From positions 1 through 54,576 of IMG/VR virus record IMGVR_UViG_3300009285_001752: a DNA stretch of 54,576 nt; one strand, given 5' to 3'. The translations under genes were made by a program, and so were the position numbers. Numbering within the stretch: position 1 is the first letter of the stretch; every line of letters starts with the position of its first letter. The notes beneath the pieces are model-generated. The model saw only the letters and a program-made list of their open reading frames with translations, searched no databases and was not told the origin of the DNA. Source of the stretch: a virus. Positions 1-54,576 of this stretch are shown one piece after another.

Positions 1-1383
1 GATTAGTTTACGTGCGTCTAGTTCCATGTGGCTAGACTTCCCGTCAGCCGTAACAGGCGTGTAATGGTTCACGGCGAGAACGTTCTGCGCGCGCATTTGC
101 ACGTACATTGATGCCAAATCAGGCATGTAGTACGCGAACAATTCCCGCCAGTAGTAATCATACTGGTACGGGCCTTCAGTGTATGGGCCGTAGTTGCGGA
201 ACCAGTCAAAGATTTCACGAGCGAACAGTTCAGTTGCTTGCCGTCCGGTTAAGACTCCGCCCGATTCAATGTCCAGAAACAGCGTGTCAAGCACAGTTGG
301 AAAGTGAATGTCGTAGGGTAAGGCTACGCTGGGTTCGTAGAAGTCGTTCGTGAACACGTCCATGTTCCAAGTCACGTTATACTTCAACATGTAGTTAGCA
401 AATGCGATGTGAACACGCCGAGCAGATTCAAGGAATTGTAGGTAGCGCTCTTGAGTAATCTGGTACTGGTACGTTTGCTGTGCGTGGGGAGTTAAGAAGA
501 ATAGAATTTCATTGTATACGCCGAGATATTGCGCTCCAACCTCATCGGCGACTTCCTGTGGGAAGATTTTGCAGAATTCGCGGCCGCCGAAGATTACGCC
601 AGCGTTCCACGGTATACGATTCATCCAAGTTGAATTATCTACAATGCTAGTTCCAGGCGTAACCGGTTCAGGAGGAACAACACTGTTATTGACTGAGGCG
701 ACTACAACGACGGGTTTGAAGTCTTGATAGCCCCCTATCGAAATCACAAAGCGAACGTGACCGTCTTCAATCCACCAAGTCGGCTCCTCAACGCACACCA
801 CGTAAGCAGGATCTCCATAAGCGTCTAGGATGGCTTGTCTTTCAGAACTTTGAGCTTGCCAAACCGGTTGACGAGTGAAACCCAGCATGTAATTGTAGCT
901 CTGTCGCAGAATCGCGTCCCGGGTTAAAGTGGCGACTATCGTGTTACCGTCGAACCATTCAGCCGCAAGAGACGCGCCTATCTGCTGCTTCGTGGATGCT
1001 TGGAAGCCTGTCAGGTAGTACGGGTTCCAGTAGGTGCCGTAAGGCTCATCCTGAAGCGGCTGCTGACCGTAAGCACCCTCACGCGCCCCCGAGGTGCCGA
1101 AGTTGAAGTCCCGGCTTAAATCCGCAGCGAAACCAGTATCGCTCTGAATCTTGGTGACCAGCTGCGTCCAAGTCGATATTCCGTAGCTTGCTAACTCGTT
1201 TTTGTATGAGGGCCAGAGGAAGTACGCTAAGTCACGCGGGGTTTTCTCCAAGTACCAAGGCAGTTGATAGGTGCCATTAGGCGCACGTTGCCCTTCACTA
1301 TTATCTCGAGGAACTGCTAGAACAGCCGGAGCGATTGCTATAAGGAATAGAAGAAGGTAGGGGGTAACTCTGTTTACTTTCAT
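1..1383 (-). CDS. Large exported, membrane-anchored protein, copy A (3' end cut by window)
   Basis: The frame runs from an ATG at 1383 to the first base of the window with no stop, giving 461 residues; the C-terminus lies outside. The N-terminus is a signal peptide: Lys/Arg, then a hydrophobic run (PYLLLFLIAIAPAVLA). The mature part is rich in Trp and Tyr and has several N-glycosylation sequons, as expected for a surface protein. A GTGATTTGA ribosome-binding signal precedes the ATG. It is closely similar along its whole length to the gene at 52922-54544, whose complete form adds a C-terminal membrane helix. I do not recognise a family. It could be a virus-encoded host-surface protein, an exclusion factor or an egress protein. 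Signal peptide and paralogy are seen; any role is inference. Confidence 0.85.
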   Translation of the reverse strand, partial: MKVNRVTPYLLLFLIAIAPAVLAVPRDNSEGQRAPNGTYQLPWYLEKTPRDLAYFLWPSYKNELASYGISTWTQLVTKIQSDTGFAADLSRDFNFGTSGAREGAYGQQPLQDEPYGTYWNPYYLTGFQASTKQQIGASLAAEWFDGNTIVATLTRDAILRQSYNYMLGFTRQPVWQAQSSERQAILDAYGDPAYVVCVEEPTWWIEDGHVRFVISIGGYQDFKPVVVVASVNNSVVPPEPVTPGTSIVDNSTWMNRIPWNAGVIFGGREFCKIFPQEVADEVGAQYLGVYNEILFFLTPHAQQTYQYQITQERYLQFLESARRVHIAFANYMLKYNVTWNMDVFTNDFYEPSVALPYDIHFPTVLDTLFLDIESGGVLTGRQATELFAREIFDWFRNYGPYTEGPYQYDYYWRELFAYYMPDLASMYVQMRAQNVLAVNHYTPVTADGKSSHMELDARKLI

Positions 1384-1389
1384 TTCAAA

Positions 1390-1674
1390 TCACTTGCTGA
1401 CAGTTCGATATGTGGCTTTGAACGCTGATTCAACTATGCCCGGTAGGCCGAAGACTGCTAGAAGCGTGGCTGCGTCATCATACGACATGCCTAATGCTCC
1501 TGCTGCTCCACCGATCACCATTCCTAGAATGACGGTTGGTAGAAACTTACCCGCGTCAAAGGCTTGTCTTACGCCTTGCGCGTCTTTCGGGTTTTTGAAG
1601 TAGCCTGTGGTTGCGAACACTACGCCGCCGAGAGCTCCGGCTAGTACGGTTACTATCTCATCAGGTATTTGCAT
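1390..1674 (-). CDS. Small membrane protein, two hydrophobic segments
   Basis: This 94-residue protein starts at ATG 1674 behind a GTGAAATAG signal and stops 6 bases before the exported-protein gene, so the two are probably co-transcribed. Hydrophobic stretches at about residues 6-25 and 46-65 are Gly/Ala-rich (GALGGVVFATTGYF and VILGMVIGGAAGALG), with a Lys-containing loop between them. The size and topology would fit a holin or a small membrane partner of the exported protein, but there is no family signature. The last codons of a homologous gene are visible at 54550-54576. Confidence 0.7.
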   Translation of the reverse strand: MQIPDEIVTVLAGALGGVVFATTGYFKNPKDAQGVRQAFDAGKFLPTVILGMVIGGAAGALGMSYDDAATLLAVFGLPGIVESAFKATYRTVSK

Positions 1675-1740
1675 TCTATTTCACTTTTTCCGCAGACTTA
1701 TGAGGTCTGATTCGGAAAGCCGAAACGCATTTAGGAAAAA

Positions 1741-1858
1741 CGAATCGTTCGATAAACTACCGCTGAGTTCGAAAAATCGAACGTTCAGTAGAATGAGCAT
1801 ATGCTCAAAAAAATGAACTGTTCAATATGGAAGCCGTTGTTCATGAAAATTGAACGAT
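1741..1858. promoter_or_regulatory. Cluster of GTTC/GAAC palindromes, likely operators
   Basis: Within about 120 bases lie TATCGAACGATT, GTTCGA-N4-TCGAAC (1768-1783), the perfect 12-base palindrome GAGCATATGCTC (1795-1806), TGAACTGTTCA (1814-1824) and GTTCA-N7-TGAAC (1839-1855). The shared half-site GTTCRA recurs in both orientations. The cluster lies 70-190 bases upstream of the minus-strand membrane-protein and exported-protein genes. It fits binding of a dimeric repressor or a replication-origin array; there is no direct evidence for either. Confidence 0.4.
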
Positions 1859-2204
1859 ATAACAGTGGCCGAATGCTTGTCAACACCAGAACCGACAAGG
1901 TCGATCCTGCCTCTCATCAGAGGTCGGCCACATCACGGGTGCTGCAGTCAATCCCATGACTATGAATTCAGAGACGGTTGCCATGGTACGCTTCCCGCTG
2001 GGCTGCGAGAAACTAACCGTTCATCACATAATACAAAATGTGCTTAACCGAATAATCCCATGACTAGGATGGAAATATTACTGTGGCAGTAATAGAACTC
2101 GGGCTGTTGAAAAAATACTACGCTTGATGCAATTATACAACGAACAGTATGGTATTATCTTATCATTGAACCCCGTTCGACGGGAGCATCACAACAAAAT
2201 GAAA

Positions 2205-2304
2205 GGGCAGGAGGTCGGTGGTGAAAATACGGCGATCCTCCACCACCGCGGGATAAACAGCCTCATCCCTCGAGGAGACCTAGGCTAGTATCCACCGCCT
2301 GCTC
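2205..2304. ncRNA. Candidate structured RNA element
   Basis: The first and last ten bases (2205-2214 and 2295-2304) can form nine of ten pairs. Inside, CGGTGGTG (2216-2223) pairs perfectly with CACCACCG (2241-2248), and GGGAT (2250-2254) with ATCCC (2265-2269). AGCCT (2259-2263) can also pair with AGGCT (2282-2286), which would give a pseudoknot. The element is GC-rich in an AT-rich non-coding stretch. The strand is unknown because the pairing works on both. It is not a tRNA: there is no cloverleaf. It could be a virus small RNA, a packaging or origin element, or chance. Confidence 0.3.
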
Positions 2305-2422
2305 AACAGGAATATTCTACCACCTGAACTCATATTAGGTCTTTGCGATTTTCGTTTCCGAAGCGCCTCATTTCTAGTTTCACCGTGCTTCTTATAGTTC
2401 TAGTGTCAGTGAAACCTTTCAC

Positions 2423-2572
2423 TCAATGCTTGTGTTTGTAATACTCGTCGCGGTTCGTGAACTCGCGCACAACGTACACGCCGTTCTCTTTGCAGAGGCC
2501 GCAACGCATCAGAAACGGTTCAAGTATCGGTTCAGCGGGTTTCTCATCTATCCGATACGACCCTAAACTCAT
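2423..2572 (-). CDS. 49-residue zinc-ribbon-like microprotein
   Basis: The frame from ATG 2572 encodes 49 residues and is preceded by AGGTGG at good distance. It holds one C-x2-C knuckle (RCGLCKE, residues 23-29) and a His/Lys-rich tail. It follows the 30-residue frame at 2574-2666 by one base, so it looks like the last gene of this minus-strand operon before the non-coding stretch. Function unknown; a metal-binding host-takeover microprotein is an inference from its many similar neighbours. Confidence 0.55.
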   Translation of the reverse strand: MSLGSYRIDEKPAEPILEPFLMRCGLCKENGVYVVREFTNRDEYYKHKH

Positions 2573-2573
2573 G

Positions 2574-2666
2574 CTACTCGCCACCTAAGTACCAAAATGC
2601 ATAGCCTGGGTCAGAAATGCCATCTGAAAGGGCGTACCGCAAACCACATTTATCGTGGGTCATCAT
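2574..2666 (-). CDS. Possible 30-residue microprotein
   Basis: A short frame from ATG 2666 (a second in-frame ATG follows) ends one base before the next gene's start region. It encodes a Gly/Tyr-rich peptide with one Cys. The ribosome-binding signal is weak. It is listed because it exactly fills the gap between two likelier genes; it may simply be leader sequence. Confidence 0.3.
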   Translation of the reverse strand: MMTHDKCGLRYALSDGISDPGYAFWYLGGE

Positions 2667-2681
2667 ACTCGACTAGGCACA

Positions 2682-2876
2682 TTAATTGAATAGCGCCCTA
2701 ATATGCCGCTTGCAATCCTTCCCAAAAGAATCATCGTGAACTTTGAAACTTTCAAGATTCTGCTCAACGGGACCACGCCCACGCTTCAGGTGATGATCGT
2801 TCTTATTCTCCCTGATTGATACGGTTGCGTGGCGGCCTTTGATTAGTTCCTTACAGAAATCGCAGAACATTTTCAA
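2682..2876 (-). CDS. 64-residue Cys/His microprotein
   Basis: The start is TTG at 2876, which overlaps the upstream stop as TTGA; an ATG two codons later is the alternative. It has an N-terminal C-x2-C knuckle (FCDFCKE, residues 4-10), a His pair in the middle and a single late Cys, all in a very basic background. A single knuckle plus His/Cys could bind one zinc. Its family is not recognised. It is translationally coupled to the winged-helix gene upstream. Confidence 0.55.
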   Translation of the reverse strand: MKMFCDFCKELIKGRHATVSIRENKNDHHLKRGRGPVEQNLESFKVHDDSFGKDCKRHIRALFN

Positions 2877-3190
2877 CGCCCAGTCTTCAACGCGTAGACT
2901 TTAGCAAAATGCCCACTCGCTTGAATTTGTGGTTTCCAGATAATTTGTTCTTGTTTAACTAGAGAACTGATGACGCGATATAAGCCACCCGGCCACATAA
3001 TTTCCAGTTCAAGGCATATATCATTCATCGTGATCCAAGGAGATGTTTTCAAGAGGAGTAGGAGTTTGCTGCGGATTGTTGTGGCCGGTAACTCTATCCA
3101 CAATCGCTGTTTAGTTAAGCGAGAACGAATTGCTTCTTGTTCTAGTTCCTTCCTCACTTTCTCGAAGTCTATTCGAAGTTCCTGCTTCAC
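2873..3190 (-). CDS. Winged-helix-like DNA-binding protein
   Basis: This 105-residue protein starts at GTG 3190, overlapping the upstream stop as GTGA. Residues 40-95 have the pattern of a winged helix: a Leu-rich helix (SKLLLLLKTSP), a turn with the recognition-helix motif WITMNDICLELEI, and a wing (LVKQEQIIWKPQI). The N-terminal 19 residues closely resemble those of the next upstream gene. It is probably a virus transcription regulator acting on DNA in the host cytoplasm; its target is unknown. Confidence 0.55.
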   Translation of the reverse strand: MKQELRIDFEKVRKELEQEAIRSRLTKQRLWIELPATTIRSKLLLLLKTSPWITMNDICLELEIMWPGGLYRVISSLVKQEQIIWKPQIQASGHFAKVYALKTGR

Positions 3191-3498
3191 TTGGAAGTCA
3201 CCAAAACCCTATCAAGAGGGCAGGAGGTGAGAGCCACAAGCTCTGAAATGAGTATGAAATACCCCGCGGTTAAGATTGGGTCTACTATTTCTTCATCAAA
3301 AACATGAATATCTTGGGAGAGAAGTACATTCTTACTCCATTCAACAGTTTCCGCCACAAGGTTATCGTAAGCAATTTCTAAGTACGCTTGGGTTTTGGGA
3401 GATATGAAACTCTGATGAGGTTGCGATCTCGGGGTGCGTGGTTTCCTTTCCAACTCGGCTTGTAACTTATCGAAGTCTATTTCCAATTCTTTCTTCAT
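3187..3498 (-). CDS. Hypothetical protein with shared N-terminal leader
   Basis: The 103-residue product starts at ATG 3498 (ATGA overlap with the phosphoesterase stop). Its first residues (MKKELEIDFDKLQAELE) match the downstream neighbour's MKQELRIDFEKVRKELE, then the two diverge. The rest is mostly predicted helix and has no Cys cluster. The shared leader suggests a common docking or oligomerisation helix, or partial gene duplication. No family recognised. Confidence 0.6.
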   Translation of the reverse strand: MKKELEIDFDKLQAELERKPRTPRSQPHQSFISPKTQAYLEIAYDNLVAETVEWSKNVLLSQDIHVFDEEIVDPILTAGYFILISELVALTSCPLDRVLVTSK

Positions 3499-4328
3499 TG
3501 GAGTTCCATCTTAAGCCGTTTCGTCTTCGATGCCGCAATCTGGAATATGACAGGTTGCACTCGTAACACCTGTCCGAAATCGTCTTCCGCCTCAGTTATG
3601 CGAAAGCGCACTGCACCAATATTCGTTAAGGGTTCGCCGGATCGCCGGTGCATGAAGTCTGTTGGTAGCTGCCACGCTGGGCATTGAACTATGTGCTGCG
3701 TTGTGCCTTGCTGATACCACCAGTAATGATTGTGACCTCGGAATAATGCGTCAATATGCCCAATTTTGCGCCATTGAAGTTGAAGTCTAATGCCTTCTTT
3801 GGCTCCAGGTGTGGGCAGAAACCATTCCGTTTGACTTGTGGGAACATGATGAGCGAAATGTAAACGTAGGTCTCCCGCTTCAAGAATGAACTTCAACGTT
3901 GACGTGTACTCGTCTGAGCCGAGTTTCTCCGCTGCGAGCAGTTTTGCCAAGTCTTCTTCTACTGGGTCGCCGTTATTGTTCACGTGGTAGTCGGTGCCAC
4001 GGATGATAACGTACTTTGACGCTTGATATGCACGTAAGAGTTCAGCAGCCGCATTCACCTGGTCCTCGAAAAGCGTACTCCAAACGCCAACACCACTGTT
4101 CTTGCGTTGTTTGCCGTCTGTGGCGTCGCCGAGGACTATGAGAAGGTCAGGCTTCTGCCATGCCTTCGCAAGCTCGAGAAAAGCGGTGGTTAGTTCTTTT
4201 TGGGCGCTGTTACCTTCGATGGTTTGCCCGTTCTTAGTTTTGAACCCTGAAGGAATTGGACTGAGATATGAACCAGCGTGTAAGTCGGAAATGACTACTC
4301 CAGTTAGGCTTTTCAGTGTTTCATCCAG
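3495..4328 (-). CDS. Calcineurin-like metallophosphoesterase
   Basis: The frame encodes about 277 residues with the metallophosphatase motifs in order: D-x-H (SDLHAG, near residue 14), GD-x2-D (GDATDG, near 67), a weak third motif (GTDYH near 111 instead of GNHD), a His motif (FAHH near 158) and GH-x-H (GHNH near 198). These bind two metal ions and hydrolyse phosphoester bonds, as in virus DNA-end nucleases and Mre11-like enzymes. The start is uncertain. There is no ATG, GTG or TTG before the first motif; CTG codons exist at 4328 and 4316. An internal GTG at 4058 would delete motifs I and II. It overlaps the upstream gene by 8 bases in another frame, so a CTG start, a frameshift fusion or a sequencing error are all possible. 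Confidence 0.75.
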   Translation of the reverse strand: MDETLKSLTGVVISDLHAGSYLSPIPSGFKTKNGQTIEGNSAQKELTTAFLELAKAWQKPDLLIVLGDATDGKQRKNSGVGVWSTLFEDQVNAAAELLRAYQASKYVIIRGTDYHVNNNGDPVEEDLAKLLAAEKLGSDEYTSTLKFILEAGDLRLHFAHHVPTSQTEWFLPTPGAKEGIRLQLQWRKIGHIDALFRGHNHYWWYQQGTTQHIVQCPAWQLPTDFMHRRSGEPLTNIGAVRFRITEAEDDFGQVLRVQPVIFQIAASKTKRLKMELQ

Positions 4329-4800
4329 CCCTCAATGCGGGATGTGTATAGTGAAGTTTCGGGTCTTTCAAAACGTCAGCACGGTTAATGCCGAGCGCCG
4401 GATATTCACCGAGCGAGTCACGTTCGCCTATGCTGTTCACGTTGTCAACGTAGATTTCAGGGGAATGCCATTCCAAAATTTCATTTCGGGTGAGTTTTCC
4501 CCGTCGCATTTGCGTGGTGGCTTCATCAATCGTCAACGTTTGCCCGTTTAAGGTGAGGACGTAGCCGAATAACTGGTTAAGTTCAATTCGACGCATCAAC
4601 GCAAGCTCCTGAGCGTCCGTATCCAATTTTCGATGTGCCTGTTCACGTTTCCAATAGCACTCGCGCATAACATCCTTGAAAGATTTCGTTTTATATGCAA
4701 TCCCATGAATCTGGGATGATCCCACGGTCTTGGGATGTGTGGATGTGGGTCGGTGCTCTTGCTGTAGTGTAGCAGTTTGAGATGCGAAACGACCCAACAT
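4321..4800 (-). CDS. Hypothetical protein upstream of phosphoesterase
   Basis: The frame from ATG 4800 (a TTG just upstream at 4803 is the alternative) encodes 159 residues and follows an AGAGTGATTG signal. The middle is basic and helical (VMRECYWKREQAHRKL), followed by a region that could be a small helix-turn-helix. It runs 8 bases into the metallophosphoesterase frame. Some phage phosphoesterases carry an extra N-terminal DNA-binding region, so this may be the N-terminal half of one protein broken into two frames; that is inference. Confidence 0.6.
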   Translation of the reverse strand: MLGRFASQTATLQQEHRPTSTHPKTVGSSQIHGIAYKTKSFKDVMRECYWKREQAHRKLDTDAQELALMRRIELNQLFGYVLTLNGQTLTIDEATTQMRRGKLTRNEILEWHSPEIYVDNVNSIGERDSLGEYPALGINRADVLKDPKLHYTHPALRAG

Positions 4801-4904
4801 CAATCACTCTGAAAGCATACGCTGACATCAAGGGATTTTTCTGTTCCCTGATGGCCGTAAGGGCACCCGTAGGGTACAGAACCATATGCTCTTCTTCTTA
4901 CTAG

Positions 4905-4925
4905 TCCGGTCTTATAAGGTTGCTT
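4905..4925 (-). promoter_or_regulatory. Archaeal-type TATA box
   Basis: CTTATAAG at 4911-4918 lies in the 130-base gap upstream of the phosphoesterase pair. Read on the minus strand it would place a transcription start near 4887, about 85 bases before the gene. It is one of the few gaps long enough for a promoter in this dense region. Confidence 0.35.
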
Positions 4926-4933
4926 CACGCTCA

Positions 4934-5128
4934 TTAGAACCATTTCCTCCATTCAGTCTTAAACGTAGGCTTCTCTTGGCGCGGTGGTGTTGGTGGTCGC
5001 TGTAGTCTCATGCCTAACGCGCAGTTGTGACGGTCAAAATCCCGTTGACTACTCGTGATGAGTTTACAGTCTCGGCATTGCAGCATTCCATCAGGTTGTC
5101 GAATCATCTTACCCACCGGCCAATTCAT
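4934..5128 (-). CDS. C2HC zinc-finger microprotein
   Basis: The 64-residue protein from ATG 5128 has a C-x2-C-x12-H-x-C pattern (LQCRDCK at residues 16-22, then DRHNC near 35), close to a classical C2H2-type finger. The tail is Pro-rich and basic. It probably binds nucleic acid or a host factor. It follows the 43-residue zinc microprotein by 18 bases. Confidence 0.6.
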   Translation of the reverse strand: MNWPVGKMIRQPDGMLQCRDCKLITSSQRDFDRHNCALGMRLQRPPTPPRQEKPTFKTEWRKWF

Positions 5129-5146
5129 TTTTGTTCAAGTCTCGTT

Positions 5147-5278
5147 TTAATGTTTCCAGCGTGGACGTGTTCGAAGTTTCCGATGGCAAGCCGGATTCAC
5201 GCATCGTAGAATTGTCTTCGGATAGAACTGTTTGCAGAACGAGCAGTAATTGGACTTACTATAATCAACGAACCCCAT
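5147..5278 (-). CDS. 43-residue zinc-ribbon microprotein
   Basis: A strong GAGGAGGT signal precedes ATG 5278. The product has two metal-binding knuckles: C-x2-C (YCSFCKQ) and C-x4-C-H (RCVNPACHRK), followed by a basic tail. This is a complete C4-type zinc ribbon in a minimal length. Function unknown. Confidence 0.65.
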   Translation of the reverse strand: MGFVDYSKSNYCSFCKQFYPKTILRCVNPACHRKLRTRPRWKH

Positions 5279-5293
5279 CAGTGTTAAACCTCC

Positions 5294-5698
5294 TCAAGGC
5301 TTCAACTCCATAGGTTTCAACAGATGGAATGTGTGTGCGTGTTGACCGCTCTTGAGCCAATTCAGCGTGATGTGCACATGCTTGTCAGTTGGCGAGTAGG
5401 CGTAGGTTCTTCCGCGAATCTCCTTAGTGACGTAACTAAGGGGAATGTTCTCAGCAATTTTCCGAAGAATCAAATCAAGAGAAATCATAGGACCGTACAC
5501 AATGTCCGACTCGAACGTGTATGTTACTCGTTCAAAATCACCATCGTTCTCCATTTCTGGTGTGAGCACAACGATTTTAGTAACCAGTTGGTCTCGGTCG
5601 CCCCACAGCCCATGATAAAAGTGAAGTCCAACAGTTCCAAAAGTTGCCTTGACAATTAAAACAGGGTCTTCTCCAGCTCGGTAGTCTAGAATACTCAT
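5294..5698 (-). CDS. Hypothetical protein, 134 residues
   Basis: It starts at ATG 5698 with a 4-base overlap with the upstream stop. The sequence alternates hydrophobic beta-like strands (VLIVKATFGTVGLHFYHG) and polar turns, and has a His-rich C-terminal part (KHVHITLNW, QHAHTFHLL). It lacks Cys pairs, unlike most neighbours. No family recognised. Confidence 0.65.
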   Translation of the reverse strand: MSILDYRAGEDPVLIVKATFGTVGLHFYHGLWGDRDQLVTKIVVLTPEMENDGDFERVTYTFESDIVYGPMISLDLILRKIAENIPLSYVTKEIRGRTYAYSPTDKHVHITLNWLKSGQHAHTFHLLKPMELKP

Positions 5699-5940
5699 GG
5701 TGCTTTTACCTCGTCCAAGCGCCTAGGCTGCCCGTCAATTAGGAAAGTTGGATAGTCATACTCGTTCTCATCTAATCCTTCAACTAGGATTGTGACTAGG
5801 TGGTCGCACTTCCGGCAGCGTTTCGTTCCGTCCTCCTGGTAATTGTTGTCGGGGCAGTTACACGTGCATTTTACAGGGGTCAGAATCATGCTGGTGCCTT
5901 CGTAGTGGGCGACCTTCGGCGGACGGCACGCTTCACACAT
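5695..5940 (-). CDS. Multi-knuckle zinc-binding protein
   Basis: ATG 5940 is chosen because GGGAGGTTG lies 8 bases upstream; a longer frame would begin inside the previous gene. The 81-residue protein has three Cys pairs: MCEAC, CTCNC and CRKC, consistent with one zinc ribbon plus a further site, then an acidic C-terminal half (EGLDENEYDYP). Function unknown. Its stop overlaps the next gene's start. Confidence 0.65.
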   Translation of the reverse strand: MCEACRPPKVAHYEGTSMILTPVKCTCNCPDNNYQEDGTKRCRKCDHLVTILVEGLDENEYDYPTFLIDGQPRRLDEVKAP

Positions 5941-5942
5941 AG

Positions 5943-6167
5943 TCAAGCAACCTCCCTCGCCTTCGTGGCTAGTTCTCCCATAAGCATGAGTTTCTTCGCA
6001 ACTCTCACACATTTGATGCAATCATTTGCCGTCAACATTGGTGTCTCGAAGTCTGGTGAGAAAGAAAAAACTCCACCACAAAGCAATCTGCCAGTTCTAG
6101 GATTTACACCATGCCCAACTCCACCCGTTCTCGCAGGATAAACCCGCTGATATGGCAATTCGCTCAT
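5943..6167 (-). CDS. Hypothetical 74-residue protein
   Basis: It begins at ATG 6167 behind the recurrent GAGGCTGCTTGAG junction and ends in a similar GAGGTTGCTTGA junction (C-terminal REVA). It has a Gly-rich N-terminal half and one distant Cys pair (C-x2-C, DCIKCV). No family recognised. Confidence 0.6.
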   Translation of the reverse strand: MSELPYQRVYPARTGGVGHGVNPRTGRLLCGGVFSFSPDFETPMLTANDCIKCVRVAKKLMLMGELATKAREVA

Positions 6168-6168
6168 C

Positions 6169-6324
6169 TCAAGCAGCCTCTGTGTAGGTTAATTCGGTTG
6201 AGTCGCAAGCAGGACATTTCGCTGGTAGCCACTCAGCATCATCACGAAACTTTCCAACGTGTCCACACGCCTTGCATGAGAGGGTTGGAGTTTTCCCGCT
6301 CCAAACATTACCCCAAAGCCCCAT
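6169..6324 (-). CDS. 51-residue zinc ribbon
   Basis: ATG 6324 has GAGGTTG upstream. Two classic knuckles (C-x2-C at SCKACG and at KCPACD, 20 residues apart) form a complete rubredoxin-like zinc ribbon. The C-terminus (YTEAA) is part of the recurrent gene junction of this cluster. It probably binds nucleic acid or a transcription component; unproven. Confidence 0.7.
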   Translation of the reverse strand: MGLWGNVWSGKTPTLSCKACGHVGKFRDDAEWLPAKCPACDSTELTYTEAA

Positions 6325-6350
6325 CTTCAAGCAACCTCGCTGGACGTTTC

Positions 6351-7028
6351 CTAAACAGCCTCCGTCAATTCCGAGGGAGACTCCTTGAAACGCACTGGGC
6401 TTTCGGGAAGAATGAACTCGGAGAGCCTCAAGTGTTGGACTTTAACCATTTGCATAAGAGCATGTTTGAGACTTAGAACATTGAACTCGAATGTCTCAAT
6501 TGTAACGAGACTCGACTTTTCAACTCTACCCCAATCAAGCCATAGCTTGCCATATTTTCCACTATATGTCTCTGGCAGCGTGGTGTCGAAGCCATCAAAT
6601 TCCCGTAGAAATTCAGGGTGAGCCTCATCCCAGAATCCGAGATACCATCGCCTCTTTCCTTTTGTTGCGTCTAGAAAAGATTGGAGAGCGTAGTTCCGTC
6701 GGCTAGGCATGTGTGGATAACCAATCCACTCCCAGTCACTAAACGGTTCGTTCAAGTCATGAAGTGGAAAAATCCATGAGACATCTGGATATTTCTCACG
6801 AAGTCTAGTGGCTTCTCCGTATTGTAGGTCTGGTGAAACTGCGAAGTGGACTAAACCACACCCGTACCGAGCGAGTTGTTTTTCAAGCCATTTAACATCG
6901 GCTTGACCATTCCGTGCCTTATATGTGAACTTATTGTCAATGAACTGTGGAAACGACATGAATCCATGTTCATTTACAATTCGTCGCTCAGAAGTATCGA
7001 AGTGAGGGCAGGGCAAGGCAACAATCAT
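6351..7028 (-). CDS. DpdA/TGT-like 7-deazaguanine transglycosylase
   Basis: The start is ATG 7028, preceded by GGTGAGG and overlapping the QueT stop as ATGA; this gives 225 residues. The motif DGFDTTLPETYSGKYG (residues 145-160) matches the tRNA-guanine transglycosylase signature in which an Asp is the nucleophile (bacterial form VDMFDCVLPTR). An upstream SPD (residues 65-67) followed by a Thr pattern resembles phage DpdA-type enzymes. Such enzymes swap guanine in DNA for a 7-deazaguanine and so block restriction. It is shorter than tRNA TGT and lacks the zinc Cys cluster, which favours the phage-type DNA enzyme. Adjacent QueT supports this. Motif seen; DNA target inferred. Confidence 0.65.
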   Translation of the reverse strand: MIVALPCPHFDTSERRIVNEHGFMSFPQFIDNKFTYKARNGQADVKWLEKQLARYGCGLVHFAVSPDLQYGEATRLREKYPDVSWIFPLHDLNEPFSDWEWIGYPHMPSRRNYALQSFLDATKGKRRWYLGFWDEAHPEFLREFDGFDTTLPETYSGKYGKLWLDWGRVEKSSLVTIETFEFNVLSLKHALMQMVKVQHLRLSEFILPESPVRFKESPSELTEAV

Positions 7029-7480
7029 AGTCGCTTCCTCACCGCAACCGCTAGCGGTATTCCGAGAACGATTTCCGCAATGAATTCCCCAGCACCAACT
7101 AGAGCCACAGCGAGTAAGAATGGAACACCGAATAGGCTGTTGAGCAAGTAGCCAACCCACAACGCCACGCATAGAACGTGAAATGGTACGGCTTTCAATC
7201 CGAGGCGTTTAATCAGATATTTCGCTGGCAGAAAGACGAATGGAGAAAGCAAGTCCAACGGGCCAAGCGCAATACCCGTAGCGAAACCGTACCCGTTGAA
7301 GATCAACTGGCCTAGAAACGTTCCAATCAGCCAAGGTGTACCGAACACCGCGATTAGTGGGTAGAGAGCATCCGCCACTCTAATTTGGATAGGACCAAAC
7401 GCTATCGCTTGGAGAACGAACCCTAAAACTGCATATAGCGAAGTTGAAACAATACCCAGCGCAAGATTCTTAGACTTCAT
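7025..7480 (-). CDS. queT: QueT-family queuosine-precursor transporter
   Basis: The 151-residue membrane protein has about five hydrophobic helices and the QueT signature FGPIQIRVADALYPL at residues 28-42. QueT proteins are ECF-type S components that bring preQ0/preQ1-type 7-deazaguanines into the cell. The gene overlaps the DpdA-like gene by 4 bases (ATGA) and shares its operon, so precursor uptake and DNA insertion are probably coupled. No preQ0 synthesis genes are in the window, in line with a scavenging strategy. It would need the host's energising module, or act alone. Confidence 0.85.
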   Translation of the reverse strand: MKSKNLALGIVSTSLYAVLGFVLQAIAFGPIQIRVADALYPLIAVFGTPWLIGTFLGQLIFNGYGFATGIALGPLDLLSPFVFLPAKYLIKRLGLKAVPFHVLCVALWVGYLLNSLFGVPFLLAVALVGAGEFIAEIVLGIPLAVAVRKRL

Positions 7481-7489
7481 TTTGTTTCC

Positions 7490-7819
7490 TCACTGGACGT
7501 TTTGTATCCTCCCCAAACCCGAACACGCATGACATTTTGAGCCGATTTCAGACTTACCAGTACCCTGACATTGCTCGCACTCTACTCCCCAAGATAGCTT
7601 TTCCTTAGCAGACTCACTGAAGGGTGTCTTCATTTCAGGAATGTAGTTTGGAAGAATAAGTTGAGGGTTCCCGGGCAAATGACGCTTGCCATACTCCTTT
7701 ACTGCTTCAAGAATGATGCGGCTGTCAGTCCACCGATCCACCTTACCAATCTCAAGTAGGAGTTTTTCGAAATCTTTAACCTCTTCTTCCGGTAGACTGT
7801 ACGCTTTGATTTTAGCCAA
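7490..7819 (-). CDS. RHH-like protein with DnaJ-type zinc finger
   Basis: The start is TTG 7819, behind GGTGAAGG. The N-terminal 60 residues are helical with a pattern like a ribbon-helix-helix domain (SLPEEEVKDFEKLL ... RIILEAVKEYG). The C-terminal 30 residues hold two C-x2-C-x-G-x-G repeats (CEQCQGTG and CHACSGLG), the DnaJ-type cysteine finger, but there is no J domain. It is the first gene of the operon that carries QueT and the DpdA-like enzyme and has its own TATA box. Confidence 0.65.
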   Translation of the reverse strand: MAKIKAYSLPEEEVKDFEKLLLEIGKVDRWTDSRIILEAVKEYGKRHLPGNPQLILPNYIPEMKTPFSESAKEKLSWGVECEQCQGTGKSEIGSKCHACSGLGRIQNVQ

Positions 7820-7822
7820 GTG

Positions 7823-7876
7823 GTTCCTTCACCTTGTTATGTTATGTTATGTTATTTATATAAGTTATGTTAGTAA
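7823..7876 (-). promoter_or_regulatory. TATA promoter with GTTAT microsatellite
   Basis: On the minus strand TTATATAAA (7855-7863) is an excellent archaeal TATA box. The predicted start near 7834 leaves a short leader with the AAGGTGAAGG signal for the TTG at 7819. Four GTTAT units at 7836-7855 and two more beyond the TATA box form a 5-base microsatellite around it. This promoter would drive the deazaguanine operon. Confidence 0.55.
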
Positions 7877-7903
7877 GTAGTAGTAGTAGGAAGTTTTGTT
7901 CTC

Positions 7904-8008
7904 TCATTTTAGGAGTCTCCGTTCGCAAGCGTAGCAGTACGGGATTTCACTAACATAGCGGACTTTCTCAGGACGTAGGTAGCAGCCGCAATCTCCGCAA
8001 CGAATCAT
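7904..8008 (-). CDS. 34-residue zinc ribbon
   Basis: From ATG 8008 (overlapping the upstream gene by 4 bases) the frame encodes two knuckles, C-x2-C-x-C (RCGDCGC) and C-x2-C (YCYACE), 19 residues apart. That is a complete miniature zinc ribbon. It is the last gene before the promoter at 7855. Confidence 0.6.
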   Translation of the reverse strand: MIRCGDCGCYLRPEKVRYVSEIPYCYACERRLLK

Positions 8009-8121
8009 TTCTGTTCGGGCTCCTTCTTCACATATTGCATACTAACCGTACACCATTCACCGTTCTCAGTTACTTGGTGAATGTGCGGCTGAGCCCAAGC
8101 TTTGCAGTGGGGAACTCTCAT
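8005..8121 (-). CDS. 38-residue microprotein
   Basis: The start is ATG 8121, overlapping the upstream stop as ATGA, with AAGGAGAAAG upstream. The product has two His and two Cys residues (HCKAWAQPHIH; WCTVS), a possible metal site. A longer frame through 8244 exists but belongs to the overlapping upstream gene. Function unknown. Confidence 0.5.
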   Translation of the reverse strand: MRVPHCKAWAQPHIHQVTENGEWCTVSMQYVKKEPEQK

Positions 8122-8255
8122 GGTTTCTTTCTCCTTATGAGTGGCGGGTAGAAGATTACGCCTGCCATGAATCCGGCTTTGAAGTCGCTTGACAGTTCGA
8201 TGCCTGTTCGCTTCTCGATTCGTTTGAGTACGCAATGCGGACAAAGACGGTTCAT
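8118..8255 (-). CDS. 45-residue microprotein with C-x2-C
   Basis: ATG 8255 overlaps the endonuclease stop as ATGA. The N-terminus has C-P-x-C (LCPHCVL), followed by a basic helix and a short hydrophobic segment (AGFMAGVIFYPPLI). It could be a membrane-associated zinc peptide. Function unknown. Confidence 0.5.
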   Translation of the reverse strand: MNRLCPHCVLKRIEKRTGIELSSDFKAGFMAGVIFYPPLIRRKKP

Positions 8256-8647
8256 CTTTTTCTATTCCTCTCCAGAATCACCCTCTTCATCACCGCAAGT
8301 TCCGTTAAGATCTGTCGGACCTCTGGTTCGCAGTAGAGAATCTCGTCTTCGCTGAATCTTAAGACGTTAAAGCCTTGCTCTCTAACTTGGCTTTCCATGT
8401 ACGCGTCATGGTCCCGTGTGGATTGTTTCGTATGGTGGGGGCCGTCAACCTGAACGATAATCGTACCTAGAATCAAAGCGTCACCGCGGCCTGGAACGTT
8501 GCTTGTGGTGAAGGGGAAATATCCTACGGGTAGGGTGCGCTGTACGGTTTCCATGATGGTGCGGAGTGCAACTTCACCCTTCGGCGTTCTGGTGAAGTTT
8601 TCCTTGTAGCTGTGCGGGGTACGGTTCAGAGTCCGTGTCGCAGTCAT
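8252..8647 (-). CDS. DUF559/Vsr-like endonuclease
   Basis: ATG 8647 overlaps the upstream micro-gene stop (ATGA), giving 131 residues. The core VQVDGPHH (residues 65-72), followed by about 25 residues and then VLRFSEDEIL (95-104), is the DUF559/Vsr-type PD-(D/E)XK pattern (hydrophobic strand, DG-x2-H, then a Gly-Phe-x-Val-x-Arg-Phe strand). The first acidic position is Gln in place of the usual Glu, so activity is uncertain. Relatives nick or cut DNA; here a role in host DNA breakdown or recombination is inferred. Confidence 0.7.
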   Translation of the reverse strand: MTATRTLNRTPHSYKENFTRTPKGEVALRTIMETVQRTLPVGYFPFTTSNVPGRGDALILGTIIVQVDGPHHTKQSTRDHDAYMESQVREQGFNVLRFSEDEILYCEPEVRQILTELAVMKRVILERNRKR

Positions 8648-8730
8648 TTCTGTTTGCACCTACACAAGACATCATGTTCTTTTCGGGATTGAAACCTGTA
8701 GCCGTGGGTGGGGCAGCGAAAATCAGTCAA
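8644..8730 (-). CDS. 28-residue Cys/His microprotein
   Basis: A TTG start at 8730 lies over the stop region of the membrane-protein gene, and the stop overlaps the endonuclease ATG. The peptide has C-x3-H and C-x-C motifs (CPTHG; LCRCK), enough for one zinc. The frame exactly fills the gap between two accepted genes, which supports it despite its size. Confidence 0.45.
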   Translation of the reverse strand: MTDFRCPTHGYRFQSRKEHDVLCRCKQK

Positions 8731-8932
8731 AACCAGAAAACTCTTTTTCACTGAGTACCGCGATGAGGATGTTTAAGAAAGACAAAGTGAACGCAACCCA
8801 AAACACAACATCTACATGCTCGGGTTGAGGCAAACCACCAACGACCTTCGCGTAAATTCCCTCGACCATAAGCAGTATTGAGAACACACTGACATAAAGA
8901 ATCCCTCGACTAATTCTCTTTACAATGCTCAT
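8723..8932 (-). CDS. Small membrane protein, two helices
   Basis: The 69-residue product from ATG 8932 has hydrophobic segments at about 10-26 (GILYVSVFSILLMVEGIY) and 42-60 (VVFWVAFTLSFLNILIAVL), with a short loop between. The start overlaps the upstream stop (ATGA). No family recognised; possibly a membrane factor of the infection cycle. Confidence 0.6.
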   Translation of the reverse strand: MSIVKRISRGILYVSVFSILLMVEGIYAKVVGGLPQPEHVDVVFWVAFTLSFLNILIAVLSEKEFSGFD

Positions 8933-9327
8933 GCCTTCTTTTCTCCTGCTTTCACTGGGAATCGCGATAGTAGTTCGCGGCCTGTGTCTGTGCGGAAGCG
9001 ATTGTACGAGTATTGCCCGTACCGCCAGGTCTCATTCTTTTCAGGAATCAAACGCGTAGCCAAAGCCGCCCGTGTTTGCTGCGGGATCGCTTCCCAATCC
9101 ATGAGACATCCGGTTTTCTTACTGTTCTCCCGCCAAGGTTGCGCGTCGAGGTCGTCTGAGAGTTTCTGGTCTGTGACGGAGGCTAAACTGCCTGGTTGCG
9201 GAACCGTCGGTATTGTTAGGGGTGTGGAGGGCGCACCGACAGCAGGGAGACCGCTGGGTGCGCCTCTCTCAGCCCGTAGGAATTGGATTGGTTTCTCACA
9301 CCACGGACAATGAATAATATCAGTCAA
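8929..9327 (-). CDS. Zinc-knuckle protein with linker, 132 residues
   Basis: The N-terminus carries one C-P-x-C knuckle (HCPWCEK, residues 6-12). A Pro/Ser/Ala-rich linker (about 25-50) and a charged, Arg-rich C-terminal domain rich in Trp and Tyr follow (TWRYGQYSYNRFR). It starts at ATG 9327 with an 8-base overlap with the upstream gene. Function unknown. Confidence 0.6.
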   Translation of the reverse strand: MTDIIHCPWCEKPIQFLRAERGAPSGLPAVGAPSTPLTIPTVPQPGSLASVTDQKLSDDLDAQPWRENSKKTGCLMDWEAIPQQTRAALATRLIPEKNETWRYGQYSYNRFRTDTGRELLSRFPVKAGEKKA

Positions 9328-9550
9328 TGAGTTTCATCTCCGAGCATTTTTTCTTGGCAAGTTCCTTTTCCAACCGCGGGATTCTAGTCATGAGTTTCCC
9401 CGCGTAGTCGAGTTGGTATTTGAGACAGCAACAGTTACACCAACGCTTTGTGAATCCATGCGTGTACGCGAGAAATCCCTCTTCACCAACCCATTTTTGT
9501 GTACCTTCATGAACATGGCAATTCTCACATTTCACTTGTTTTTCCTCCAT
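9320..9550 (-). CDS. Zinc-binding protein with C-terminal coil
   Basis: ATG 9550 is taken as start because the knuckle region follows directly; an upstream in-frame ATG at 9583 lies inside the preceding gene. The 76-residue product has C-x2-C-x-V-H (KCENCHVH) and a C-x-CCC cluster (RWCNCCCLK), then a basic helix (LEKELAKKK). It resembles a treble-clef or HNH-like zinc core, but no catalytic HNH motif is seen. Confidence 0.55.
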   Translation of the reverse strand: MEEKQVKCENCHVHEGTQKWVGEEGFLAYTHGFTKRWCNCCCLKYQLDYAGKLMTRIPRLEKELAKKKCSEMKLID

Positions 9551-9786
9551 ACTGTGACCCAACGTTTCGTCATACCATTCCATCTCGTACGTCCAGAATT
9601 CACAATTTCACCTTCATCATGAAGTTCCGTTAAGCGCCCGGAAACGCTGTGCAACGGTAAGCCTAGTCGGCTGGCGATTTCCTGCCCTGACAAATCCTCA
9701 AACTCCAATAGGGCTAGGACTTCGCGTTGGCGTCGGCCTAGTTCCGGTCGGATTTGCTGGTATGATTCAAGTTGAGTTTGACTCAT
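9532..9786 (-). CDS. Winged-helix regulator
   Basis: This 84-residue protein from ATG 9786 has a clear winged helix: REVLALLEFEDLSGQEIA (helices 1-2), SRLGLPLHSVSGRLTELH (recognition helix) and a beta wing (GEIVNSGRTRWNG). It resembles MarR/ROK-type minimal DNA-binding domains. It likely regulates virus genes, perhaps its own operon. Confidence 0.7.
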   Translation of the reverse strand: MSQTQLESYQQIRPELGRRQREVLALLEFEDLSGQEIASRLGLPLHSVSGRLTELHDEGEIVNSGRTRWNGMTKRWVTVWRKNK

Positions 9787-9789
9787 CTT

Positions 9790-9942
9790 TCAAGCAACCT
9801 TCTTCTTGTGAACTGTAACAACGGCACCGCACTGGTCACAAATCCAATTCCCATTGAAACGCATAATGCGGTCGCATTGTTCACAAAGCACAACATAGTC
9901 AATTGAGAGAACCATTTCATATCGGTCAGTATGTTTGCTCAT
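9790..9942 (-). CDS. 50-residue zinc ribbon
   Basis: ATG 9942 sits in the recurrent AAGGTTGCTTGAGATG junction. Two C-x2-C knuckles (LCEQCD and ICDQCG) 15 residues apart make a complete zinc ribbon. The C-terminus KKKVA is encoded by the next copy of the same junction. Confidence 0.65.
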   Translation of the reverse strand: MSKHTDRYEMVLSIDYVVLCEQCDRIMRFNGNWICDQCGAVVTVHKKKVA

Positions 9943-9943
9943 C

Positions 9944-10138
9944 TCAAGCAACCTTCTTTTTCTTGAGGAAAGAGAATGTTGAAGCAGCCTCTATGCAGGA
10001 TGGTTTGTCATTGCAGTATCGCACATTGAAAGTGACCGTGCCTCCATTTGTCTCGGGAATTTCTTTCAATAATGAAAGGACAGAAATTTTGTCGTCGGGT
10101 CTTTCTTCGCCGCAGACGTGGCACTTCCATGTTTCCAT
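9944..10138 (-). CDS. 64-residue zinc-knuckle protein
   Basis: ATG 10138 follows GGGAGGCTGCTTGAG. The N-terminus has C-x2-C (KCHVCGEE), with two further Cys at about 42 and 49 (RYCNDKPSCI), which would complete a four-Cys site. It ends with the same KKKVA tail as its downstream neighbour, because the gene junction is repeated. Confidence 0.6.
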   Translation of the reverse strand: METWKCHVCGEERPDDKISVLSLLKEIPETNGGTVTFNVRYCNDKPSCIEAASTFSFLKKKKVA

Positions 10139-10139
10139 C

Positions 10140-10478
10140 TCAAGCAGCCTCCCGTTGTAGTTCAACCATGCGCAGTGCGGCTTCGACTAGGGGGTTCTGC
10201 GTGTTAAGGTTCCATCTGCGGATTGAACGCGGTTTTTTCCGACCAATCTTGTCACCGTTTTTGTACCAGTCTTCCGCTTTGCTAGTTACGAGATCCCGTT
10301 TTTGGAGTTGCTTCAAACGTTTGAGCATGTATGTGTGTCCGCAGTTTCCTGCAAGCCGGTTAAGACGGTAAACGGTCAAGTTCGGTTTTTCCCGTAGAAC
10401 CCTGAGAATGTCAAGCGATAACGGGTAAGATAATACTTGGAGTACGTTCGATTTCCAGGCCTTACCTTTTCGAGTCAT
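10140..10478 (-). CDS. Winged-helix protein, 112 residues
   Basis: ATG 10478 overlaps the upstream stop (ATGA). Residues 15-75 form a winged helix (SLDILRVLREKP, VYRLNRLAGNCGHTYMLKRL, wing KRDLVTSKAEDW). The basic C-terminal third (RKKPRSIRRW) could add DNA contacts. A PadR/ArsR-like transcription factor is the likeliest reading. Confidence 0.65.
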   Translation of the reverse strand: MTRKGKAWKSNVLQVLSYPLSLDILRVLREKPNLTVYRLNRLAGNCGHTYMLKRLKQLQKRDLVTSKAEDWYKNGDKIGRKKPRSIRRWNLNTQNPLVEAALRMVELQREAA

Positions 10479-10612
10479 TCCTCAAACATCTCCGCGATTG
10501 AAGTCAAATACCGCGTGCTGCGTGAATCCCATCCGCGCAAATGCGCCTTCACTGCCAGTTCCACTTTCAACACGTCTAGGGCGGTTGCGAGACTCGTAAT
10601 CGTAACGCTCAT
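10475..10612 (-). CDS. 45-residue helical microprotein
   Basis: The frame from ATG 10612 overlaps both neighbours by 4 bases. It encodes two amphipathic helices (LATALDVLKVELAVKAHL and RYLTSIAEMFEE) and has no Cys. A protein-interaction peptide is possible. No family. Confidence 0.5.
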   Translation of the reverse strand: MSVTITSLATALDVLKVELAVKAHLRGWDSRSTRYLTSIAEMFEE

Positions 10613-10866
10613 GGTTTTTCCCCTTGGAGGATGCGTTCACCGCGAATTATATGCTCAACCGTTTCAGCCAGCTTATCATGGCATGGTCGACATAATGTGT
10701 GAGAGACACCTGTACTGGCGATGATGAAGGCTGCTGGTTGAGGAAAAATGGCTCCGTAAGGTGTAGTGTAATCCTTAGCGGCTTCGCTCCATTCCTCTTT
10801 ATCGTATGGTTGGGTGAAGCCTGATTTGATTTCCCCACACATTTCACAAGAAAAAGTTACTCTCAT
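10609..10866 (-). CDS. Four-Cys zinc-binding protein, 85 residues
   Basis: The start ATG 10866 overlaps the nuclease stop. Cys pairs at C-x2-C (SCEMCGE, residues 6-12) and C-x2-C-H (LCRPCHDK, near 59) are about 50 residues apart, a split zinc site like those of some HNH or recombination factors. It directly follows the RecB-like nuclease and may work with it. Confidence 0.6.
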   Translation of the reverse strand: MRVTFSCEMCGEIKSGFTQPYDKEEWSEAAKDYTTPYGAIFPQPAAFIIASTGVSHTLCRPCHDKLAETVEHIIRGERILQGEKP

Positions 10867-11582
10867 GGGGGTAACTCCTTTTCATCTTCCTTCAGGTATC
10901 GCCATTTCATTTTGACAAGTTCGTTGAAGTACATGGCCTTCCAAACGGTGAAGCAGGCCTCGAAAGCGTTCCAGCAAAAGTCAAGATGCTTGTAGATGAG
11001 GGTTTTCATCGGCTGATTCCAAGGGACGCTAAGTCCGACCATTCCCATGCCGCTGCAACTCGCATTTTCCTCGAAGGCGTGTTTGTACGCGGCGAGCTGC
11101 CACCCGCTCTTGATCGAGTAGCGACCCGACTTCAAATCCATAACGACAGAAACCCCTTTGAATTTGCCTACGATGTCAAGGGTTCCAGCAAATCCGAGTT
11201 TACTGTGGACAGGGAGTTCCGTCAGTCCCGCGCTGATTTGGTTATCTTCCTTCAACTTCACCCAACGCTTATAGAAGTCAGCCAAGTCCAAAGGTTCCCC
11301 ATTCTCAGGGGAATACTTCAAATCTACAGGTGGTTCGCCGCGTAGGTCTCGTTCGATGAGTTCACGTAGGAATGTTCCGAGATTTGCAGCGTTCTCTTTC
11401 ACAGATTCCTGTGTTTCCTCTGCAACGTTTTCCTTCCACGGTTGAAGCCGCTTATGAGTCGCAACACTCAGAATGTTTGTGACAGACGCAAAATAGTTAG
11501 CGGGATCGCTTTCTCCAATGAACCTGTACCATCTAGACCCTTCATACTCAACACGTTCCAACTTAGCGAACTCATCAGTCAT
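10863..11582 (-). CDS. RecB/Cas4-like PD-(D/E)XK nuclease
   Basis: The 239-residue protein shows the nuclease core: GFAGTLDIVG (Asp 136), VVMDLKSG (Asp 149 and Lys 151) and a following W-Q-L-A-A-Y helix with Gln 162. This D...(D/E)xK...QxxxY pattern is that of RecB-family and viral exonucleases (PDDEXK_1). Cas4-type iron-sulfur cysteines are absent. Such enzymes process DNA ends in replication or recombination. The operon gives it small partners but no obvious recombinase. Confidence 0.8.
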   Translation of the reverse strand: MTDEFAKLERVEYEGSRWYRFIGESDPANYFASVTNILSVATHKRLQPWKENVAEETQESVKENAANLGTFLRELIERDLRGEPPVDLKYSPENGEPLDLADFYKRWVKLKEDNQISAGLTELPVHSKLGFAGTLDIVGKFKGVSVVMDLKSGRYSIKSGWQLAAYKHAFEENASCSGMGMVGLSVPWNQPMKTLIYKHLDFCWNAFEACFTVWKAMYFNELVKMKWRYLKEDEKELPP

Positions 11583-11840
11583 TCAGGTTTCGCCCCGCAG
11601 AAACCTCAACACTTCTCTTTCAGCGGCAATGTACCCCTGCCTAAATGCATCCCCCTCTCTAGGTCGAACTGGTCTGTATCTATCGAAAAATTCTTCTAGG
11701 GTGCGAATGTAGCCCTCAGCCCACTCATTGATTTGTTTCTCTTCTTGGGGAAGGAATACAAAATCATCACCTTTCTGTAGTGAATCACTGTCAACGAATG
11801 GTCGAACAAGTTTGCCTGCGAATTCTTTGAGGCTAGTCAT
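11583..11840 (-). CDS. Hypothetical acidic helical protein
   Basis: The start is ATG 11840, overlapping the zinc-ribbon gene by 8 bases. The 85-residue product has a long central helix (EEKQINEWAEGYIRTLEEFF) and an Arg-rich turn (RYRPVRPREG). It directly precedes the RecB-like nuclease in the operon. No family recognised. Confidence 0.55.
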   Translation of the reverse strand: MTSLKEFAGKLVRPFVDSDSLQKGDDFVFLPQEEKQINEWAEGYIRTLEEFFDRYRPVRPREGDAFRQGYIAAEREVLRFLRGET

Positions 11841-11967
11841 CCCATTGCCTCCGCGTTTCCTCCTCGTAGGACTTGTAACAGTTCTCGCAGAGCACCTTGT
11901 CTTCATATTCAAGGAATTTTCCAACCTCACCGACTTCCCCACATTCCACGCAAACACCTTCACTCAT
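11833..11967 (-). CDS. 44-residue zinc ribbon
   Basis: GGGAGGATTAC precedes ATG 11967. Two C-x2-C knuckles (VCVECGE and LCENCYK), 17 residues apart, and a basic tail make a minimal zinc ribbon. An upstream in-frame extension exists but overlaps another micro-gene. Confidence 0.65.
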   Translation of the reverse strand: MSEGVCVECGEVGEVGKFLEYEDKVLCENCYKSYEEETRRQWDD

Positions 11968-12055
11968 TTTTTGTAATCCTCCCGTTGCATGTTCGGCAAA
12001 TACCCGTGCCAACAATTCCGTTCCGGAATGGTCCATCGCAACAACAAACTGTCAT
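11960..12055 (-). CDS. 31-residue Cys-rich microprotein
   Basis: The frame from ATG 12055 overlaps the upstream stop (ATGA) and the next start. It encodes VCCCD and C-x2-C (ICRTCNG), a possible zinc site. It is supported by position and Cys pattern only. Confidence 0.45.
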   Translation of the reverse strand: MTVCCCDGPFRNGIVGTGICRTCNGRITKNE

Positions 12056-12315
12056 TGTGAGTCTAAGACTCCTATTTCCGGTTCAGGGTGTTCCACTGAG
12101 CCTAAGATTCCAAGTTTCCAGAGGCTCCAATCGTAGTGGCATTTGTGGCAGTGTGTGGAAAGCCACTGTCGCCGTTCGTACCCGTCTACTTTCCAGCCTC
12201 CGTCATGCGCGTACATTTCGACTTGTTCTAAGTTGCCTTTGCAGTCTGGGCATTGTAAGCAGTCAACAATGTTCTGGTAGTAGGATAGTGGTTGCGAGTC
12301 TGCGCCTCCCGGCAT
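12052..12315 (-). CDS. Zinc-ribbon protein, 87 residues
   Basis: ATG 12315 overlaps the upstream stop as TAATG. The Cys pairs are C-x2-C (QCPDCKG, near residue 22) and H-C-x2-C-H (HCHKCHYD, near 60), a ribbon with a long hairpin. Trp and Tyr are frequent. Function unknown. Confidence 0.6.
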   Translation of the reverse strand: MPGGADSQPLSYYQNIVDCLQCPDCKGNLEQVEMYAHDGGWKVDGYERRQWLSTHCHKCHYDWSLWKLGILGSVEHPEPEIGVLDSQ

Positions 12316-12395
12316 TAGTTCCAGTACGCTCCTTCCCACCAAGCCTCATCAGAGTGATCGCCTAGCGTGTACGCGTCAGGTTTTCTGGTTCTCAT
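12315..12395 (-). CDS. 26-residue microprotein
   Basis: ATG 12395 overlaps the upstream stop (ATGA) and its own stop overlaps the next ATG (TAATG). The peptide is acidic with three Trp near the end (EAWWEGAYWN). Positional evidence only. Confidence 0.4.
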   Translation of the reverse strand: MRTRKPDAYTLGDHSDEAWWEGAYWN

Positions 12396-12496
12396 GGTTT
12401 TTTCCACCCGCACAATCTCCAAATGGTTTGCTCGTATGATTCGCCGCGTTGACTTGCTAGGTGTAGTCGGTCTAAAGTGTCCGTGTGGACTTGCAT
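12392..12496 (-). CDS. Ribbon-helix-helix (VapB-like) microprotein
   Basis: The 34-residue frame from ATG 12496 has the antitoxin-like core DTLDRLHLASQRGESYEQTI, which matches the pattern 'x-L-x2-L-x4-GESY-x2-I' of archaeal VapB/RHH DNA-binding proteins. It is the first gene of the large minus-strand operon and lies next to the divergent promoter, so it may be an autoregulator. Confidence 0.55.
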   Translation of the reverse strand: MQVHTDTLDRLHLASQRGESYEQTIWRLCGWKKP

Positions 12497-12667
12497 TGAG
12501 GTTAGCTTACCCAAATTTCCCACGGGGAACAGTAGTCCATGGAAGCCATATAAGTCTTTCTAACACCCCCCATAGCACCCATAGGCTTAAATGTTCAAGA
12601 GGCTGTTTGGTGTTGGGCTGTAAGACTGTAAGAACCTCGGAAAAAAATAGAATGAGGCAAAAACAAG
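12497..12667. promoter_or_regulatory. Divergent promoter region
   Basis: This 171-base gap separates the minus-strand operon from the plus-strand micro-operon. CTTATATGG (minus strand, near 12548-12557) is a TATA-like box for the leftward genes. GGCTTAAATG (plus, near 12583-12592) could serve the rightward genes. Confidence 0.4.
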
Positions 12668-12817
12668 ATGGGTACCATGAACCCGAAACAGAAAGGGCAC
12701 TACCATTATTGCACAGGATTCCACGAACCAAAAGACACGCTCGGTCATACATTCAGATGTACAAAAAATCGTTGTAAAGGCGAAATCTATGCCGAGTGTG
12801 GTATTCCTTGGTCTTGA
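12668..12817 (+). CDS. 49-residue zinc microprotein
   Basis: Two in-frame ATGs (12668 and 12677) lie behind GAGG; the first is taken. The product has His/Cys positions (HYHYC ... H ... RCTKNRCKG ... AEC) that fit one or two zinc sites. It is the first gene of a four-gene plus-strand unit embedded between leftward operons. Confidence 0.5.
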   Translation: MGTMNPKQKGHYHYCTGFHEPKDTLGHTFRCTKNRCKGEIYAECGIPWS

Positions 12818-12841
12818 ATTTGGTGTGGGGTGAAAACAAGA

Positions 12842-13000
12842 ATGAGCAAACAAGAAGAGTGGAGAACCCGTTGTCCAGAGTGTGACTCAGATAACGTCTT
12901 TTTCTTTGAAGGAAAGCCCGTGTCTTGTTCCAACTGCGGATACAGAGGCATGAAATGGGCAAAGACTGTTGGAGTGGGTGTGGGACATGAGCTACGCTAG
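12842..13000 (+). CDS. 52-residue zinc ribbon
   Basis: GGGGTGA precedes ATG 12842. Two C-x2-C knuckles (RCPECD and SCSNCGY), 16 residues apart, make a ribbon of the TFIIB/TFIIS N-terminal type. The remaining tail is Gly/Val-rich. Possibly a transcription-directed peptide. Confidence 0.65.
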   Translation: MSKQEEWRTRCPECDSDNVFFFEGKPVSCSNCGYRGMKWAKTVGVGVGHELR

Positions 13001-13051
13001 GAGTTAGAAAAAAATGCGGAGAAGTACAGTTACGGGAGGTGACAGAACGAA

Positions 13052-13180
13052 ATGAAGAAGGTGAAGATTGTTCTACTTGTCCTCACTATCGTTGTGATCG
13101 TTGGTATCTACATATACCTTACAAAATATGTTTTTTGCCACAACTTAGCCTGCTGGCTTCCAGAGCAGTACCAAGCATGA
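13052..13180 (+). CDS. 42-residue single-pass membrane peptide
   Basis: GGGAGGTGA precedes ATG 13052. After a short Lys-rich start there is one helix (IVLLVLTIVVIVGIYIYL) and then a short tail with two Cys. The stop overlaps the next ATG. Function unknown. Confidence 0.55.
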   Translation: MKKVKIVLLVLTIVVIVGIYIYLTKYVFCHNLACWLPEQYQA

Positions 13181-13287
13181 ACCGTGAAGAAACCGCGACA
13201 CACCTAGTCATTTGGCCCGTCTTTGCAGTAGCAACATACTGGCTGCTCAACGCAGGTTGGATTCTGCTCTTCACAAACCTCCGCTAA
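13177..13287 (+). CDS. 36-residue membrane peptide
   Basis: ATG 13177 overlaps the previous stop as ATGA. The peptide has a hydrophobic core rich in Trp (HLVIWPVFAVATYWLL). The two neighbouring tiny membrane peptides may act together, for example as holin-like or exclusion factors; this is inference. Confidence 0.5.
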   Translation: MNREETATHLVIWPVFAVATYWLLNAGWILLFTNLR

Positions 13288-13497
13288 CCTCTGTTGCCCA
13301 CAAGAACAGTGTTAAGCCTAAGCATTATATTCGTTGGTTGCACCATGTTTCGTGAACTGTCTACTCGCAATAAATAGGCTTGAAGCCTCACCAGTAGGGC
13401 CTTCACTAGATACGGAGCGGATAGGTTCTGACTGTCCTGTTCGGTTCTGTTGTTGAAGACTAAGCTCACGCCGTAGTAAGCTAGCCCAGTTTGCCAT

Positions 13498-15174
13498 TCA
13501 TGTCACCCGTCTTGATAGTTGTAGGTCTGCGACGAAGCCCTGCGGCCACTGGTGCAAGTCCACTTGGTCAATGGTCATTAGGGTGCGATTGCCCTTCATC
13601 GTCACGTACAAGTTATTGCTCGGCACAAACATGAGTGTTCCCGCTTTTCGCATGTTAATGAATTGGTAGGGAACCCCTCGAATCGTCGTAATAGCCGACC
13701 CGTAGTTTGTGGCTTCCGCGCTGGTTGATGTGTAGGCGAGTTGGAAGTATCCCACCGGCCTATCAGCGGCTGTTGTGGTTACAACTGCCCCGGCTGTTGA
13801 GTATTCAACCGTGGCCTGTCCAACTTCCAGTTTCGTTGTAATGTTCGATTCAGCGATTTGCTGTGATTCCCAAGGCACCTGCCATGCGGTTTCCGACGCG
13901 TCCACTGAGTCTTCAAGCCTGAGTTCGAAGGGTGACAGGTTATGGGCGACTTTTTCGAAGTGTAACGTGTCAATCTTAGCCTCATTCCTGTGTACGGATC
14001 CGCAGAAGTAATGTCGCCATTCGTCACCTGTTTCACCCGTGCAGATGCCTGCAAGATAGTTCAATGAAGAATCAATGGCTGTGGCTGCGCTTGGATTATA
14101 ACTTGTTGTGACGCCGGGTAACCCTACGCCTTCAGTTCCACATTCAGGAATGCTGGTCATTAACCCGTCTGTGCTGTTGGTGATGATGTAGTTAACTTCT
14201 GCATTGGTAAATCCTGTCCCGTTCCCACTGTATGCTGCTAGGGCAGTGCCGAACTCGCGCCCGGTGATTTCAGTTTCAACACCGTTCGGACCATACTGGT
14301 AGGGTGACACGCGTTCGATGAGGCCGAACTGTAGTTGCCGTGTTAAGCCTAAGCCTGAACCGTACAAGTAAATTGTTCGCAGGTCTCCGGCTACAAGGTC
14401 GCTCTGCTTCACATACTTGCTGACAAGTCCGGATGGGTCGGGAACACGGATTAGAAAGCTAGGGGTGCCTGCGCCTCTCGCTAACGAAACACGAAAGTAA
14501 CTCCCAGATGGAATCATGTAGTTCTCCGTGCAAGCCCACATAATGAATCGGCGTAGGTATGGGTCAATCTGCCTTGCCGGGGTGAGAATGGGATCTAGGA
14601 CTTGTGAGGCGAGAACTCCGAAGGCGATTGTTCCCCAAGGTCCTGATGTGAAGGTTGCGGTCATGGTTGCTGCGGCGGCGGTCGCATTGTAGTTTAATTC
14701 TACGGTAGGGTTAACTCCTTGTTCTATTATTTCTGTCTGTCCCGCTCCCGGCGTTATGGCGGTAATGAGGGTAGTCCCGACGGCTTGAACAACCCAACGG
14801 TTAGATGTTCCAGCGCCTACGATGGTTGAGGCTGTCATTGAACTCCCAGTCGCTTGAGAGTTTAATTCAATGTAGGGTGAAGTGTCTGTTACACCAGTTA
14901 ACGATACGCAACAGGTGGTAGGCGTACCTGTGGTCGGACTGACCACAACATTCTCACTCACCGCTGCAGCGCGGTATAGGTAGAAAACATGCAAGTATCT
15001 TGTGTTGAAAGCCGGTGTTACTGTCAGCAAGTTCATAGCCACACCGCCACAGGTAGCAGTGATAACGCCTGAAGTGTATGTGGCGTGGGCGGCGAGGACG
15101 AGTACGTTAGCCGCATGGTTTAGGGTAACGGTCCCCGTTGTGCTGCTTGCGCTTACGTCTAGTGCAATAGCCAT
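13498..15174 (-). CDS. Tail-tip/baseplate-type structural protein
   Basis: The 558-residue product is rich in Thr, Ala and Gly with beta-strand character. The N-terminal 190 residues look like a carbohydrate-binding or Ig-like beta sandwich. The middle (FIMWACTENY to VETEITGREFGTAL, about 213-310) resembles the hub region of siphovirus tail-tip proteins. It is the last gene of the tail operon, downstream of the LamG protein. A role in host adhesion or as baseplate hub fits. No catalytic motif seen. Confidence 0.6.
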   Translation of the reverse strand: MAIALDVSASSTTGTVTLNHAANVLVLAAHATYTSGVITATCGGVAMNLLTVTPAFNTRYLHVFYLYRAAAVSENVVVSPTTGTPTTCCVSLTGVTDTSPYIELNSQATGSSMTASTIVGAGTSNRWVVQAVGTTLITAITPGAGQTEIIEQGVNPTVELNYNATAAAATMTATFTSGPWGTIAFGVLASQVLDPILTPARQIDPYLRRFIMWACTENYMIPSGSYFRVSLARGAGTPSFLIRVPDPSGLVSKYVKQSDLVAGDLRTIYLYGSGLGLTRQLQFGLIERVSPYQYGPNGVETEITGREFGTALAAYSGNGTGFTNAEVNYIITNSTDGLMTSIPECGTEGVGLPGVTTSYNPSAATAIDSSLNYLAGICTGETGDEWRHYFCGSVHRNEAKIDTLHFEKVAHNLSPFELRLEDSVDASETAWQVPWESQQIAESNITTKLEVGQATVEYSTAGAVVTTTAADRPVGYFQLAYTSTSAEATNYGSAITTIRGVPYQFINMRKAGTLMFVPSNNLYVTMKGNRTLMTIDQVDLHQWPQGFVADLQLSRRVT

Positions 15175-15175
15175 C

Positions 15176-16957
15176 TTACGATACTGCCTCCGTTAGTTTC
15201 CTTACGTTGAATCCGTCGAATACTGCAACCTTATTCGCTGCTCTGCTTGTGGCATGGTAGAGGACGGGGTAGAATTGGTTTACTTGGTCTGATAGGACTT
15301 GATAGGCGGCTGCTGCGGTTGTCACCGTTGCCGCTGACGCTCGCACCCAATACCTCTGCGTACTATTGATTGTTACAGGGGTCCAGTCAGTCGGAATCGT
15401 CCATGAGGCACCTGAAGGGCTTGCACTCAGCCCTGATGCTCCCACCATTGTCAGCGCTGTCCATGTTCCCGTTGCGGATGCTCCCGTGTACGCAGGGTAC
15501 GCCCATGTAACTGCCCCGTAGTTTCCGTTCGTTAGGAGTTTGAAGAATACGCCTCTGAACGGGTCGGCTCGACCCATATACAAGTAGTTCGTGCCTGAGT
15601 AGCTGATTAAGTTAAATGCGGTTCCACTAGGCGAAGCGGCTTCAGCAGTGTTATCTGTGAAGGATGCGCCGGAATTGTAGAAAACACTGTCCAAGGGTAG
15701 GCGGAAATCTAACGCGTGCGCCGTGCCCGTCAGCCACAGTGTTCCGTCAAGGTTTACTTTAACTTTGGTTCCGTCAAGTTGAAGCTGCACGAGAGGTGAA
15801 TATCCACTCGTCGTGTACGCTACTGTTTCACCTGTGATTGTGGCTTCAGCAGCCCCATACACACGCTTCAGCAAAGTCCGATCATACGTGCCCGCATTAT
15901 CTCGGAGTCTGAATCGTAGATAGTTCAACTCGTCCGTTGGGATCTGTGTGCCGGAAGGGTTCGTGGGTGAAAGAAATAGGTTGATTTCCCGCGCGTTCGT
16001 ACCATCCGAAGGCAACTGCAAGTAGCTTTCAACAATCGTGCTGCCAGACGCGTAGAAGGGGAAACTGTAACGTGTTCCAAGATTGTTCTTCAAGTAAACT
16101 GAGGTGCCTGACGCGTAGCTTACAAGGTCAGTTCTAAGTTGGTCATAGGCAACGGTTGACGCTCCCCCACCGTCAGTTATGCTCTGCGTCCAACGCGTGT
16201 TCGGCGTACCATACGCGGCTGTGGGAGGCGTGAAGTTCGCCGTCCAACGAGCAACACCCTTACTCACACGAAACTCATCAAGCCAACCATTCAGAAACGA
16301 AATTGCAGTTCCATCCCCCCTTTGTCCTATATAGAGTGCTGAGGCTAGGTCTGGAATTAATGCCCCACCAAGGCTTGTGGCTGTTCCTACCTCGGACCCG
16401 TCCTGAAACGTGTAAAGACTACCGGAAGATACGACGAAGACCACATGATACCAAATGTTTGCGGACATCGAAGTGGCGTGGTTGATGGTGAGGTTTACTG
16501 AGGCATCCGAGTTTACAAGTCTGAGCTGCATTTGTAGACCTGACACATCAGCAAGCGAAAGGGAGAACCTATGGTTTGTGTCAACGTACTGTCCGTACAG
16601 TACAGCGAAATTGCCCCCGGTCGGCACAACATTAAACCTAACCAACGCATCAATCGTGAAATTCCCTGTGCCAAAATTCCAATCGTCACTATCAGGGATT
16701 GAAAGATAGTCGCCTATACCATCGAAAAGGGCGCTTGCGCCACCGAACTTGCTTTGTGCCGTGTCAATCTGAGCGTCACCGTTCGCAGTTACCGTGTAAT
16801 TGTTCGATGAGGAATCAACAATTGTGGTCCGGGTGTCGCCTCCGTAACCATGTAGAAGTAGCTTCGTGTAGCTGTCAACCTCACCGCTAGCCGACTGGAA
16901 ATCGTCACTAACGAGAACGTTCCCATCCGCTCCAGTCATGCGTCTGCTTAAACTCAA
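15176..16957 (-). CDS. LamG-domain tail protein
   Basis: The 593-residue protein contains a laminin-G/concanavalin-like domain at about residues 30-250, with the usual marks: KLLLHGYG at the start, SALFDGIGDYLSIP, FTIDALVRF, WYHVVFV and GWLDEFRVSKGVARW at the end. The remainder is beta-rich. Such domains bind glycans and are common in phage tail-tip proteins. It starts at ATG 16957, overlapping the small membrane-protein gene by 4 bases, and lies in the tail operon. Confidence 0.8.
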   Translation of the reverse strand: MSLSRRMTGADGNVLVSDDFQSASGEVDSYTKLLLHGYGGDTRTTIVDSSSNNYTVTANGDAQIDTAQSKFGGASALFDGIGDYLSIPDSDDWNFGTGNFTIDALVRFNVVPTGGNFAVLYGQYVDTNHRFSLSLADVSGLQMQLRLVNSDASVNLTINHATSMSANIWYHVVFVVSSGSLYTFQDGSEVGTATSLGGALIPDLASALYIGQRGDGTAISFLNGWLDEFRVSKGVARWTANFTPPTAAYGTPNTRWTQSITDGGGASTVAYDQLRTDLVSYASGTSVYLKNNLGTRYSFPFYASGSTIVESYLQLPSDGTNAREINLFLSPTNPSGTQIPTDELNYLRFRLRDNAGTYDRTLLKRVYGAAEATITGETVAYTTSGYSPLVQLQLDGTKVKVNLDGTLWLTGTAHALDFRLPLDSVFYNSGASFTDNTAEAASPSGTAFNLISYSGTNYLYMGRADPFRGVFFKLLTNGNYGAVTWAYPAYTGASATGTWTALTMVGASGLSASPSGASWTIPTDWTPVTINSTQRYWVRASAATVTTAAAAYQVLSDQVNQFYPVLYHATSRAANKVAVFDGFNVRKLTEAVS

Positions 16958-17175
16958 ATTTTACTCAACCTCCAAAGGAAAGTGAACAAGAAAGTTAACG
17001 CTAGGAAGTGGGGAAAAATCCCCCACGTAGTAATCAGGTGCCACGCGACCCCGACAGCGTTTAACCCGACCCCTGCCTTGAACCATACCTCCGCCAAATA
17101 CAATGCTAAGAAAACAAGCAGAGTATCCACTAGGCTGTGAAGTAGACTTCTAAGAAGAAATGCGATCAATGTCAT
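16954..17175 (-). CDS. Small membrane protein in tail operon
   Basis: The start ATG 17175 is chosen because the protein is hydrophobic from there on; a longer frame lies inside the preceding gene. The 73-residue product has two helices (SLVDTLLVFLALYLAEVWF; FLALTFLFTFLWRL). A holin is one possibility given size and topology, but no family mark is seen. Confidence 0.5.
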   Translation of the reverse strand: MTLIAFLLRSLLHSLVDTLLVFLALYLAEVWFKAGVGLNAVGVAWHLITTWGIFPHFLALTFLFTFLWRLSKI

Positions 17176-19249
17176 CTTGCACCAACAGCAGTGAGTCGTC
17201 GTTTCCTGTTCGCATCGCTGCCGAGGCAAGCTGCGCCACGGTCCTGTTCAAGCAATCGTAGCGCCCAATAAACCACCAGAGAGGCGGGAACGCTTGGTTC
17301 TCCTCAATCGTTACATTGTCAAATTCCAAGCCAACATTCGACCAGTAAGCACCCACATCACCTGCATGGTAGTCACTGTCAGCCTTCTTCCCCCTAATTA
17401 TCCCAGCCGCAACCCCTGTTCCAGCCCAAGGATCAACCGTGTGAACGTAGTTGTAATTGTTCGAATCTGAGTCACCTGCGTCAATGTCAGGGTTCCCGTA
17501 AGCCGCGTCACCCGCATCCGTCGTTGCCCCGAGTTGAGTGCGCTTCACAAAGCCGGTTCCCGGGACATCTAGCCTGAAAAGACTGTCCGTCAACGTTAAC
17601 CCGCGACTGCCAGTGAACACTTTAGTTCTCGCAAGCGGGAAGCCCCGCCAGAAGTCATGTTCTACTTTCACGTTGTAAAGGTTCGTCGTCGTACTCGGAT
17701 AAGTCAACACAAGCCTAGCGAAGTCGCCTGTGTTCACAATGTAAACGCTTGGAGGAGAAGTGTCTGTGTATATTTCTTGTGTGCCAGATGACGATTTAAC
17801 TTCACCGTAGGTAGTCGTTCTGTCACTCCACGCTGACTTATCCCAATACTTCACATCCAAACGCCCCTTAACTGAAGATTCGTCGTCGCGGGTTTGCACG
17901 TAGAGCAAGCCAGTGTTTATCCACCGCTCGTTCCCAGTGTACCCATCCGTAATCTTATCCGTTGACAGCTCGTAGTCGTGCGTTTCAAACCGAATTGCGG
18001 CTTGCGAGGGCGCGCTGACTATGGGAAGAATCCCGTAGGAAGTTCGCAGGAAATAGTCAACCGTCTCGCTCGGAGTTAGACTTGTGCTGTAGATGCCATA
18101 CGTAGCAGTTGGAGTGTTCACCGCTGTTAAGTCATTTAATCCTGCGCTGTCGTAGTTCGTGGTGCCCGCCCACTCGTTCAAATGCCACAATCCCTTCGTG
18201 GTTGAACTTAGAATGCCACGGCCACGCCTGTAATCTAAGAGAACGTTAGCTGCCGAAGTTTGCGCGGCTGGACTGTCAACTTCCACATCCCACAGTTGCC
18301 CATCCCAATAGTTCGAGCTTGCGCCATCCGCACCGATTCTAAGAACGTCGGCAGAGGTTAAGGGTGCTGCATTGCCGTTCCCGCTAGTCCACGACCCCGT
18401 AGCTAGAACACCGTTCACGTACACAGCCATCGTGCTGCCCGTGCCAAAATTGAACGATGCAAAGACTCGATAGTTCGTGGTTCCCGCCGTTAGTGCCTGT
18501 GTACTTGTCGTGTAGACTTGCGCTGTTGGTCCTGAACTTGTATAGTTGAAGACTACAAAACCGGAACTGTTCACGACGACACAGAAGTTGTAATCGTTCG
18601 CTCCCGAATTCTTCGTTATGATCGTGTCCGTGCCAGTTGTCGTGTCATGGCGACCCCACGCTTTAATTTCAATAATACCAGTAATGTCAAGGTCTGAAGA
18701 TACGCCTGAAGCTAATCCCGTGTACTCCGTTGACCCATCAAAATCCAACGCTCCATCCAGTGAGGCTAAAGGAATTTCGAACGTACCCGTTAAACCAAAA
18801 TCGTTCGAGGTTACTGGAACAGGATAGAATTGCCTGCAACGCCTGAACTTATCCCATCCACCAACCACATACCCTTCAAGCTGCGCACTATACATCTCCG
18901 CAGAACCACCAGTCACGGTGCGCTGTCCCATACCCGTCAAACAGCCGAATGCGCGGCCGGTACTGTTCGTGCTCGTAACCCACCTTTGACCTTCCATTAA
19001 AATCAGGTACGGTCGCCCAAGCTCCGAATATAATGCTTCAGACTGGGCTTGCGCGGTTTCCGTTCCATCCACAAGCTCCAAGGGTAATGCGAATTGGTCA
19101 AACTCGCGGCCTTGCATCAGCACCCCAACATCCCCGCTCGCCGTTTTGGCAGGACGCTTAATCACTGTGGCTGTAGCGTTGAAGCTAGGGGGCTTAGTGA
19201 ACTCTAACGTGTGCAACCCGAATTTGTAATTAACCATTTCAAGATTCAC
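17150..19249 (-). CDS. Distal-tail-like protein with LamG insert
   Basis: The 699-residue product begins with a domain that resembles distal tail proteins (KFGLHTLEF, then GREFDQFALPLEL, residues about 8-130). A LamG-like domain follows at about 165-345 (ALDFDGSTEYTG, IIEIKAWGRH, MAVYVNGVLATG, DGQLWDVEVDS), then a beta-rich C-terminal half. It lies directly after the tape-measure gene, where distal tail proteins usually sit. The start may be ATG 19237 rather than 19249. Role: tail-tip assembly and glycan contact. Confidence 0.7.
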   Translation of the reverse strand: MNLEMVNYKFGLHTLEFTKPPSFNATATVIKRPAKTASGDVGVLMQGREFDQFALPLELVDGTETAQAQSEALYSELGRPYLILMEGQRWVTSTNSTGRAFGCLTGMGQRTVTGGSAEMYSAQLEGYVVGGWDKFRRCRQFYPVPVTSNDFGLTGTFEIPLASLDGALDFDGSTEYTGLASGVSSDLDITGIIEIKAWGRHDTTTGTDTIITKNSGANDYNFCVVVNSSGFVVFNYTSSGPTAQVYTTSTQALTAGTTNYRVFASFNFGTGSTMAVYVNGVLATGSWTSGNGNAAPLTSADVLRIGADGASSNYWDGQLWDVEVDSPAAQTSAANVLLDYRRGRGILSSTTKGLWHLNEWAGTTNYDSAGLNDLTAVNTPTATYGIYSTSLTPSETVDYFLRTSYGILPIVSAPSQAAIRFETHDYELSTDKITDGYTGNERWINTGLLYVQTRDDESSVKGRLDVKYWDKSAWSDRTTTYGEVKSSSGTQEIYTDTSPPSVYIVNTGDFARLVLTYPSTTTNLYNVKVEHDFWRGFPLARTKVFTGSRGLTLTDSLFRLDVPGTGFVKRTQLGATTDAGDAAYGNPDIDAGDSDSNNYNYVHTVDPWAGTGVAAGIIRGKKADSDYHAGDVGAYWSNVGLEFDNVTIEENQAFPPLWWFIGRYDCLNRTVAQLASAAMRTGNDDSLLLVQDDIDRISS

Positions 19250-19478
19250 CTAACAATTTCTTAGCAACCGCATTACTCAACACGTTCATAACAGGACTGT
19301 TCCACTCACCGCTTAGAATCTGCCCTGCCACAGCCGCAGCCTCCAAATCACCAGACGGCACAGGCTTACCGCTGCCCATGCGAACTAACCTACGAATAGT
19401 CAAATCAACCAAGACCATGAGGATCAGGAGGGATAGGTACAGGAGGGGGTGGTTCAACCCAACTATCAGAGTCCTCAT
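19239..19478 (-). CDS. Small protein with one membrane helix
   Basis: The frame overlaps the end of the tape-measure gene by 74 bases if started at ATG 19478, the last start that keeps the helix (HPLLYLSLLILMVLVDLTI). ATG 19415 would avoid most of the overlap but delete the helix. The tail part is Ala/Gly-rich and soluble. Function unknown. Confidence 0.45.
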   Translation of the reverse strand: MRTLIVGLNHPLLYLSLLILMVLVDLTIRRLVRMGSGKPVPSGDLEAAAVAGQILSGEWNSPVMNVLSNAVAKKLLGES

Positions 19479-22400
19479 CCCACTCTTCAGTGATTGTCGT
19501 CCATTTTCCATTGATCAGTCTGCGAACTGTACGAGTCAAATTGACGCCTTTCTGCCCTTGCATTGGCGCAGGCACCTGCTGAATTGGCGTGTTGTATCCT
19601 TGACTGTACGCTGGAGCTCCTCCACCTATGTAAACCATTCTACCATTAGGAAGCCGTGTCCATCCACCAATATTGGGAAGGCCAGCTCCGTAGCCTGCTC
19701 GTACCCCAACCTGGTTGGTTCCACCTGTCCATGCTCCCGTTCCCTTGTAAAGTTCCGTTGGGAGTGATGATGGAATAACAGACTCGGGCATCACCATGCG
19801 AGGACCCACTACAGGTTGTGTTTGTCCCGGGTGTGTTGCTATCCACGCCGTCTTCTGAGCGTAATCCCATGATTCCCAACCAGTAGGTTTACCCTGCCAT
19901 CCACCACCTACACCGTAGAGTTGGCCGCGTAGTCCAGCAGTAAAAGTCACATCCGTACTAATTCCCCCCGCGTAGGGTGTATAGAGCAATATTGGTGGAC
20001 CAAGGTAGCCGGATGGTGAACCGTAGATTTGCCCAGTATCAGGATCAACGGTGAACGTGTAGCCAGGGTATATGACTTCTAGTTGACTAATGGCTTGGGC
20101 TGCTGTTATTGTTCCGGCCATTAGGCCGCTGATTATTGGCTTTACGCTAGCAGTCTGCCATTGTGCGTACCTCTTCCAATAGTCTGGTTGATAACGGGAA
20201 ATATCCGCAGGATTGGGCTGCCATCTTGATGGTTGGTAAGGGGTATAGTCGTAGGGGTGTGGTTGCCATCTAGACGGATAATCTGAAGGGTATTTCCACC
20301 TATACTCTAAGCCCGCGAATTTTCCGACTATGTTTGCTGCGTACCCTGCTGCAAGACGCTGAAGCATTTCATCCCTTGAAACACGTCCTGCTTGGTATCC
20401 TGGGTAGGTTACATCCCACATGGACCATGCATATCCCACTTCTGAAACTGCTCCACCGTACCTTGCTCCTGCACCGCGACGCTGCTGGGTGCCCAGCCAG
20501 TTCTTCATAAATTCGTTGGGTTGCCCGTCAGTAGTGGGTTTCTGATAGAACATTGACTGTGTTGGGTCAACGTTCGGTTCCATGAATAGCCCGCCGCCGT
20601 AGAATGGTGCGTTAGGATCGGCTGGGTAAAGTTGCTGTAGTCCCCCACCGATGGTGATTGGTGGTCCGCCCCAAGGAGGTTGCCAAGACCATAATGGGCC
20701 TCCTGCTTGTTGTGCTAGTTGTTGTCCTTGCTGTACTGCTTGCTGACCTAGCGGTGTTCCGTAGAACGCTGATTCAAGAATTCCAACACCCAACGCTGCA
20801 CCATACGCCCATCCTACACCACCAGCAATCGGTCCTAGCGGAGCTAACCTAAGACCAGTAGAGGTAGCAAGGCGTTTGAGACTTTCCGATGCTGCCCAAT
20901 TCCAAACACGGCCCGAAATTCTTGGCCCATATTTCATGAAGAGTCCTGAACCAATAAGTGCCCCAACAGGCGTACCGATAGTCTCTGCAATGTCAGGGTT
21001 TTCCATAGCGGTAATTATCTGTCCGATTAGACTTGTTACTGGTCCACCATATGTAGTTAGTTCTGCACCAAATCCTTTAGGAATGTACGGACTAATTGCC
21101 CTAGCAAGAGGTCCACCAAGTTCAGCTCCAGCATACCAGCCAGCTATACCCCAAGTTAGTCTTGATGCAACGTCACCGAAAGATGGTACATCACCTCTCC
21201 AAGGAACGAATCCTTCCTCTCCAGTTACAGGATTTCTATACCAAACCCCTCTTAGTCCCGGTCCATACGCATTTGAATTTGTGGGAACCATACCCTTAGA
21301 CAAGAGCTTTCGGGTAATGCCTCGGAGTGGGGTTTCAACATATTGCATAATCTGACGCTCATTAAACTGAGACAAGCTAGACATACTGCTAATTCCCATT
21401 TCATCAAGAATAGCCAAACCAACGGTTTGACGCGCGTATGCAAGTGATGGGAACATCGCTTGACCAGCCGAACTCATGATTCTAGAACCTTTAACAAGCC
21501 CCCAAGTCTGCGGTCCCCAAGCCCCACGCACGGAACCACTCTCAAAGTAGCCAGTTGCCTCCCAACTTACTGATCCCCAACCACTTGGAGTTCCCCCCAT
21601 TCTTGATGCAAACGCACTATTCTTCAGAGCCATATATAGACCGGCTCCGGCGAGCCCCCAACCAATCACCTCTTGCTCAATGAATGATTGCTGCTCCGGT
21701 GGGGTTAGAGGTATACCCCACATCTGGCGGACTGAAAGCGTAGCGAGTGGTGCCATTCCAATACCCATCCCAGCCTGTAGAAAACTTACACCTAACATGC
21801 CTCCAGCATTGGCTCTTGTTACGCCTCCTAGAAGGAACCATCCTGCGACTTGAAGCCCAGTCCATTCACCTAAACCACTGATAAGCGAACTCGTTAAGTC
21901 CGGCATTTGCCCCGGCCAGAATGTTGGGGAAGGACCAAACGGAGTTCCTTGGTAAGTTCCCCCAGTAATAATCTTCTGCATCACATTCGTCGGGTCAGCT
22001 GCGTATGCGGCTTGAACATATGGAGCCATCGCTGCCCCCGCAGCTATCTGTTGTCCAGCTGAGTAGAACGGAAAGCCTAATGCTCGGATCGTCCAGAGTT
22101 CAGGATTAAAGTAACTGCCAATGCGAATAGCACTCCACGCCTCCTGAATTGGAGTAAAATTCTGCTGGAAGTTATAGTACGCTGCCCGCGCCTGCCATAA
22201 TGACTGTTGAGATATGCTGTAACCTAAATCTCCCCACGCTCGCCCTCCGTAGCCAGCAGCCGTTTGAAGCGCCGCCTGATACCTCGCTTGATACCCATAC
22301 CCTCCAGGGTCTAGACCGTATGGAGTAAGCCAACCCGCAGTGAACGCCCGAGTAAACATTCCACCAGCGTATAATGGTGCGAGTCCTGCGGGACTTAGAA

Positions 22401-22581
22401 ATCCGAAGTAGCCCGTGAGTCGCATTTGTTGAACCCAGTCAGGTGCAGCACCAGCAAAGTTCTGTTCGCTCACCCATTCAGCCGGAGCAACGCCAAGTTC
22501 CACTAGCATTTGTTGAATGTCAAGAGGTAAATCCTGAAACCATTCCGGTACTTCGTCGGGGTTGAACGGGTTCTGGCTCAT
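19405..22581 (-). CDS. Probable tail tape-measure protein
   Basis: At 1,058 residues it is the longest gene, and it lies directly after the frameshifted tail-chaperone pair with an ATGA overlap, the standard place for the tape measure. It has hydrophobic Gly/Ala helices (GWFLLGGVTRANAGGMLG; WGIAGWYAGAELGG), as tape measures have for membrane passage. The C-terminal part is unusual: Pro/Tyr/Trp/Gln-rich with repeated 'Y-x-P-S-R-W-Q-P' units near residues 765-800. Assignment rests on length and position; there is no tape-measure signature motif. Confidence 0.7.
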   Translation of the reverse strand: MSQNPFNPDEVPEWFQDLPLDIQQMLVELGVAPAEWVSEQNFAGAAPDWVQQMRLTGYFGFLSPAGLAPLYAGGMFTRAFTAGWLTPYGLDPGGYGYQARYQAALQTAAGYGGRAWGDLGYSISQQSLWQARAAYYNFQQNFTPIQEAWSAIRIGSYFNPELWTIRALGFPFYSAGQQIAAGAAMAPYVQAAYAADPTNVMQKIITGGTYQGTPFGPSPTFWPGQMPDLTSSLISGLGEWTGLQVAGWFLLGGVTRANAGGMLGVSFLQAGMGIGMAPLATLSVRQMWGIPLTPPEQQSFIEQEVIGWGLAGAGLYMALKNSAFASRMGGTPSGWGSVSWEATGYFESGSVRGAWGPQTWGLVKGSRIMSSAGQAMFPSLAYARQTVGLAILDEMGISSMSSLSQFNERQIMQYVETPLRGITRKLLSKGMVPTNSNAYGPGLRGVWYRNPVTGEEGFVPWRGDVPSFGDVASRLTWGIAGWYAGAELGGPLARAISPYIPKGFGAELTTYGGPVTSLIGQIITAMENPDIAETIGTPVGALIGSGLFMKYGPRISGRVWNWAASESLKRLATSTGLRLAPLGPIAGGVGWAYGAALGVGILESAFYGTPLGQQAVQQGQQLAQQAGGPLWSWQPPWGGPPITIGGGLQQLYPADPNAPFYGGGLFMEPNVDPTQSMFYQKPTTDGQPNEFMKNWLGTQQRRGAGARYGGAVSEVGYAWSMWDVTYPGYQAGRVSRDEMLQRLAAGYAANIVGKFAGLEYRWKYPSDYPSRWQPHPYDYTPYQPSRWQPNPADISRYQPDYWKRYAQWQTASVKPIISGLMAGTITAAQAISQLEVIYPGYTFTVDPDTGQIYGSPSGYLGPPILLYTPYAGGISTDVTFTAGLRGQLYGVGGGWQGKPTGWESWDYAQKTAWIATHPGQTQPVVGPRMVMPESVIPSSLPTELYKGTGAWTGGTNQVGVRAGYGAGLPNIGGWTRLPNGRMVYIGGGAPAYSQGYNTPIQQVPAPMQGQKGVNLTRTVRRLINGKWTTITEEWDEDSDSWVEPPPPVPIPPDPHGLG

Positions 22582-22981
22582 TTCGGTTTCTTCCTATGCA
22601 ACCAATTATCCAGCAAGTCCTCTAGGTCGCCTGCTGGTATGCTGCCAACGTCAAGGGTGAAAATGGGGGATTGAAAAAGAAGGTTTAACTGCTCTACCGT
22701 CTTGGCGAGGTCGTAGACCCTTTGAAAAGTTCGCTTACGCCTTTTGGGGCGTGTAACCTGTGGAATTCAACGAGAAGACGGCCGTATGTTGGGCGGTCCA
22801 TTGTTCCCAGTTCGTCTTCGCTGATGCCTGTGCTTGCTGAGACTAGGCGGCGGTTTGCTAGGTTCTGCGTGTCCGCGTTATCCATGACGGTGTCGAATTC
22901 TAAGGCTGATAAAATGCGGAAAAGAAAGTCTTTACCGTCCAAACTGATTTTGATTGGTTCCGTGTGTTTTTCCCCTCGCAC
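22578..22981 (-). CDS. Tail assembly chaperone, -1 frameshift product (gpGT-like)
   Basis: Beyond the zero-frame stop at 22694, the -1 frame stays open to a stop at 22578 that overlaps the tape-measure ATG (ATGA). Slipping on CCCAAAA (22742-22748) joins residues 1-80 to a 54-residue extension (total 134), whose sequence is protein-like and acidic (LDVGSIPAGDLEDLLDNW). This is the gpG/gpGT arrangement known from lambda and many siphoviruses, where the longer form bridges chaperone and tape measure. Seen: open frame, canonical slip heptamer, position. Inferred: actual shifting. Confidence 0.75.
22694..22981 (-). CDS. Tail assembly chaperone, short form (gpG-like)
   Basis: The 95-residue zero-frame product starts at GTG 22981, overlapping the tail-tube stop as TAGTG. 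It has a beta-rich start (KISLDGKDFLFRILSALEFD) and a helical body, typical of gpG-type chaperones between tail tube and tape measure. These proteins coat the tape measure during tail assembly and are not kept in the virion. Confidence 0.7.
   Translation of the reverse strand: MRGEKHTEPIKISLDGKDFLFRILSALEFDTVMDNADTQNLANRRLVSASTGISEDELGTMDRPTYGRLLVEFHRLHAPKGVSELFKGSTTSPRR
22742..22748 (-). other. Slippery heptamer for -1 frameshift
   Basis: Read on the minus strand the heptamer is C CCA AAA in zero frame, a canonical X XXY YYZ site. Both tRNAs can re-pair one base back on CCC AAA. The new frame has no stop until the tape-measure start. Confidence 0.7.
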
Positions 22982-23865
22982 TATCCGGCTATGCTAATGC
23001 TTCGAACTGCGCCTGCCATGCCGAGTGTTGCAGGTCTTGAAGGCATGAACGGTAACTGGTTTATGCCATAGAAGTAAAGTCCGGTCAATGTTGCTGTGCG
23101 TCCTGTGGCGAAGGTGATTACACCCGTGCCAACAGTGTTCAGGAAGGGACGATAAGTTTCAAGGTCCGTGTCGTAAGGTGCCACCACAAAATCAATAGTG
23201 CGCCTTGTACTGTTGAATTTGGCAACGTTCTGTTCACCTGCTAGTGGAACTGGTGCTACGCCTTGGTTCACTTGTAATCCTAACGTTGCAATGTACCAGG
23301 GTGTTCCGTTGAAGGTGAATAAGGCTCCTGATCCGAGGGTGTGCGGGTTGAGTACGGGGTCTGCGGCGGCTCCCGGCCATTCAGTGAAGTAGATTCCTGT
23401 TGTTGCTGCGCCTGTGATGGTTGCTGGTTTATGGGCTAAGGTGACTTGTACCTGCCATGAAGCTAACCCTGGGGCAACGGCTATGTTGTCTATGCGGGCT
23501 CCGCTTACACGCCAATACTTCACTTGTGCATCGTCGGGTGAGTAGATTCTTCCGACGTATGCGTGGCTCCAATATACACCGCTTGTGCTTGCGCTGCCTA
23601 AGTTAATTGCATCCTTCAAATATGCGACTCCGCTTGCGGTGAGGTCGAACATGAACGAGGATGAGTCTGCGCGGCCGGCAGTGATGAAGTCTGCGAGGTC
23701 AGGGCTGCCGATAGCTTGGACGGGGTAGGGTGCGTACATTTCCTGGTGTACTGCTCTGAGTTCGGGGGCTACGAACCTGTAGGTGCCTGTGGGTAAAGTG
23801 CCTTCCACACGTTCCTGTAAGTATTGTATGCCTGAAACGTCAAGGCCGAAAATAGGATTCACCAT
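22981..23865 (-). CDS. Major tail tube protein
   Basis: The 294-residue product starts at ATG 23865 behind GAGGTGA. It is beta-rich with even Gly/Thr/Ala content, has no membrane segment, and lies directly upstream of the tail chaperones, which is where the tail-tube gene sits in siphoviruses. Residues about 15-150 and 190-290 look like two similar-sized beta domains. No cysteine is present. Assigned by position and composition. Confidence 0.7.
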   Translation of the reverse strand: MVNPIFGLDVSGIQYLQERVEGTLPTGTYRFVAPELRAVHQEMYAPYPVQAIGSPDLADFITAGRADSSSFMFDLTASGVAYLKDAINLGSASTSGVYWSHAYVGRIYSPDDAQVKYWRVSGARIDNIAVAPGLASWQVQVTLAHKPATITGAATTGIYFTEWPGAAADPVLNPHTLGSGALFTFNGTPWYIATLGLQVNQGVAPVPLAGEQNVAKFNSTRRTIDFVVAPYDTDLETYRPFLNTVGTGVITFATGRTATLTGLYFYGINQLPFMPSRPATLGMAGAVRSISIAG

Positions 23866-23873
23866 GTGTTAAT

Positions 23874-24002
23874 TCACCTCGTTTCTAGGAATTTCTTGTG
23901 TTTGTCGCGCTCGCTACTGTTGTGTTCTCCGGGGCATCCAGTTTGACAGTGTCCGTCTTTCCCTACTTCTAGGCTGCAGAACGGGCATGTTTCTTTCTTC
24001 AT
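23874..24002 (-). CDS. 42-residue zinc microprotein
   Basis: ATG 24002 follows GAGGATAAA. The Cys/His positions C-x2-C (TCPFCSL) and H-C-x3-C (HCQTGCPG) suggest one zinc site. It sits among tail-completion genes; a small zinc protein there is unusual. Longer in-frame starts overlap the previous gene. Confidence 0.55.
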   Translation of the reverse strand: MKKETCPFCSLEVGKDGHCQTGCPGEHNSSERDKHKKFLETR

Positions 24003-24003
24003 T

Positions 24004-24438
24004 TTATCCTCTTCTCCAAAAGCATTCAATGACAACTTCATTCCCGCGATACGGCTCCTGCAAGTTTCCGCTTCTCGGACTACGGGGGGCAATCGTTATT
24101 CTTTCAATTCCTGATGCTGCCGCCCGATTTTCCCGAACTATCCGGTCTACTTCTTCACTCATCTCCCACATTCTATCGTTCACTCCGCTTACATCCGGCA
24201 TTAAGGGTTGAATGAAGACTTCCTGCACAACCCATGTCAGGACGCCTTTCGGTAGACCTTCTTCATGTGTGAAACGTCTGCCTTTTTGAATTAGAACCGT
24301 AGGCCTATTGGTTTGAGGGGTAGACCTGCGCTCAACAACGAAATCCACCTTATTCAAGGCAAGTTCCCCTGTCAACGTCCACTTACTAGAATTATTCAGT
24401 AAATCATGTATGGATCGTGAAGGGTTAGGTTTACTCAT
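24004..24438 (-). CDS. Tail-completion/minor tail-like protein
   Basis: The 144-residue product is an alpha/beta protein (WTLTGELALNKVDFVV; VLTWVVQEVFIQPLM) between the head-tail connector and the tail tube. Tail terminator proteins of the same size occur there in most siphoviruses. No motif is decisive. ATG 24438 overlaps the HNH gene stop by 4 bases. Confidence 0.5.
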   Translation of the reverse strand: MSKPNPSRSIHDLLNNSSKWTLTGELALNKVDFVVERRSTPQTNRPTVLIQKGRRFTHEEGLPKGVLTWVVQEVFIQPLMPDVSGVNDRMWEMSEEVDRIVRENRAAASGIERITIAPRSPRSGNLQEPYRGNEVVIECFWRRG

Positions 24439-24824
24439 GCTCGTAACACTCCGAAAGCCTTCTCTAAGTCACGGTCTACCGCGTTCAAACTGGACACTTC
24501 CTCAAGATTATCAATAATCAAGAATGGGTTAACCGTCATCCTGTAGCCAATTATCGAATTATGAACCGTGCATAACGTTCGCAGGTTTGAGAGGCTGTTA
24601 TCGTGACTTTGACTCCAAGGAATGATGTGGTCAACAATCAAACCTTTTCCACGCCCATCCGTTCCGCGGCCTACGTCTTCACCCTGTCGGTTTATGCACC
24701 CGTTCGGGTAGAATATGCATTGATGCCGGTCACGTTCTAGTACGCGTTGGCGTAGTTCCTCCCATGCTGCTCGTGTGAGTCCATGGGTTAGCGGAATCCG
24801 CTTCTTGAAGGGTTTGAAGGACAA
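24435..24824 (-). CDS. HNH endonuclease
   Basis: The start is TTG 24824 behind GATGGTGG. The 129-residue protein has the full HNH pattern: R-x-R-V-L-E-R-D (24-31), C36 and C43, then LIVDHIIPW (62-70; catalytic His in DHI), N80-L and C85-x2-H88-N. HNH enzymes in late virus operons either aid packaging beside the terminase or are homing nucleases. This one lies between connector and tail completion, far from the terminase, which favours a homing-type origin. Confidence 0.85.
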   Translation of the reverse strand: MSFKPFKKRIPLTHGLTRAAWEELRQRVLERDRHQCIFYPNGCINRQGEDVGRGTDGRGKGLIVDHIIPWSQSHDNSLSNLRTLCTVHNSIIGYRMTVNPFLIIDNLEEVSSLNAVDRDLEKAFGVLRA

Positions 24825-24839
24825 ACGTAACAGCCACCA

Positions 24840-25544
24840 TCAAGGAGAAGTGAAAAGTGGCGTCGGAGAGCCGTAGCCATAGTCAGTGAGCGTGTCTGCG
24901 ATGTACTTGTCCCATTTGGCTACTACACCGAGAAGGCTTACTCGCTTCTCCCCGTCTGCTTGGGCGGTAGGTAACCCTGAGCCAATATCACTTAGAACCA
25001 TGTACTTGCAGAGTTGAACAATAACCTCGTCCGACGCGCTTTGGGATCCTATCTTTTTGTCTATGGTTGCGCTGGCAGCTTGAATTTTCTTTCGAATATC
25101 TTCAGGTGCATAGTCTCGTAATTTGAGAAGACTGTTCGCGTTCATATCTCCAACCACATCGTAATACGTGCAATACTCGTTCATTACGGGCGTGGATGAA
25201 AACGGCATTACTAGAATTTCCCAACCTGAAACCGTACTCTGCGCCGTACCTGAAGTTAAGATAAGTCGTGCAGGGAATCGACCGCCAGTATCCGTATCCG
25301 TCCCAGTAACAGTGTACTTGCATGTTCCATCGGCTCCAGTGATTACCGTGATTGAGCCGCTGACCATGTATGTAGTTCCAGAATCACTACTGAATGCTAT
25401 AACACGACCACCCCAACCAGTCAAATCTTTCAAAGATGCATCGGGATTCTTCACGGTGAAACGTATGAAGTCTCCTGTATCGTCCTTGTTCAATTCCACC
25501 TTCTCACGTGTACGTCCCACAGTGAGCACTATGTCATCGAACAT
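24840..25544 (-). CDS. Head-tail connector with N-terminal Ig-like domain
   Basis: Residues 10-115 form a BppU-type beta sandwich (DDTGDFIRFTVKNPDAS ... GRFPARLILTSG). Residues 125-225 are helical and resemble gp6-type head-tail adaptors (YYDVVGDMNANSLLKLRDYA, then ATIDKKIGSQSASDEVIVQL). The fusion of an exposed beta domain to a connector is uncommon. ATG 25544 follows GGAGAGGTTCTGA. Confidence 0.65.
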   Translation of the reverse strand: MFDDIVLTVGRTREKVELNKDDTGDFIRFTVKNPDASLKDLTGWGGRVIAFSSDSGTTYMVSGSITVITGADGTCKYTVTGTDTDTGGRFPARLILTSGTAQSTVSGWEILVMPFSSTPVMNEYCTYYDVVGDMNANSLLKLRDYAPEDIRKKIQAASATIDKKIGSQSASDEVIVQLCKYMVLSDIGSGLPTAQADGEKRVSLLGVVAKWDKYIADTLTDYGYGSPTPLFTSP

Positions 25545-26655
25545 TCAGAACCTCTCCTAACTTCTCCTTCAAATATTCCAAATTACCATGTTCAAGAATT
25601 GCAGGTTGACAGCCGACTAGGAAACCGTTCTGCGACGCTTCCGCAACAGGCCAAGCACCACGATGGTTGTAAAGTGGAAGTTTAGGCAGCACAGGCATAG
25701 TGGGACGGGTTTCTACCTGAAACTCCTTCTGCAACCGCAAGCTTGCTTCATGCATGTTCACTGACCGGTTCCAGTTTACAATCCAGAAGTACCAAGGCAC
25801 CTCGTCATTCGACGGCTTGAACGAATCATACCGTGCGTCGCCCTTCAGAGCAGAGTGAAGCTCGAGAGCAATCTTCTTCCGCGCGTCAATGAATCTTTGG
25901 ATCTTCCCAAACTGCGCCAAACCAATTGAGGCTTGTAGGTCGGTCATTTTAGCATTCCTGCCAAGGTGATCGTAATGCCAAGACTCGTGATATTGACTTC
26001 GCGTGCGCCCGTGATTCACGTACTCACGGCAGTATTGGGCTAGTTGCTCGTTGTCTGTGACTACCATACCGCCTTCACCGGTGGTTATGAGCTTGTTCAC
26101 GTAGAACGAAACCGACGCAGCCACACCGAAAGAACCCAGCTTCTTGCCTTGATACTCAGAGCCGAGTGCAACACAGGCATCCTCAAGTAGTGGCTTTTTG
26201 AATTTAAGCATCCAATCCCAATTCTCAGGGTACGAACCATACTCGTGAACCATTAAGATTATTGAATCGAAGTCCCCTTGCCAACTATCCATCTGCTCCG
26301 TATCCAAACACAACTTACTGTCGAGATCGTAGAAGTGTGGGATAGCCCTGAGAAATAGGGCGGGATTAGACACGGCTACGCTTGAACAAGCAGGAAACGC
26401 CACGTACACGCTTCCTCCAAGCCAAGTCATAGTATTAGCATTCGGCTGAAGCAACGCTGCAAGCATAGCCTCATTCGCACACGTCCCCGAATGGCACCCC
26501 ACAGCATACTTGCGTCCAAGGTAGGCTGCGATTTTATCTTCAAACTCTGTGACGCGTTCGCCTTGGCTTATGCGCCCGCTCACAACGCAATCTGAGACAG
26601 CTTTCCGTTCCTCTTCCCCTAGTAAGGGTTCCGCGATTGGGATTCGCCAGTTCAC
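25534..26655 (-). CDS. DegT/DnrJ/EryC1-type sugar aminotransferase
   Basis: The 373-residue enzyme starts at GTG 26655 (GTGA overlap with the acetyltransferase). Family marks are RISQGERVTEFE near the start, the cofactor-pocket HSGTCANE (55-62), LLEDACVALG (156-165) and the PLP lysine in FYVNKLITTGEGG (Lys 188). These enzymes transaminate nucleotide-linked keto sugars. With the SDR dehydratase and adjacent acetyltransferase it completes a route to an N-acetylated amino-deoxy sugar. Confidence 0.9.
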   Translation of the reverse strand: MNWRIPIAEPLLGEEERKAVSDCVVSGRISQGERVTEFEDKIAAYLGRKYAVGCHSGTCANEAMLAALLQPNANTMTWLGGSVYVAFPACSSVAVSNPALFLRAIPHFYDLDSKLCLDTEQMDSWQGDFDSIILMVHEYGSYPENWDWMLKFKKPLLEDACVALGSEYQGKKLGSFGVAASVSFYVNKLITTGEGGMVVTDNEQLAQYCREYVNHGRTRSQYHESWHYDHLGRNAKMTDLQASIGLAQFGKIQRFIDARKKIALELHSALKGDARYDSFKPSNDEVPWYFWIVNWNRSVNMHEASLRLQKEFQVETRPTMPVLPKLPLYNHRGAWPVAEASQNGFLVGCQPAILEHGNLEYLKEKLGEVLNVR

Positions 26656-27041
26656 TTTCCTTTCTCCAACTCAATTAATTCCGCTGGACGGTAGCCGAGT
26701 TCAGCGTAAAGTTTCGCGTACACCTCACGGTCACGGTACTGAGTCCAAGCGTTCGGGGTCATGTAAGTGGCGACTGCTCCGAGAACCGTCCCGAAACCCC
26801 TACCACGATAAGCCACGTCAACTAGAAGATGGGCAAGTTGTCCGTCACCTAGATGTGCGAATGCCCCAATTAGTTTGCTGTAGTAGAACATTAGGAGAAC
26901 TTCAGTTCCCTTCGGGCATATGCCCGCCTCAGATTGGTTGCCTTTGTATAGTTGTACGTAGGCATCGTAGTCTTCGTCAGTCATGGCTCTGAAGGTAATT
27001 CCGTAGTTCAGGTCTTTCACGATTAAGTTTGAGAGGCTCAT
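26652..27041 (-). CDS. GNAT N-acetyltransferase
   Basis: The 129-residue protein has the acetyl-CoA loop in VDVAYRGRGFGTVL (74-87; R-G-x-G-x-G type) and the C-terminal strand-turn YAELGYRP. It overlaps the aminotransferase by 4 bases and probably acetylates the amino sugar made by it. Substrate is inferred from context. Confidence 0.8.
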   Translation of the reverse strand: MSLSNLIVKDLNYGITFRAMTDEDYDAYVQLYKGNQSEAGICPKGTEVLLMFYYSKLIGAFAHLGDGQLAHLLVDVAYRGRGFGTVLGAVATYMTPNAWTQYRDREVYAKLYAELGYRPAELIELEKGK

Positions 27042-27940
27042 TTGAACTCTCTCAAAATTTGTTCCACCCGTTTCTCAGAGGTATGTTCAGTCAATACTCG
27101 TTTTCTCGCTCGTTCGATGACTCCCAAGCGTTCCTTGTCATTAGCAAGGTAACGCTTAACCACTTCCAGAAGTGAACTGTCACTGGTTCGGTCATAGATG
27201 GCAACTTCGTCCGCTGCAAACCTTTCAAGCACCTCCGGAAAATAGTCTGTCACCATGAACCCACCCGCGGCGGGGATTTCGTACATTTTCGTGTTCAACG
27301 CGCCAAGGTCAACCATGCTTTGCTGGTGAATGTTCAGGTTCACTTTTGAGTCATGCCATAGTGCGACGCAACTTGAATACTCACGCAAGCGACCGCTATT
27401 TTGAATCCCCCACTGGTCCCCGTACACTTGCACATCGATTCCCGCCTGCCTCAACTGGGTTATCCGTTCTTCTCGACCTTCGTAACGCGTGCCAAGGAAG
27501 CTAACCTCACGGGGGATTGGTACGTAGAAGTCTCCCGCACTCTCCGTGTAGAGGGCTGGTTCCACGTAGAAGGCTAACTCGTGAACATGCTTGTGTCGTT
27601 TCTTGTAGTCATCTATAAGGCCGGGGCTAGGAGTCCAAATATGCGTGAACGGCTTCTGAAACAGTTCTGGGTGGGCGTGGTCGTCTATCGTCCAGCAACC
27701 AGTGTTAATGCCAACTTCATTCAAGCTCTGAATGGTTTCCGCTTTCACGGACTCGGCTTTCATGAACAGAACTGAGTCAATGTCCAGAAGTTTGACGGTT
27801 TTCAGAATCTTCTCATCAAGACTGTTCGCGACGGAACGGTAATCGAACGGGTAAACAGTAGCCTCCCGCTCTAGGTATGGAACTAGCCACCTCTCGAAAT
27901 CCTCCGGATTCCTAAGACAAGCTATGTAGAGTAACTTCAT
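27038..27940 (-). CDS. CgeB-like glycosyltransferase
   Basis: The 300-residue protein has the two-domain pattern of CgeB/DUF3880-type transferases: DSVLFMKAESV in the N-terminal half, then a C-terminal Rossmann-like part with EVSFLGTRYEGREERI and ALNTKMYEIPAAGGFMVTDY, the usual donor-site segment. It overlaps both neighbours as ATGA. Probably transfers a sugar onto a virion or host glycan. Confidence 0.75.
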   Translation of the reverse strand: MKLLYIACLRNPEDFERWLVPYLEREATVYPFDYRSVANSLDEKILKTVKLLDIDSVLFMKAESVKAETIQSLNEVGINTGCWTIDDHAHPELFQKPFTHIWTPSPGLIDDYKKRHKHVHELAFYVEPALYTESAGDFYVPIPREVSFLGTRYEGREERITQLRQAGIDVQVYGDQWGIQNSGRLREYSSCVALWHDSKVNLNIHQQSMVDLGALNTKMYEIPAAGGFMVTDYFPEVLERFAADEVAIYDRTSDSSLLEVVKRYLANDKERLGVIERARKRVLTEHTSEKRVEQILREFK

Positions 27941-28908
27941 TCAACTAGTTCCCTGAGAATGTGATTCGCCGCTTGATTGTTCATGTCAGCTACGCGGTGG
28001 ATCATGCGTTTCACATGGTCAACGTAGTGTTGCGGGTTTTGCGCGACGGTTAGAATCTTCTCAGCGATGTATTCGGGTGAGTCGAAGCGTCCAACCACTA
28101 GGTTCCGGTTGAGTTTCGTGTGAGGCAGCCAATCTACAACGTTCGACATGATGCATGGAACGCCCATTGCCATGCTTGACATTGCAGCATAGCAGCAAAC
28201 ATCAGCGTAGTTCACTTGCAAGGTACAAGCCATTGATGCAACAAGCTTGTAGTAGTCGCCCTTGTCTGGAATGAAGTCGAGGTCTGTGAACTCGTTAAAT
28301 TCTAAAACTTGGTTTAAGTAGAATTTGTGAATTGGCTGCAATTTATTGATGAATAGTCGAAGTTTTGGCTCTTGTTTTTTCGCTAGAAACATCGCGGTAA
28401 GCTGGTTTATGACGTTCTTGTAGTTCATCTTCGAATTGAAAAAGCCGACGTGATACGGAACATGCTTTACATCCTTGAAGTGTTCATATTTAGCTAGGTC
28501 TAGTGGGAATGGAAGGAGAAAGAGTTTTGGAAATCCCGCGGCATGAAGTGGATAGTATATTTTGCGGCCTCCAACAAACAAGTAGTCAAGCGCACCAGCT
28601 TTAACCATCTCTTTAAGCGTAACTAAAAACTGTAATTCAATCCCATTCTGAACAAGATCGCTTTGACCGAGACTTGATGTAAACCATATTGCAATCTTAG
28701 TCTTCGGATTCTTTTCCTTTATCGCGTGTACAAGTCCTTGGTATTGTTGAACGTAGGCACCGAGAATTATCAAGTCTGCGTCGGCGAAAGCTGCTAAATC
28801 TTGGATCTCACTGACGGGTGGTACAACACCTTCTACGATTGCTGAGAGGTTTTTGAGGGCGGATTTCGTACCTTCCATGCCGTCTGGAACGAACGTGTTG
28901 ATTTTCAG
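27937..28908 (-). CDS. GT-B-type glycosyltransferase with CTG start
   Basis: The conserved-looking first strand (KINTFVPDGMEG) begins at a CTG at 28908 that overlaps the APS-kinase stop as CTGA; GAGGTTGGAG lies at proper distance for it. The internal ATG at 28878 would remove this strand and has no ribosome-binding signal. The 323-residue product has a GT-B-like C-terminal domain (LVASMACTLQVNYADVCCYA, SMAMGVPCIMSNVVDW). Donor and acceptor unknown. Confidence 0.7.
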   Translation of the reverse strand: MKINTFVPDGMEGTKSALKNLSAIVEGVVPPVSEIQDLAAFADADLIILGAYVQQYQGLVHAIKEKNPKTKIAIWFTSSLGQSDLVQNGIELQFLVTLKEMVKAGALDYLFVGGRKIYYPLHAAGFPKLFLLPFPLDLAKYEHFKDVKHVPYHVGFFNSKMNYKNVINQLTAMFLAKKQEPKLRLFINKLQPIHKFYLNQVLEFNEFTDLDFIPDKGDYYKLVASMACTLQVNYADVCCYAAMSSMAMGVPCIMSNVVDWLPHTKLNRNLVVGRFDSPEYIAEKILTVAQNPQHYVDHVKRMIHRVADMNNQAANHILRELVE

Positions 28909-29432
28909 ATGTCTCCAACCTCAACGAGTTTATCCATTAATTTCATCACTAAATCTTCAGCCGAATGTTTCTCAGTGTTCAGAGTGATAAATGGATGTTC
29001 AGGCACATCATATTGATGTACGCGTTGGTTTCCCATTCCAGTAACTTCAGTAAGTTCACCTGCAAGCGCCTTACGATACACCCCTCTCGGGTCGCGTCTA
29101 ACGCATTCTTCAAGTGAGCATTCCACGTAAATTTCACGGAACTTACCAACTTCTTGCCTAGCGGCTTCTCTTATCTCCCAGTATGGAGATATTTTACACA
29201 CGATAGTTATGATGTTGTTAGCCTCTAGAAGTTGCACTATTTTCGCGATTTGTCTACCACTATTTATTGCTCCTTGCTCACTATGATCGTTGTCAACGAG
29301 AAGGTTTCTGATTTCGTCGCCATCGAGCAGGGTTACTTTGAGGTTTCTTTCCTCCAATTTCTGTTTTAGGAGAATTGCCAACGTGGTTTTTCCAGACCCA
29401 GAGAGCCCAGTGAACCAGACGACGAATGCCAT
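28905..29432 (-). CDS. cysC: Adenylylsulfate (APS) kinase
   Basis: The 175-residue protein has the P-loop GLSGSGKT (9-16), LLDGDEIR (35-42), a family-typical VECSLEECVRRDPRGVYRKA (about 119-138) and the following TGMGNQ segment. APS kinases phosphorylate adenylylsulfate to PAPS, the sulfate donor. No sulfotransferase is evident, so either the host supplies one, an unrecognised gene here does, or the enzyme acts on another substrate. GGGTGACTGA precedes ATG 29432. Confidence 0.85.
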   Translation of the reverse strand: MAFVVWFTGLSGSGKTTLAILLKQKLEERNLKVTLLDGDEIRNLLVDNDHSEQGAINSGRQIAKIVQLLEANNIITIVCKISPYWEIREAARQEVGKFREIYVECSLEECVRRDPRGVYRKALAGELTEVTGMGNQRVHQYDVPEHPFITLNTEKHSAEDLVMKLMDKLVEVGDI

Positions 29433-29470
29433 TCAGTCACCCAACACTGAGGGGCAATAGGTGCTTATCT

Positions 29471-29635
29471 TCAATCGACCAAAATCCCCAATCGCGCCCG
29501 TTCTTCAGGCCAACCATAGTGACAGGGGCAATCACACCTTTTGGAGAAAAACCAGTCGAGAAATCCCCAACGTCTGCATGGTTTACGGTTTTTGTGATAA
29601 GTACAATTAACCCATAGTGGTCCGGTAGTTGGCAT
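29471..29635 (-). CDS. 54-residue Cys/His/Trp microprotein
   Basis: ATG 29635 overlaps the upstream glycosyltransferase stop (TGATG). The product has Cys/His residues spread as C...H...C...C-x-C-x-C-H (RCDCPCHY), a probable metal site, and many Trp/Arg. Function unknown; it is inside the glycan island. Confidence 0.55.
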   Translation of the reverse strand: MPTTGPLWVNCTYHKNRKPCRRWGFLDWFFSKRCDCPCHYGWPEERARLGILVD

Positions 29636-30597
29636 CACTTCAACACCTCAACATACCTTTGCGCTAGTCGCGTGTTGTTGTAGGTTGCTGCAATCCATTC
29701 AGGACCACGTGTTCGACTAGGAGGATTCTTGATCATGTTCACGATTGCTTCCCGCATGGCTTCAGGATTGTTCTGCGGCACTAAATGAAGTAGGGGGCAT
29801 TGTCCCCAGATTTCAGGAATGGAACCCGCATTCGTGCTGATTACGGGTAGTCCGCAGGCGAGCATTTCCCCAATCACGTAGCAGCATTGCTCCTTCCAAC
29901 CCACCATGTCTCTGCTGCCGATTACCCCTACACTTGAACTGCACATGAGTTCCGGCAGTTTTTCGTAGGGGGTAAGACCGTCATTCACGTAAAGGTCCAT
30001 GTCTCTTGTGGCTTCACGGATTGTCTCTAACCCCTTCCCCGGTGTTTGCCGTCCCACGTAGAGAACTTGATGTTTCAGTTGGGCTGTGACGGGTTTGAAC
30101 GTGTCGGTGTCAATTCCAGTTTCAAGCAAATTCACGATTGGACGTTTTGTTCTGGGTTTGGTGATGTGTTCTGCTTCCTTGTTGCCGCAGATTAGCAGGT
30201 TTGCTTCTTTCAGGATTGTTCGCTCAATCTCCCGCATTCCTTCAGGAAGAGAATCATCAATGGGTAAGTTTTCCCAGCGGAAGAACGCTGATTTAATCTT
30301 ATGAATTTTCGCGATTTGCAGGTTAATGAACGATTGCTGCCGCCAGAACTCGGTCATGCTAACGATCCAGTCAGGTTTAAACTTGACAATGTGAGGTTCA
30401 ACGTTCATCATGTATCGTCCGATGTCTCCGGCGTAGAGGGTTTCAACCGGAGTAACGTACTGGGAATTCGCCACTTCACTATGCCAACGCTCAGGCGCAA
30501 GCACTTGAACCTCTGCAAGTCCAAGGTCGTTCATCTTCTTCCAAAGAAGATACTGTCTAGCCGAAATCTGATCATGTCCAACCACGGAAATTTTCAC
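29635..30597 (-). CDS. GT4-family glycosyltransferase
   Basis: GTG 30597 is preferred: GGGTGA lies just upstream and the codon overlaps the previous stop (TAGTG). A longer ATG form starts at 30609. The roughly 320-residue enzyme has the GT-B/GT4 marks VLYVGRQTPGKGLETI and the donor-site region GEMLACGLPVISTNAGSIPE. Likely retaining transferase using a nucleotide sugar. Confidence 0.85.
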   Translation of the reverse strand: MKISVVGHDQISARQYLLWKKMNDLGLAEVQVLAPERWHSEVANSQYVTPVETLYAGDIGRYMMNVEPHIVKFKPDWIVSMTEFWRQQSFINLQIAKIHKIKSAFFRWENLPIDDSLPEGMREIERTILKEANLLICGNKEAEHITKPRTKRPIVNLLETGIDTDTFKPVTAQLKHQVLYVGRQTPGKGLETIREATRDMDLYVNDGLTPYEKLPELMCSSSVGVIGSRDMVGWKEQCCYVIGEMLACGLPVISTNAGSIPEIWGQCPLLHLVPQNNPEAMREAIVNMIKNPPSRTRGPEWIAATYNNTRLAQRYVEVLK

Positions 30598-30848
30598 TAT
30601 CTCACCCATGCGTACCCGTCAGTTGCCCCAATTCTAATTACGCGGTCGCAGTCGGGGCATATCTCAGCTTTCACATGGATGTATCGTGGAGTACTGTTCT
30701 TTTTGCCACAGTCTTTACATGACCCCATTAACTCGTTGATTCTTCCCGTTGATTCGTAGATTGGGGTAAGAATGTTCTTGAGGGATTCTAGGAATTCCTT
30801 ACGCTTCAACTCCAACCCCTTTTTTCTCACCTTCGTATCTAGCCTCAT
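30597..30848 (-). CDS. Zinc-ribbon protein with N-terminal helix
   Basis: The 83-residue frame from ATG 30848 overlaps the previous gene by 50 bases; later TTG starts are possible. It has C-x2-C (SCKDCGKK) and C-x2-C (ICPDCDRV) 18 residues apart, after a basic helix. A zinc ribbon inside a glycan island is of unknown purpose. Confidence 0.55.
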   Translation of the reverse strand: MRLDTKVRKKGLELKRKEFLESLKNILTPIYESTGRINELMGSCKDCGKKNSTPRYIHVKAEICPDCDRVIRIGATDGYAWVR

Positions 30849-31293
30849 AACGCGCCAGCTTTCTGAATTTTAGAAAAGATAAGGCGAGCACTAATGCGCC
30901 CTCATCCATCGTGTCTAGTGATAGGTTGTTAAACAGGCCGTGAAGGAAACAAGCCAGTCGCTCGCCAGGGGCATTAATTAGTCGTCGAACTGGAAAATTT
31001 GTTGTGCCGAAGAGAGCTAACTGTGAGGCGAGACAATAACCATTGATTACTTCCAATTTCTCGGGATATGGCTGAACTCGGTGCCTAATTTTGAGTTGCC
31101 GCGTCAACGTGGAGATTTCAAGACATCTTACACGGATGGATAGGTGATTGCCGTAGAAACAGAAATTGAATTTATCAACGCTTTTTTTAACCAACCATTG
31201 TTTGACTAGCGGCTGTAGACGTTCATAAAACATCCGTCGTTGCTCATGTGGTTTGCATGGAATAATTATGTTGAACCATTTTCTTTTTACCAA
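30799..31293 (-). CDS. Hypothetical protein in glycan island
   Basis: The start is TTG 31293 behind GGAGC. The 164-residue protein has FNFCFYGNHLSIRVRC at about 43-58, which distantly recalls the 'FFxRY...HLRLR' strand of lantibiotic-dehydratase/thiopeptide C-terminal domains, but length and the rest do not match convincingly. No catalytic residues identified. Unknown function. Confidence 0.55.
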   Translation of the reverse strand: MVKRKWFNIIIPCKPHEQRRMFYERLQPLVKQWLVKKSVDKFNFCFYGNHLSIRVRCLEISTLTRQLKIRHRVQPYPEKLEVINGYCLASQLALFGTTNFPVRRLINAPGERLACFLHGLFNNLSLDTMDEGALVLALSFLKFRKLARYEARYEGEKKGVGVEA

Positions 31294-31299
31294 TTTAAT

Positions 31300-32262
31300 T
31301 TAGCTCCATCCCCCAGTCGGCTTCGACATGCCTGTTCGCTTAATGTACGCTTCCACTTTCGGAACCGTGTGCAGTATTCCCTGTTCATGGGTATATTTAG
31401 GTTTCCATCCGAGGACTTCCCGGGCTTGCTGGTTTGAGCCGACAAGAATTGGAATGTCGGTGGGGCGTTTGAAGGTGCTGTTGAACCTGATTTCCCCAGT
31501 GTACCCCATGAGGTCGGCAATCTTATGCACCCAATCCCTGATTGTGATTCCTGTTCCTGTGCAAATGTTCATCTCCATACCTGTTAATGTCCTATGTACT
31601 ATTGTCATGTACGCGTCTATGCTGTCCTCAACGTAGAGGAAATCTCTGATTGCGTCTGGGTCGCCTAGTTCTACAGTGGGGCTGGTGAGCATTTGGCTGA
31701 TTGTTCGCTCAGTCACACGTCTTACGCTGTCTCGTTCTCCGTAGGTGTTGAAGTTGCGAATTATGAAGTAGGGAAAACCGTAAGCTAAGTGCAGATACTT
31801 CGCGTACAAGTCTGCCGCATGTTTCGCAATGGCGTATGTGAGGTGTGGTTTCTTCTCAGCCGATTCCTTGATTGGGAACTTGTCTTGGTAGCCGTACACT
31901 TCGCTTGTTGAGGCTTGAATGAACTGTTTCAGATGCTTACATTTGGTCCGTGCGGCTTCCATCAAGTTAATCGCGGCAACGTAGTCGGTGCTTGTTACTT
32001 CAAGGTAGTGGTCGAAGCTGTACGCGACAAGGCTTTGAGCGGCTAGGTTGATTACGATTTCTGGTTGAATTTCCTCAACTTGTCGTGTTACCGCGTCGAA
32101 GTCTGTTAGGTCTAGGTTGATGAGTCTGCCGAAGTTAATTGGAACATCACGCTTCGAAATGTGGCGAACGAAGCAAGTAACCTCATGACCTTCAGCGACA
32201 AGTCGGGGGCCAAGATACCCACCAATAAAACCTGACGCGCCAGTGAGAAGGATCCGGCTCAC
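31300..32262 (-). CDS. Extended SDR, nucleotide-sugar 4,6-dehydratase/epimerase
   Basis: The 320-residue enzyme starts at GTG 32262 (GTGA overlap). It has the NAD(P) motif TGASGFIGG (7-15), STSEVYG (118-124) with the catalytic Ser/Thr, and the Tyr-x3-Lys pair in TYAIAK (142-147). RPTDIPIL in the C-terminal half is typical of dTDP-glucose and GDP-mannose 4,6-dehydratases. It probably makes the 4-keto-6-deoxy sugar used by the aminotransferase. Confidence 0.9.
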   Translation of the reverse strand: MSRILLTGASGFIGGYLGPRLVAEGHEVTCFVRHISKRDVPINFGRLINLDLTDFDAVTRQVEEIQPEIVINLAAQSLVAYSFDHYLEVTSTDYVAAINLMEAARTKCKHLKQFIQASTSEVYGYQDKFPIKESAEKKPHLTYAIAKHAADLYAKYLHLAYGFPYFIIRNFNTYGERDSVRRVTERTISQMLTSPTVELGDPDAIRDFLYVEDSIDAYMTIVHRTLTGMEMNICTGTGITIRDWVHKIADLMGYTGEIRFNSTFKRPTDIPILVGSNQQAREVLGWKPKYTHEQGILHTVPKVEAYIKRTGMSKPTGGWS

Positions 32263-33383
32263 TTCAATTCCTCGTAAATCTTAAGAATTTGGTCAGCCGC
32301 TTTCTCAACGTTGAACGTTTCCTTCGCCCACACCTTGTTCTCCTTTGCGAGCTTAACCGCTTCCTGCCGGTCTTGGAATACGGTTAGGATGGCTTCAGCC
32401 CAATCTTCCGGTTTCTGAAGTAGCGGAATCTTACCCTCAGAGAGCTCAGGAATGGAGCCGACAGCGCTGCATAGGACTGGTGCGCCAACAGTCATCGCCT
32501 CCGCCCAAACGAGGCCGAATGCTTCCGCAAGCCTACTAGGAAAAGCCACCAACCCAGCGTTCACATACTCAAACACTAATTGCTCGGCGGGAACAGGATG
32601 GAATAGTTGAACGTGATCACCAACTTTGAGTTTGCGGGATTCGAGAACTATGCCTTCAGGTGGTCCTCCAGCAAAACATTTCAACATAACATCGGGAATT
32701 TCTTCAAGAATTTTAGGGAGCGCACGTATGAGGCTGTAGACTCCTTTGCCGGGGGTTAGGTTGCCGCAGAACAGGATTGTGTTAGCGGTGTATCCTGACC
32801 AGAAGAAATCGCGGAAGTAGGGGTTAATCCAAGGGGTTACTTTACGCCATTTCCCTTTCAGAACATCATGGGCTTCTAGAGTGTCGATGAAATATTGGCT
32901 TGGTGCAATGCCTAACGTTGCGTGTTCTAGGATTGCTGTTTCGCTTGCTAGAACATGGCGCTCGTAGGTTCCAACATCAGACTTGTACGGGTCACTGCAC
33001 TTGCATGGCTCCACATCTGGACTTAACCCGTTAAACAGGAAGCGTCTGACGCAGATTGAGCAGAAATCGTGAGCGTAGTACACTGAAAGGATCTTGGCGT
33101 GTTCTGCGGCTAGGATGGCTCCGTTGCCTACGTTCTGGTAATTATGCTGCTGTACGATGTCTATTTTGTCTCGTTCAATGATTTTGCTCGCGATGGTCCT
33201 GCTCATGTTGCTGGTGGTCTTGTAAACTGTGTAGTCGCCGTAGTCATGTCCAGAGCCAGGTTCACCGAACACTAGGAAACTTGTTTTATGTCCGCGTTTA
33301 CGGAACTCTGCTGCGAGTGCTAAAATGCGCTGCTCGGTTCCACCCACCGCTTCTAAGTAAGGATTACAAATTAGGACGTTCAA
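32259..33383 (-). CDS. GT4-family glycosyltransferase
   Basis: The 374-residue enzyme starts at TTG 33383. GT4 features: N-terminal GGTEQRILALAAEFRKRGH, NLTPGKGVYSLIRAL, and the donor site EAFGLVWAEAMTVGAPVLCS (around 295). A Cys cluster near 130-150 (CSICVRR, CKC) is an unusual addition and could bind a metal. It overlaps the dehydratase gene by 4 bases. Confidence 0.85.
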   Translation of the reverse strand: MNVLICNPYLEAVGGTEQRILALAAEFRKRGHKTSFLVFGEPGSGHDYGDYTVYKTTSNMSRTIASKIIERDKIDIVQQHNYQNVGNGAILAAEHAKILSVYYAHDFCSICVRRFLFNGLSPDVEPCKCSDPYKSDVGTYERHVLASETAILEHATLGIAPSQYFIDTLEAHDVLKGKWRKVTPWINPYFRDFFWSGYTANTILFCGNLTPGKGVYSLIRALPKILEEIPDVMLKCFAGGPPEGIVLESRKLKVGDHVQLFHPVPAEQLVFEYVNAGLVAFPSRLAEAFGLVWAEAMTVGAPVLCSAVGSIPELSEGKIPLLQKPEDWAEAILTVFQDRQEAVKLAKENKVWAKETFNVEKAADQILKIYEELK

Positions 33384-33519
33384 GCCATTGGATTCCTGCT
33401 AAGACTTTTCTTCTGATAAGTTCGGGGATGTCGTAAGCCATGTCTACGCAATAGTAGGGATTGTGGAAACAGTAGTGTCCGTACCGCTTGTCGCGGTGGC
33501 ACTCACATTCCTCAATCAA
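33364..33519 (-). CDS. 51-residue Cys/His microprotein
   Basis: A TTG at 33519 overlaps the preceding stop. The peptide carries C-x-C-H (ECECHRD), H-x-C-x2-H and a further Cys (HYCFHNPYYC), enough for a zinc site, then a helix. Its 3' end overlaps the glycosyltransferase start. Position and Cys/His pattern support it; low certainty. Confidence 0.45.
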   Translation of the reverse strand: MIEECECHRDKRYGHYCFHNPYYCVDMAYDIPELIRRKVLAGIQWLERPNL

Positions 33520-33872
33520 CCACGTACGCCGACCCATGCGAAGCCTGATACGGCTGTGCCAGCGGTAATGTCAATTCTTAAGCCGACTCTGCTGAGTGAG
33601 AAGCCTGTGTCAATGTTAATGCCGGTTGCGGTTACTGTGGCGACGGTTCCTGATTGCTGCACATACCAGCCTGTTGCACCTTCATTCACGTCGTTGCTGA
33701 CTTCAACCCGCCAGTTGATGCCTGAAACTGTTCCAGCATTGTAGACTATGTAACTCATCCGCTGCTTATCGGTTGCACATGTGAAAGTGTTTGAGTACGC
33801 GTACGCGTAGTCGTCGCAGAGTATTCCTGTTGCGAACGCTCCAGTAGGGGCAGTTAACGATACTATTGTCAT
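33516..33872 (-). CDS. Beta-rich structural-like protein
   Basis: The 118-residue product is Thr/Gly/Val-rich and looks like one beta sandwich (SLTAPTGAFATGILCDDYAY; GWYVQQSGTVATVTATG). It resembles virion surface or fibre domains, and in composition the protein at 42876. A structural gene sits here between glycosyltransferases, possibly as the acceptor of the glycan. Confidence 0.5.
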   Translation of the reverse strand: MTIVSLTAPTGAFATGILCDDYAYAYSNTFTCATDKQRMSYIVYNAGTVSGINWRVEVSNDVNEGATGWYVQQSGTVATVTATGINIDTGFSLSRVGLRIDITAGTAVSGFAWVGVRG

Positions 33873-33885
33873 TTCAATTCACCAC

Positions 33886-35052
33886 CTAAATGTTCCTTGT
33901 TAGGAACTCGCTGAACTCCTTCCCGATTTTAGGCCAGTTGTAGTTTTCAACCATGTGTTTTCTCGCATCCTCACCATATTTCCGTTTCAAGTCAGCATCA
34001 CGCTTCAACGATAGGATTGCTTCAGCCGCCTCATCCACGTCGATAAGAGCTCTATCTACGCCTGCGCCGCAAATCGTGTACGTTTCCGGCTTCACTAGGC
34101 ATCCGTGGCCTTCCACTAGCTCACGGCTTGTTGAGTAATCCGTGATTACGTTAGGTACTCCTGCCGCTTGAGATTCAGCCGTGCTTAATCCGAAGCCTTC
34201 TCCACCAGTCGCAGAGAAGTGGCAGTCGAACGCGTTGTAAATGTCATTCAACTTAGTTTGCGGTACGCCAACCATGTAGTTCACGTAGCCAGGTGTCTGA
34301 AACACTTTTCCTTCAAGTCCGTTTCTTTGAAGTAGGTAGGGTATGTTCCAACCGTTCGATTCGACGGGTTCCGCGTAGTCGCAGTGTAACCACCCTAACA
34401 CGTCAGGGTCTTTCCTGTTTGCGATTGCGAGGGCTTGTACCCAGCGGTCGAACATTTTCCTTTGCTGATTACGATTCACTTGCCCCACAATGAACTTCTT
34501 TTCAATGTCTGGGATGCCCCAGAAGTCAGCGAACACTTTCCGAGCAGCCATGCGCTCTGCTTCAGTTATAGGATGGAAGATTTCACTGTCAACGCCGTGT
34601 GAAATGTACTTAACGTTCTCAATTCCAACTTTCCTGCATTCTTCAATGCCGAACTTGCTGAAGCACACTTTCAAATCCGTGTGGCGAATGAAGTTCTGTA
34701 GCTGCGTGGTTACAGGCGTTCCGTCTATTGGGAACCAGTGACAGTAAGGAACAACTCGAGGGAAGTTGAGAACGTAATGGGTCATGTGAAAATCGGAGAG
34801 GGCAAGTAGAACGTTGGGTTGCACAGTCATCAAATGGTGTCCAAGAGCTGCTCCGCCGAAGTGGTGTCCTCCGAAGTTCTGAAGCATCGTGAACTTGTCA
34901 TGTTTCTGTAAGCGGTCGTGGTCTCCGTACCATTGCCAGCCTAAATAGAAACATTCATGGCCTAATGTGCCGAGTTGAGTCATCAACCCGTTCATAGCCG
35001 TACCGAACCCGGATGGTACGTTCGGACTGTCGCTCATTCCAAGAATACGCAA
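33886..35052 (-). CDS. GT4-family glycosyltransferase
   Basis: The 388-residue enzyme starts at TTG 35052 behind GGAGAAACTGAT. It has an N-terminal ILGMSDSPNVPSGFGTAMNG, the acceptor-domain HGVDSEIFHP, FIVGQVNRNQQRKM at the domain junction, and GEGFGLSTAESQAAGVPNVI at the donor site. It is the first gene of the glycan island in transcription order. Confidence 0.85.
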   Translation of the reverse strand: MRILGMSDSPNVPSGFGTAMNGLMTQLGTLGHECFYLGWQWYGDHDRLQKHDKFTMLQNFGGHHFGGAALGHHLMTVQPNVLLALSDFHMTHYVLNFPRVVPYCHWFPIDGTPVTTQLQNFIRHTDLKVCFSKFGIEECRKVGIENVKYISHGVDSEIFHPITEAERMAARKVFADFWGIPDIEKKFIVGQVNRNQQRKMFDRWVQALAIANRKDPDVLGWLHCDYAEPVESNGWNIPYLLQRNGLEGKVFQTPGYVNYMVGVPQTKLNDIYNAFDCHFSATGGEGFGLSTAESQAAGVPNVITDYSTSRELVEGHGCLVKPETYTICGAGVDRALIDVDEAAEAILSLKRDADLKRKYGEDARKHMVENYNWPKIGKEFSEFLTRNI

Positions 35053-35053
35053 A

Positions 35054-35344
35054 TCAGTTTCTCCATGATGGTTTCGGGTTAAGCAAGTCGAAAAGTGTGA
35101 CGGCTCGTTTGCGAAGTTTCTCAGCTTGAGCGGGGAAATTGTTCTGGTACGCGTACAATGAGGCTGTTAGGTACTCGGCGGTTCGCATCGCTAGGAAATC
35201 CCCGGACGCCCATGTTCGCCCTGTGAAATAGTTAATTGCGCCGCACACGCGACCTCGGAAGGCGTGAATGTCGGGACCATTATAATTCACAGGGTAATCT
35301 AGTTTTTCCAGTATCCCCGTGGTGTCAATGAATGTTTGGGTCAT
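35054..35344 (-). CDS. Hypothetical 96-residue protein
   Basis: ATG 35344 overlaps the upstream stop (ATGA). The product is mostly helical (AMRTAEYLTASLYAYQNNF; AEKLRKRAVTLFDLL) with one Cys. It lies just downstream of the capsid-operon hairpin, before the glycosyltransferases. No family recognised. Confidence 0.6.
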   Translation of the reverse strand: MTQTFIDTTGILEKLDYPVNYNGPDIHAFRGRVCGAINYFTGRTWASGDFLAMRTAEYLTASLYAYQNNFPAQAEKLRKRAVTLFDLLNPKPSWRN

Positions 35345-35583
35345 GTTGCCCCCCAAAAATCGTAGAATCCGTATTCGTCACGGTCAGTTTGATACTCAGG
35401 ATCGTCGCCCTTGTTGTACTTCGTCCCGCCTTTCTTTTCAGGGCCTAGCTTGCTCTTAATCTTCTTACGCCTAGACTCCCGTTCAAGGCCTTTAGTTTGG
35501 TCGTTCAGGAAGGCTTTCCAAAGTGTTTTGCCTTGGCTTGCCCGTTCCTTCATATCCAAATGCTTCTCATAATTCATTGGCAT
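35341..35583 (-). CDS. Basic hypothetical protein, 80 residues
   Basis: The frame starts at ATG 35583 (a second ATG at 35577). It is highly charged: Lys/Arg/Glu-rich middle (ERESRRKKIKSKLGPEKKGG), then an acidic, Tyr-rich end. It follows the capsid terminator hairpin by 50 bases and so begins a new segment. Function unknown. Confidence 0.55.
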   Translation of the reverse strand: MPMNYEKHLDMKERASQGKTLWKAFLNDQTKGLERESRRKKIKSKLGPEKKGGTKYNKGDDPEYQTDRDEYGFYDFWGAT

Positions 35584-35633
35584 ACATAATCAACTCGTGA
35601 TGATTTTGAACCCGAATGAAAATAACGGGTGTA

Positions 35634-35667
35634 GAAAAGAAAAATAGACACCCTATTGAGGTGTCTA
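35634..35667 (-). terminator. Hairpin plus T-run after capsid gene
   Basis: On the minus strand an 8-base stem (TAGACACC/GGTGTCTA, 35645-35652 with 35660-35667, 7-base loop) is followed by TTTTTCTTTT. The capsid stop codon lies inside the stem. It looks like an intrinsic terminator and would limit capsid read-through into the glycan genes. Confidence 0.65.
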
Positions 35668-36639
35668 AAGTGCTTTGTCCTTAAACTCGCGGTAGTACGT
35701 CTTGTGCTGAAGTCCTGTTACCCAGACGACGGCGCTTGGCTGAACATTCATCACGTTGAAGCGTTGAGTGAAGGCGAAGCCTTGCACGTCATATTCGGGG
35801 TCGTCGATGCGTTTGAGTTCTAGCGGGCGCTTGTTCAGGAAGGCGAACGGGTTCTGCCCAGCATCCCACATGATAGCTACACCGCTACCCAAGTGTCGGC
35901 TGCCAGAGTACGCGAGGTGTTTTGACTGCCACCAGCGAAGTCCGTAGGCGGTTCCTACGAGTCCGTTCTGTCCCACGAGGGGCGTGTTGCCTTGCTGCAT
36001 TTGTACGCTTGGAGCGAACCATGCCGCGGCACGTATGCCCACGTAATAGTTCGGGTGCAGTATGATGTCCGTTGCGGTGCCCTCGTTGGTTTCAAGTGCG
36101 CCAATCATAGTCACTACGTCGTCGGGGATTGTGAACCCTGACGCTGCTAGTGCTGGGGAGCGTTCGATGAGTCTTGCGCTGTTGATTCCTGAACCTATTG
36201 GGAAGACTCCGGATTCCTTGGTCATGCCGATTCCGCAGGCGCGGTCAATGTACCGAGCCATCTTGAAGGTTGCTCGGTCCAGTTGCCGTGCGGCTTCGTC
36301 ATATTTGCTGTCCTCAATGAGTTCGTTCATTATCTTCGGGCGTATGCCTATTTTGCGGACTTTCAGCGTGATTTCGCTAGTGAAGGGTTCTTCGCTTTCC
36401 GGTATCTGTGCTCCAGGTGAAACTTCAGCAACATCCATAGTGTCTGTAGTGGCAAACTGGTAGGTTACTGTGTCCCCTCCAATGTTCAAGAGTTGATTGT
36501 CCAAGTAGAAGCCGGGTAGCTTCGCGAGGACAAGTTTCTGGTCGATGGCTTTGATGACTGCCTTGTTCATGACTTCAGGTATTACTAGGTCAGTGTTGGT
36601 TGAGCTGTCTACGCCAATTAACTTTCTTAGTTGTCTCAT
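35665..36639 (-). CDS. Major capsid protein (HK97 fold)
   Basis: ATG 36639 gives 324 residues. The sequence has the HK97-type order: N-arm, E-loop region (VTYQFATTDTMDVAEVSPGAQIPESEEPF follows in parts), spine helix (IMNELIEDSKYDEAARQLDR), P-domain and A-domain, and ends near QRFNVMNVQPSAVVWV, a typical capsid C-terminal strand. It follows protease, scaffold and decoration genes, the usual order. It forms the icosahedral shell. Confidence 0.85.
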   Translation of the reverse strand: MRQLRKLIGVDSSTNTDLVIPEVMNKAVIKAIDQKLVLAKLPGFYLDNQLLNIGGDTVTYQFATTDTMDVAEVSPGAQIPESEEPFTSEITLKVRKIGIRPKIMNELIEDSKYDEAARQLDRATFKMARYIDRACGIGMTKESGVFPIGSGINSARLIERSPALAASGFTIPDDVVTMIGALETNEGTATDIILHPNYYVGIRAAAWFAPSVQMQQGNTPLVGQNGLVGTAYGLRWWQSKHLAYSGSRHLGSGVAIMWDAGQNPFAFLNKRPLELKRIDDPEYDVQGFAFTQRFNVMNVQPSAVVWVTGLQHKTYYREFKDKAL

Positions 36640-36649
36640 GGCTGTCAAC

Positions 36650-37078
36650 TCAGTCTAGGTCGATGAGGATTTGGTCGCCGTCTGCGCCTGCTTGACATGC
36701 GTATCCTGCAATTTTGAACACGCCGAGTGCGAATGTGCTGTATGCTGCACCTGACACGGCTGCAACAGATGCGGCCGTTTTGAAGGCTGCGGCACCCGCT
36801 ACGCCAGTGACAACAAGGGGGTCTCCCCCTTCAACTGTGCCAGTAACGTAAGATTTGACCATGCCTCTACGCTGTACTGAAAGATTGTTGTCGTCGGTTC
36901 CGCTTGCTAGGGCGACTCCGATGAACGTGTTAGGTACAACGACGATTTGATGTACTTCCATGTTACCAGTAATGCATACGGGTCTGTTCGGTACAACTCC
37001 AACGCTGCCGGTTACTGTGAAGACGTGTGTTAAGCCGTCGTCGAAGACGTTGATTACGCTTGCTTTTTGGTCTACCAA
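36650..37078 (-). CDS. Capsid decoration protein (DUF2190-like)
   Basis: The 142-residue product starts at TTG 37078. The sequence is Val/Gly/Ala-rich with repeated short strands and a 'G-x-A-L/V-A-S-G' pattern, like DUF2190 capsid-cement proteins. It sits directly upstream of the capsid gene. It probably stabilises the expanded shell. Confidence 0.65.
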   Translation of the reverse strand: MVDQKASVINVFDDGLTHVFTVTGSVGVVPNRPVCITGNMEVHQIVVVPNTFIGVALASGTDDNNLSVQRRGMVKSYVTGTVEGGDPLVVTGVAGAAAFKTAASVAAVSGAAYSTFALGVFKIAGYACQAGADGDQILIDLD

Positions 37079-37131
37079 ATGTTATCTATCTCCAAAATTT
37101 TAGTTGAATAGCAGGTCATAGTTGATCGCCG

Positions 37132-37671
37132 CTACTCCTTCTTTCTCTTCCCTTTCGGGTAAAGGTACTCTAGTATCGTTGCGTATCCTGCAATCGGATT
37201 CTTGGTAACTTCATCAATCGCGTCCAGAACCTCTTGAGGCAAATCGTCTGTGTCAACTTGTTCTTGGTTTACGGTTGCCGCTGGAGTTTTATCTGATGAG
37301 AAGGGGGGAGGGGGTGGTCTGTTCTTCAGTTCTTCAGCTTTCTGTTCTTCAGGGGTGAGTTTCTTCTTTTCTGGTGGGGTTTTGAGTTTTGCTAGTTCCG
37401 CTTCAAGTTCCTTCACGCGTTCCTCAGGGGTCTTCTCCAAGGATAGTTTTTCCTCCTTCGTTTCGGGAGGTTTCACAGTGGTTTTCTCTGCGAGTTTCTC
37501 ATCAACCCGCTTACCTATCTCCTGGTCTATGAAGTCCGCGATGCCCGCGAGCTTCTCATCTTCTTTGGCTTCTTTTTCTTCACGTTTGGCTACGAGCCCT
37601 TTCAGTTTCTCCGCGATTTTGCTGGTGAGCTTGTCTTCGGAGGCTGGGTCTAATTCTACTGTTTCACTCAC
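37132..37671 (-). CDS. Scaffolding protein
   Basis: The start is GTG 37671 behind GAGGTGAATTAC. The 179-residue protein is very rich in Lys, Glu and Pro, with long coiled-coil helices (about 12-60 and 80-115), a Pro run (PPPPPF), and a short C-terminal basic tail (GKRKKE) expected to bind capsid protein. Position between protease and capsid supports a scaffold. Confidence 0.75.
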   Translation of the reverse strand: MSETVELDPASEDKLTSKIAEKLKGLVAKREEKEAKEDEKLAGIADFIDQEIGKRVDEKLAEKTTVKPPETKEEKLSLEKTPEERVKELEAELAKLKTPPEKKKLTPEEQKAEELKNRPPPPPFSSDKTPAATVNQEQVDTDDLPQEVLDAIDEVTKNPIAGYATILEYLYPKGKRKKE

Positions 37672-37678
37672 TCGTAAT

Positions 37679-38451
37679 TCACCTCACTCTCAAAATCCGT
37701 TTAGAATGTTTCTTGAGCTTAACAATTTGGAAGATGGCTTCCGAGTTTGCGCCTTCCCGTCCGACGGTGATACTGTTCAGTTCTCCGCCTGTCGGTTCAT
37801 ATCTGTGGTAGAGGACGCCTTGGTCGGTGAAGCAGGCTTTCGGCTCTTGGAAGACGTTTGCGCTGATGCTGTACGCGCCTTTGCCTCCCCACTGTTGAAT
37901 TTGACTCCAAAGTTCATTCGCGGTTTTCGTGTCCTTCCGCAGTTCAGACACGACGTATAAGCCGCGGCTGTCTACGCCGGATTTGTGGATGGTTCCGAAA
38001 CTATCCGTGTATTCCAGTAGCACTTTGCCTATTGGCACGTCGTCGTGGCTGAGTGTTATGATCGGGTATTCGCTTTGAATGAACTTATCCCACCAAGCCC
38101 GTAGGGTTTCTATTGGGATTAGTTCGCCTTCACTATCAATTATGGCTGGCGAAGCGTATCCTGCGATTACATGGTCTACGTCGCTGAGTTTGCGGAGTTC
38201 AAAGCTGCCACCCAACTTCAAGGTTCGAGTCTTCCTCTTGCGACCGAATTGTGAATGGCAGACTGCTGCTCGCTGCTTCATTTCAGGAAACTCACTGTTC
38301 ATCGTGGTGTTTCCCATCGACCGAATTGTGAATGGCAGACTGCTGCTCGCTGCTTCATTTCAGGAAACTCACTGTTCATCGTGGTGTTTCCCATGCAGCG
38401 GTGCATGAAGCTGTCTTCAGCCTCGCCAGAGTTTGGAGAAGGTAGGGGCAT
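37679..38451 (-). pseudogene. Prohead protease, frame broken by 77-bp duplication
   Basis: From ATG 38451 (GAAGTGATTTG upstream) the frame begins MPLPSPNSGEAEDSFMHRCM, a typical start of XkdF-type prohead proteases. It runs through the first copy of a 77-bp tandem repeat, and stops inside the second copy. The rest continues in another frame that can restart at ATG 38317 inside the second copy and gives 212 residues with the protease marks (TLSHDDVPIG with the His; GAYSISANV with the Ser). Deleting one 77-bp copy restores a single 231-codon gene. The protein matures the head. It could be expressed by restart, or the duplication could be an assembly error. Confidence 0.75.
38241..38394. repeat. 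Perfect 77-bp tandem duplication
   Basis: Bases 38241-38317 and 38318-38394 are identical. The unit covers an internal N-terminal part of the prohead protease and contains an ATG in the same position of each copy. 77 is not a multiple of three, so the gene frame changes across it. Confidence 0.95.
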
Positions 38452-38457
38452 ATCAAA

Positions 38458-38631
38458 TCACTTCTTACTCATGCGTCGGAGTGAGTGGAATAATGCGCAT
38501 TGACGTTTCGTCCTAGTATCATCGTGCTTGTGAGAACAATATTCTGACACTGACATGCCAGCCCGCTTCGCCTTCGCTGTTAAAGCACCGGGTCTAGAAA
38601 TCGCGCCTTTTATCCAGTTTTTCTTAGCCAT
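38458..38631 (-). CDS. Small basic head-region protein
   Basis: ATG 38631 follows GGTGACTAGAA. The 57-residue product begins KKNWIKGAISRPGALTAKAK, a pattern seen in many small phage proteins encoded next to head genes ('W-I-x-K/G-A-I-x-x-P-G-A-L'). Two Cys and a His pair could bind metal. Role unknown; probably a minor head protein. Confidence 0.65.
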   Translation of the reverse strand: MAKKNWIKGAISRPGALTAKAKRAGMSVSEYCSHKHDDTRTKRQCALFHSLRRMSKK

Positions 38632-38755
38632 TTCTAGTCACCTTTTCCCAATATCTTTCAGTACCATGAATGTAGAAGGGTTTCCATCGGGGTTTACGGT
38701 TCACTAGCTTTTCGACGTGCCCTTGAATGGGGTTGTCAATTACGATTCGGTACAT
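38624..38755 (-). CDS. 43-residue basic microprotein
   Basis: ATG 38755 follows GAAGTGACTG, and the stop overlaps the next gene. The product is Lys/Arg/Trp-rich (VNRKPRWKPFYIHG) with no Cys. It fills the gap between two structural genes. Function unknown. Confidence 0.5.
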   Translation of the reverse strand: MYRIVIDNPIQGHVEKLVNRKPRWKPFYIHGTERYWEKVTRNG

Positions 38756-38766
38756 GTCAGTCACTT

Positions 38767-39183
38767 CTAATCAATCGTGTTCAGGGCGAGAGCGTAAATC
38801 AGGTAGTCGTCTGCGTCGTCGCGGATTTTCCCCTTCAACGTCTTGTGGATCATGTAGGGGTGGGCGACGGCGACTGTGACGGTTTTACGGAGTGCGTAAA
38901 CCTGTTGAATCGTTGTGCCTACGGCTTTGCGGATTAGGAACGGCTCAGCAATAGCAACCGTGATTCGGGTTCGCTGCGTGTAGAGTTGCCCGATGATGAT
39001 AGTGATGGTTACGTGGAGTTCATAGATTCCCGCAATCGTGGTTTTGATTCTGCCGCGCTGTGTGAAGTTGAACGTTTGCTTGTGCTTGCGCCATAGGAAT
39101 CCTGAAGGACTTGACGGGGTAACAACTACAACGGCTACGTCGAAGTATGTTCCATCAAAGTAAGTTGAGTCAAAATATGGCAT
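38767..39183 (-). CDS. Structural protein with YFDxTYFD motif
   Basis: ATG 39183 gives 138 residues that begin PYFDSTYFDGTYFDV, then a Val/Pro stretch and four or five repeated beta segments of the type 'x-R-x-T-I/V-T-V-A-I/V-A-x-P/x-Y/F' (for example TRITVAIAEPFLI, KTVTVAVAHPYMI). The YF(D)STYFD box also occurs inside the fibre-like gene at 40346. Probably a virion surface protein. Confidence 0.55.
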   Translation of the reverse strand: MPYFDSTYFDGTYFDVAVVVVTPSSPSGFLWRKHKQTFNFTQRGRIKTTIAGIYELHVTITIIIGQLYTQRTRITVAIAEPFLIRKAVGTTIQQVYALRKTVTVAVAHPYMIHKTLKGKIRDDADDYLIYALALNTID

Positions 39184-39184
39184 G

Positions 39185-39556
39185 TCATGTCTCGCCCATC
39201 TCACGCTTCAGCAGCCAGATGATTATCCTCGCCATCTTCTGCATATCCGCATGCATCGAGTTCAGGGCGGTCTTAGCGGTGGCAACATTCGTCACAGCAT
39301 CAATCTGAGCTTGGACTGTGGCGATGCGGCTGTTGATGTCTTGAATGGTGAGGTTGCGGAGTTTTGAAGGTTCCCACGAATCTAGAAAATCAAACCTTAA
39401 AGCACTATCCTTAATCTCCTGAATTTCAGAGAGTGTGGGAACATTACGGAACTCGACTGTGCCGTCCCCCCCCAGCGATATGATGTTTGGGTTTGACGTT
39501 AGAATAAAGGCAAAGCGAGAAATCGGAATCTCCGTACCTATATTAACTTGAACCAT
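39185..39556 (-). CDS. Hypothetical virion-region protein, 123 residues
   Basis: It has a beta-rich N-terminal half (ISRFAFILTSNPNIISLGGDG) and a helical second half with coiled-coil character (INSRIATVQAQIDAVTN ... MHADMQKMARIIIWLL). ATG 39556 starts it after TTAGGTGAAAAATA. It could be a fibre chaperone or base; unknown. Confidence 0.55.
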   Translation of the reverse strand: MVQVNIGTEIPISRFAFILTSNPNIISLGGDGTVEFRNVPTLSEIQEIKDSALRFDFLDSWEPSKLRNLTIQDINSRIATVQAQIDAVTNVATAKTALNSMHADMQKMARIIIWLLKREMGET

Positions 39557-39590
39557 TATTTTTCACCTAATCGGCCTTCCAATAGATTCA

Positions 39591-40349
39591 TCATGCATCC
39601 ACAGATTTAACTCTAAGTTTCATTTCAAGTGTTAAGGCGCCGTCAGTAGTCGCAGGGCATGGAGTGGTCAATGCTCCGTATCCACCAACACGAGCATAGT
39701 AGCAACCCCACGATTTCGCGGTGATGCCAGTTCTTGCACCTGTCGTGTAACGGCTTAACACTATTGTTGTATCTTCGGTTTCAAGTGCAACAAACCACAA
39801 TCCCTGAGTAAGCTGCGTGTCCGCTATGGTCCGCTCGAAAAATCCTGTTCCTGCATCTGCGGCGAAAGTACCTGCATCTAAGAGAACGGTTTGATTGTCA
39901 GGTATGCTTAAGCTTGAAGGGTAAATTCCCAACCTCACCGTCGTACTGGCCCCGCCCTGTGTAAGTATGCGGTATATGATGCGGTCAATCGTAAGCAGTC
40001 GGGGGACTTGAAATGGCGCTAAATGGACTCTGCCCACTACGCCAGTTTGGGAACTTCCCGCCCCGCCACATGTAACTGTGGCCATGTCTGGCAAGTACCA
40101 ATAGTACGGTATTGTTGTGCTGTCGTGTTGCGCAGAACCATGCGTGGCACCAGTCGTCAGGAAATCGCCTGAACTCTTATAGTCTAGGGCGTCTGCGTTG
40201 AGGTTCGTTTGGATTCCAGTAGGCCAAGTGAACGTAGCTCCAGTAGTTACAATGTTTACGCCTGTTGGTACTCCTTGCGGTACCCAACTTGTGCCATTCC
40301 AAACGGAAACATCGCTAGTGCTGTAGCCTGATGCTAGTAGGTCTACTAT
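39591..40349 (-). CDS. Beta-rich surface protein with no clear start
   Basis: The C-terminal 167 residues (from TTG 40094) form a beta-rich domain (LLTIDRIIYRILTQGG; GLWFVALETEDTTIVLS). The same frame stays open upstream for 85 more codons that look coding (DVSVWNGTSWVPQGVPTG), back to the stop region of the preceding gene, with no ATG, GTG or TTG. A CTG at 40160 and an ATA at 40349 are the only other candidates. It may be expressed by frameshift from the fibre gene (it lies in that gene's -1 frame) or carry a damaged start. Confidence 0.6.
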   Translation of the reverse strand: MVDLLASGYSTSDVSVWNGTSWVPQGVPTGVNIVTTGATFTWPTGIQTNLNADALDYKSSGDFLTTGATHGSAQHDSTTIPYYWYLPDMATVTCGGAGSSQTGVVGRVHLAPFQVPRLLTIDRIIYRILTQGGASTTVRLGIYPSSLSIPDNQTVLLDAGTFAADAGTGFFERTIADTQLTQGLWFVALETEDTTIVLSRYTTGARTGITAKSWGCYYARVGGYGALTTPCPATTDGALTLEMKLRVKSVDA

Positions 40350-42121
40350 TCTTCTTCACCTTCAAGTAGTTGCATGAGGAGTAGGAATTCTAAGGTTTCT
40401 TCTCGGTCGAGGTCAACGAAAGTGTCTAGGCCGAGTTTGCGCATGTACGGGTTTGAAACGTTCCAGCGTAAGGCGAAGTTCTGCGAGTGATTTTCGCTCA
40501 CGTTCCACTGAAGCTTGTAAAGTTTCTGGACATGTTCGCTGACATCCCAACGTAGCTCGTGTGGTTGCTGAACGTGGTTGCTGACCCAGAACGTTAACTC
40601 CAATACCACAGAGTATGGGTATAGAACTTCGGTTGTGAGTGGAAGGGTCTGCTTGAATTTGATTCGTGGGTGACTGAAACGTTGCTTCTTCCGTTCCCAA
40701 CGCCACCATCCCCAACCAGCGGACGGTTGCGCAGTGACTAACCCGGGTTGGGTGAGCTGGGCGTTCTGGTCAAGCGTTCGGCTAGTGAGCGTTTTGAGCG
40801 TGGCATTCTGGTTAATAATCTGGCTGGTGGTTACACTGGAAACTTTGAGGAACGCGTTCTGGTTAAGGGTCTGACTGGTTAGTGCTTTGAGGGTGGAGTT
40901 TTGGCTGAGGGTTTGCGACGTGACGGTCTTAAGTGCGCTGTTCTGTGACAGTGTCTGTTGCGTGATTGTTTTAAGAGTTGAATTTTGACTAAGCGTTTGG
41001 GACGTTATGGTTTTTAATGTCGCGTTCTGTGTTAGGGTTTGAGTTGTGAACGCTGCGATCGCGTCAGTTACGAAGTAGTCTGAGTCAAAGTATGTTGACG
41101 AGAAGTAGGGGGTTCTAAGCCCAGCGTTCTGCGTAACTGTTTGGAGTGTGGTGGTATCTAGGAAAGCATTCTGCGAAAGCGTTTGGTTTGTAAGCGTCTT
41201 TAAGGTCGCATTTTGAGATAGCGGTTGACTTGTAACTGTCTTGAGAGTCGCATTCTGTGGGATTGTTTGCTGGGTGGTTGTGTCAAGGAAAGCGTTCTGA
41301 TTTAGGGTTTGTGATGTGACCGTTTTTAGTGTTGCGTTCTGGTTGATTGTTTGACTGGTGGTTATTGTTGCGATTTGGAGTTGCGCATTCTGGCTTAAGG
41401 TCTGGGAGGTAGATTTCTTCAGAGTCGAGTTCTGGCTGATTGTTCGCGATGTGGGAGTCTTGAGCGTGGCATTCTGGTTGATTGTTTGGATACTGTTCCA
41501 GTCAACAAACGTGGTTGGTAAAATTATGAACGATGCGGCGTTGCTTGTGCCGCTGGCTTCAACGATGTCCGCGGTTCCGTTGTAGTAGAACGTGCCTTGG
41601 TAGGTTGTGCTTTTTGTGTTTCGGATGTCGAACCATTCTTCAACGACTATGCGGTCGTTGGTGTTGATTGAGAAGTTGGTTGCCGCGCCTGTTGCGACGA
41701 TGATGCAGCCAACCTCACTAGCCCCATGCTCTACTGTGTCGCTGACGGGGCCGATGAGGGTTTTCGCGTTTCCTGTTCCTGACCGAAAGACGTAGGCGAA
41801 GGTGCGGTGGTACAGGTTCATTGCAGCGTTGCTTTCACTCAGAGCAACACCGACATTGTACCCTACCGTACTGCCAGTGATTGATTGACCGCCTGACAGG
41901 AAGGGACCGACGAACATGCGCCCCATCGAGTACAGAGGCGATACGCCAGAATTGTATCCTCCAGCTCCAGAGGCTTGGGTTCCGCCGCCCCAAGTGTTCA
42001 TGCACAGCGGCGTGTACTTGGATGCTGGTTCAGTTGGGAACGAGTCTGTGTCCGTGCTACGTGTGCCAGTCGGATAGTAACCGACTGGGGCGACTGTGTG
42101 GAAGTAGTATTTCGTCGCCAC
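40346..42121 (-). CDS. Repetitive fibre-like virion protein
   Basis: GTG 42121 is chosen: GGAGGTG lies 6 bases upstream; another GTG at 42130 overlaps that signal. The 591-residue protein has a beta-rich head (about 1-205), then 16 imperfect 12-15-residue repeats of the type 'Q-T-L-x-Q-N-A-T-L-K-T-x-T-S'. These are interrupted once by a PYFSSTYFDSDYF box. A C-terminal set of shorter repeats around 'L-x-W-N/D-V-S' follows, then an acidic end. Such repeats form extended fibres or stalks; the gene lies in the head operon, so a capsid fibre is possible. Confidence 0.7.
   Translation of the reverse strand: MATKYYFHTVAPVGYYPTGTRSTDTDSFPTEPASKYTPLCMNTWGGGTQASGAGGYNSGVSPLYSMGRMFVGPFLSGGQSITGSTVGYNVGVALSESNAAMNLYHRTFAYVFRSGTGNAKTLIGPVSDTVEHGASEVGCIIVATGAATNFSINTNDRIVVEEWFDIRNTKSTTYQGTFYYNGTADIVEASGTSNAASFIILPTTFVDWNSIQTINQNATLKTPTSRTISQNSTLKKSTSQTLSQNAQLQIATITTSQTINQNATLKTVTSQTLNQNAFLDTTTQQTIPQNATLKTVTSQPLSQNATLKTLTNQTLSQNAFLDTTTLQTVTQNAGLRTPYFSSTYFDSDYFVTDAIAAFTTQTLTQNATLKTITSQTLSQNSTLKTITQQTLSQNSALKTVTSQTLSQNSTLKALTSQTLNQNAFLKVSSVTTSQIINQNATLKTLTSRTLDQNAQLTQPGLVTAQPSAGWGWWRWERKKQRFSHPRIKFKQTLPLTTEVLYPYSVVLELTFWVSNHVQQPHELRWDVSEHVQKLYKLQWNVSENHSQNFALRWNVSNPYMRKLGLDTFVDLDREETLEFLLLMQLLEGEEE
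40751..41491 (-). repeat. Sixteen 36-45-bp coding repeats
   Basis: The DNA encodes sixteen copies of a Q-N-centred motif (IN/LS-QN-ATLK). Copies differ at synonymous and some coding positions, so they are old rather than recently expanded. Two sets (seven to nine copies each) flank a YFSSTYFD spacer. Confidence 0.85.
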
Positions 42122-42504
42122 TAGCGACACCTCCAGTTCCAGCCGTGACTGTTACCCCACTCGGCGGCTTCAGATTCTATCTTCAGCCTGTACTCAGCGT
42201 ACTCCTTGTTCTCAGTGATTAATTTCTTGATTTCGGAGATCCATTCGAGGTGAGGAGCGTCAGGGCTTGCTTTGCCGCAGTGGTACATGCGGCACATTGC
42301 CGGGCGAATATTGTGAATTGAGCAGAGGCCGTTAGTGTAGAACGGGCATGGCTTAACCGTCCACTCCCAGATGTTGTTGATTGTGGGCTTTACGTCGAGG
42401 TTTGTTTTTCCTATCTTTCGCTCTATGAGTTCAAGTTCGTTCAGGGTTATGAGGATCTTATTGTCTCGGCAGCAGCAGCCGCAGCGGAAGCAGAAATCCT
42501 TCAT
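42121..42504 (-). CDS. YkgJ-like cysteine-cluster protein
   Basis: ATG 42504 overlaps the upstream stop. The 127-residue protein has C-x2-C-x-C-C-C near the N-terminus (FCFRCGCCCRD) and CPFYTNGLCSIHNIRPAMC (53-71) followed by YHC. This is the UPF0153/YkgJ pattern (CC...CPF...C.IH..RP..C), which binds zinc or an iron-sulfur cluster. In hosts, members may act in protein modification. It is odd inside a structural operon. Confidence 0.75.
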   Translation of the reverse strand: MKDFCFRCGCCCRDNKILITLNELELIERKIGKTNLDVKPTINNIWEWTVKPCPFYTNGLCSIHNIRPAMCRMYHCGKASPDAPHLEWISEIKKLITENKEYAEYRLKIESEAAEWGNSHGWNWRCR

Positions 42505-42863
42505 CCGAACACCATGCTCCCGTCGGGGTGCAGGTACAGGATGTGCTTCACGTTACGTTCTTCTTCATGCCAACGTGAATCGCCGTGAGTGTAAACGGGG
42601 ATTTTAACGGTGGCCTGCCAGCCAACAGCGAAAATGTGATCCGTGCGGGTTACTTTTTCTCCAACCGTGTTCATGCCGAGATGGTGAAGTGAGCGGTTGA
42701 ATTGGATAGGGCGCAGAGGAACATCGACTGGTTTCTCTACGTCAACGTGGGTGGCAAGCCAGAACGGTAATCCTTTTCCGTCAATAACGAAGTCACCGTT
42801 CTCTAGTACATCAACTGTGTGCCCGTACACTTGGATGTGTAACGGGAGATTGGATTCTCCCAT
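42501..42863 (-). CDS. Hypothetical 120-residue protein
   Basis: ATG 42863 starts a beta-rich protein with several His (FNRSLHHLGM; YTHGDSRWHEEERNVKH). The segment LPFWLATHVDVEKPVDVPL suggests a small beta barrel. It overlaps the Cys-cluster gene by 4 bases and might be a virion component. No family. Confidence 0.55.
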   Translation of the reverse strand: MGESNLPLHIQVYGHTVDVLENGDFVIDGKGLPFWLATHVDVEKPVDVPLRPIQFNRSLHHLGMNTVGEKVTRTDHIFAVGWQATVKIPVYTHGDSRWHEEERNVKHILYLHPDGSMVFG

Positions 42864-42875
42864 GCTGAAATGCTC

Positions 42876-43376
42876 CTAGTTTTCGTCGTGCTTCAAAGTT
42901 ATCGTGACTGCCCCGATTGCGCCGACTGGCGCGTTTGCTGAAGTTTGAAGTTGACTCCTGTAATAGTTCGAGTATCCTGTTACCGCCGTGGTTGTAGTTC
43001 CCGTAGCCGCTGCATGGCTTGAGCCGAATAGTACTGTGAGTGCCGATCCTTCAACTGTTGGAATTGCATCTGTTCCTGTGGTTGTCACGGTTGGCGCGGC
43101 GAACCCTGACCGCGTAATAGCCATCACGTAGCAGCCTGTCGGTAAAGTTCCTGCGCTCATCCACAGCTTCCCGTTCGGCCCAATCTGGCTGTACGTGCCC
43201 GTGAATGCGCCGAAGATGTACTTTGAGTAGCTGTTGCCTGAAATGTTGATCTTGTTCGCGTCAATGGTTATATCGATACCCGTTGCGTCCACTGCACCCC
43301 AGTTTCCGTTCGCTATGCCAGTTGCGTCTACGGAGCCTGTGCCTGTGGTTTCACAAAATTGGTATGTTGCTACCAT
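42876..43376 (-). CDS. Beta-rich virion surface protein
   Basis: The 166-residue product is Thr/Gly/Ala-rich with regular short strands (DITIDANKINISGNSYSKYIFG; LTVLFGSSHAAATGTTTTAV), like a decoration or adhesion domain. ATG 43376. In composition it resembles the protein at 33516. Confidence 0.55.
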   Translation of the reverse strand: MVATYQFCETTGTGSVDATGIANGNWGAVDATGIDITIDANKINISGNSYSKYIFGAFTGTYSQIGPNGKLWMSAGTLPTGCYVMAITRSGFAAPTVTTTGTDAIPTVEGSALTVLFGSSHAAATGTTTTAVTGYSNYYRSQLQTSANAPVGAIGAVTITLKHDEN

Positions 43377-43395
43377 AATTCATTTCACCTCACTC

Positions 43396-43710
43396 TCAGT
43401 CTACGTGTTCTCCGTCCACATGAAGAAACACCTTACGTGTCCCCCACTTTCCCTCACCAACCCACTGGATTTTAGCAGCCCATTTGTCCCCAGGCGCAAG
43501 GGCTTTCGGGGGGCTGTTCAAGATTTGGGCTTGCACTGGCCCAGTAACGCTCTTCACAAGTCGAACGGTGGGGTCAAGTAGGGTTCCGTCGCCTTGATTC
43601 ACGCAGTAAATCGTAGCCTCAGTCACTTCCCCTTTCTTTACGCGGCGCAGCCTCCCGTCATGCTCAACCTTCAGGTCTGGGTCAGCGTAGAATTTTATGT
43701 TTGGAGGCAT
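43396..43710 (-). CDS. Ig-like virion-associated protein
   Basis: ATG 43710 follows GAGTGATTGA. The 104-residue sequence reads as one Ig-like fold (EATIYCVNQGDGTLLDPTVR; GDKWAAKIQWVGEG; RKVFLHVDGE). It follows the portal gene with no gap, so a head-surface or portal-associated role is likely. Confidence 0.55.
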   Translation of the reverse strand: MPPNIKFYADPDLKVEHDGRLRRVKKGEVTEATIYCVNQGDGTLLDPTVRLVKSVTGPVQAQILNSPPKALAPGDKWAAKIQWVGEGKWGTRKVFLHVDGEHVD

Positions 43711-43711
43711 T

Positions 43712-45214
43712 TCAATCACTCAACTTAGTCGCCAGCTTCCTCAACAGCGCCCGCTTCTCCTGCTTGATCTCCTGATCCTCCTTGCTAGGCTGCCCCGTTA
43801 TGGCGTTCTTAACGCGCCCGAACAAACCCTGCTGCCCCGGCATAGGCTCCTTAACCTGCTTCAACGAGTCATCACGTGGTAGTCCAAGTAGTTCCATGCG
43901 AATCTTCTGTTCAACCTCTAGCCTTGACTCTTCGCTGAACTGTACTTGCTGCGGGTTTAGGAGTTTCAGGTAGAACTCCATCTTGTCTTTGAGTGTGAGT
44001 GCTCGTAATGGTTGGAAGACAACTCGCACAACGGCTTTAATATTGTTCGCTTCCAGAACCTTCCTGAATAGGTCTTCAAGATTCCGCTTAAGGAATCGTT
44101 GAATGAACACAACTCGGCTGAGGGTGTTATCGCGAATCTCTCCGGCTGAGGCTTGTGAGGCGTTGCGTAGGACGTGGATGAAGGGGGATTGTAAGCCGTC
44201 GGTTTGTTTGCTGTCATGGTAGTTTAAGTAGTTGTCAACCGCGGGCATTTTGTCGCCGATGCCGTGCTCCATGATTTCAATATTCCCTGCCGTTATGAGG
44301 TCGGTGTCAGGTTCCCGGTCCTCCCAATTATTCTTCACAGAGGCTAGAAGCGTTTCGCTTGCAGGTTTCTCCGCTGTTCCAACCTTCACATGCCATAACG
44401 GTTTAATATACCATTTCACAATATCCCTGTAATCAGTTTGGAATGTGATCAGCGTCTCAACATCATCCAGTACGCTGCTGATGATTGGTGTACCGTAAGG
44501 ATCGTACCCTTCAGGTCGCCAAGCCTGTAAGAGTAAAGTTTCAGTTTTAAGCGGTTTCACCTGTCCGGACTGTTCAACTTGCCCCCATTCGACTTCTTGC
44601 CCTTTAGCGTCCTTCCACTTGTACCGCACCTGGTCGGCGGGTATGGGGAAGAGTTGAACTGGTCCTGTGAAGTTGCCTCCACCCTCCAGCATTTCCACCG
44701 TTCCATTGCGAACCTCGTCAAACACGTTTCCGTCAACGTGGTATGCCCAAATCCAACGCGGCAACACATCAGTATCTAGTTTGAGGACTTCGCCGAGTTT
44801 GTCGCAGATTTCCTTACCCCGCTGGTCCTCGGATTCAATTCTGTAACCGTTCTCTAATGCCGTGTCGATGGCCCAGTCTACTGCGCTTTTAACTAGAGGC
44901 CAGTCCACGTACAAGCTATGTGTAAGAGCGTAGTTAACGGTGCTCTGCACCCAGTCGGCGCCTCCGCCTTGCGTGGAAATGGTGGCTGCGCCTCCGGTTG
45001 TAAGCCGTTTGCGAATGTCACGGGTTAGTCTCGTGGTGAGTTTTCGGATTTCCTGAATGTTGACGGGTACGCCTCGGTCCTCGTCCTCATCACCTGGTCT
45101 CACTCCTCCGCGGTGGTACCAAGCAATTCCCTTACCTTCCGTGGTTGGCACTGCTTTTCGTGGGCGGCCAGCACCCGACCTAACGCCTCCCGATTTTCCT
45201 TTAATCCCAACCAT
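43712..45214 (-). CDS. Portal protein
   Basis: The 500-residue protein (ATG 45214) has portal features: a basic Gly-rich N-terminus, STVNYALTHSLYVDWPLVKSA, the helical stem, and AWRPEGYDPYGTPIISSVLDDVETL, typical of phage portals (YG-x-S/P-x-I). It also has FIHVLRNASQASAGEIRDNTL in the clip/crown part. It follows the terminase in transcription order. It forms the dodecameric DNA entry ring. Confidence 0.85.
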   Translation of the reverse strand: MVGIKGKSGGVRSGAGRPRKAVPTTEGKGIAWYHRGGVRPGDEDEDRGVPVNIQEIRKLTTRLTRDIRKRLTTGGAATISTQGGGADWVQSTVNYALTHSLYVDWPLVKSAVDWAIDTALENGYRIESEDQRGKEICDKLGEVLKLDTDVLPRWIWAYHVDGNVFDEVRNGTVEMLEGGGNFTGPVQLFPIPADQVRYKWKDAKGQEVEWGQVEQSGQVKPLKTETLLLQAWRPEGYDPYGTPIISSVLDDVETLITFQTDYRDIVKWYIKPLWHVKVGTAEKPASETLLASVKNNWEDREPDTDLITAGNIEIMEHGIGDKMPAVDNYLNYHDSKQTDGLQSPFIHVLRNASQASAGEIRDNTLSRVVFIQRFLKRNLEDLFRKVLEANNIKAVVRVVFQPLRALTLKDKMEFYLKLLNPQQVQFSEESRLEVEQKIRMELLGLPRDDSLKQVKEPMPGQQGLFGRVKNAITGQPSKEDQEIKQEKRALLRKLATKLSD

Positions 45215-45240
45215 TTGTTTTCCCAGCAATCAAATATGAA

Positions 45241-45744
45241 TCAAATAAGTTCGGCTCGGATTATTCGCACGTTCACCCCCATGTTCTCCGCCGTGCCTTG
45301 GAGTATGGTTGTGACGGTGAAGCCTGCGCCCCTGAACCAAGTGTCCAGCATGTCTGTTCCGTCATGTGTTTCAATCAGCCACAGCGGAACCTTCCTGAGA
45401 ATGTCAAAGTCCACTTCGAGGAGGGCGTTCTCCATATGCTCGCAGTCGGACTTAACAATGTCAACTTGGAAGACTCGGAGGAGGTGCATCCAGTCCTCTG
45501 GAACCCTGATCTCCTTGTAGATGGGGGAAACTCGGTTGTCGCCCGCAAAGTTGCTTTTAAGCTTCACGATCTGGTCGTGGTTGGCTTCTACGGCGTAAAC
45601 GTGGGCTGCTCCCTGATCTAGGAAGTATTCAGTTGTACTCCCGTAGTCTGCACCCACATCTAGAACCCGTTTGCCCCTGTAGTCGGCAGGGTACTGTTCA
45701 GCATAGGGTGGGTCATGTACGGGGTCGTAGGGTGGTAGAGTCAT
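45241..45744 (-). CDS. FkbM-type SAM methyltransferase
   Basis: The 167-residue enzyme has the SAM-binding KRVLDVGADYGSTTEYF (24-40), VYAVEANHDQIVKL (motif II), and VDIVKSDCEHME (FkbM-like post-II acidic motif). FkbM enzymes O-methylate sugars and other small hydroxyl groups. It lies between terminase nuclease and portal; it might complete the virus glycan. ATG 45744 overlaps the upstream stop. Confidence 0.8.
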   Translation of the reverse strand: MTLPPYDPVHDPPYAEQYPADYRGKRVLDVGADYGSTTEYFLDQGAAHVYAVEANHDQIVKLKSNFAGDNRVSPIYKEIRVPEDWMHLLRVFQVDIVKSDCEHMENALLEVDFDILRKVPLWLIETHDGTDMLDTWFRGAGFTVTTILQGTAENMGVNVRIIRAELI

Positions 45745-46334
45745 CTTCTTATCCAGTGTATTGTAGCTGTGGACGGAATCATTTCAGCGTCTTCAAGGGC
45801 GAGTAGGGTTGCTGTTGCAATGTCATCATGCTGCCCGTACCCTAATGCGCCTAGTTCGCTAGTTGGTTTACCTTGAATCTTGCTCTCTGTGATTCGAATT
45901 TGGTAGTTGCACAGCTCGTCGAAGAGCTCGTCAACCATTTCCTTATGTAGTCCCGAGCCACGTTTGAACTTAAGCCGGTTTTCGCCGAGCAGAATCTTCA
46001 CGTTGCTGGCAAGGTTTTCTTTCATGGCTTTCGAGAACACGCTGAAATCCGTCATCACATTCTTTAAGCGCGGCGGTGACTGGAAGGCGTGTTCCAAGAA
46101 TTCTGCGAACACTTGTCCTTTACCCGTATAGTCAACGTTCAAGTACACATTCCCAGGTATCGCGGCGAGAATTGTTTTAATGTCGCGGATCATGACGGCG
46201 TTCGGTAGGCCTAGGGGCCAACGGTACACGAAAACCACGCTGTACGTTAATGGTGGCTTCTCCGTGGACTCTACAACCACAAGCGCCATGTGGTCGATAA
46301 CTTGACCAATGTCCAAGCCAGCAAGATAAGGCAT
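45741..46334 (-). CDS. Terminase large subunit, nuclease domain (separate gene)
   Basis: The 197-residue protein has the RNase-H-like nuclease pattern of TerL: LAGLDIG (Asp 8), LNVDYTGKG (Asp 68) and GQHDDIATATLLAL (Asp 170/171). The ATPase domain is missing; it is encoded separately at 46834-47616, with a methyltransferase gene in between. The start ATG 46334 overlaps the methyltransferase stop (TAATG). The pair presumably forms one packaging motor that cuts and translocates DNA. Confidence 0.85.
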   Translation of the reverse strand: MPYLAGLDIGQVIDHMALVVVESTEKPPLTYSVVFVYRWPLGLPNAVMIRDIKTILAAIPGNVYLNVDYTGKGQVFAEFLEHAFQSPPRLKNVMTDFSVFSKAMKENLASNVKILLGENRLKFKRGSGLHKEMVDELFDELCNYQIRITESKIQGKPTSELGALGYGQHDDIATATLLALEDAEMIPSTATIHWIRR

Positions 46335-46846
46335 TACTTTTTCCTCAACAGTAGAGCGCAGTATGAGCCTTCAGGTTCACAGATGGCAACCACATGAAAC
46401 AATTCCAACACGGACGCGACAAGCACGTTAACGGGCACAGACCAAATATAGTCGTTGCTTACTTGACTGTTACCTTCCACCATTAAGAACCATCCGTTCG
46501 GCTGTAGAACCCGCAGGATCTCCCTGTAGACAAGTGGTTTCTCAGGGAAGGGTACGTGTTGAATCACGGTCACGGCGACGACGGTTCGGAAGGATTCGTC
46601 TTTGAACGGTAAATGTTGGGCTACGCCTCGAATGAAGGGTTTAGCGGCTCCTGAAGCGAAATCTAACGCCTCATGGTCTGTTGGGTAGTATTTGCGCCAG
46701 CGCCCGTTACCCCACCCCACCTCGAGCAGTGGAGGTTCGAATCGGAAGATGCTTACGAGCTGTTCAAGTTCAGTTTGACTCCAGTTCCCGCCGGCAGAAT
46801 TTCTCCACTTCGACGTGTTCCCATAGGTCGGTTTTACTGTAGACAA
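46334..46846 (-). CDS. Class I SAM methyltransferase between terminase halves
   Basis: The start is TTG 46846. The 170-residue protein has LLEVGWGNGRW (SAM motif I, with Trp in place of the usual Gly/Cys), LPFKDESFRTVVAVTVIQHV (motif for methyltransferase 11) and LREILRVLQPNGWF-like post-motif. It splits the terminase large subunit into two genes. Substrate unknown: sugar, DNA or protein. Confidence 0.75.
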   Translation of the reverse strand: MSTVKPTYGNTSKWRNSAGGNWSQTELEQLVSIFRFEPPLLEVGWGNGRWRKYYPTDHEALDFASGAAKPFIRGVAQHLPFKDESFRTVVAVTVIQHVPFPEKPLVYREILRVLQPNGWFLMVEGNSQVSNDYIWSVPVNVLVASVLELFHVVAICEPEGSYCALLLRKK

Positions 46847-47616
46847 GCATATAATTCCACCATTGCTTCCCCATCAACCAACGAGTCCTCAAGCTCCTTC
46901 CGGTTGAACAGGGTTTGCATGTTCGAAAGAAACTCGCACTCGAACTCCTGCCGGAAATACAAATCGCCCTTCTTCTTTTCTTCATCAATGAACGACTGTG
47001 ATACTCGACCTGTCTTAAGAGCGTCCCAAATCATGTGCTTATACTTCTTAATCGTCGGGTTACGGGTTTCCTGGTAGAAGAACCCGCGCTGACCGAACGG
47101 GGTGCTTATCATCCACAGTTCCCAATTCGGCGACATCAACCGCATAGGTCTGAGACATAGGTACACGTCATCCGCTATTCTGCTAGCTTCGTCTAGGATG
47201 ACAAGTCTAGGCTTCGAGTAGCCACGGATTGTTTCCTCGTTTGGAGGTAGACTAACGATGCGGCTTCCGTTTGGGAGTTCGAACTCTGATTTAGTGTCCG
47301 TGAGTAGTCCAAGTTCCACGTCGAAGTCTTCATGTTGCTTTTGAAGGCTTTGCTGGTAGAGCGTAAGGGACTCCCTAATTTTCCTCGCAAGCTCAAGACT
47401 CTGCCTCCAACTCCTGCTCACGTTAAGTATGAGGCTGCCCGGTTCAGTGATTGCGACTATTGATGCTTTAACGCCGATAATGCGGCTCTTGCCACCCTGC
47501 CTGTGGACGAGCACGTGGTTTTCCGGGTTGTCGCTGGTTAGAACTTCTTCCTGCCACGGGTCCAAATGCTTAATGTCAGGCGGCAGCATCATCCTAGCTA
47601 GTTCTAGCTTGTCCAA
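46834..47616 (-). CDS. Terminase large subunit, ATPase domain (separate gene)
   Basis: The 260-residue protein starts at TTG 47616. It has the TerL Walker A VHRQGGKS (37-44), Walker B LVILDEAS (138-145), and the coupling motif ISTPFGQRGFF (170-180). It then ends at about residue 260, right where the nuclease domain would begin. It powers DNA translocation into the prohead together with the nuclease encoded at 45741. Confidence 0.9.
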   Translation of the reverse strand: MDKLELARMMLPPDIKHLDPWQEEVLTSDNPENHVLVHRQGGKSRIIGVKASIVAITEPGSLILNVSRSWRQSLELARKIRESLTLYQQSLQKQHEDFDVELGLLTDTKSEFELPNGSRIVSLPPNEETIRGYSKPRLVILDEASRIADDVYLCLRPMRLMSPNWELWMISTPFGQRGFFYQETRNPTIKKYKHMIWDALKTGRVSQSFIDEEKKKGDLYFRQEFECEFLSNMQTLFNRKELEDSLVDGEAMVELYACLQ

Positions 47617-47894
47617 CGCCCACTACGACCTGCCGGGCGAATATTGCTGCTCCTCCATCCCTTCGTTTTGCGGGTTATTCGCTCTAGTTTCCGTTCAGCT
47701 TCTTCCGAAGTCACTGCTTCAAGGTTCCCCTTAATTTCAAAATGCCATTGACCTACTTTAGTCAGACACCAACACAAATTCGAGTGGACCCAACATTTTC
47801 TATTCTCTTCATGTTCAAAATCATGGTTTTCGCCGTGAACAATTCCACCTATTCTAAATCTGGCAGAGCCTCGGAATTTTTCTTTTCCCCACAT
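47604..47894 (-). CDS. Hypothetical protein upstream of terminase
   Basis: ATG 47894 follows GAGGTGATTTGA. The 96-residue protein has a His/Trp/Cys-rich middle (HGENHDFEHEENRKCW ... LCWC) and a basic C-terminus (ERITRKTKGWRSSNIRPAGR). It overlaps the ATPase gene by 13 bases. A metal site is possible. Function unknown. Confidence 0.6.
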   Translation of the reverse strand: MWGKEKFRGSARFRIGGIVHGENHDFEHEENRKCWVHSNLCWCLTKVGQWHFEIKGNLEAVTSEEAERKLERITRKTKGWRSSNIRPAGRSGRWTS

Positions 47895-47950
47895 TCAAAT
47901 CACCTCACTCGTCTACGGCTTACCGCCAAACGCTGTGTAAAAATACTCAT

Positions 47951-48223
47951 TCACGGTATCGCCTCAGTAAGGTCATTCACCAACCGTGTTTTACGGCCTT
48001 TCCCACGCTGCATCATCAACGCCCGCTGAATCTCCGTCAACGCCTTGTTCTGCATGTTAATCGCATTCGACAGTTTACGGCCTAGTTCAATATCTCCCGC
48101 TTCCCTAGCGAGGCGGATTGCGTCCAATGTGGTCTTGATGACTTCACTCTGAATCTCAGCCTGATCCTCAAGGGTTAACGTTTCAACCTTCGAATACAAG
48201 GTTTTCTTCACAGGTTCACTCAT
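47951..48223 (-). CDS. Possible small terminase subunit
   Basis: The 90-residue product is almost wholly helical and charged (LEDQAEIQSEVIKTTLDAIRLA ... LGRKLSNAINMQNKALTEIQ shown in parts). It lies two genes upstream of the terminase ATPase. Small terminase subunits are helical DNA-binding proteins at this position. A 16-codon frame follows at 47897-47947. The assignment is by position and composition only. Confidence 0.5.
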   Translation of the reverse strand: MSEPVKKTLYSKVETLTLEDQAEIQSEVIKTTLDAIRLAREAGDIELGRKLSNAINMQNKALTEIQRALMMQRGKGRKTRLVNDLTEAIP

Positions 48224-48459
48224 CCTCTCATCACCCTCAAACTAACTACTGCCCGTTTCAAAATCACGTTAAACGGTCGGTTGAAATTACCCTCCGCATC
48301 CAAACCCACCGCAAACACAAGGTACGGTACGCCACCCTCCGTTTTCTTCCCACCCACAAAGAAGCCGATGTCACGGCAGAGAATCGGCTTCGCCAAATCC
48401 TCAGTGTCAGCATATGAATGATCGTAATATTCCACAGCACACAACGTCTTCGGCTTCAA
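48220..48459 (-). CDS. Hypothetical 79-residue protein
   Basis: TTG 48459 overlaps the upstream stop (TTGA), behind GAGGATTATG. The product is alpha/beta (LCRDIGFFVGGKKTEGG; PYLVFAVGLDAEG) with two Cys. No family recognised. It overlaps the next gene by 4 bases (ATGA). Confidence 0.55.
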   Translation of the reverse strand: MKPKTLCAVEYYDHSYADTEDLAKPILCRDIGFFVGGKKTEGGVPYLVFAVGLDAEGNFNRPFNVILKRAVVSLRVMRG

Positions 48460-48590
48460 GGCATAATCCTCAAATCCCGCCTGAGCAAATCGTTCAAGTA
48501 CGCCGACGTCGGCACCAGTCGCTCAGCACGCCGCTTATCCAAAGCTTCCACAACCTCAGCGTCTAACGTAACCAGAATCTTAACCTTCAA
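48456..48590 (-). CDS. Ribbon-helix-helix (CopG/Arc-like) protein
   Basis: The 44-residue protein starts at TTG 48590 (TTGA overlap) behind GGAGG. The core KILVTLDAEVVEALDKRRAE, then TSAYLNDLLRRDL, is the RHH pattern: a beta strand that reads DNA and two helices. It is likely an autoregulator of the late operon. Confidence 0.65.
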   Translation of the reverse strand: MKVKILVTLDAEVVEALDKRRAERLVPTSAYLNDLLRRDLRIMP

Positions 48591-48718
48591 TCCAAAGCCT
48601 CCGCCAACCGAATGTTCGAGAGAATAAGCAACGCTTGAATCGGGATAGCCGTCTGGTCACTAGGCTCAAAACTGGCAACGTAACGTTCAACCCTACGTTT
48701 CCAAAAATTCCAATCCAA
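48587..48718 (-). CDS. 43-residue helical microprotein
   Basis: TTG 48718 is preceded by GGGGTGATTGTG, itself a duplication of an adjacent GGTGATTGTG. The peptide is amphipathic and helical (NFWKRRVERYVASFE; AIPIQALLILSNIRLAEAL). Function unknown. Confidence 0.5.
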   Translation of the reverse strand: MDWNFWKRRVERYVASFEPSDQTAIPIQALLILSNIRLAEALD

Positions 48719-48760
48719 CACAATCACCCCACACAATCACCTGAGGATATACTCCTATTA

Positions 48761-48898
48761 CTAAACATTAGGGTTTTGGTTGGTGAACGGGTTCATGCAG
48801 ACCCCGCAAACCATGACGCACCCGCAGCACACATGCCCCTTCACACACTTCTTCCACCCGTGAAGAACATGAACAGTCAACGCTTGACTTTCACACAT
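48761..48898 (-). CDS. 45-residue Cys-rich microprotein
   Basis: The frame from ATG 48898 has several Cys: KCVKGHVCCGCVMVCGVCMN, which can hold a compact zinc site. A longer frame extends upstream but crosses an inverted repeat. It is the first gene on the minus strand from the divergent region. Function unknown. Confidence 0.5.
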   Translation of the reverse strand: MCESQALTVHVLHGWKKCVKGHVCCGCVMVCGVCMNPFTNQNPNV

Positions 48899-48918
48899 CA
48901 CAACCAAGGGAAGGGGGG

Positions 48919-48946
48919 CTTGATGGTAAACGGTCAAACCGTCAAG
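48919..48946. repeat. Interrupted inverted repeat
   Basis: The outer arms CTTGA/TCAAG and the inner arms ACGGT/ACCGT (48930-48934 with 48938-48942) form one symmetric element. It fits an operator for the leftward operon. Confidence 0.45.
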
Positions 48947-49240
48947 GTCTCTCAACCATGGCACTCAGGCTTACCACCAAGCGATTTTTACACCTCGCAA
49001 CCAAGGGAACACTCCTAATTTGGAACTGAAATGAAGGTCGGTGTCGTTCTGATTGCGTTTGAGCGTTAGTTCAGGTGTGACGGGGGGTTGTTCCCGTTCC
49101 CATTCTTCTTGTTATGTGTGTTCTTCCTTCTCTCTGTGTGTATGATTAATTATTAGTCCCGCCTGTCGAACCCGCCTCCTGTCACCGTCCACGCTGTACC
49201 ACAATCAACGCACACGCATACCTGATATGGTAACACTCAA

Positions 49241-49300
49241 CATTTACCACTCAACGTGGAGAATAACAGTCATTCACCACCCACAGTGGGGAACAACCAC
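49241..49300. repeat. Two 30-bp tandem repeats with CCAC-N5-GTGG
   Basis: Units 49241-49270 and 49271-49300 match at about two thirds of positions. Both begin CATT-x-ACCAC-x-CA and contain the inverted core CCAC-N5-GTGG. The regular spacing of about three helical turns suggests cooperative binding of a dimer upstream of the rightward promoter. Confidence 0.6.
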
Positions 49301-49408
49301 CATTAAAGAGCACACTAAACCGACTTGTGGTGGGTTTCTCTTGTGGGTTGTGGGTGTTCGGTTTCTTTCAGGATCCACCCGTACACTGTGCTTCTATCCT
49401 TTTTCTTT

Positions 49409-49457
49409 GTTAGCGGAGCGCTAACTGCCATTACTGTAAGTAGACAAGTGTTATATG
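49409..49457 (+). promoter_or_regulatory. Palindrome and TATA box of rightward operon
   Basis: A perfect 7-base inverted repeat GTTAGCG-GAG-CGCTAAC (49409-49425) lies about 25 bases before a TATA box (GTTATATGTG, 49450-49459). The predicted start near 49480 gives an almost leaderless mRNA for the ATG at 49492. The palindrome is well placed for repressor or activator binding. Confidence 0.5.
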
Positions 49458-49491
49458 TGTTATGCGCTGTTAGGTTTGGTTGTTGATTGAA

Positions 49492-50424
49492 ATGGGTAAA
49501 TTCGTATCCGACGCAACAAAACAATTCCAAGCAGGCAAACGCCTCTTGGCCCTAGCGTCACAAGTAGATGTAATTCCAAACTTCAATACAGTAACCCATG
49601 AACACACTGACGAATGTCAAATGCTAGATAACGGGTCATGCATCACAGTCATGGAACAGAGAGAGAAGCTAGACAAATGGTTCAAGCAATTCCACGAATT
49701 AGAATCAACGCCTGGCCTAAGCAAATTGGCGATTAGCAAGGTGATGGTTCACTCGACTCAAAAGTGGCGTACTTCCATGCAGCCTACAAGTTTACTAATC
49801 CACGACCGACGCCTTGACATTCTCGAAGTAGACCCTTATCCAGCGATTCGATTTGAGGTAGCAAGCAAGCAATTTGGAACCACGGTTACAGTATGGAAGA
49901 CGGTGAGAGTATCTGATTATCCGGGAAGCGAACCATTCAACGAGGCCTTTCTAGAGCCGAGCAAGTTTACGAGCGCCCAAATATTTGAACGGGCAACAGC
50001 GATCTATATGGCTGAGAAAGCTAAGGCTGACCAACCAATGACTAACCCGGAACCTGAAGAATTGGAAGAAAACGGTTTGGTCGAGCAAGCAAAAGAGGAG
50101 CTAAGCCAAGATGTAGATGCCGCCGACTATCCTAAGCCTATTGCGGAACCTCTACCAAAACAACAAGAGAAAGCCACGGAACCCTTGTCTAAACCAACCG
50201 TCAGCACACAACAAAGCGTTAAGGCGGTTCGAGTACGATCAGGCGGAAACCTGACATTCAAGCACTTAACTAAGGAACTTTGGCAAATTACTGCTAAATA
50301 CTCTTCCATTTGCTCGACATGCAAAGGCATCATTCATGTTGGAGAGGAAATTACCATGTTCAAGGGTACACCTGGTTGGTCTCATATGGAACATTCAATA
50401 CCCGCTCAGGTGGCTGTGAAATGA
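49492..50424 (+). CDS. Multidomain protein with C-terminal zinc motif
   Basis: The 310-residue protein starts at ATG 49492 (TTG 49480 is an alternative). Residues 1-95 are helical. Residues about 100-180 form an alpha/beta domain (AIRFEVASKQFGTTVTVWKTV). A Glu/Pro/Lys-rich linker follows (190-245). The last 60 residues hold a zinc motif CSTCKGIIHVGEEITMF...WSHMEH (C-x2-C ... H-x2-H), like LIM/PARP-type 'CxxCxxxI..Ge.I' fingers. It heads the rightward operon, perhaps as a nucleic-acid-binding early protein. No known family. Confidence 0.65.
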   Translation: MGKFVSDATKQFQAGKRLLALASQVDVIPNFNTVTHEHTDECQMLDNGSCITVMEQREKLDKWFKQFHELESTPGLSKLAISKVMVHSTQKWRTSMQPTSLLIHDRRLDILEVDPYPAIRFEVASKQFGTTVTVWKTVRVSDYPGSEPFNEAFLEPSKFTSAQIFERATAIYMAEKAKADQPMTNPEPEELEENGLVEQAKEELSQDVDAADYPKPIAEPLPKQQEKATEPLSKPTVSTQQSVKAVRVRSGGNLTFKHLTKELWQITAKYSSICSTCKGIIHVGEEITMFKGTPGWSHMEHSIPAQVAVK

Positions 50425-50558
50425 ACTTAACAAGAAAAGAAGTCGAGAACTACGCAATAACTGATGGCGTAAGACTCTACTTTGAGACAACCATTGATGC
50501 TAAAGAACTGCTCAAACGCCTCGAATACTACCGCAAACTTTGGATGACCCAGGAATAG
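50421..50558 (+). CDS. 45-residue helical microprotein
   Basis: ATG 50421 overlaps the previous stop (ATGA). It is charged and helical (TRKEVENYAITDGVRLYFE; KELLKRLEYYRKLW), and has no Cys. Possibly a partner of the upstream protein. Confidence 0.5.
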   Translation: MNLTRKEVENYAITDGVRLYFETTIDAKELLKRLEYYRKLWMTQE

Positions 50559-50580
50559 GGGTGAAAGTGGAGGGTGCACC

Positions 50581-50844
50581 ATGAGACCTAAAGGCGTTGA
50601 ACCGCTAAACACGGTCATACGGCTACCTGATGGGCGTGTTGGAACCATTTGCTACAATTGGTTAGATGGTTGCGGCGGTGTTTGGGGTAAACATAAATTT
50701 GAGATGCCTGATGGCGGGTTTGGAAATCTACCCCACCCACAATTCATGCTACGGGAAAAGGAACTTTCAGCGCTACTCAAAGGCCACCATACTTCAGACT
50801 TGGAATGTGTTGGAGAAGAATATGAGGTTATAAGTAATGTCTAA
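50581..50844 (+). CDS. Hypothetical 87-residue protein
   Basis: GGAGGGTGCACC precedes ATG 50581. The N-terminal half is a small beta barrel-like segment (NTVIRLPDGRVGTICYNWLDGCGGVWG); the C-terminal half has His and Cys. No family recognised. Confidence 0.6.
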   Translation: MRPKGVEPLNTVIRLPDGRVGTICYNWLDGCGGVWGKHKFEMPDGGFGNLPHPQFMLREKELSALLKGHHTSDLECVGEEYEVISNV

Positions 50845-50875
50845 TGTACAGGGAAGCAAGGAAGGTGAGGCAGGA

Positions 50876-51019
50876 ATGAGTGAGTACACGACTATTCGAA
50901 TCGACCGCGAGCTCCATGAGCAGTTAAAAGCGCTCGGTGGCAAGGGCGAGTCGTATAGTGAGATCATTCGCAGGCTGATTCAGGCAAACCAAGAGGCGAA
51001 AAGAGATGACCGAAGTTGA
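50876..51019 (+). CDS. Ribbon-helix-helix VapB-like protein
   Basis: ATG 50876 follows AAGGTGAGG-type signal (AAGGAAGGTGAGG); an earlier ATG at 50837 overlaps the previous gene. The 47-residue product TTIRIDRELHEQLKALGGKG-ESYSEIIRRLI is a clear archaeal VapB/RHH domain. No VapC toxin lies next to it, so it is more likely a virus repressor than an antitoxin. Confidence 0.75.
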   Translation: MSEYTTIRIDRELHEQLKALGGKGESYSEIIRRLIQANQEAKRDDRS

Positions 51020-51146
51020 AATGTGGGTTTGCCCGAAACACGGCATGATGATTAAGAAAGGCGATGAGCACCTAATCCCCTTACATAGAAAATACCAACG
51101 ATGTTATCGCGTCTTGAAGCTGGAAAAAATCAAGGTTTCGGAGTGA
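51006..51146 (+). CDS. 46-residue microprotein
   Basis: ATG 51006 overlaps the RHH gene by 14 bases. It has C-x3-H (VCPKHG) and a later H...C (HRKYQRC), a possible zinc site, and a Lys-rich tail. Function unknown. Confidence 0.45.
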   Translation: MTEVEMWVCPKHGMMIKKGDEHLIPLHRKYQRCYRVLKLEKIKVSE

Positions 51147-51153
51147 AAGCGGT

Positions 51154-51243
51154 TTGACTTGTCCCAGTTGCGGTTTTAATAACCCCAACCGGCCCGATGA
51201 GTTGTGTCCGAACTGTGAGGAAAGAGAGGTGAAAACGAAATGA
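51154..51243 (+). CDS. 29-residue zinc ribbon
   Basis: TTG 51154 gives TCPSCGFNN and LCPNCEE, two C-x2-C knuckles 15 residues apart: a complete zinc ribbon in under 30 residues. The stop overlaps the next ATG. Confidence 0.5.
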   Translation: MTCPSCGFNNPNRPDELCPNCEEREVKTK

Positions 51244-51332
51244 GCGTAACATTCTTCATGGCCTTAGTGTCGTTCGCCACCGCCATGATCCTGCTGGGAA
51301 TGAAACTTGAAGGTTACTTGTCGAAACGCTGA
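51240..51332 (+). CDS. 30-residue membrane peptide
   Basis: ATG 51240 overlaps the previous stop. One hydrophobic helix (VTFFMALVSFATAMILLG) and a basic end. It ends 12 bases before the convergent SWIM gene. Confidence 0.45.
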   Translation: MSVTFFMALVSFATAMILLGMKLEGYLSKR

Positions 51333-51344
51333 CGACCTTCGAAA

Positions 51345-51560
51345 CTACGGTTTAGCATACCGCTTGACTAGCCCTTCTTTCTCCATCTGTTTCAAGTTCC
51401 CTTCATATTCCCTTGCCTGGTCCAAGTGCCGGCAATGCGCGCGCATAGCCCAACCCGCACACGAACAGGACCCCTTACCTTTAAGATCCACTTGATACCA
51501 GATTTCGTAGAGGTCTGGTGCAACCTCTCTTATTTGGGCAGCCACTTTCTCTTGCCTCAC
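51345..51560 (-). CDS. SWIM zinc-finger protein
   Basis: The 71-residue protein has C-x-C-x-G-W-x6-C-x-H (SCSCAGWAMRAHCRHL, residues 31-46), the SWIM pattern CxCxnCxH. SWIM domains bind DNA or protein and occur in archaeal recombination-linked factors and virus proteins. ATG 51560 overlaps the previous stop (ATGA). The remainder is basic helix. Confidence 0.8.
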   Translation of the reverse strand: MRQEKVAAQIREVAPDLYEIWYQVDLKGKGSCSCAGWAMRAHCRHLDQAREYEGNLKQMEKEGLVKRYAKP

Positions 51561-51868
51561 TTTCTGAATAGGAAATCGTACAGGTACATTCCAGCCGTCG
51601 CAATGAGAGTAGCAAAACCAGTTATGAGTGCTGAATTTCTGCGCTCCCGCTTCCGATGATCGGAAACATGCATCGTGTATGATTGTGCTAGTCCCTGTTT
51701 TTCTTTGCCTGTTGCGGGATCTAAGCCGCCGACTAGGACGAGTTTCACGCTGAACAGGTCGCTGTTAAGCCTGTGCATTTCGGACAGAACTCCGTTGGGT
51801 CCGTTTATGGCTTCATCTATGCGGATGATGGCATCATGCTGTCCGTTGTTCCGCCTTCTCCCCGCCAA
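51557..51868 (-). CDS. Membrane-anchored coiled protein
   Basis: The 103-residue product has a polar helical N-terminal region, then one C-terminal helix (ALITGFATLIATAGMYLYDF) after a basic stretch (DHRKRERRNS). It is probably anchored with the N-terminus in the cytoplasm. It sits in the membrane operon of the exported protein. Confidence 0.6.
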   Translation of the reverse strand: MAGRRRNNGQHDAIIRIDEAINGPNGVLSEMHRLNSDLFSVKLVLVGGLDPATGKEKQGLAQSYTMHVSDHRKRERRNSALITGFATLIATAGMYLYDFLFRK

Positions 51869-51889
51869 ACTGAATCACTAGCATCACAA

Positions 51890-52621
51890 TTAGAAATCGT
51901 TCTCAAATTTGACTACCGCGTTATAGGCTAGAATTGCGAGTAATGCTGCGAACGTACCCCAAAAAACATCTGAAAGTGAGTTCAACGGTGGGTTAGCGTA
52001 CGCGGCTGGATTTCCGAATTCTCCGACTTCCCAGAACCACATGATGATTTCAAGGATTGAGAGTTGAAGTAAGGCTTCTTTCAAGCGCCCTGCTTTGCCA
52101 GTCCACTTGAACAGATCCATGAGGTTGATGTTGAGTAGCGCGGTGGTGACCATGAGCACCGTCCAAAAATGAGTGAGGTCATCAACGCGTGTTTCCATCG
52201 GTGATGTGCATAGGGGTGGTCGGCATGTGTAGAGGTCGTTGTAGTGGGCGTATGCTGCTACGCCTGTTGCGATGAACATGACCAGAAAGGTGATGGCAAG
52301 CCAGAGCGGCCGGGACCAAACGTAGTCTATGTGAAAATCGTTGTCATGCTTCCACTTCCACCATTGCACAAGGTAAATCGCGAGAACAACAAGCGGCAGG
52401 TAGATGACGTATTGCAGAAACGCCGCGCTACCGAAACTTCCCGGGCCGAGGATTGACCGTTTGCCTAACCAGAAATCTAAACCGTAGGTTTGCGCCGCGT
52501 ATAGGAACATGCCCAGATGATCCCGTTGCCCCGCCCAACTGGCTAGGTAACTCCATTGGTATATGAACCATAGTAGGATAGCGAGAGGTATGCCGAGGAC
52601 CGCAATGTCTCTGAATTTCAA
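51890..52621 (-). CDS. Multi-pass membrane protein
   Basis: The 243-residue protein has about six membrane helices. Conserved-looking polar positions sit at helix ends: DDLTHFW (about 148-154), LEIIMWFWEVGEFG (193-206) and SDVFWGTFAAL (220-230). The H...E...E...D pattern vaguely recalls the DUF2238/YjdF membrane family. ATG 52621. Its operon neighbours are all membrane or exported proteins, so a membrane complex is likely. Confidence 0.65.
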   Translation of the reverse strand: MKFRDIAVLGIPLAILLWFIYQWSYLASWAGQRDHLGMFLYAAQTYGLDFWLGKRSILGPGSFGSAAFLQYVIYLPLVVLAIYLVQWWKWKHDNDFHIDYVWSRPLWLAITFLVMFIATGVAAYAHYNDLYTCRPPLCTSPMETRVDDLTHFWTVLMVTTALLNINLMDLFKWTGKAGRLKEALLQLSILEIIMWFWEVGEFGNPAAYANPPLNSLSDVFWGTFAALLAILAYNAVVKFENDF

Positions 52622-52628
52622 ATGTCAA

Positions 52629-52925
52629 TCACTTCCGTCTACGTGTAGGTGGTGGAGGAGGGGAAGGCAGCAGACGACATAACAGTAAGGCGACCATGCA
52701 AACGGTTAAGATTAACAGCGGCAACGACGCGGGAAAAAGAACGAAGGCACTTGACCCGAAGAACCAAAGTTGAAAGAATACTTCGGCGAACAACCAAGTG
52801 CGCGGTATGCCAGCTATGAGCTTTTCCTGCACGAAGGCTAATGCGTCGTAAGTGACGGTTAGAAGAATTGCCACGTTCACCGCTATGATGAAACGTAGCA
52901 TTGTTTGTATTATTTCAATTCTCAT
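52629..52925 (-). CDS. Membrane protein, 98 residues
   Basis: Three hydrophobic segments (about 8-30, 45-60, 64-85) are followed by a Pro-rich basic tail (LLPSPPPPPTRRRK). ATG 52925 overlaps the exported-protein stop (ATGA), so the two are translationally coupled. Function unknown. Confidence 0.65.
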   Translation of the reverse strand: MRIEIIQTMLRFIIAVNVAILLTVTYDALAFVQEKLIAGIPRTWLFAEVFFQLWFFGSSAFVLFPASLPLLILTVCMVALLLCRLLPSPPPPPTRRRK

Positions 52926-54544
52926 GGCTGCGGCGGTGGAGTAGGGGTAATCTTTCGCTTGCGCTTAACCAACCCTACCACTGAACCTGAAAGTAACGCG
53001 CCAATCAACGTGTACGCGCCAAGCACCGCGGCGGGATCAACAGGGCAATCCGACCCGAAGCAGAAGACGTTAATCAACTCGTTCCCCGGGCCGGTTGTGT
53101 CGTTGATTGGGGGTATGACGACGGGTGGTAGTTGAACAGGGTAAGCCACGGGCACTAGGGCGACTAGCTTGCGGGCGTCGAGTTCCATGTGGCTAGACTT
53201 CCCGTCAGCAGTAACAGCCTTGTAATGGTTCACTGCGAGAACGTTCTGCGCCCGCATCTGCACAAACATAGGCGCAAGGTCAGGCATGTAGTACGCGAAC
53301 AGTTCCCTCCAATAGTAATCATACTGATACGGACCCTCGGTGTATGGGCCGTAGTTACGGAACCAGTCGAAGATTTCCCTAGCGAACAATTCCGTCGCAG
53401 CTCGAGCCGTATAATTTCCGCCCGATTCAATGTCTAGAAACAGCGTGTCAAGCACAGTTGGAAAGTGAATGTCGTAGGGTAAGGCTACGTTCGGTTCGTA
53501 GAAGTCGTTAGTGAACACATCCATGTTCCAAGTCACATTATGCCGTAGCATGTACTTGGCGAACTCGACATGAATCCGTTGAGCTGCTTCAAGAAATTGT
53601 AAGTAACGAGCTTCAGTAATCTTGTAAAGGTACGTTTGCTGAGCATGAGGAGTAAGGAAGAATAAGACTTCATTATATACGCCGAGAGCTTGCGAACCCA
53701 CCGCGTCAACAACTTCCTGTGGGAAGATTTTACAGAACTCGCGACCACCGAAGATTACGCCAGCATTCCACGGAATCCGCCCCATCCAAGTAGAATTATC
53801 CACAATACCAGTTCCAGGATTAATCGGTTCAGGTGGTACCACGCTGTTATTCGTGGAGGGTACGACAACGACGGGTTTGAAGTCTTGATAGCCCCCTATC
53901 GAAATCATGAAGCGCACGTGACCGTCTTCAACCCACCAAGTCGGCTCCTCCACGCAAATCACGCGTGTAGGATCACCGTAAGCATCTAGAATGGCTTGCC
54001 GTTCGGGCGATTGTGTTTGCCAAATTGGGTGCCGAGTGAAGCCTTTCATGTAGTTATAGCTCTGTCGGGAAATTGCATCACGCATTAACGTAGCAACAAT
54101 CGTGTTACCATCAAACCATTCGCTGACGAGAAGTGCGCCTATTTGCTGTTTCGTCGCAGCTTTGAAGCCTGTTAGGTAGTACGGGTTCCAGTAGGTGCCG
54201 TAAGGCTCGTCTGAAAGCGGCTGCTGGCCGTAAGCTCCTTCCCTTGCGCCCTGAGTGCCGAAGTTGAAGTCTCGACTTAAATCCGCGGCAAACGGAGTGT
54301 CGCCCTGAATTCGAGTGACTAGCTGTGTCCACGTTGAAATTCCATAGTTCAACAGTTCAGCCTTATGGGAAGGCCAAAGGAAATACGCTAGATCCCGCGG
54401 TGTCCTATCAAGGTACCAAGGCAACACATTTGTTGAATTAGACGCACGTTGCCCTTCACTATTCTCACGGGGAACAGCTAGAACCGCCGGAGAAATTGCT
54501 ATGAGGAATAGAAGCAGGTATGGGGTAACTTTGTTTACGTGCAT
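52922..54544 (-). CDS. Large exported, membrane-anchored protein, copy B (complete)
   Basis: ATG 54544 follows AAGTGATTGG. The 540-residue protein has a signal peptide (TPYLLLFLIAISPAVLA), a Trp/Tyr-rich ectodomain with several N-glycosylation sequons, a Pro-rich linker (PVVIPP), and one C-terminal helix (AVLGAYTLIGALLSGSVVGLV shown in part) with a KRKRK stop-transfer. Two Cys precede the helix (CFGSDC). Most of the molecule thus lies outside the cell. It is closely similar to copy A at 1-1383. No domain is recognised; a virion spike, receptor-masking or egress protein are open options. Confidence 0.85.
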   Translation of the reverse strand: MHVNKVTPYLLLFLIAISPAVLAVPRENSEGQRASNSTNVLPWYLDRTPRDLAYFLWPSHKAELLNYGISTWTQLVTRIQGDTPFAADLSRDFNFGTQGAREGAYGQQPLSDEPYGTYWNPYYLTGFKAATKQQIGALLVSEWFDGNTIVATLMRDAISRQSYNYMKGFTRHPIWQTQSPERQAILDAYGDPTRVICVEEPTWWVEDGHVRFMISIGGYQDFKPVVVVPSTNNSVVPPEPINPGTGIVDNSTWMGRIPWNAGVIFGGREFCKIFPQEVVDAVGSQALGVYNEVLFFLTPHAQQTYLYKITEARYLQFLEAAQRIHVEFAKYMLRHNVTWNMDVFTNDFYEPNVALPYDIHFPTVLDTLFLDIESGGNYTARAATELFAREIFDWFRNYGPYTEGPYQYDYYWRELFAYYMPDLAPMFVQMRAQNVLAVNHYKAVTADGKSSHMELDARKLVALVPVAYPVQLPPVVIPPINDTTGPGNELINVFCFGSDCPVDPAAVLGAYTLIGALLSGSVVGLVKRKRKITPTPPPQP

Positions 54545-54549
54545 TCCAA

Positions 54550-54576
54550 TCACTTGCTTGCCGTTCGATATGTGGC
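54550..54576 (-). CDS. 3' end of second small membrane-protein gene
   Basis: The last 27 bases encode ATYRTASK and a stop, nearly identical to the C-terminus (ATYRTVSK) of the 94-residue membrane protein at 1390-1674, and with the same spacing to the exported-protein gene. The rest lies outside the window. Confidence 0.75.
   Translation of the reverse strand, partial: ATYRTASK

Follow-up and report, generated by a model that had tools for sequence, protein, structure and literature searches.

TGT and DpdA enzymes exchange bases through a covalent Asp intermediate. DNA modification based on DpdA and virus-encoded transporters of the YhhQ type have already been described (PMC6884629, PMC8651126), and phages that possess DpdA without synthesis genes are known, which may use a host or an imported base (PMC6884629). 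QueT supplies only the substrate-binding part, the S-component, of an ECF transporter; its known substrates are 7-deazaguanines and its normal role is to feed tRNA modification (PMC11130926). In the open-access literature we found no paper connecting QueT with DpdA or reading rudiviral TGT as a DNA-modifying enzyme, and likewise no QueT-linked unit, no phrog_17844 protein as a TGT substitute and no rudiviral permease as a base importer.

The locus described here lies in the viral record IMGVR_UViG_3300009285_001752, which was analysed over its whole length of 54,576 nucleotides (the window). A first-pass annotation had recognised two overlapping minus-strand genes as a transporter and a DpdA-like enzyme (Table 1), and both reading frames are borne out. 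The transporter carries the QueT signature FGPIQIRVADALYPL in ORF 7025-7480(-) and matches PF06177 (64.8 bits, where the curated cut-off is 33.7; E 1.4e-17, profile positions 4-141 of 141) as well as phrog_27044, which confirms the QueT half of that reading. The overlap of the pair is the ATGA at 7025-7028, where the ATG of the enzyme at 7028 is embedded in the stop of QueT, a 4-base start-stop arrangement typical of coupled genes. The mechanical open reading frame of the enzyme extends further, to 7172, and we take the ATG at 7028 as the natural start because the relatives begin there (M-I-I/V-G). The enzyme contains DGFDTTLPE at residues 145-153 and just two Cys residues, C7 and C57, so that it has no zinc Cys cluster, as had been noticed, and the structural zinc site (Cys3His) of tRNA-type TGT is missing.

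Table 1. Positions of the features of the QueT-enzyme unit in the window
Feature	Position	Strand	Remarks
QueT ORF	7025..7480	(-)	151 aa, ECF-type S-component for 7-deazaguanine precursors
TGT/DpdA-like TIM-barrel enzyme, phrog_17844 family	6351..7028	(-)	225 aa, 4-base overlap with queT
Invariant Asp31 codon	6936..6938	(-)	after predicted strand 2 (FxDxK), candidate general acid/base
Invariant Asp67 codon	6828..6830	(-)	after strand 3 (PDY), aligns with DpdA LDVIGD Asp, candidate base-recognition residue
Invariant His90 codon	6759..6761	(-)	after strand 4 (PxH), corresponds to DpdA PxxH
Invariant Asp148 codon in DGFDTTLPE	6585..6587	(-)	end of strand 7 (GxDxT), candidate nucleophile
Upstream ORF	7490..7819	(-)	109 aa, TTG start, paired CxxC zinc-type motifs
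TATA-box-like element	7855..7862	(-)	upstream of three-gene unit; weak evidence

The pair had also been thought to stand under its own TATA promoter, which is not what the sequence offers: the sole TTTATATA-type site of the window (one, against 0.67 expected by chance) precedes another gene, ORF 7490-7819(-). The start of this ORF is preceded by the ribosome-binding-like AAGGTGAAGG, its product has weak PHROG matches and nothing better, and it stops 9 bases before the QueT start. Since the TATA-like site lies before this 109-residue ORF and the ORF ends so close to QueT, an operon of ORF109, QueT and the enzyme is likely, and the unit probably comprises three genes with ORF 7490-7819(-) as the first in the transcript. 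No riboswitch was detected in the window with Rfam. Nor does the virus seem to scavenge precursors by a self-contained two-gene importer, because QueT is an S-component alone and import would need the ATPase module of a host ECF system. It is plausible that the host has a compatible import system, as QueT is found in 163 of 349 Thermoproteota genomes and the viral protein shares 43% identity with the best-scoring chromosomal QueT of that phylum.

Matches to terminase, portal and HK97-type capsid proteins around the pair indicate tailed-virus surroundings. The virus is probably archaeal, judging from the tailed-virus genes, the restriction of the relatives to archaeal elements and the commonness of QueT in Thermoproteota; a match of one of the 50 window ORFs scanned to Sigma-70 region 4 (E 9.7e-8), probably a short HTH, makes this less than certain. 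That no synthesis genes accompany the pair holds insofar as QueC, QueD/PTPS and FolE are missing from the record, which may be a fragment; the record also contains no TGT itself. Near the pair lies a DUF559 (Vsr/restriction-like nuclease) protein (window 8252-8659), and within the structural-gene region there is a surface-sugar cluster (window 25534-35052) with a DegT aminotransferase, a GDP-mannose-dehydratase-like protein, an APS kinase and several glycosyltransferases. Large unannotated proteins at 19405-22581 and 40346-42130, the latter with degenerate TLSQNATLKT-type repeats, are probably fibre or tail proteins.

The enzyme belongs to phrog_17844, a family of 'unknown function' (E 2.5e-8; phmmer E 1.9e-10), and all 12 aligned family members match the same profile. 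It has no NCBIfam or PADLOC match, and its Pfam matches are at chance level; identities as Cas6 (E 0.6) and as a peptidoglycan-binding protein (E 0.04) were dropped as chance matches. A tblastn search of plasmids recovered pING1, pHVE14, pNOB8, pMGB1 and pAH1 of Sulfolobales (best E 1e-6) and, more weakly, pSOG1, pSOG2 and pB12E5, which the family alignment upholds, all of them annotated 'hypothetical protein'. A plasmid member used as query reached ORF192 of Acidianus two-tailed virus (ATV) and the rudiviruses ARV2 and SSRV1. Identity to the 225-residue enzyme is 19-31% for the ATV, ARV2, SSRV1, pNOB8, pING1 and pSOG1/2 members, and 19 positions are invariant across 12 diverse members, including D31, K33, D67, H90, Y113, W128-G131 and D148.

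Outside these elements the family seems to be rare. Direct tblastn of the enzyme gave no match in phages, viral contigs yielded no close relatives of the enzyme, QueT or the major capsid protein, and a DNA pattern for WYLG...GxDxT returned 41 contigs, all of known members. A scan of genome contigs for the plasmid family found none. The family was matched in 4 of 398 genomes from Thermoproteota, one of these matches being a weak fragment full of stops, and was not found in 293 of the Thermogymnomonas phylum, a scan that had no positive control. One of two chromosomal copies in the same genome (L100, 1507-2073) has an in-frame TAA inside the match. Hence phrog_17844 looks like a mobile-element family. 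The QueT-enzyme pair itself was seen in this one viral record only, and the plasmid genes adjoin no recognised transporter.

The DpdA-like designation of the enzyme survives in part: it is supported by the TIM-barrel fold, by the order and spacing of conserved residues and by the replacement of TGT in rudiviruses, while a match to a TGT or DpdA profile is missing. Neither the 225-residue enzyme nor any of the 12 members matched the TGT profile PF01702, and PDB sequences gave no match to the enzyme. When the family was compared with ten phage DpdAs by hhalign, P was 0.064 and 0.08, and the 113 aligned columns were in a sensible register. Equally good matches to DpdA arose in 2 of 100 column shuffles, and reversing the profile lowered the score. 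Against five archaeal-virus TGTs P was 0.85. In the controls, archaeal-virus TGTs matched phage DpdA with an hhalign probability of 97.6% (P 3e-12), which makes them secure DpdA relatives by sequence, and phage DpdAs matched cellular TGT with a probability of 60%. By these controls, a remote link of this kind is at the edge of what hhalign can reach, and homology of the 225-residue enzyme to TGT/DpdA is not proven by sequence profiles. In Sulfolobus virus STSV2 a DpdA/TGT-type gene (L199, 2989-3864) is clustered with genes for thymidylate synthase and a DNA methyltransferase.

The fold was modelled with AlphaFold on a relative from contig IMGVR_UViG_3300033159_000002, aligned with three relatives including the 225-residue enzyme, to which it is 34% identical in this four-row alignment; a single-sequence model of the enzyme itself was too poor for use (pLDDT 36). 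The model of the relative is a (beta/alpha) barrel (pLDDT 80.5, pTM 0.79) in which strands alternate with helices; seven main strands were assigned, the tail is disordered from residue 192 on, and Foldseek matches the model to TIM barrels. In the VIA comparison, crystal structures of Zymomonas TGT align with Z of about 10 over 184-193 of 212 residues at 3.3-3.8 A, where the many TGT rows reflect many near-identical entries and the lack of archaeal TGT from the rows listed reflects which chains were compared. 3-Hexulose-6-phosphate synthase (HPS; Z 11.0) and PdxJ (10.8) align over 170-173 residues, and tryptophan synthase alpha is also among the equal or better matches. In terms of the model, TGT is thus among the best fold matches and covers most of the barrel, but is not set apart from other TIM barrels. 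In a library of viral models, the best match outside the family (TM-score 0.57, E 7.6e-3) was the 'putative queuine tRNA-ribosyltransferase' of SBRV1.

The conserved residues are ordered as in DpdA. Besides the four residues in Table 1, the family has an invariant Gly after predicted strand 6 (WYLG), and the resulting D-D-H-G-D order corresponds to Asp (DSGAF), Asp (LDVIGD), His, Gly (HGFG) and Asp (SVDSS) of DpdA. The successive spacings are 36-23-41-17 in the 225-residue enzyme, 35-42, 27-31, 53-61 and 15-16 in DpdA, and 34-38, 32-34, 56 and 17 in rudiviral TGT, ranges that exclude STSV2 and L005, whose motifs were misplaced. The strand-6 Gly and the candidate nucleophile lie 17-19 residues apart in the family, and 15-17 apart in rudiviral TGT and DpdA. 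Where TGT/DpdA have the DSGG/DSGA signature, the family has PxFxDxK.

The strongest new evidence for a transglycosylase comes from rudiviruses. SIRV1-11, SRV and SBRV1 each encode both an APC-type 'aminoacid permease' and a TGT recognisable as such: TGT lies 8 bp after the permease in SIRV2, the two overlap by 4 bases in SIRV11, they are adjacent and convergent in SRV, and they are apart in SBRV1. In ARV2 and SSRV1, which have no TGT match, a phrog_17844 gene is instead located 9 bp after a homologous permease that is about 33% identical to those of SIRV. ARV1, ARV3 and MRV1 have no permease, TGT or phrog_17844; in ARV3 and MRV1, which are syntenic with ARV2 at this site, the glycosyltransferase and TFB genes abut directly. 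Among the rudiviruses listed, exactly one of the two enzymes is therefore present where the permease is, and neither where it is absent. In these viruses phrog_17844 stands in for TGT next to the same permease, and the exchange of permease for QueT and of TGT for phrog_17844 supports an equal chemistry of the enzymes and the same substrate class of the transporters. The rudiviral 'amino acid permease' is then probably an importer of 7-deazaguanine or another nucleobase rather than of amino acids. The permease-enzyme loci are L198 3501-5641, L200 1308-3436, L197 3037-5158 and L193 2805-4046 and 8655-9539.

In SIRV2, gp13-gp14 were lost together with gp10-gp12 when a SIRV2 mutant was passaged in CRISPR-null hosts, and the mutant series is reported to propagate like wild type except for the last deletion (PMC6315595), in keeping with an accessory function of gp13-gp14. 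SRV carries homologues of both genes in our comparison, versus their reported absence (PMC6315595). A further paper, on SIRV-like viruses, does not treat the pair.

On this evidence we consider it somewhat probable that the pair constitutes a salvage-and-insert unit, in which QueT imports a base and the 225-residue enzyme exchanges it for guanine, in DNA more likely than in tRNA. We infer the transglycosylation chemistry, the exact base, the DNA target and the protection as follows. The QueT S-component would dock on the ECF module of the host, and a 7-deazaguanine base of the preQ1, preQ0 or queuine type would enter the cell. The enzyme would then swap a guanine of nucleic acid for the imported base via a covalent Asp148 intermediate, with the DNA of the virus itself as the more likely target, and the virus would thereby gain protection from nucleases of the host.

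A TIM-barrel enzyme with a chemistry of another kind, for instance one that hydrolyses or phosphoribosylates the imported base or nucleotide, would agree with the equal or better structural matches of HPS, PdxJ and tryptophan synthase alpha and with the non-significant profile comparison with DpdA. We regard it as unlikely, because the family replaces TGT beside the same permease and its D-D-H-G-D order and spacing fit DpdA.

Somewhat less likely still is the same chemistry on tRNA, by which the virus might tune translation or salvage queuosine or archaeosine precursors for the infected cell. tRNA is indeed the substrate of TGT and arcTGT, the annotation of many rudiviral TGTs is queuine tRNA-ribosyltransferase, and supply of tRNA modification is the usual task of QueT (PMC11130926). 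In the 225 residues, however, neither a tRNA-binding domain nor a zinc site is recognised, no tRNA is encoded in the window, and a PCNA-binding-like tail in the relatives points to DNA. This motif, Q-x-x-[LI]-x-x-F, ends 11 of 16 family members and lies in a tail predicted to be disordered; shuffled tails give 0.67, a contrast that is not a probability, as the motif is shared by descent in related sequences. It is missing from the ATV and both rudiviral members, and the 225-residue enzyme has no PIP box (Qxx[ILM]xx[FYW]), only HLRLSEFI without Gln in register. Taken together, the PCNA-type tails and the clamp gene near several phage dpdA genes favour DNA as the target. Conjugative-plasmid and chromosomal members (L001-L009) end in motifs such as QTSLYDF. 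Phage dpdA is often next to or near a sliding-clamp or ParB-like gene (L095, L115-L122), and ATV ORF192 adjoins a ParB-like gene.

A chance overlap of unrelated cargo, with QueT serving host nutrition in infection and the enzyme the replication of the element, is very improbable: the Sulfolobales plasmid genes do lie among replication and regulation genes without a recognised transporter, in section C of the conjugative plasmids, for which a role in plasmid replication has been proposed (PMC4390865), but the start-stop overlap here and the second, independent transporter pairing in ARV2 and SSRV1 argue against it.

Extending the salvage-and-insert reading, we tentatively suggest, as a possibility short of an expectation, that phrog_17844 forms a third and minimal class of nucleic-acid transglycosylase, many members being PCNA-tethered and exchanging bases at the replication fork, and that it is interchangeable with TGT beside QueT or APC importers. 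If so, the class would be spread across conjugative plasmids and crenarchaeal viruses that are unrelated, the 'amino acid permeases' of rudiviruses would import 7-deazaguanines, and modified DNA would be predicted in SIRV2, ARV2, ATV and pNOB8-type plasmids. Archaeal mobile elements would then commonly modify their DNA by import and insertion, without a synthesis pathway. The analysis thereby offers a testable function for an unannotated family met repeatedly in conjugative plasmids and in crenarchaeal viruses of several kinds, as well as for the so-called amino acid permeases that SIRV-type rudiviruses encode. A SIRV2 mutant that lacks gp13-gp14 (PMC6315595) already exists and allows a direct test.

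Compared with known systems, the enzyme resembles the DpdAs of 9g, the Rosebush group, phiSM and Vibrio nt-1 (DpdA2) in being of the barrel type and, as judged from the model and the spacing, in having an invariant Asp after strands 2, 3 and 7 and a His after strand 4, and small versions occur there too (phiSM, 240 aa). It differs in showing no significant sequence homology with them, in having FxDxK and DxT where DpdA has DSGA and DSSSW, and in lacking the C-terminal regions of the larger DpdAs. The phrog_17844 proteins of ATV, ARV2, SSRV1, pNOB8, pING1 and pSOG1/2 are of the same family, but plasmid and chromosomal members have the C-terminal PCNA-binding-like motif and none adjoins QueT.

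On the transporter side, the YhhQ (QPTR) proteins of phages and of the haloarchaeal viruses HCTV-1 and HCTV-16 are likewise virus-encoded 7-deazaguanine transporters (PMC8651126, PMC6884629), but of another family, and HCTV-1 and HCTV-16 also encode a preQ0 synthesis pathway. The QueT/QrtT ECF S-components share the PF06177 match over the whole length and above the cut-off, whereas the present copy is virus-encoded, its substrate is presumed and a host ECF module is required. As a two-gene transporter-enzyme unit with minimal spacing and, in the stretches read, no synthesis genes alongside, the pair is matched by the rudiviral permease and 'queuine tRNA-ribosyltransferase' (SIRV2 gp14-gp13, SIRV11 gp40-41, SRV gp13-14); there an APC-type transporter occupies the position of QueT and the enzyme can be recognised as TGT, except in ARV2 and SSRV1, where it is a phrog_17844 protein as in the viral unit described here.
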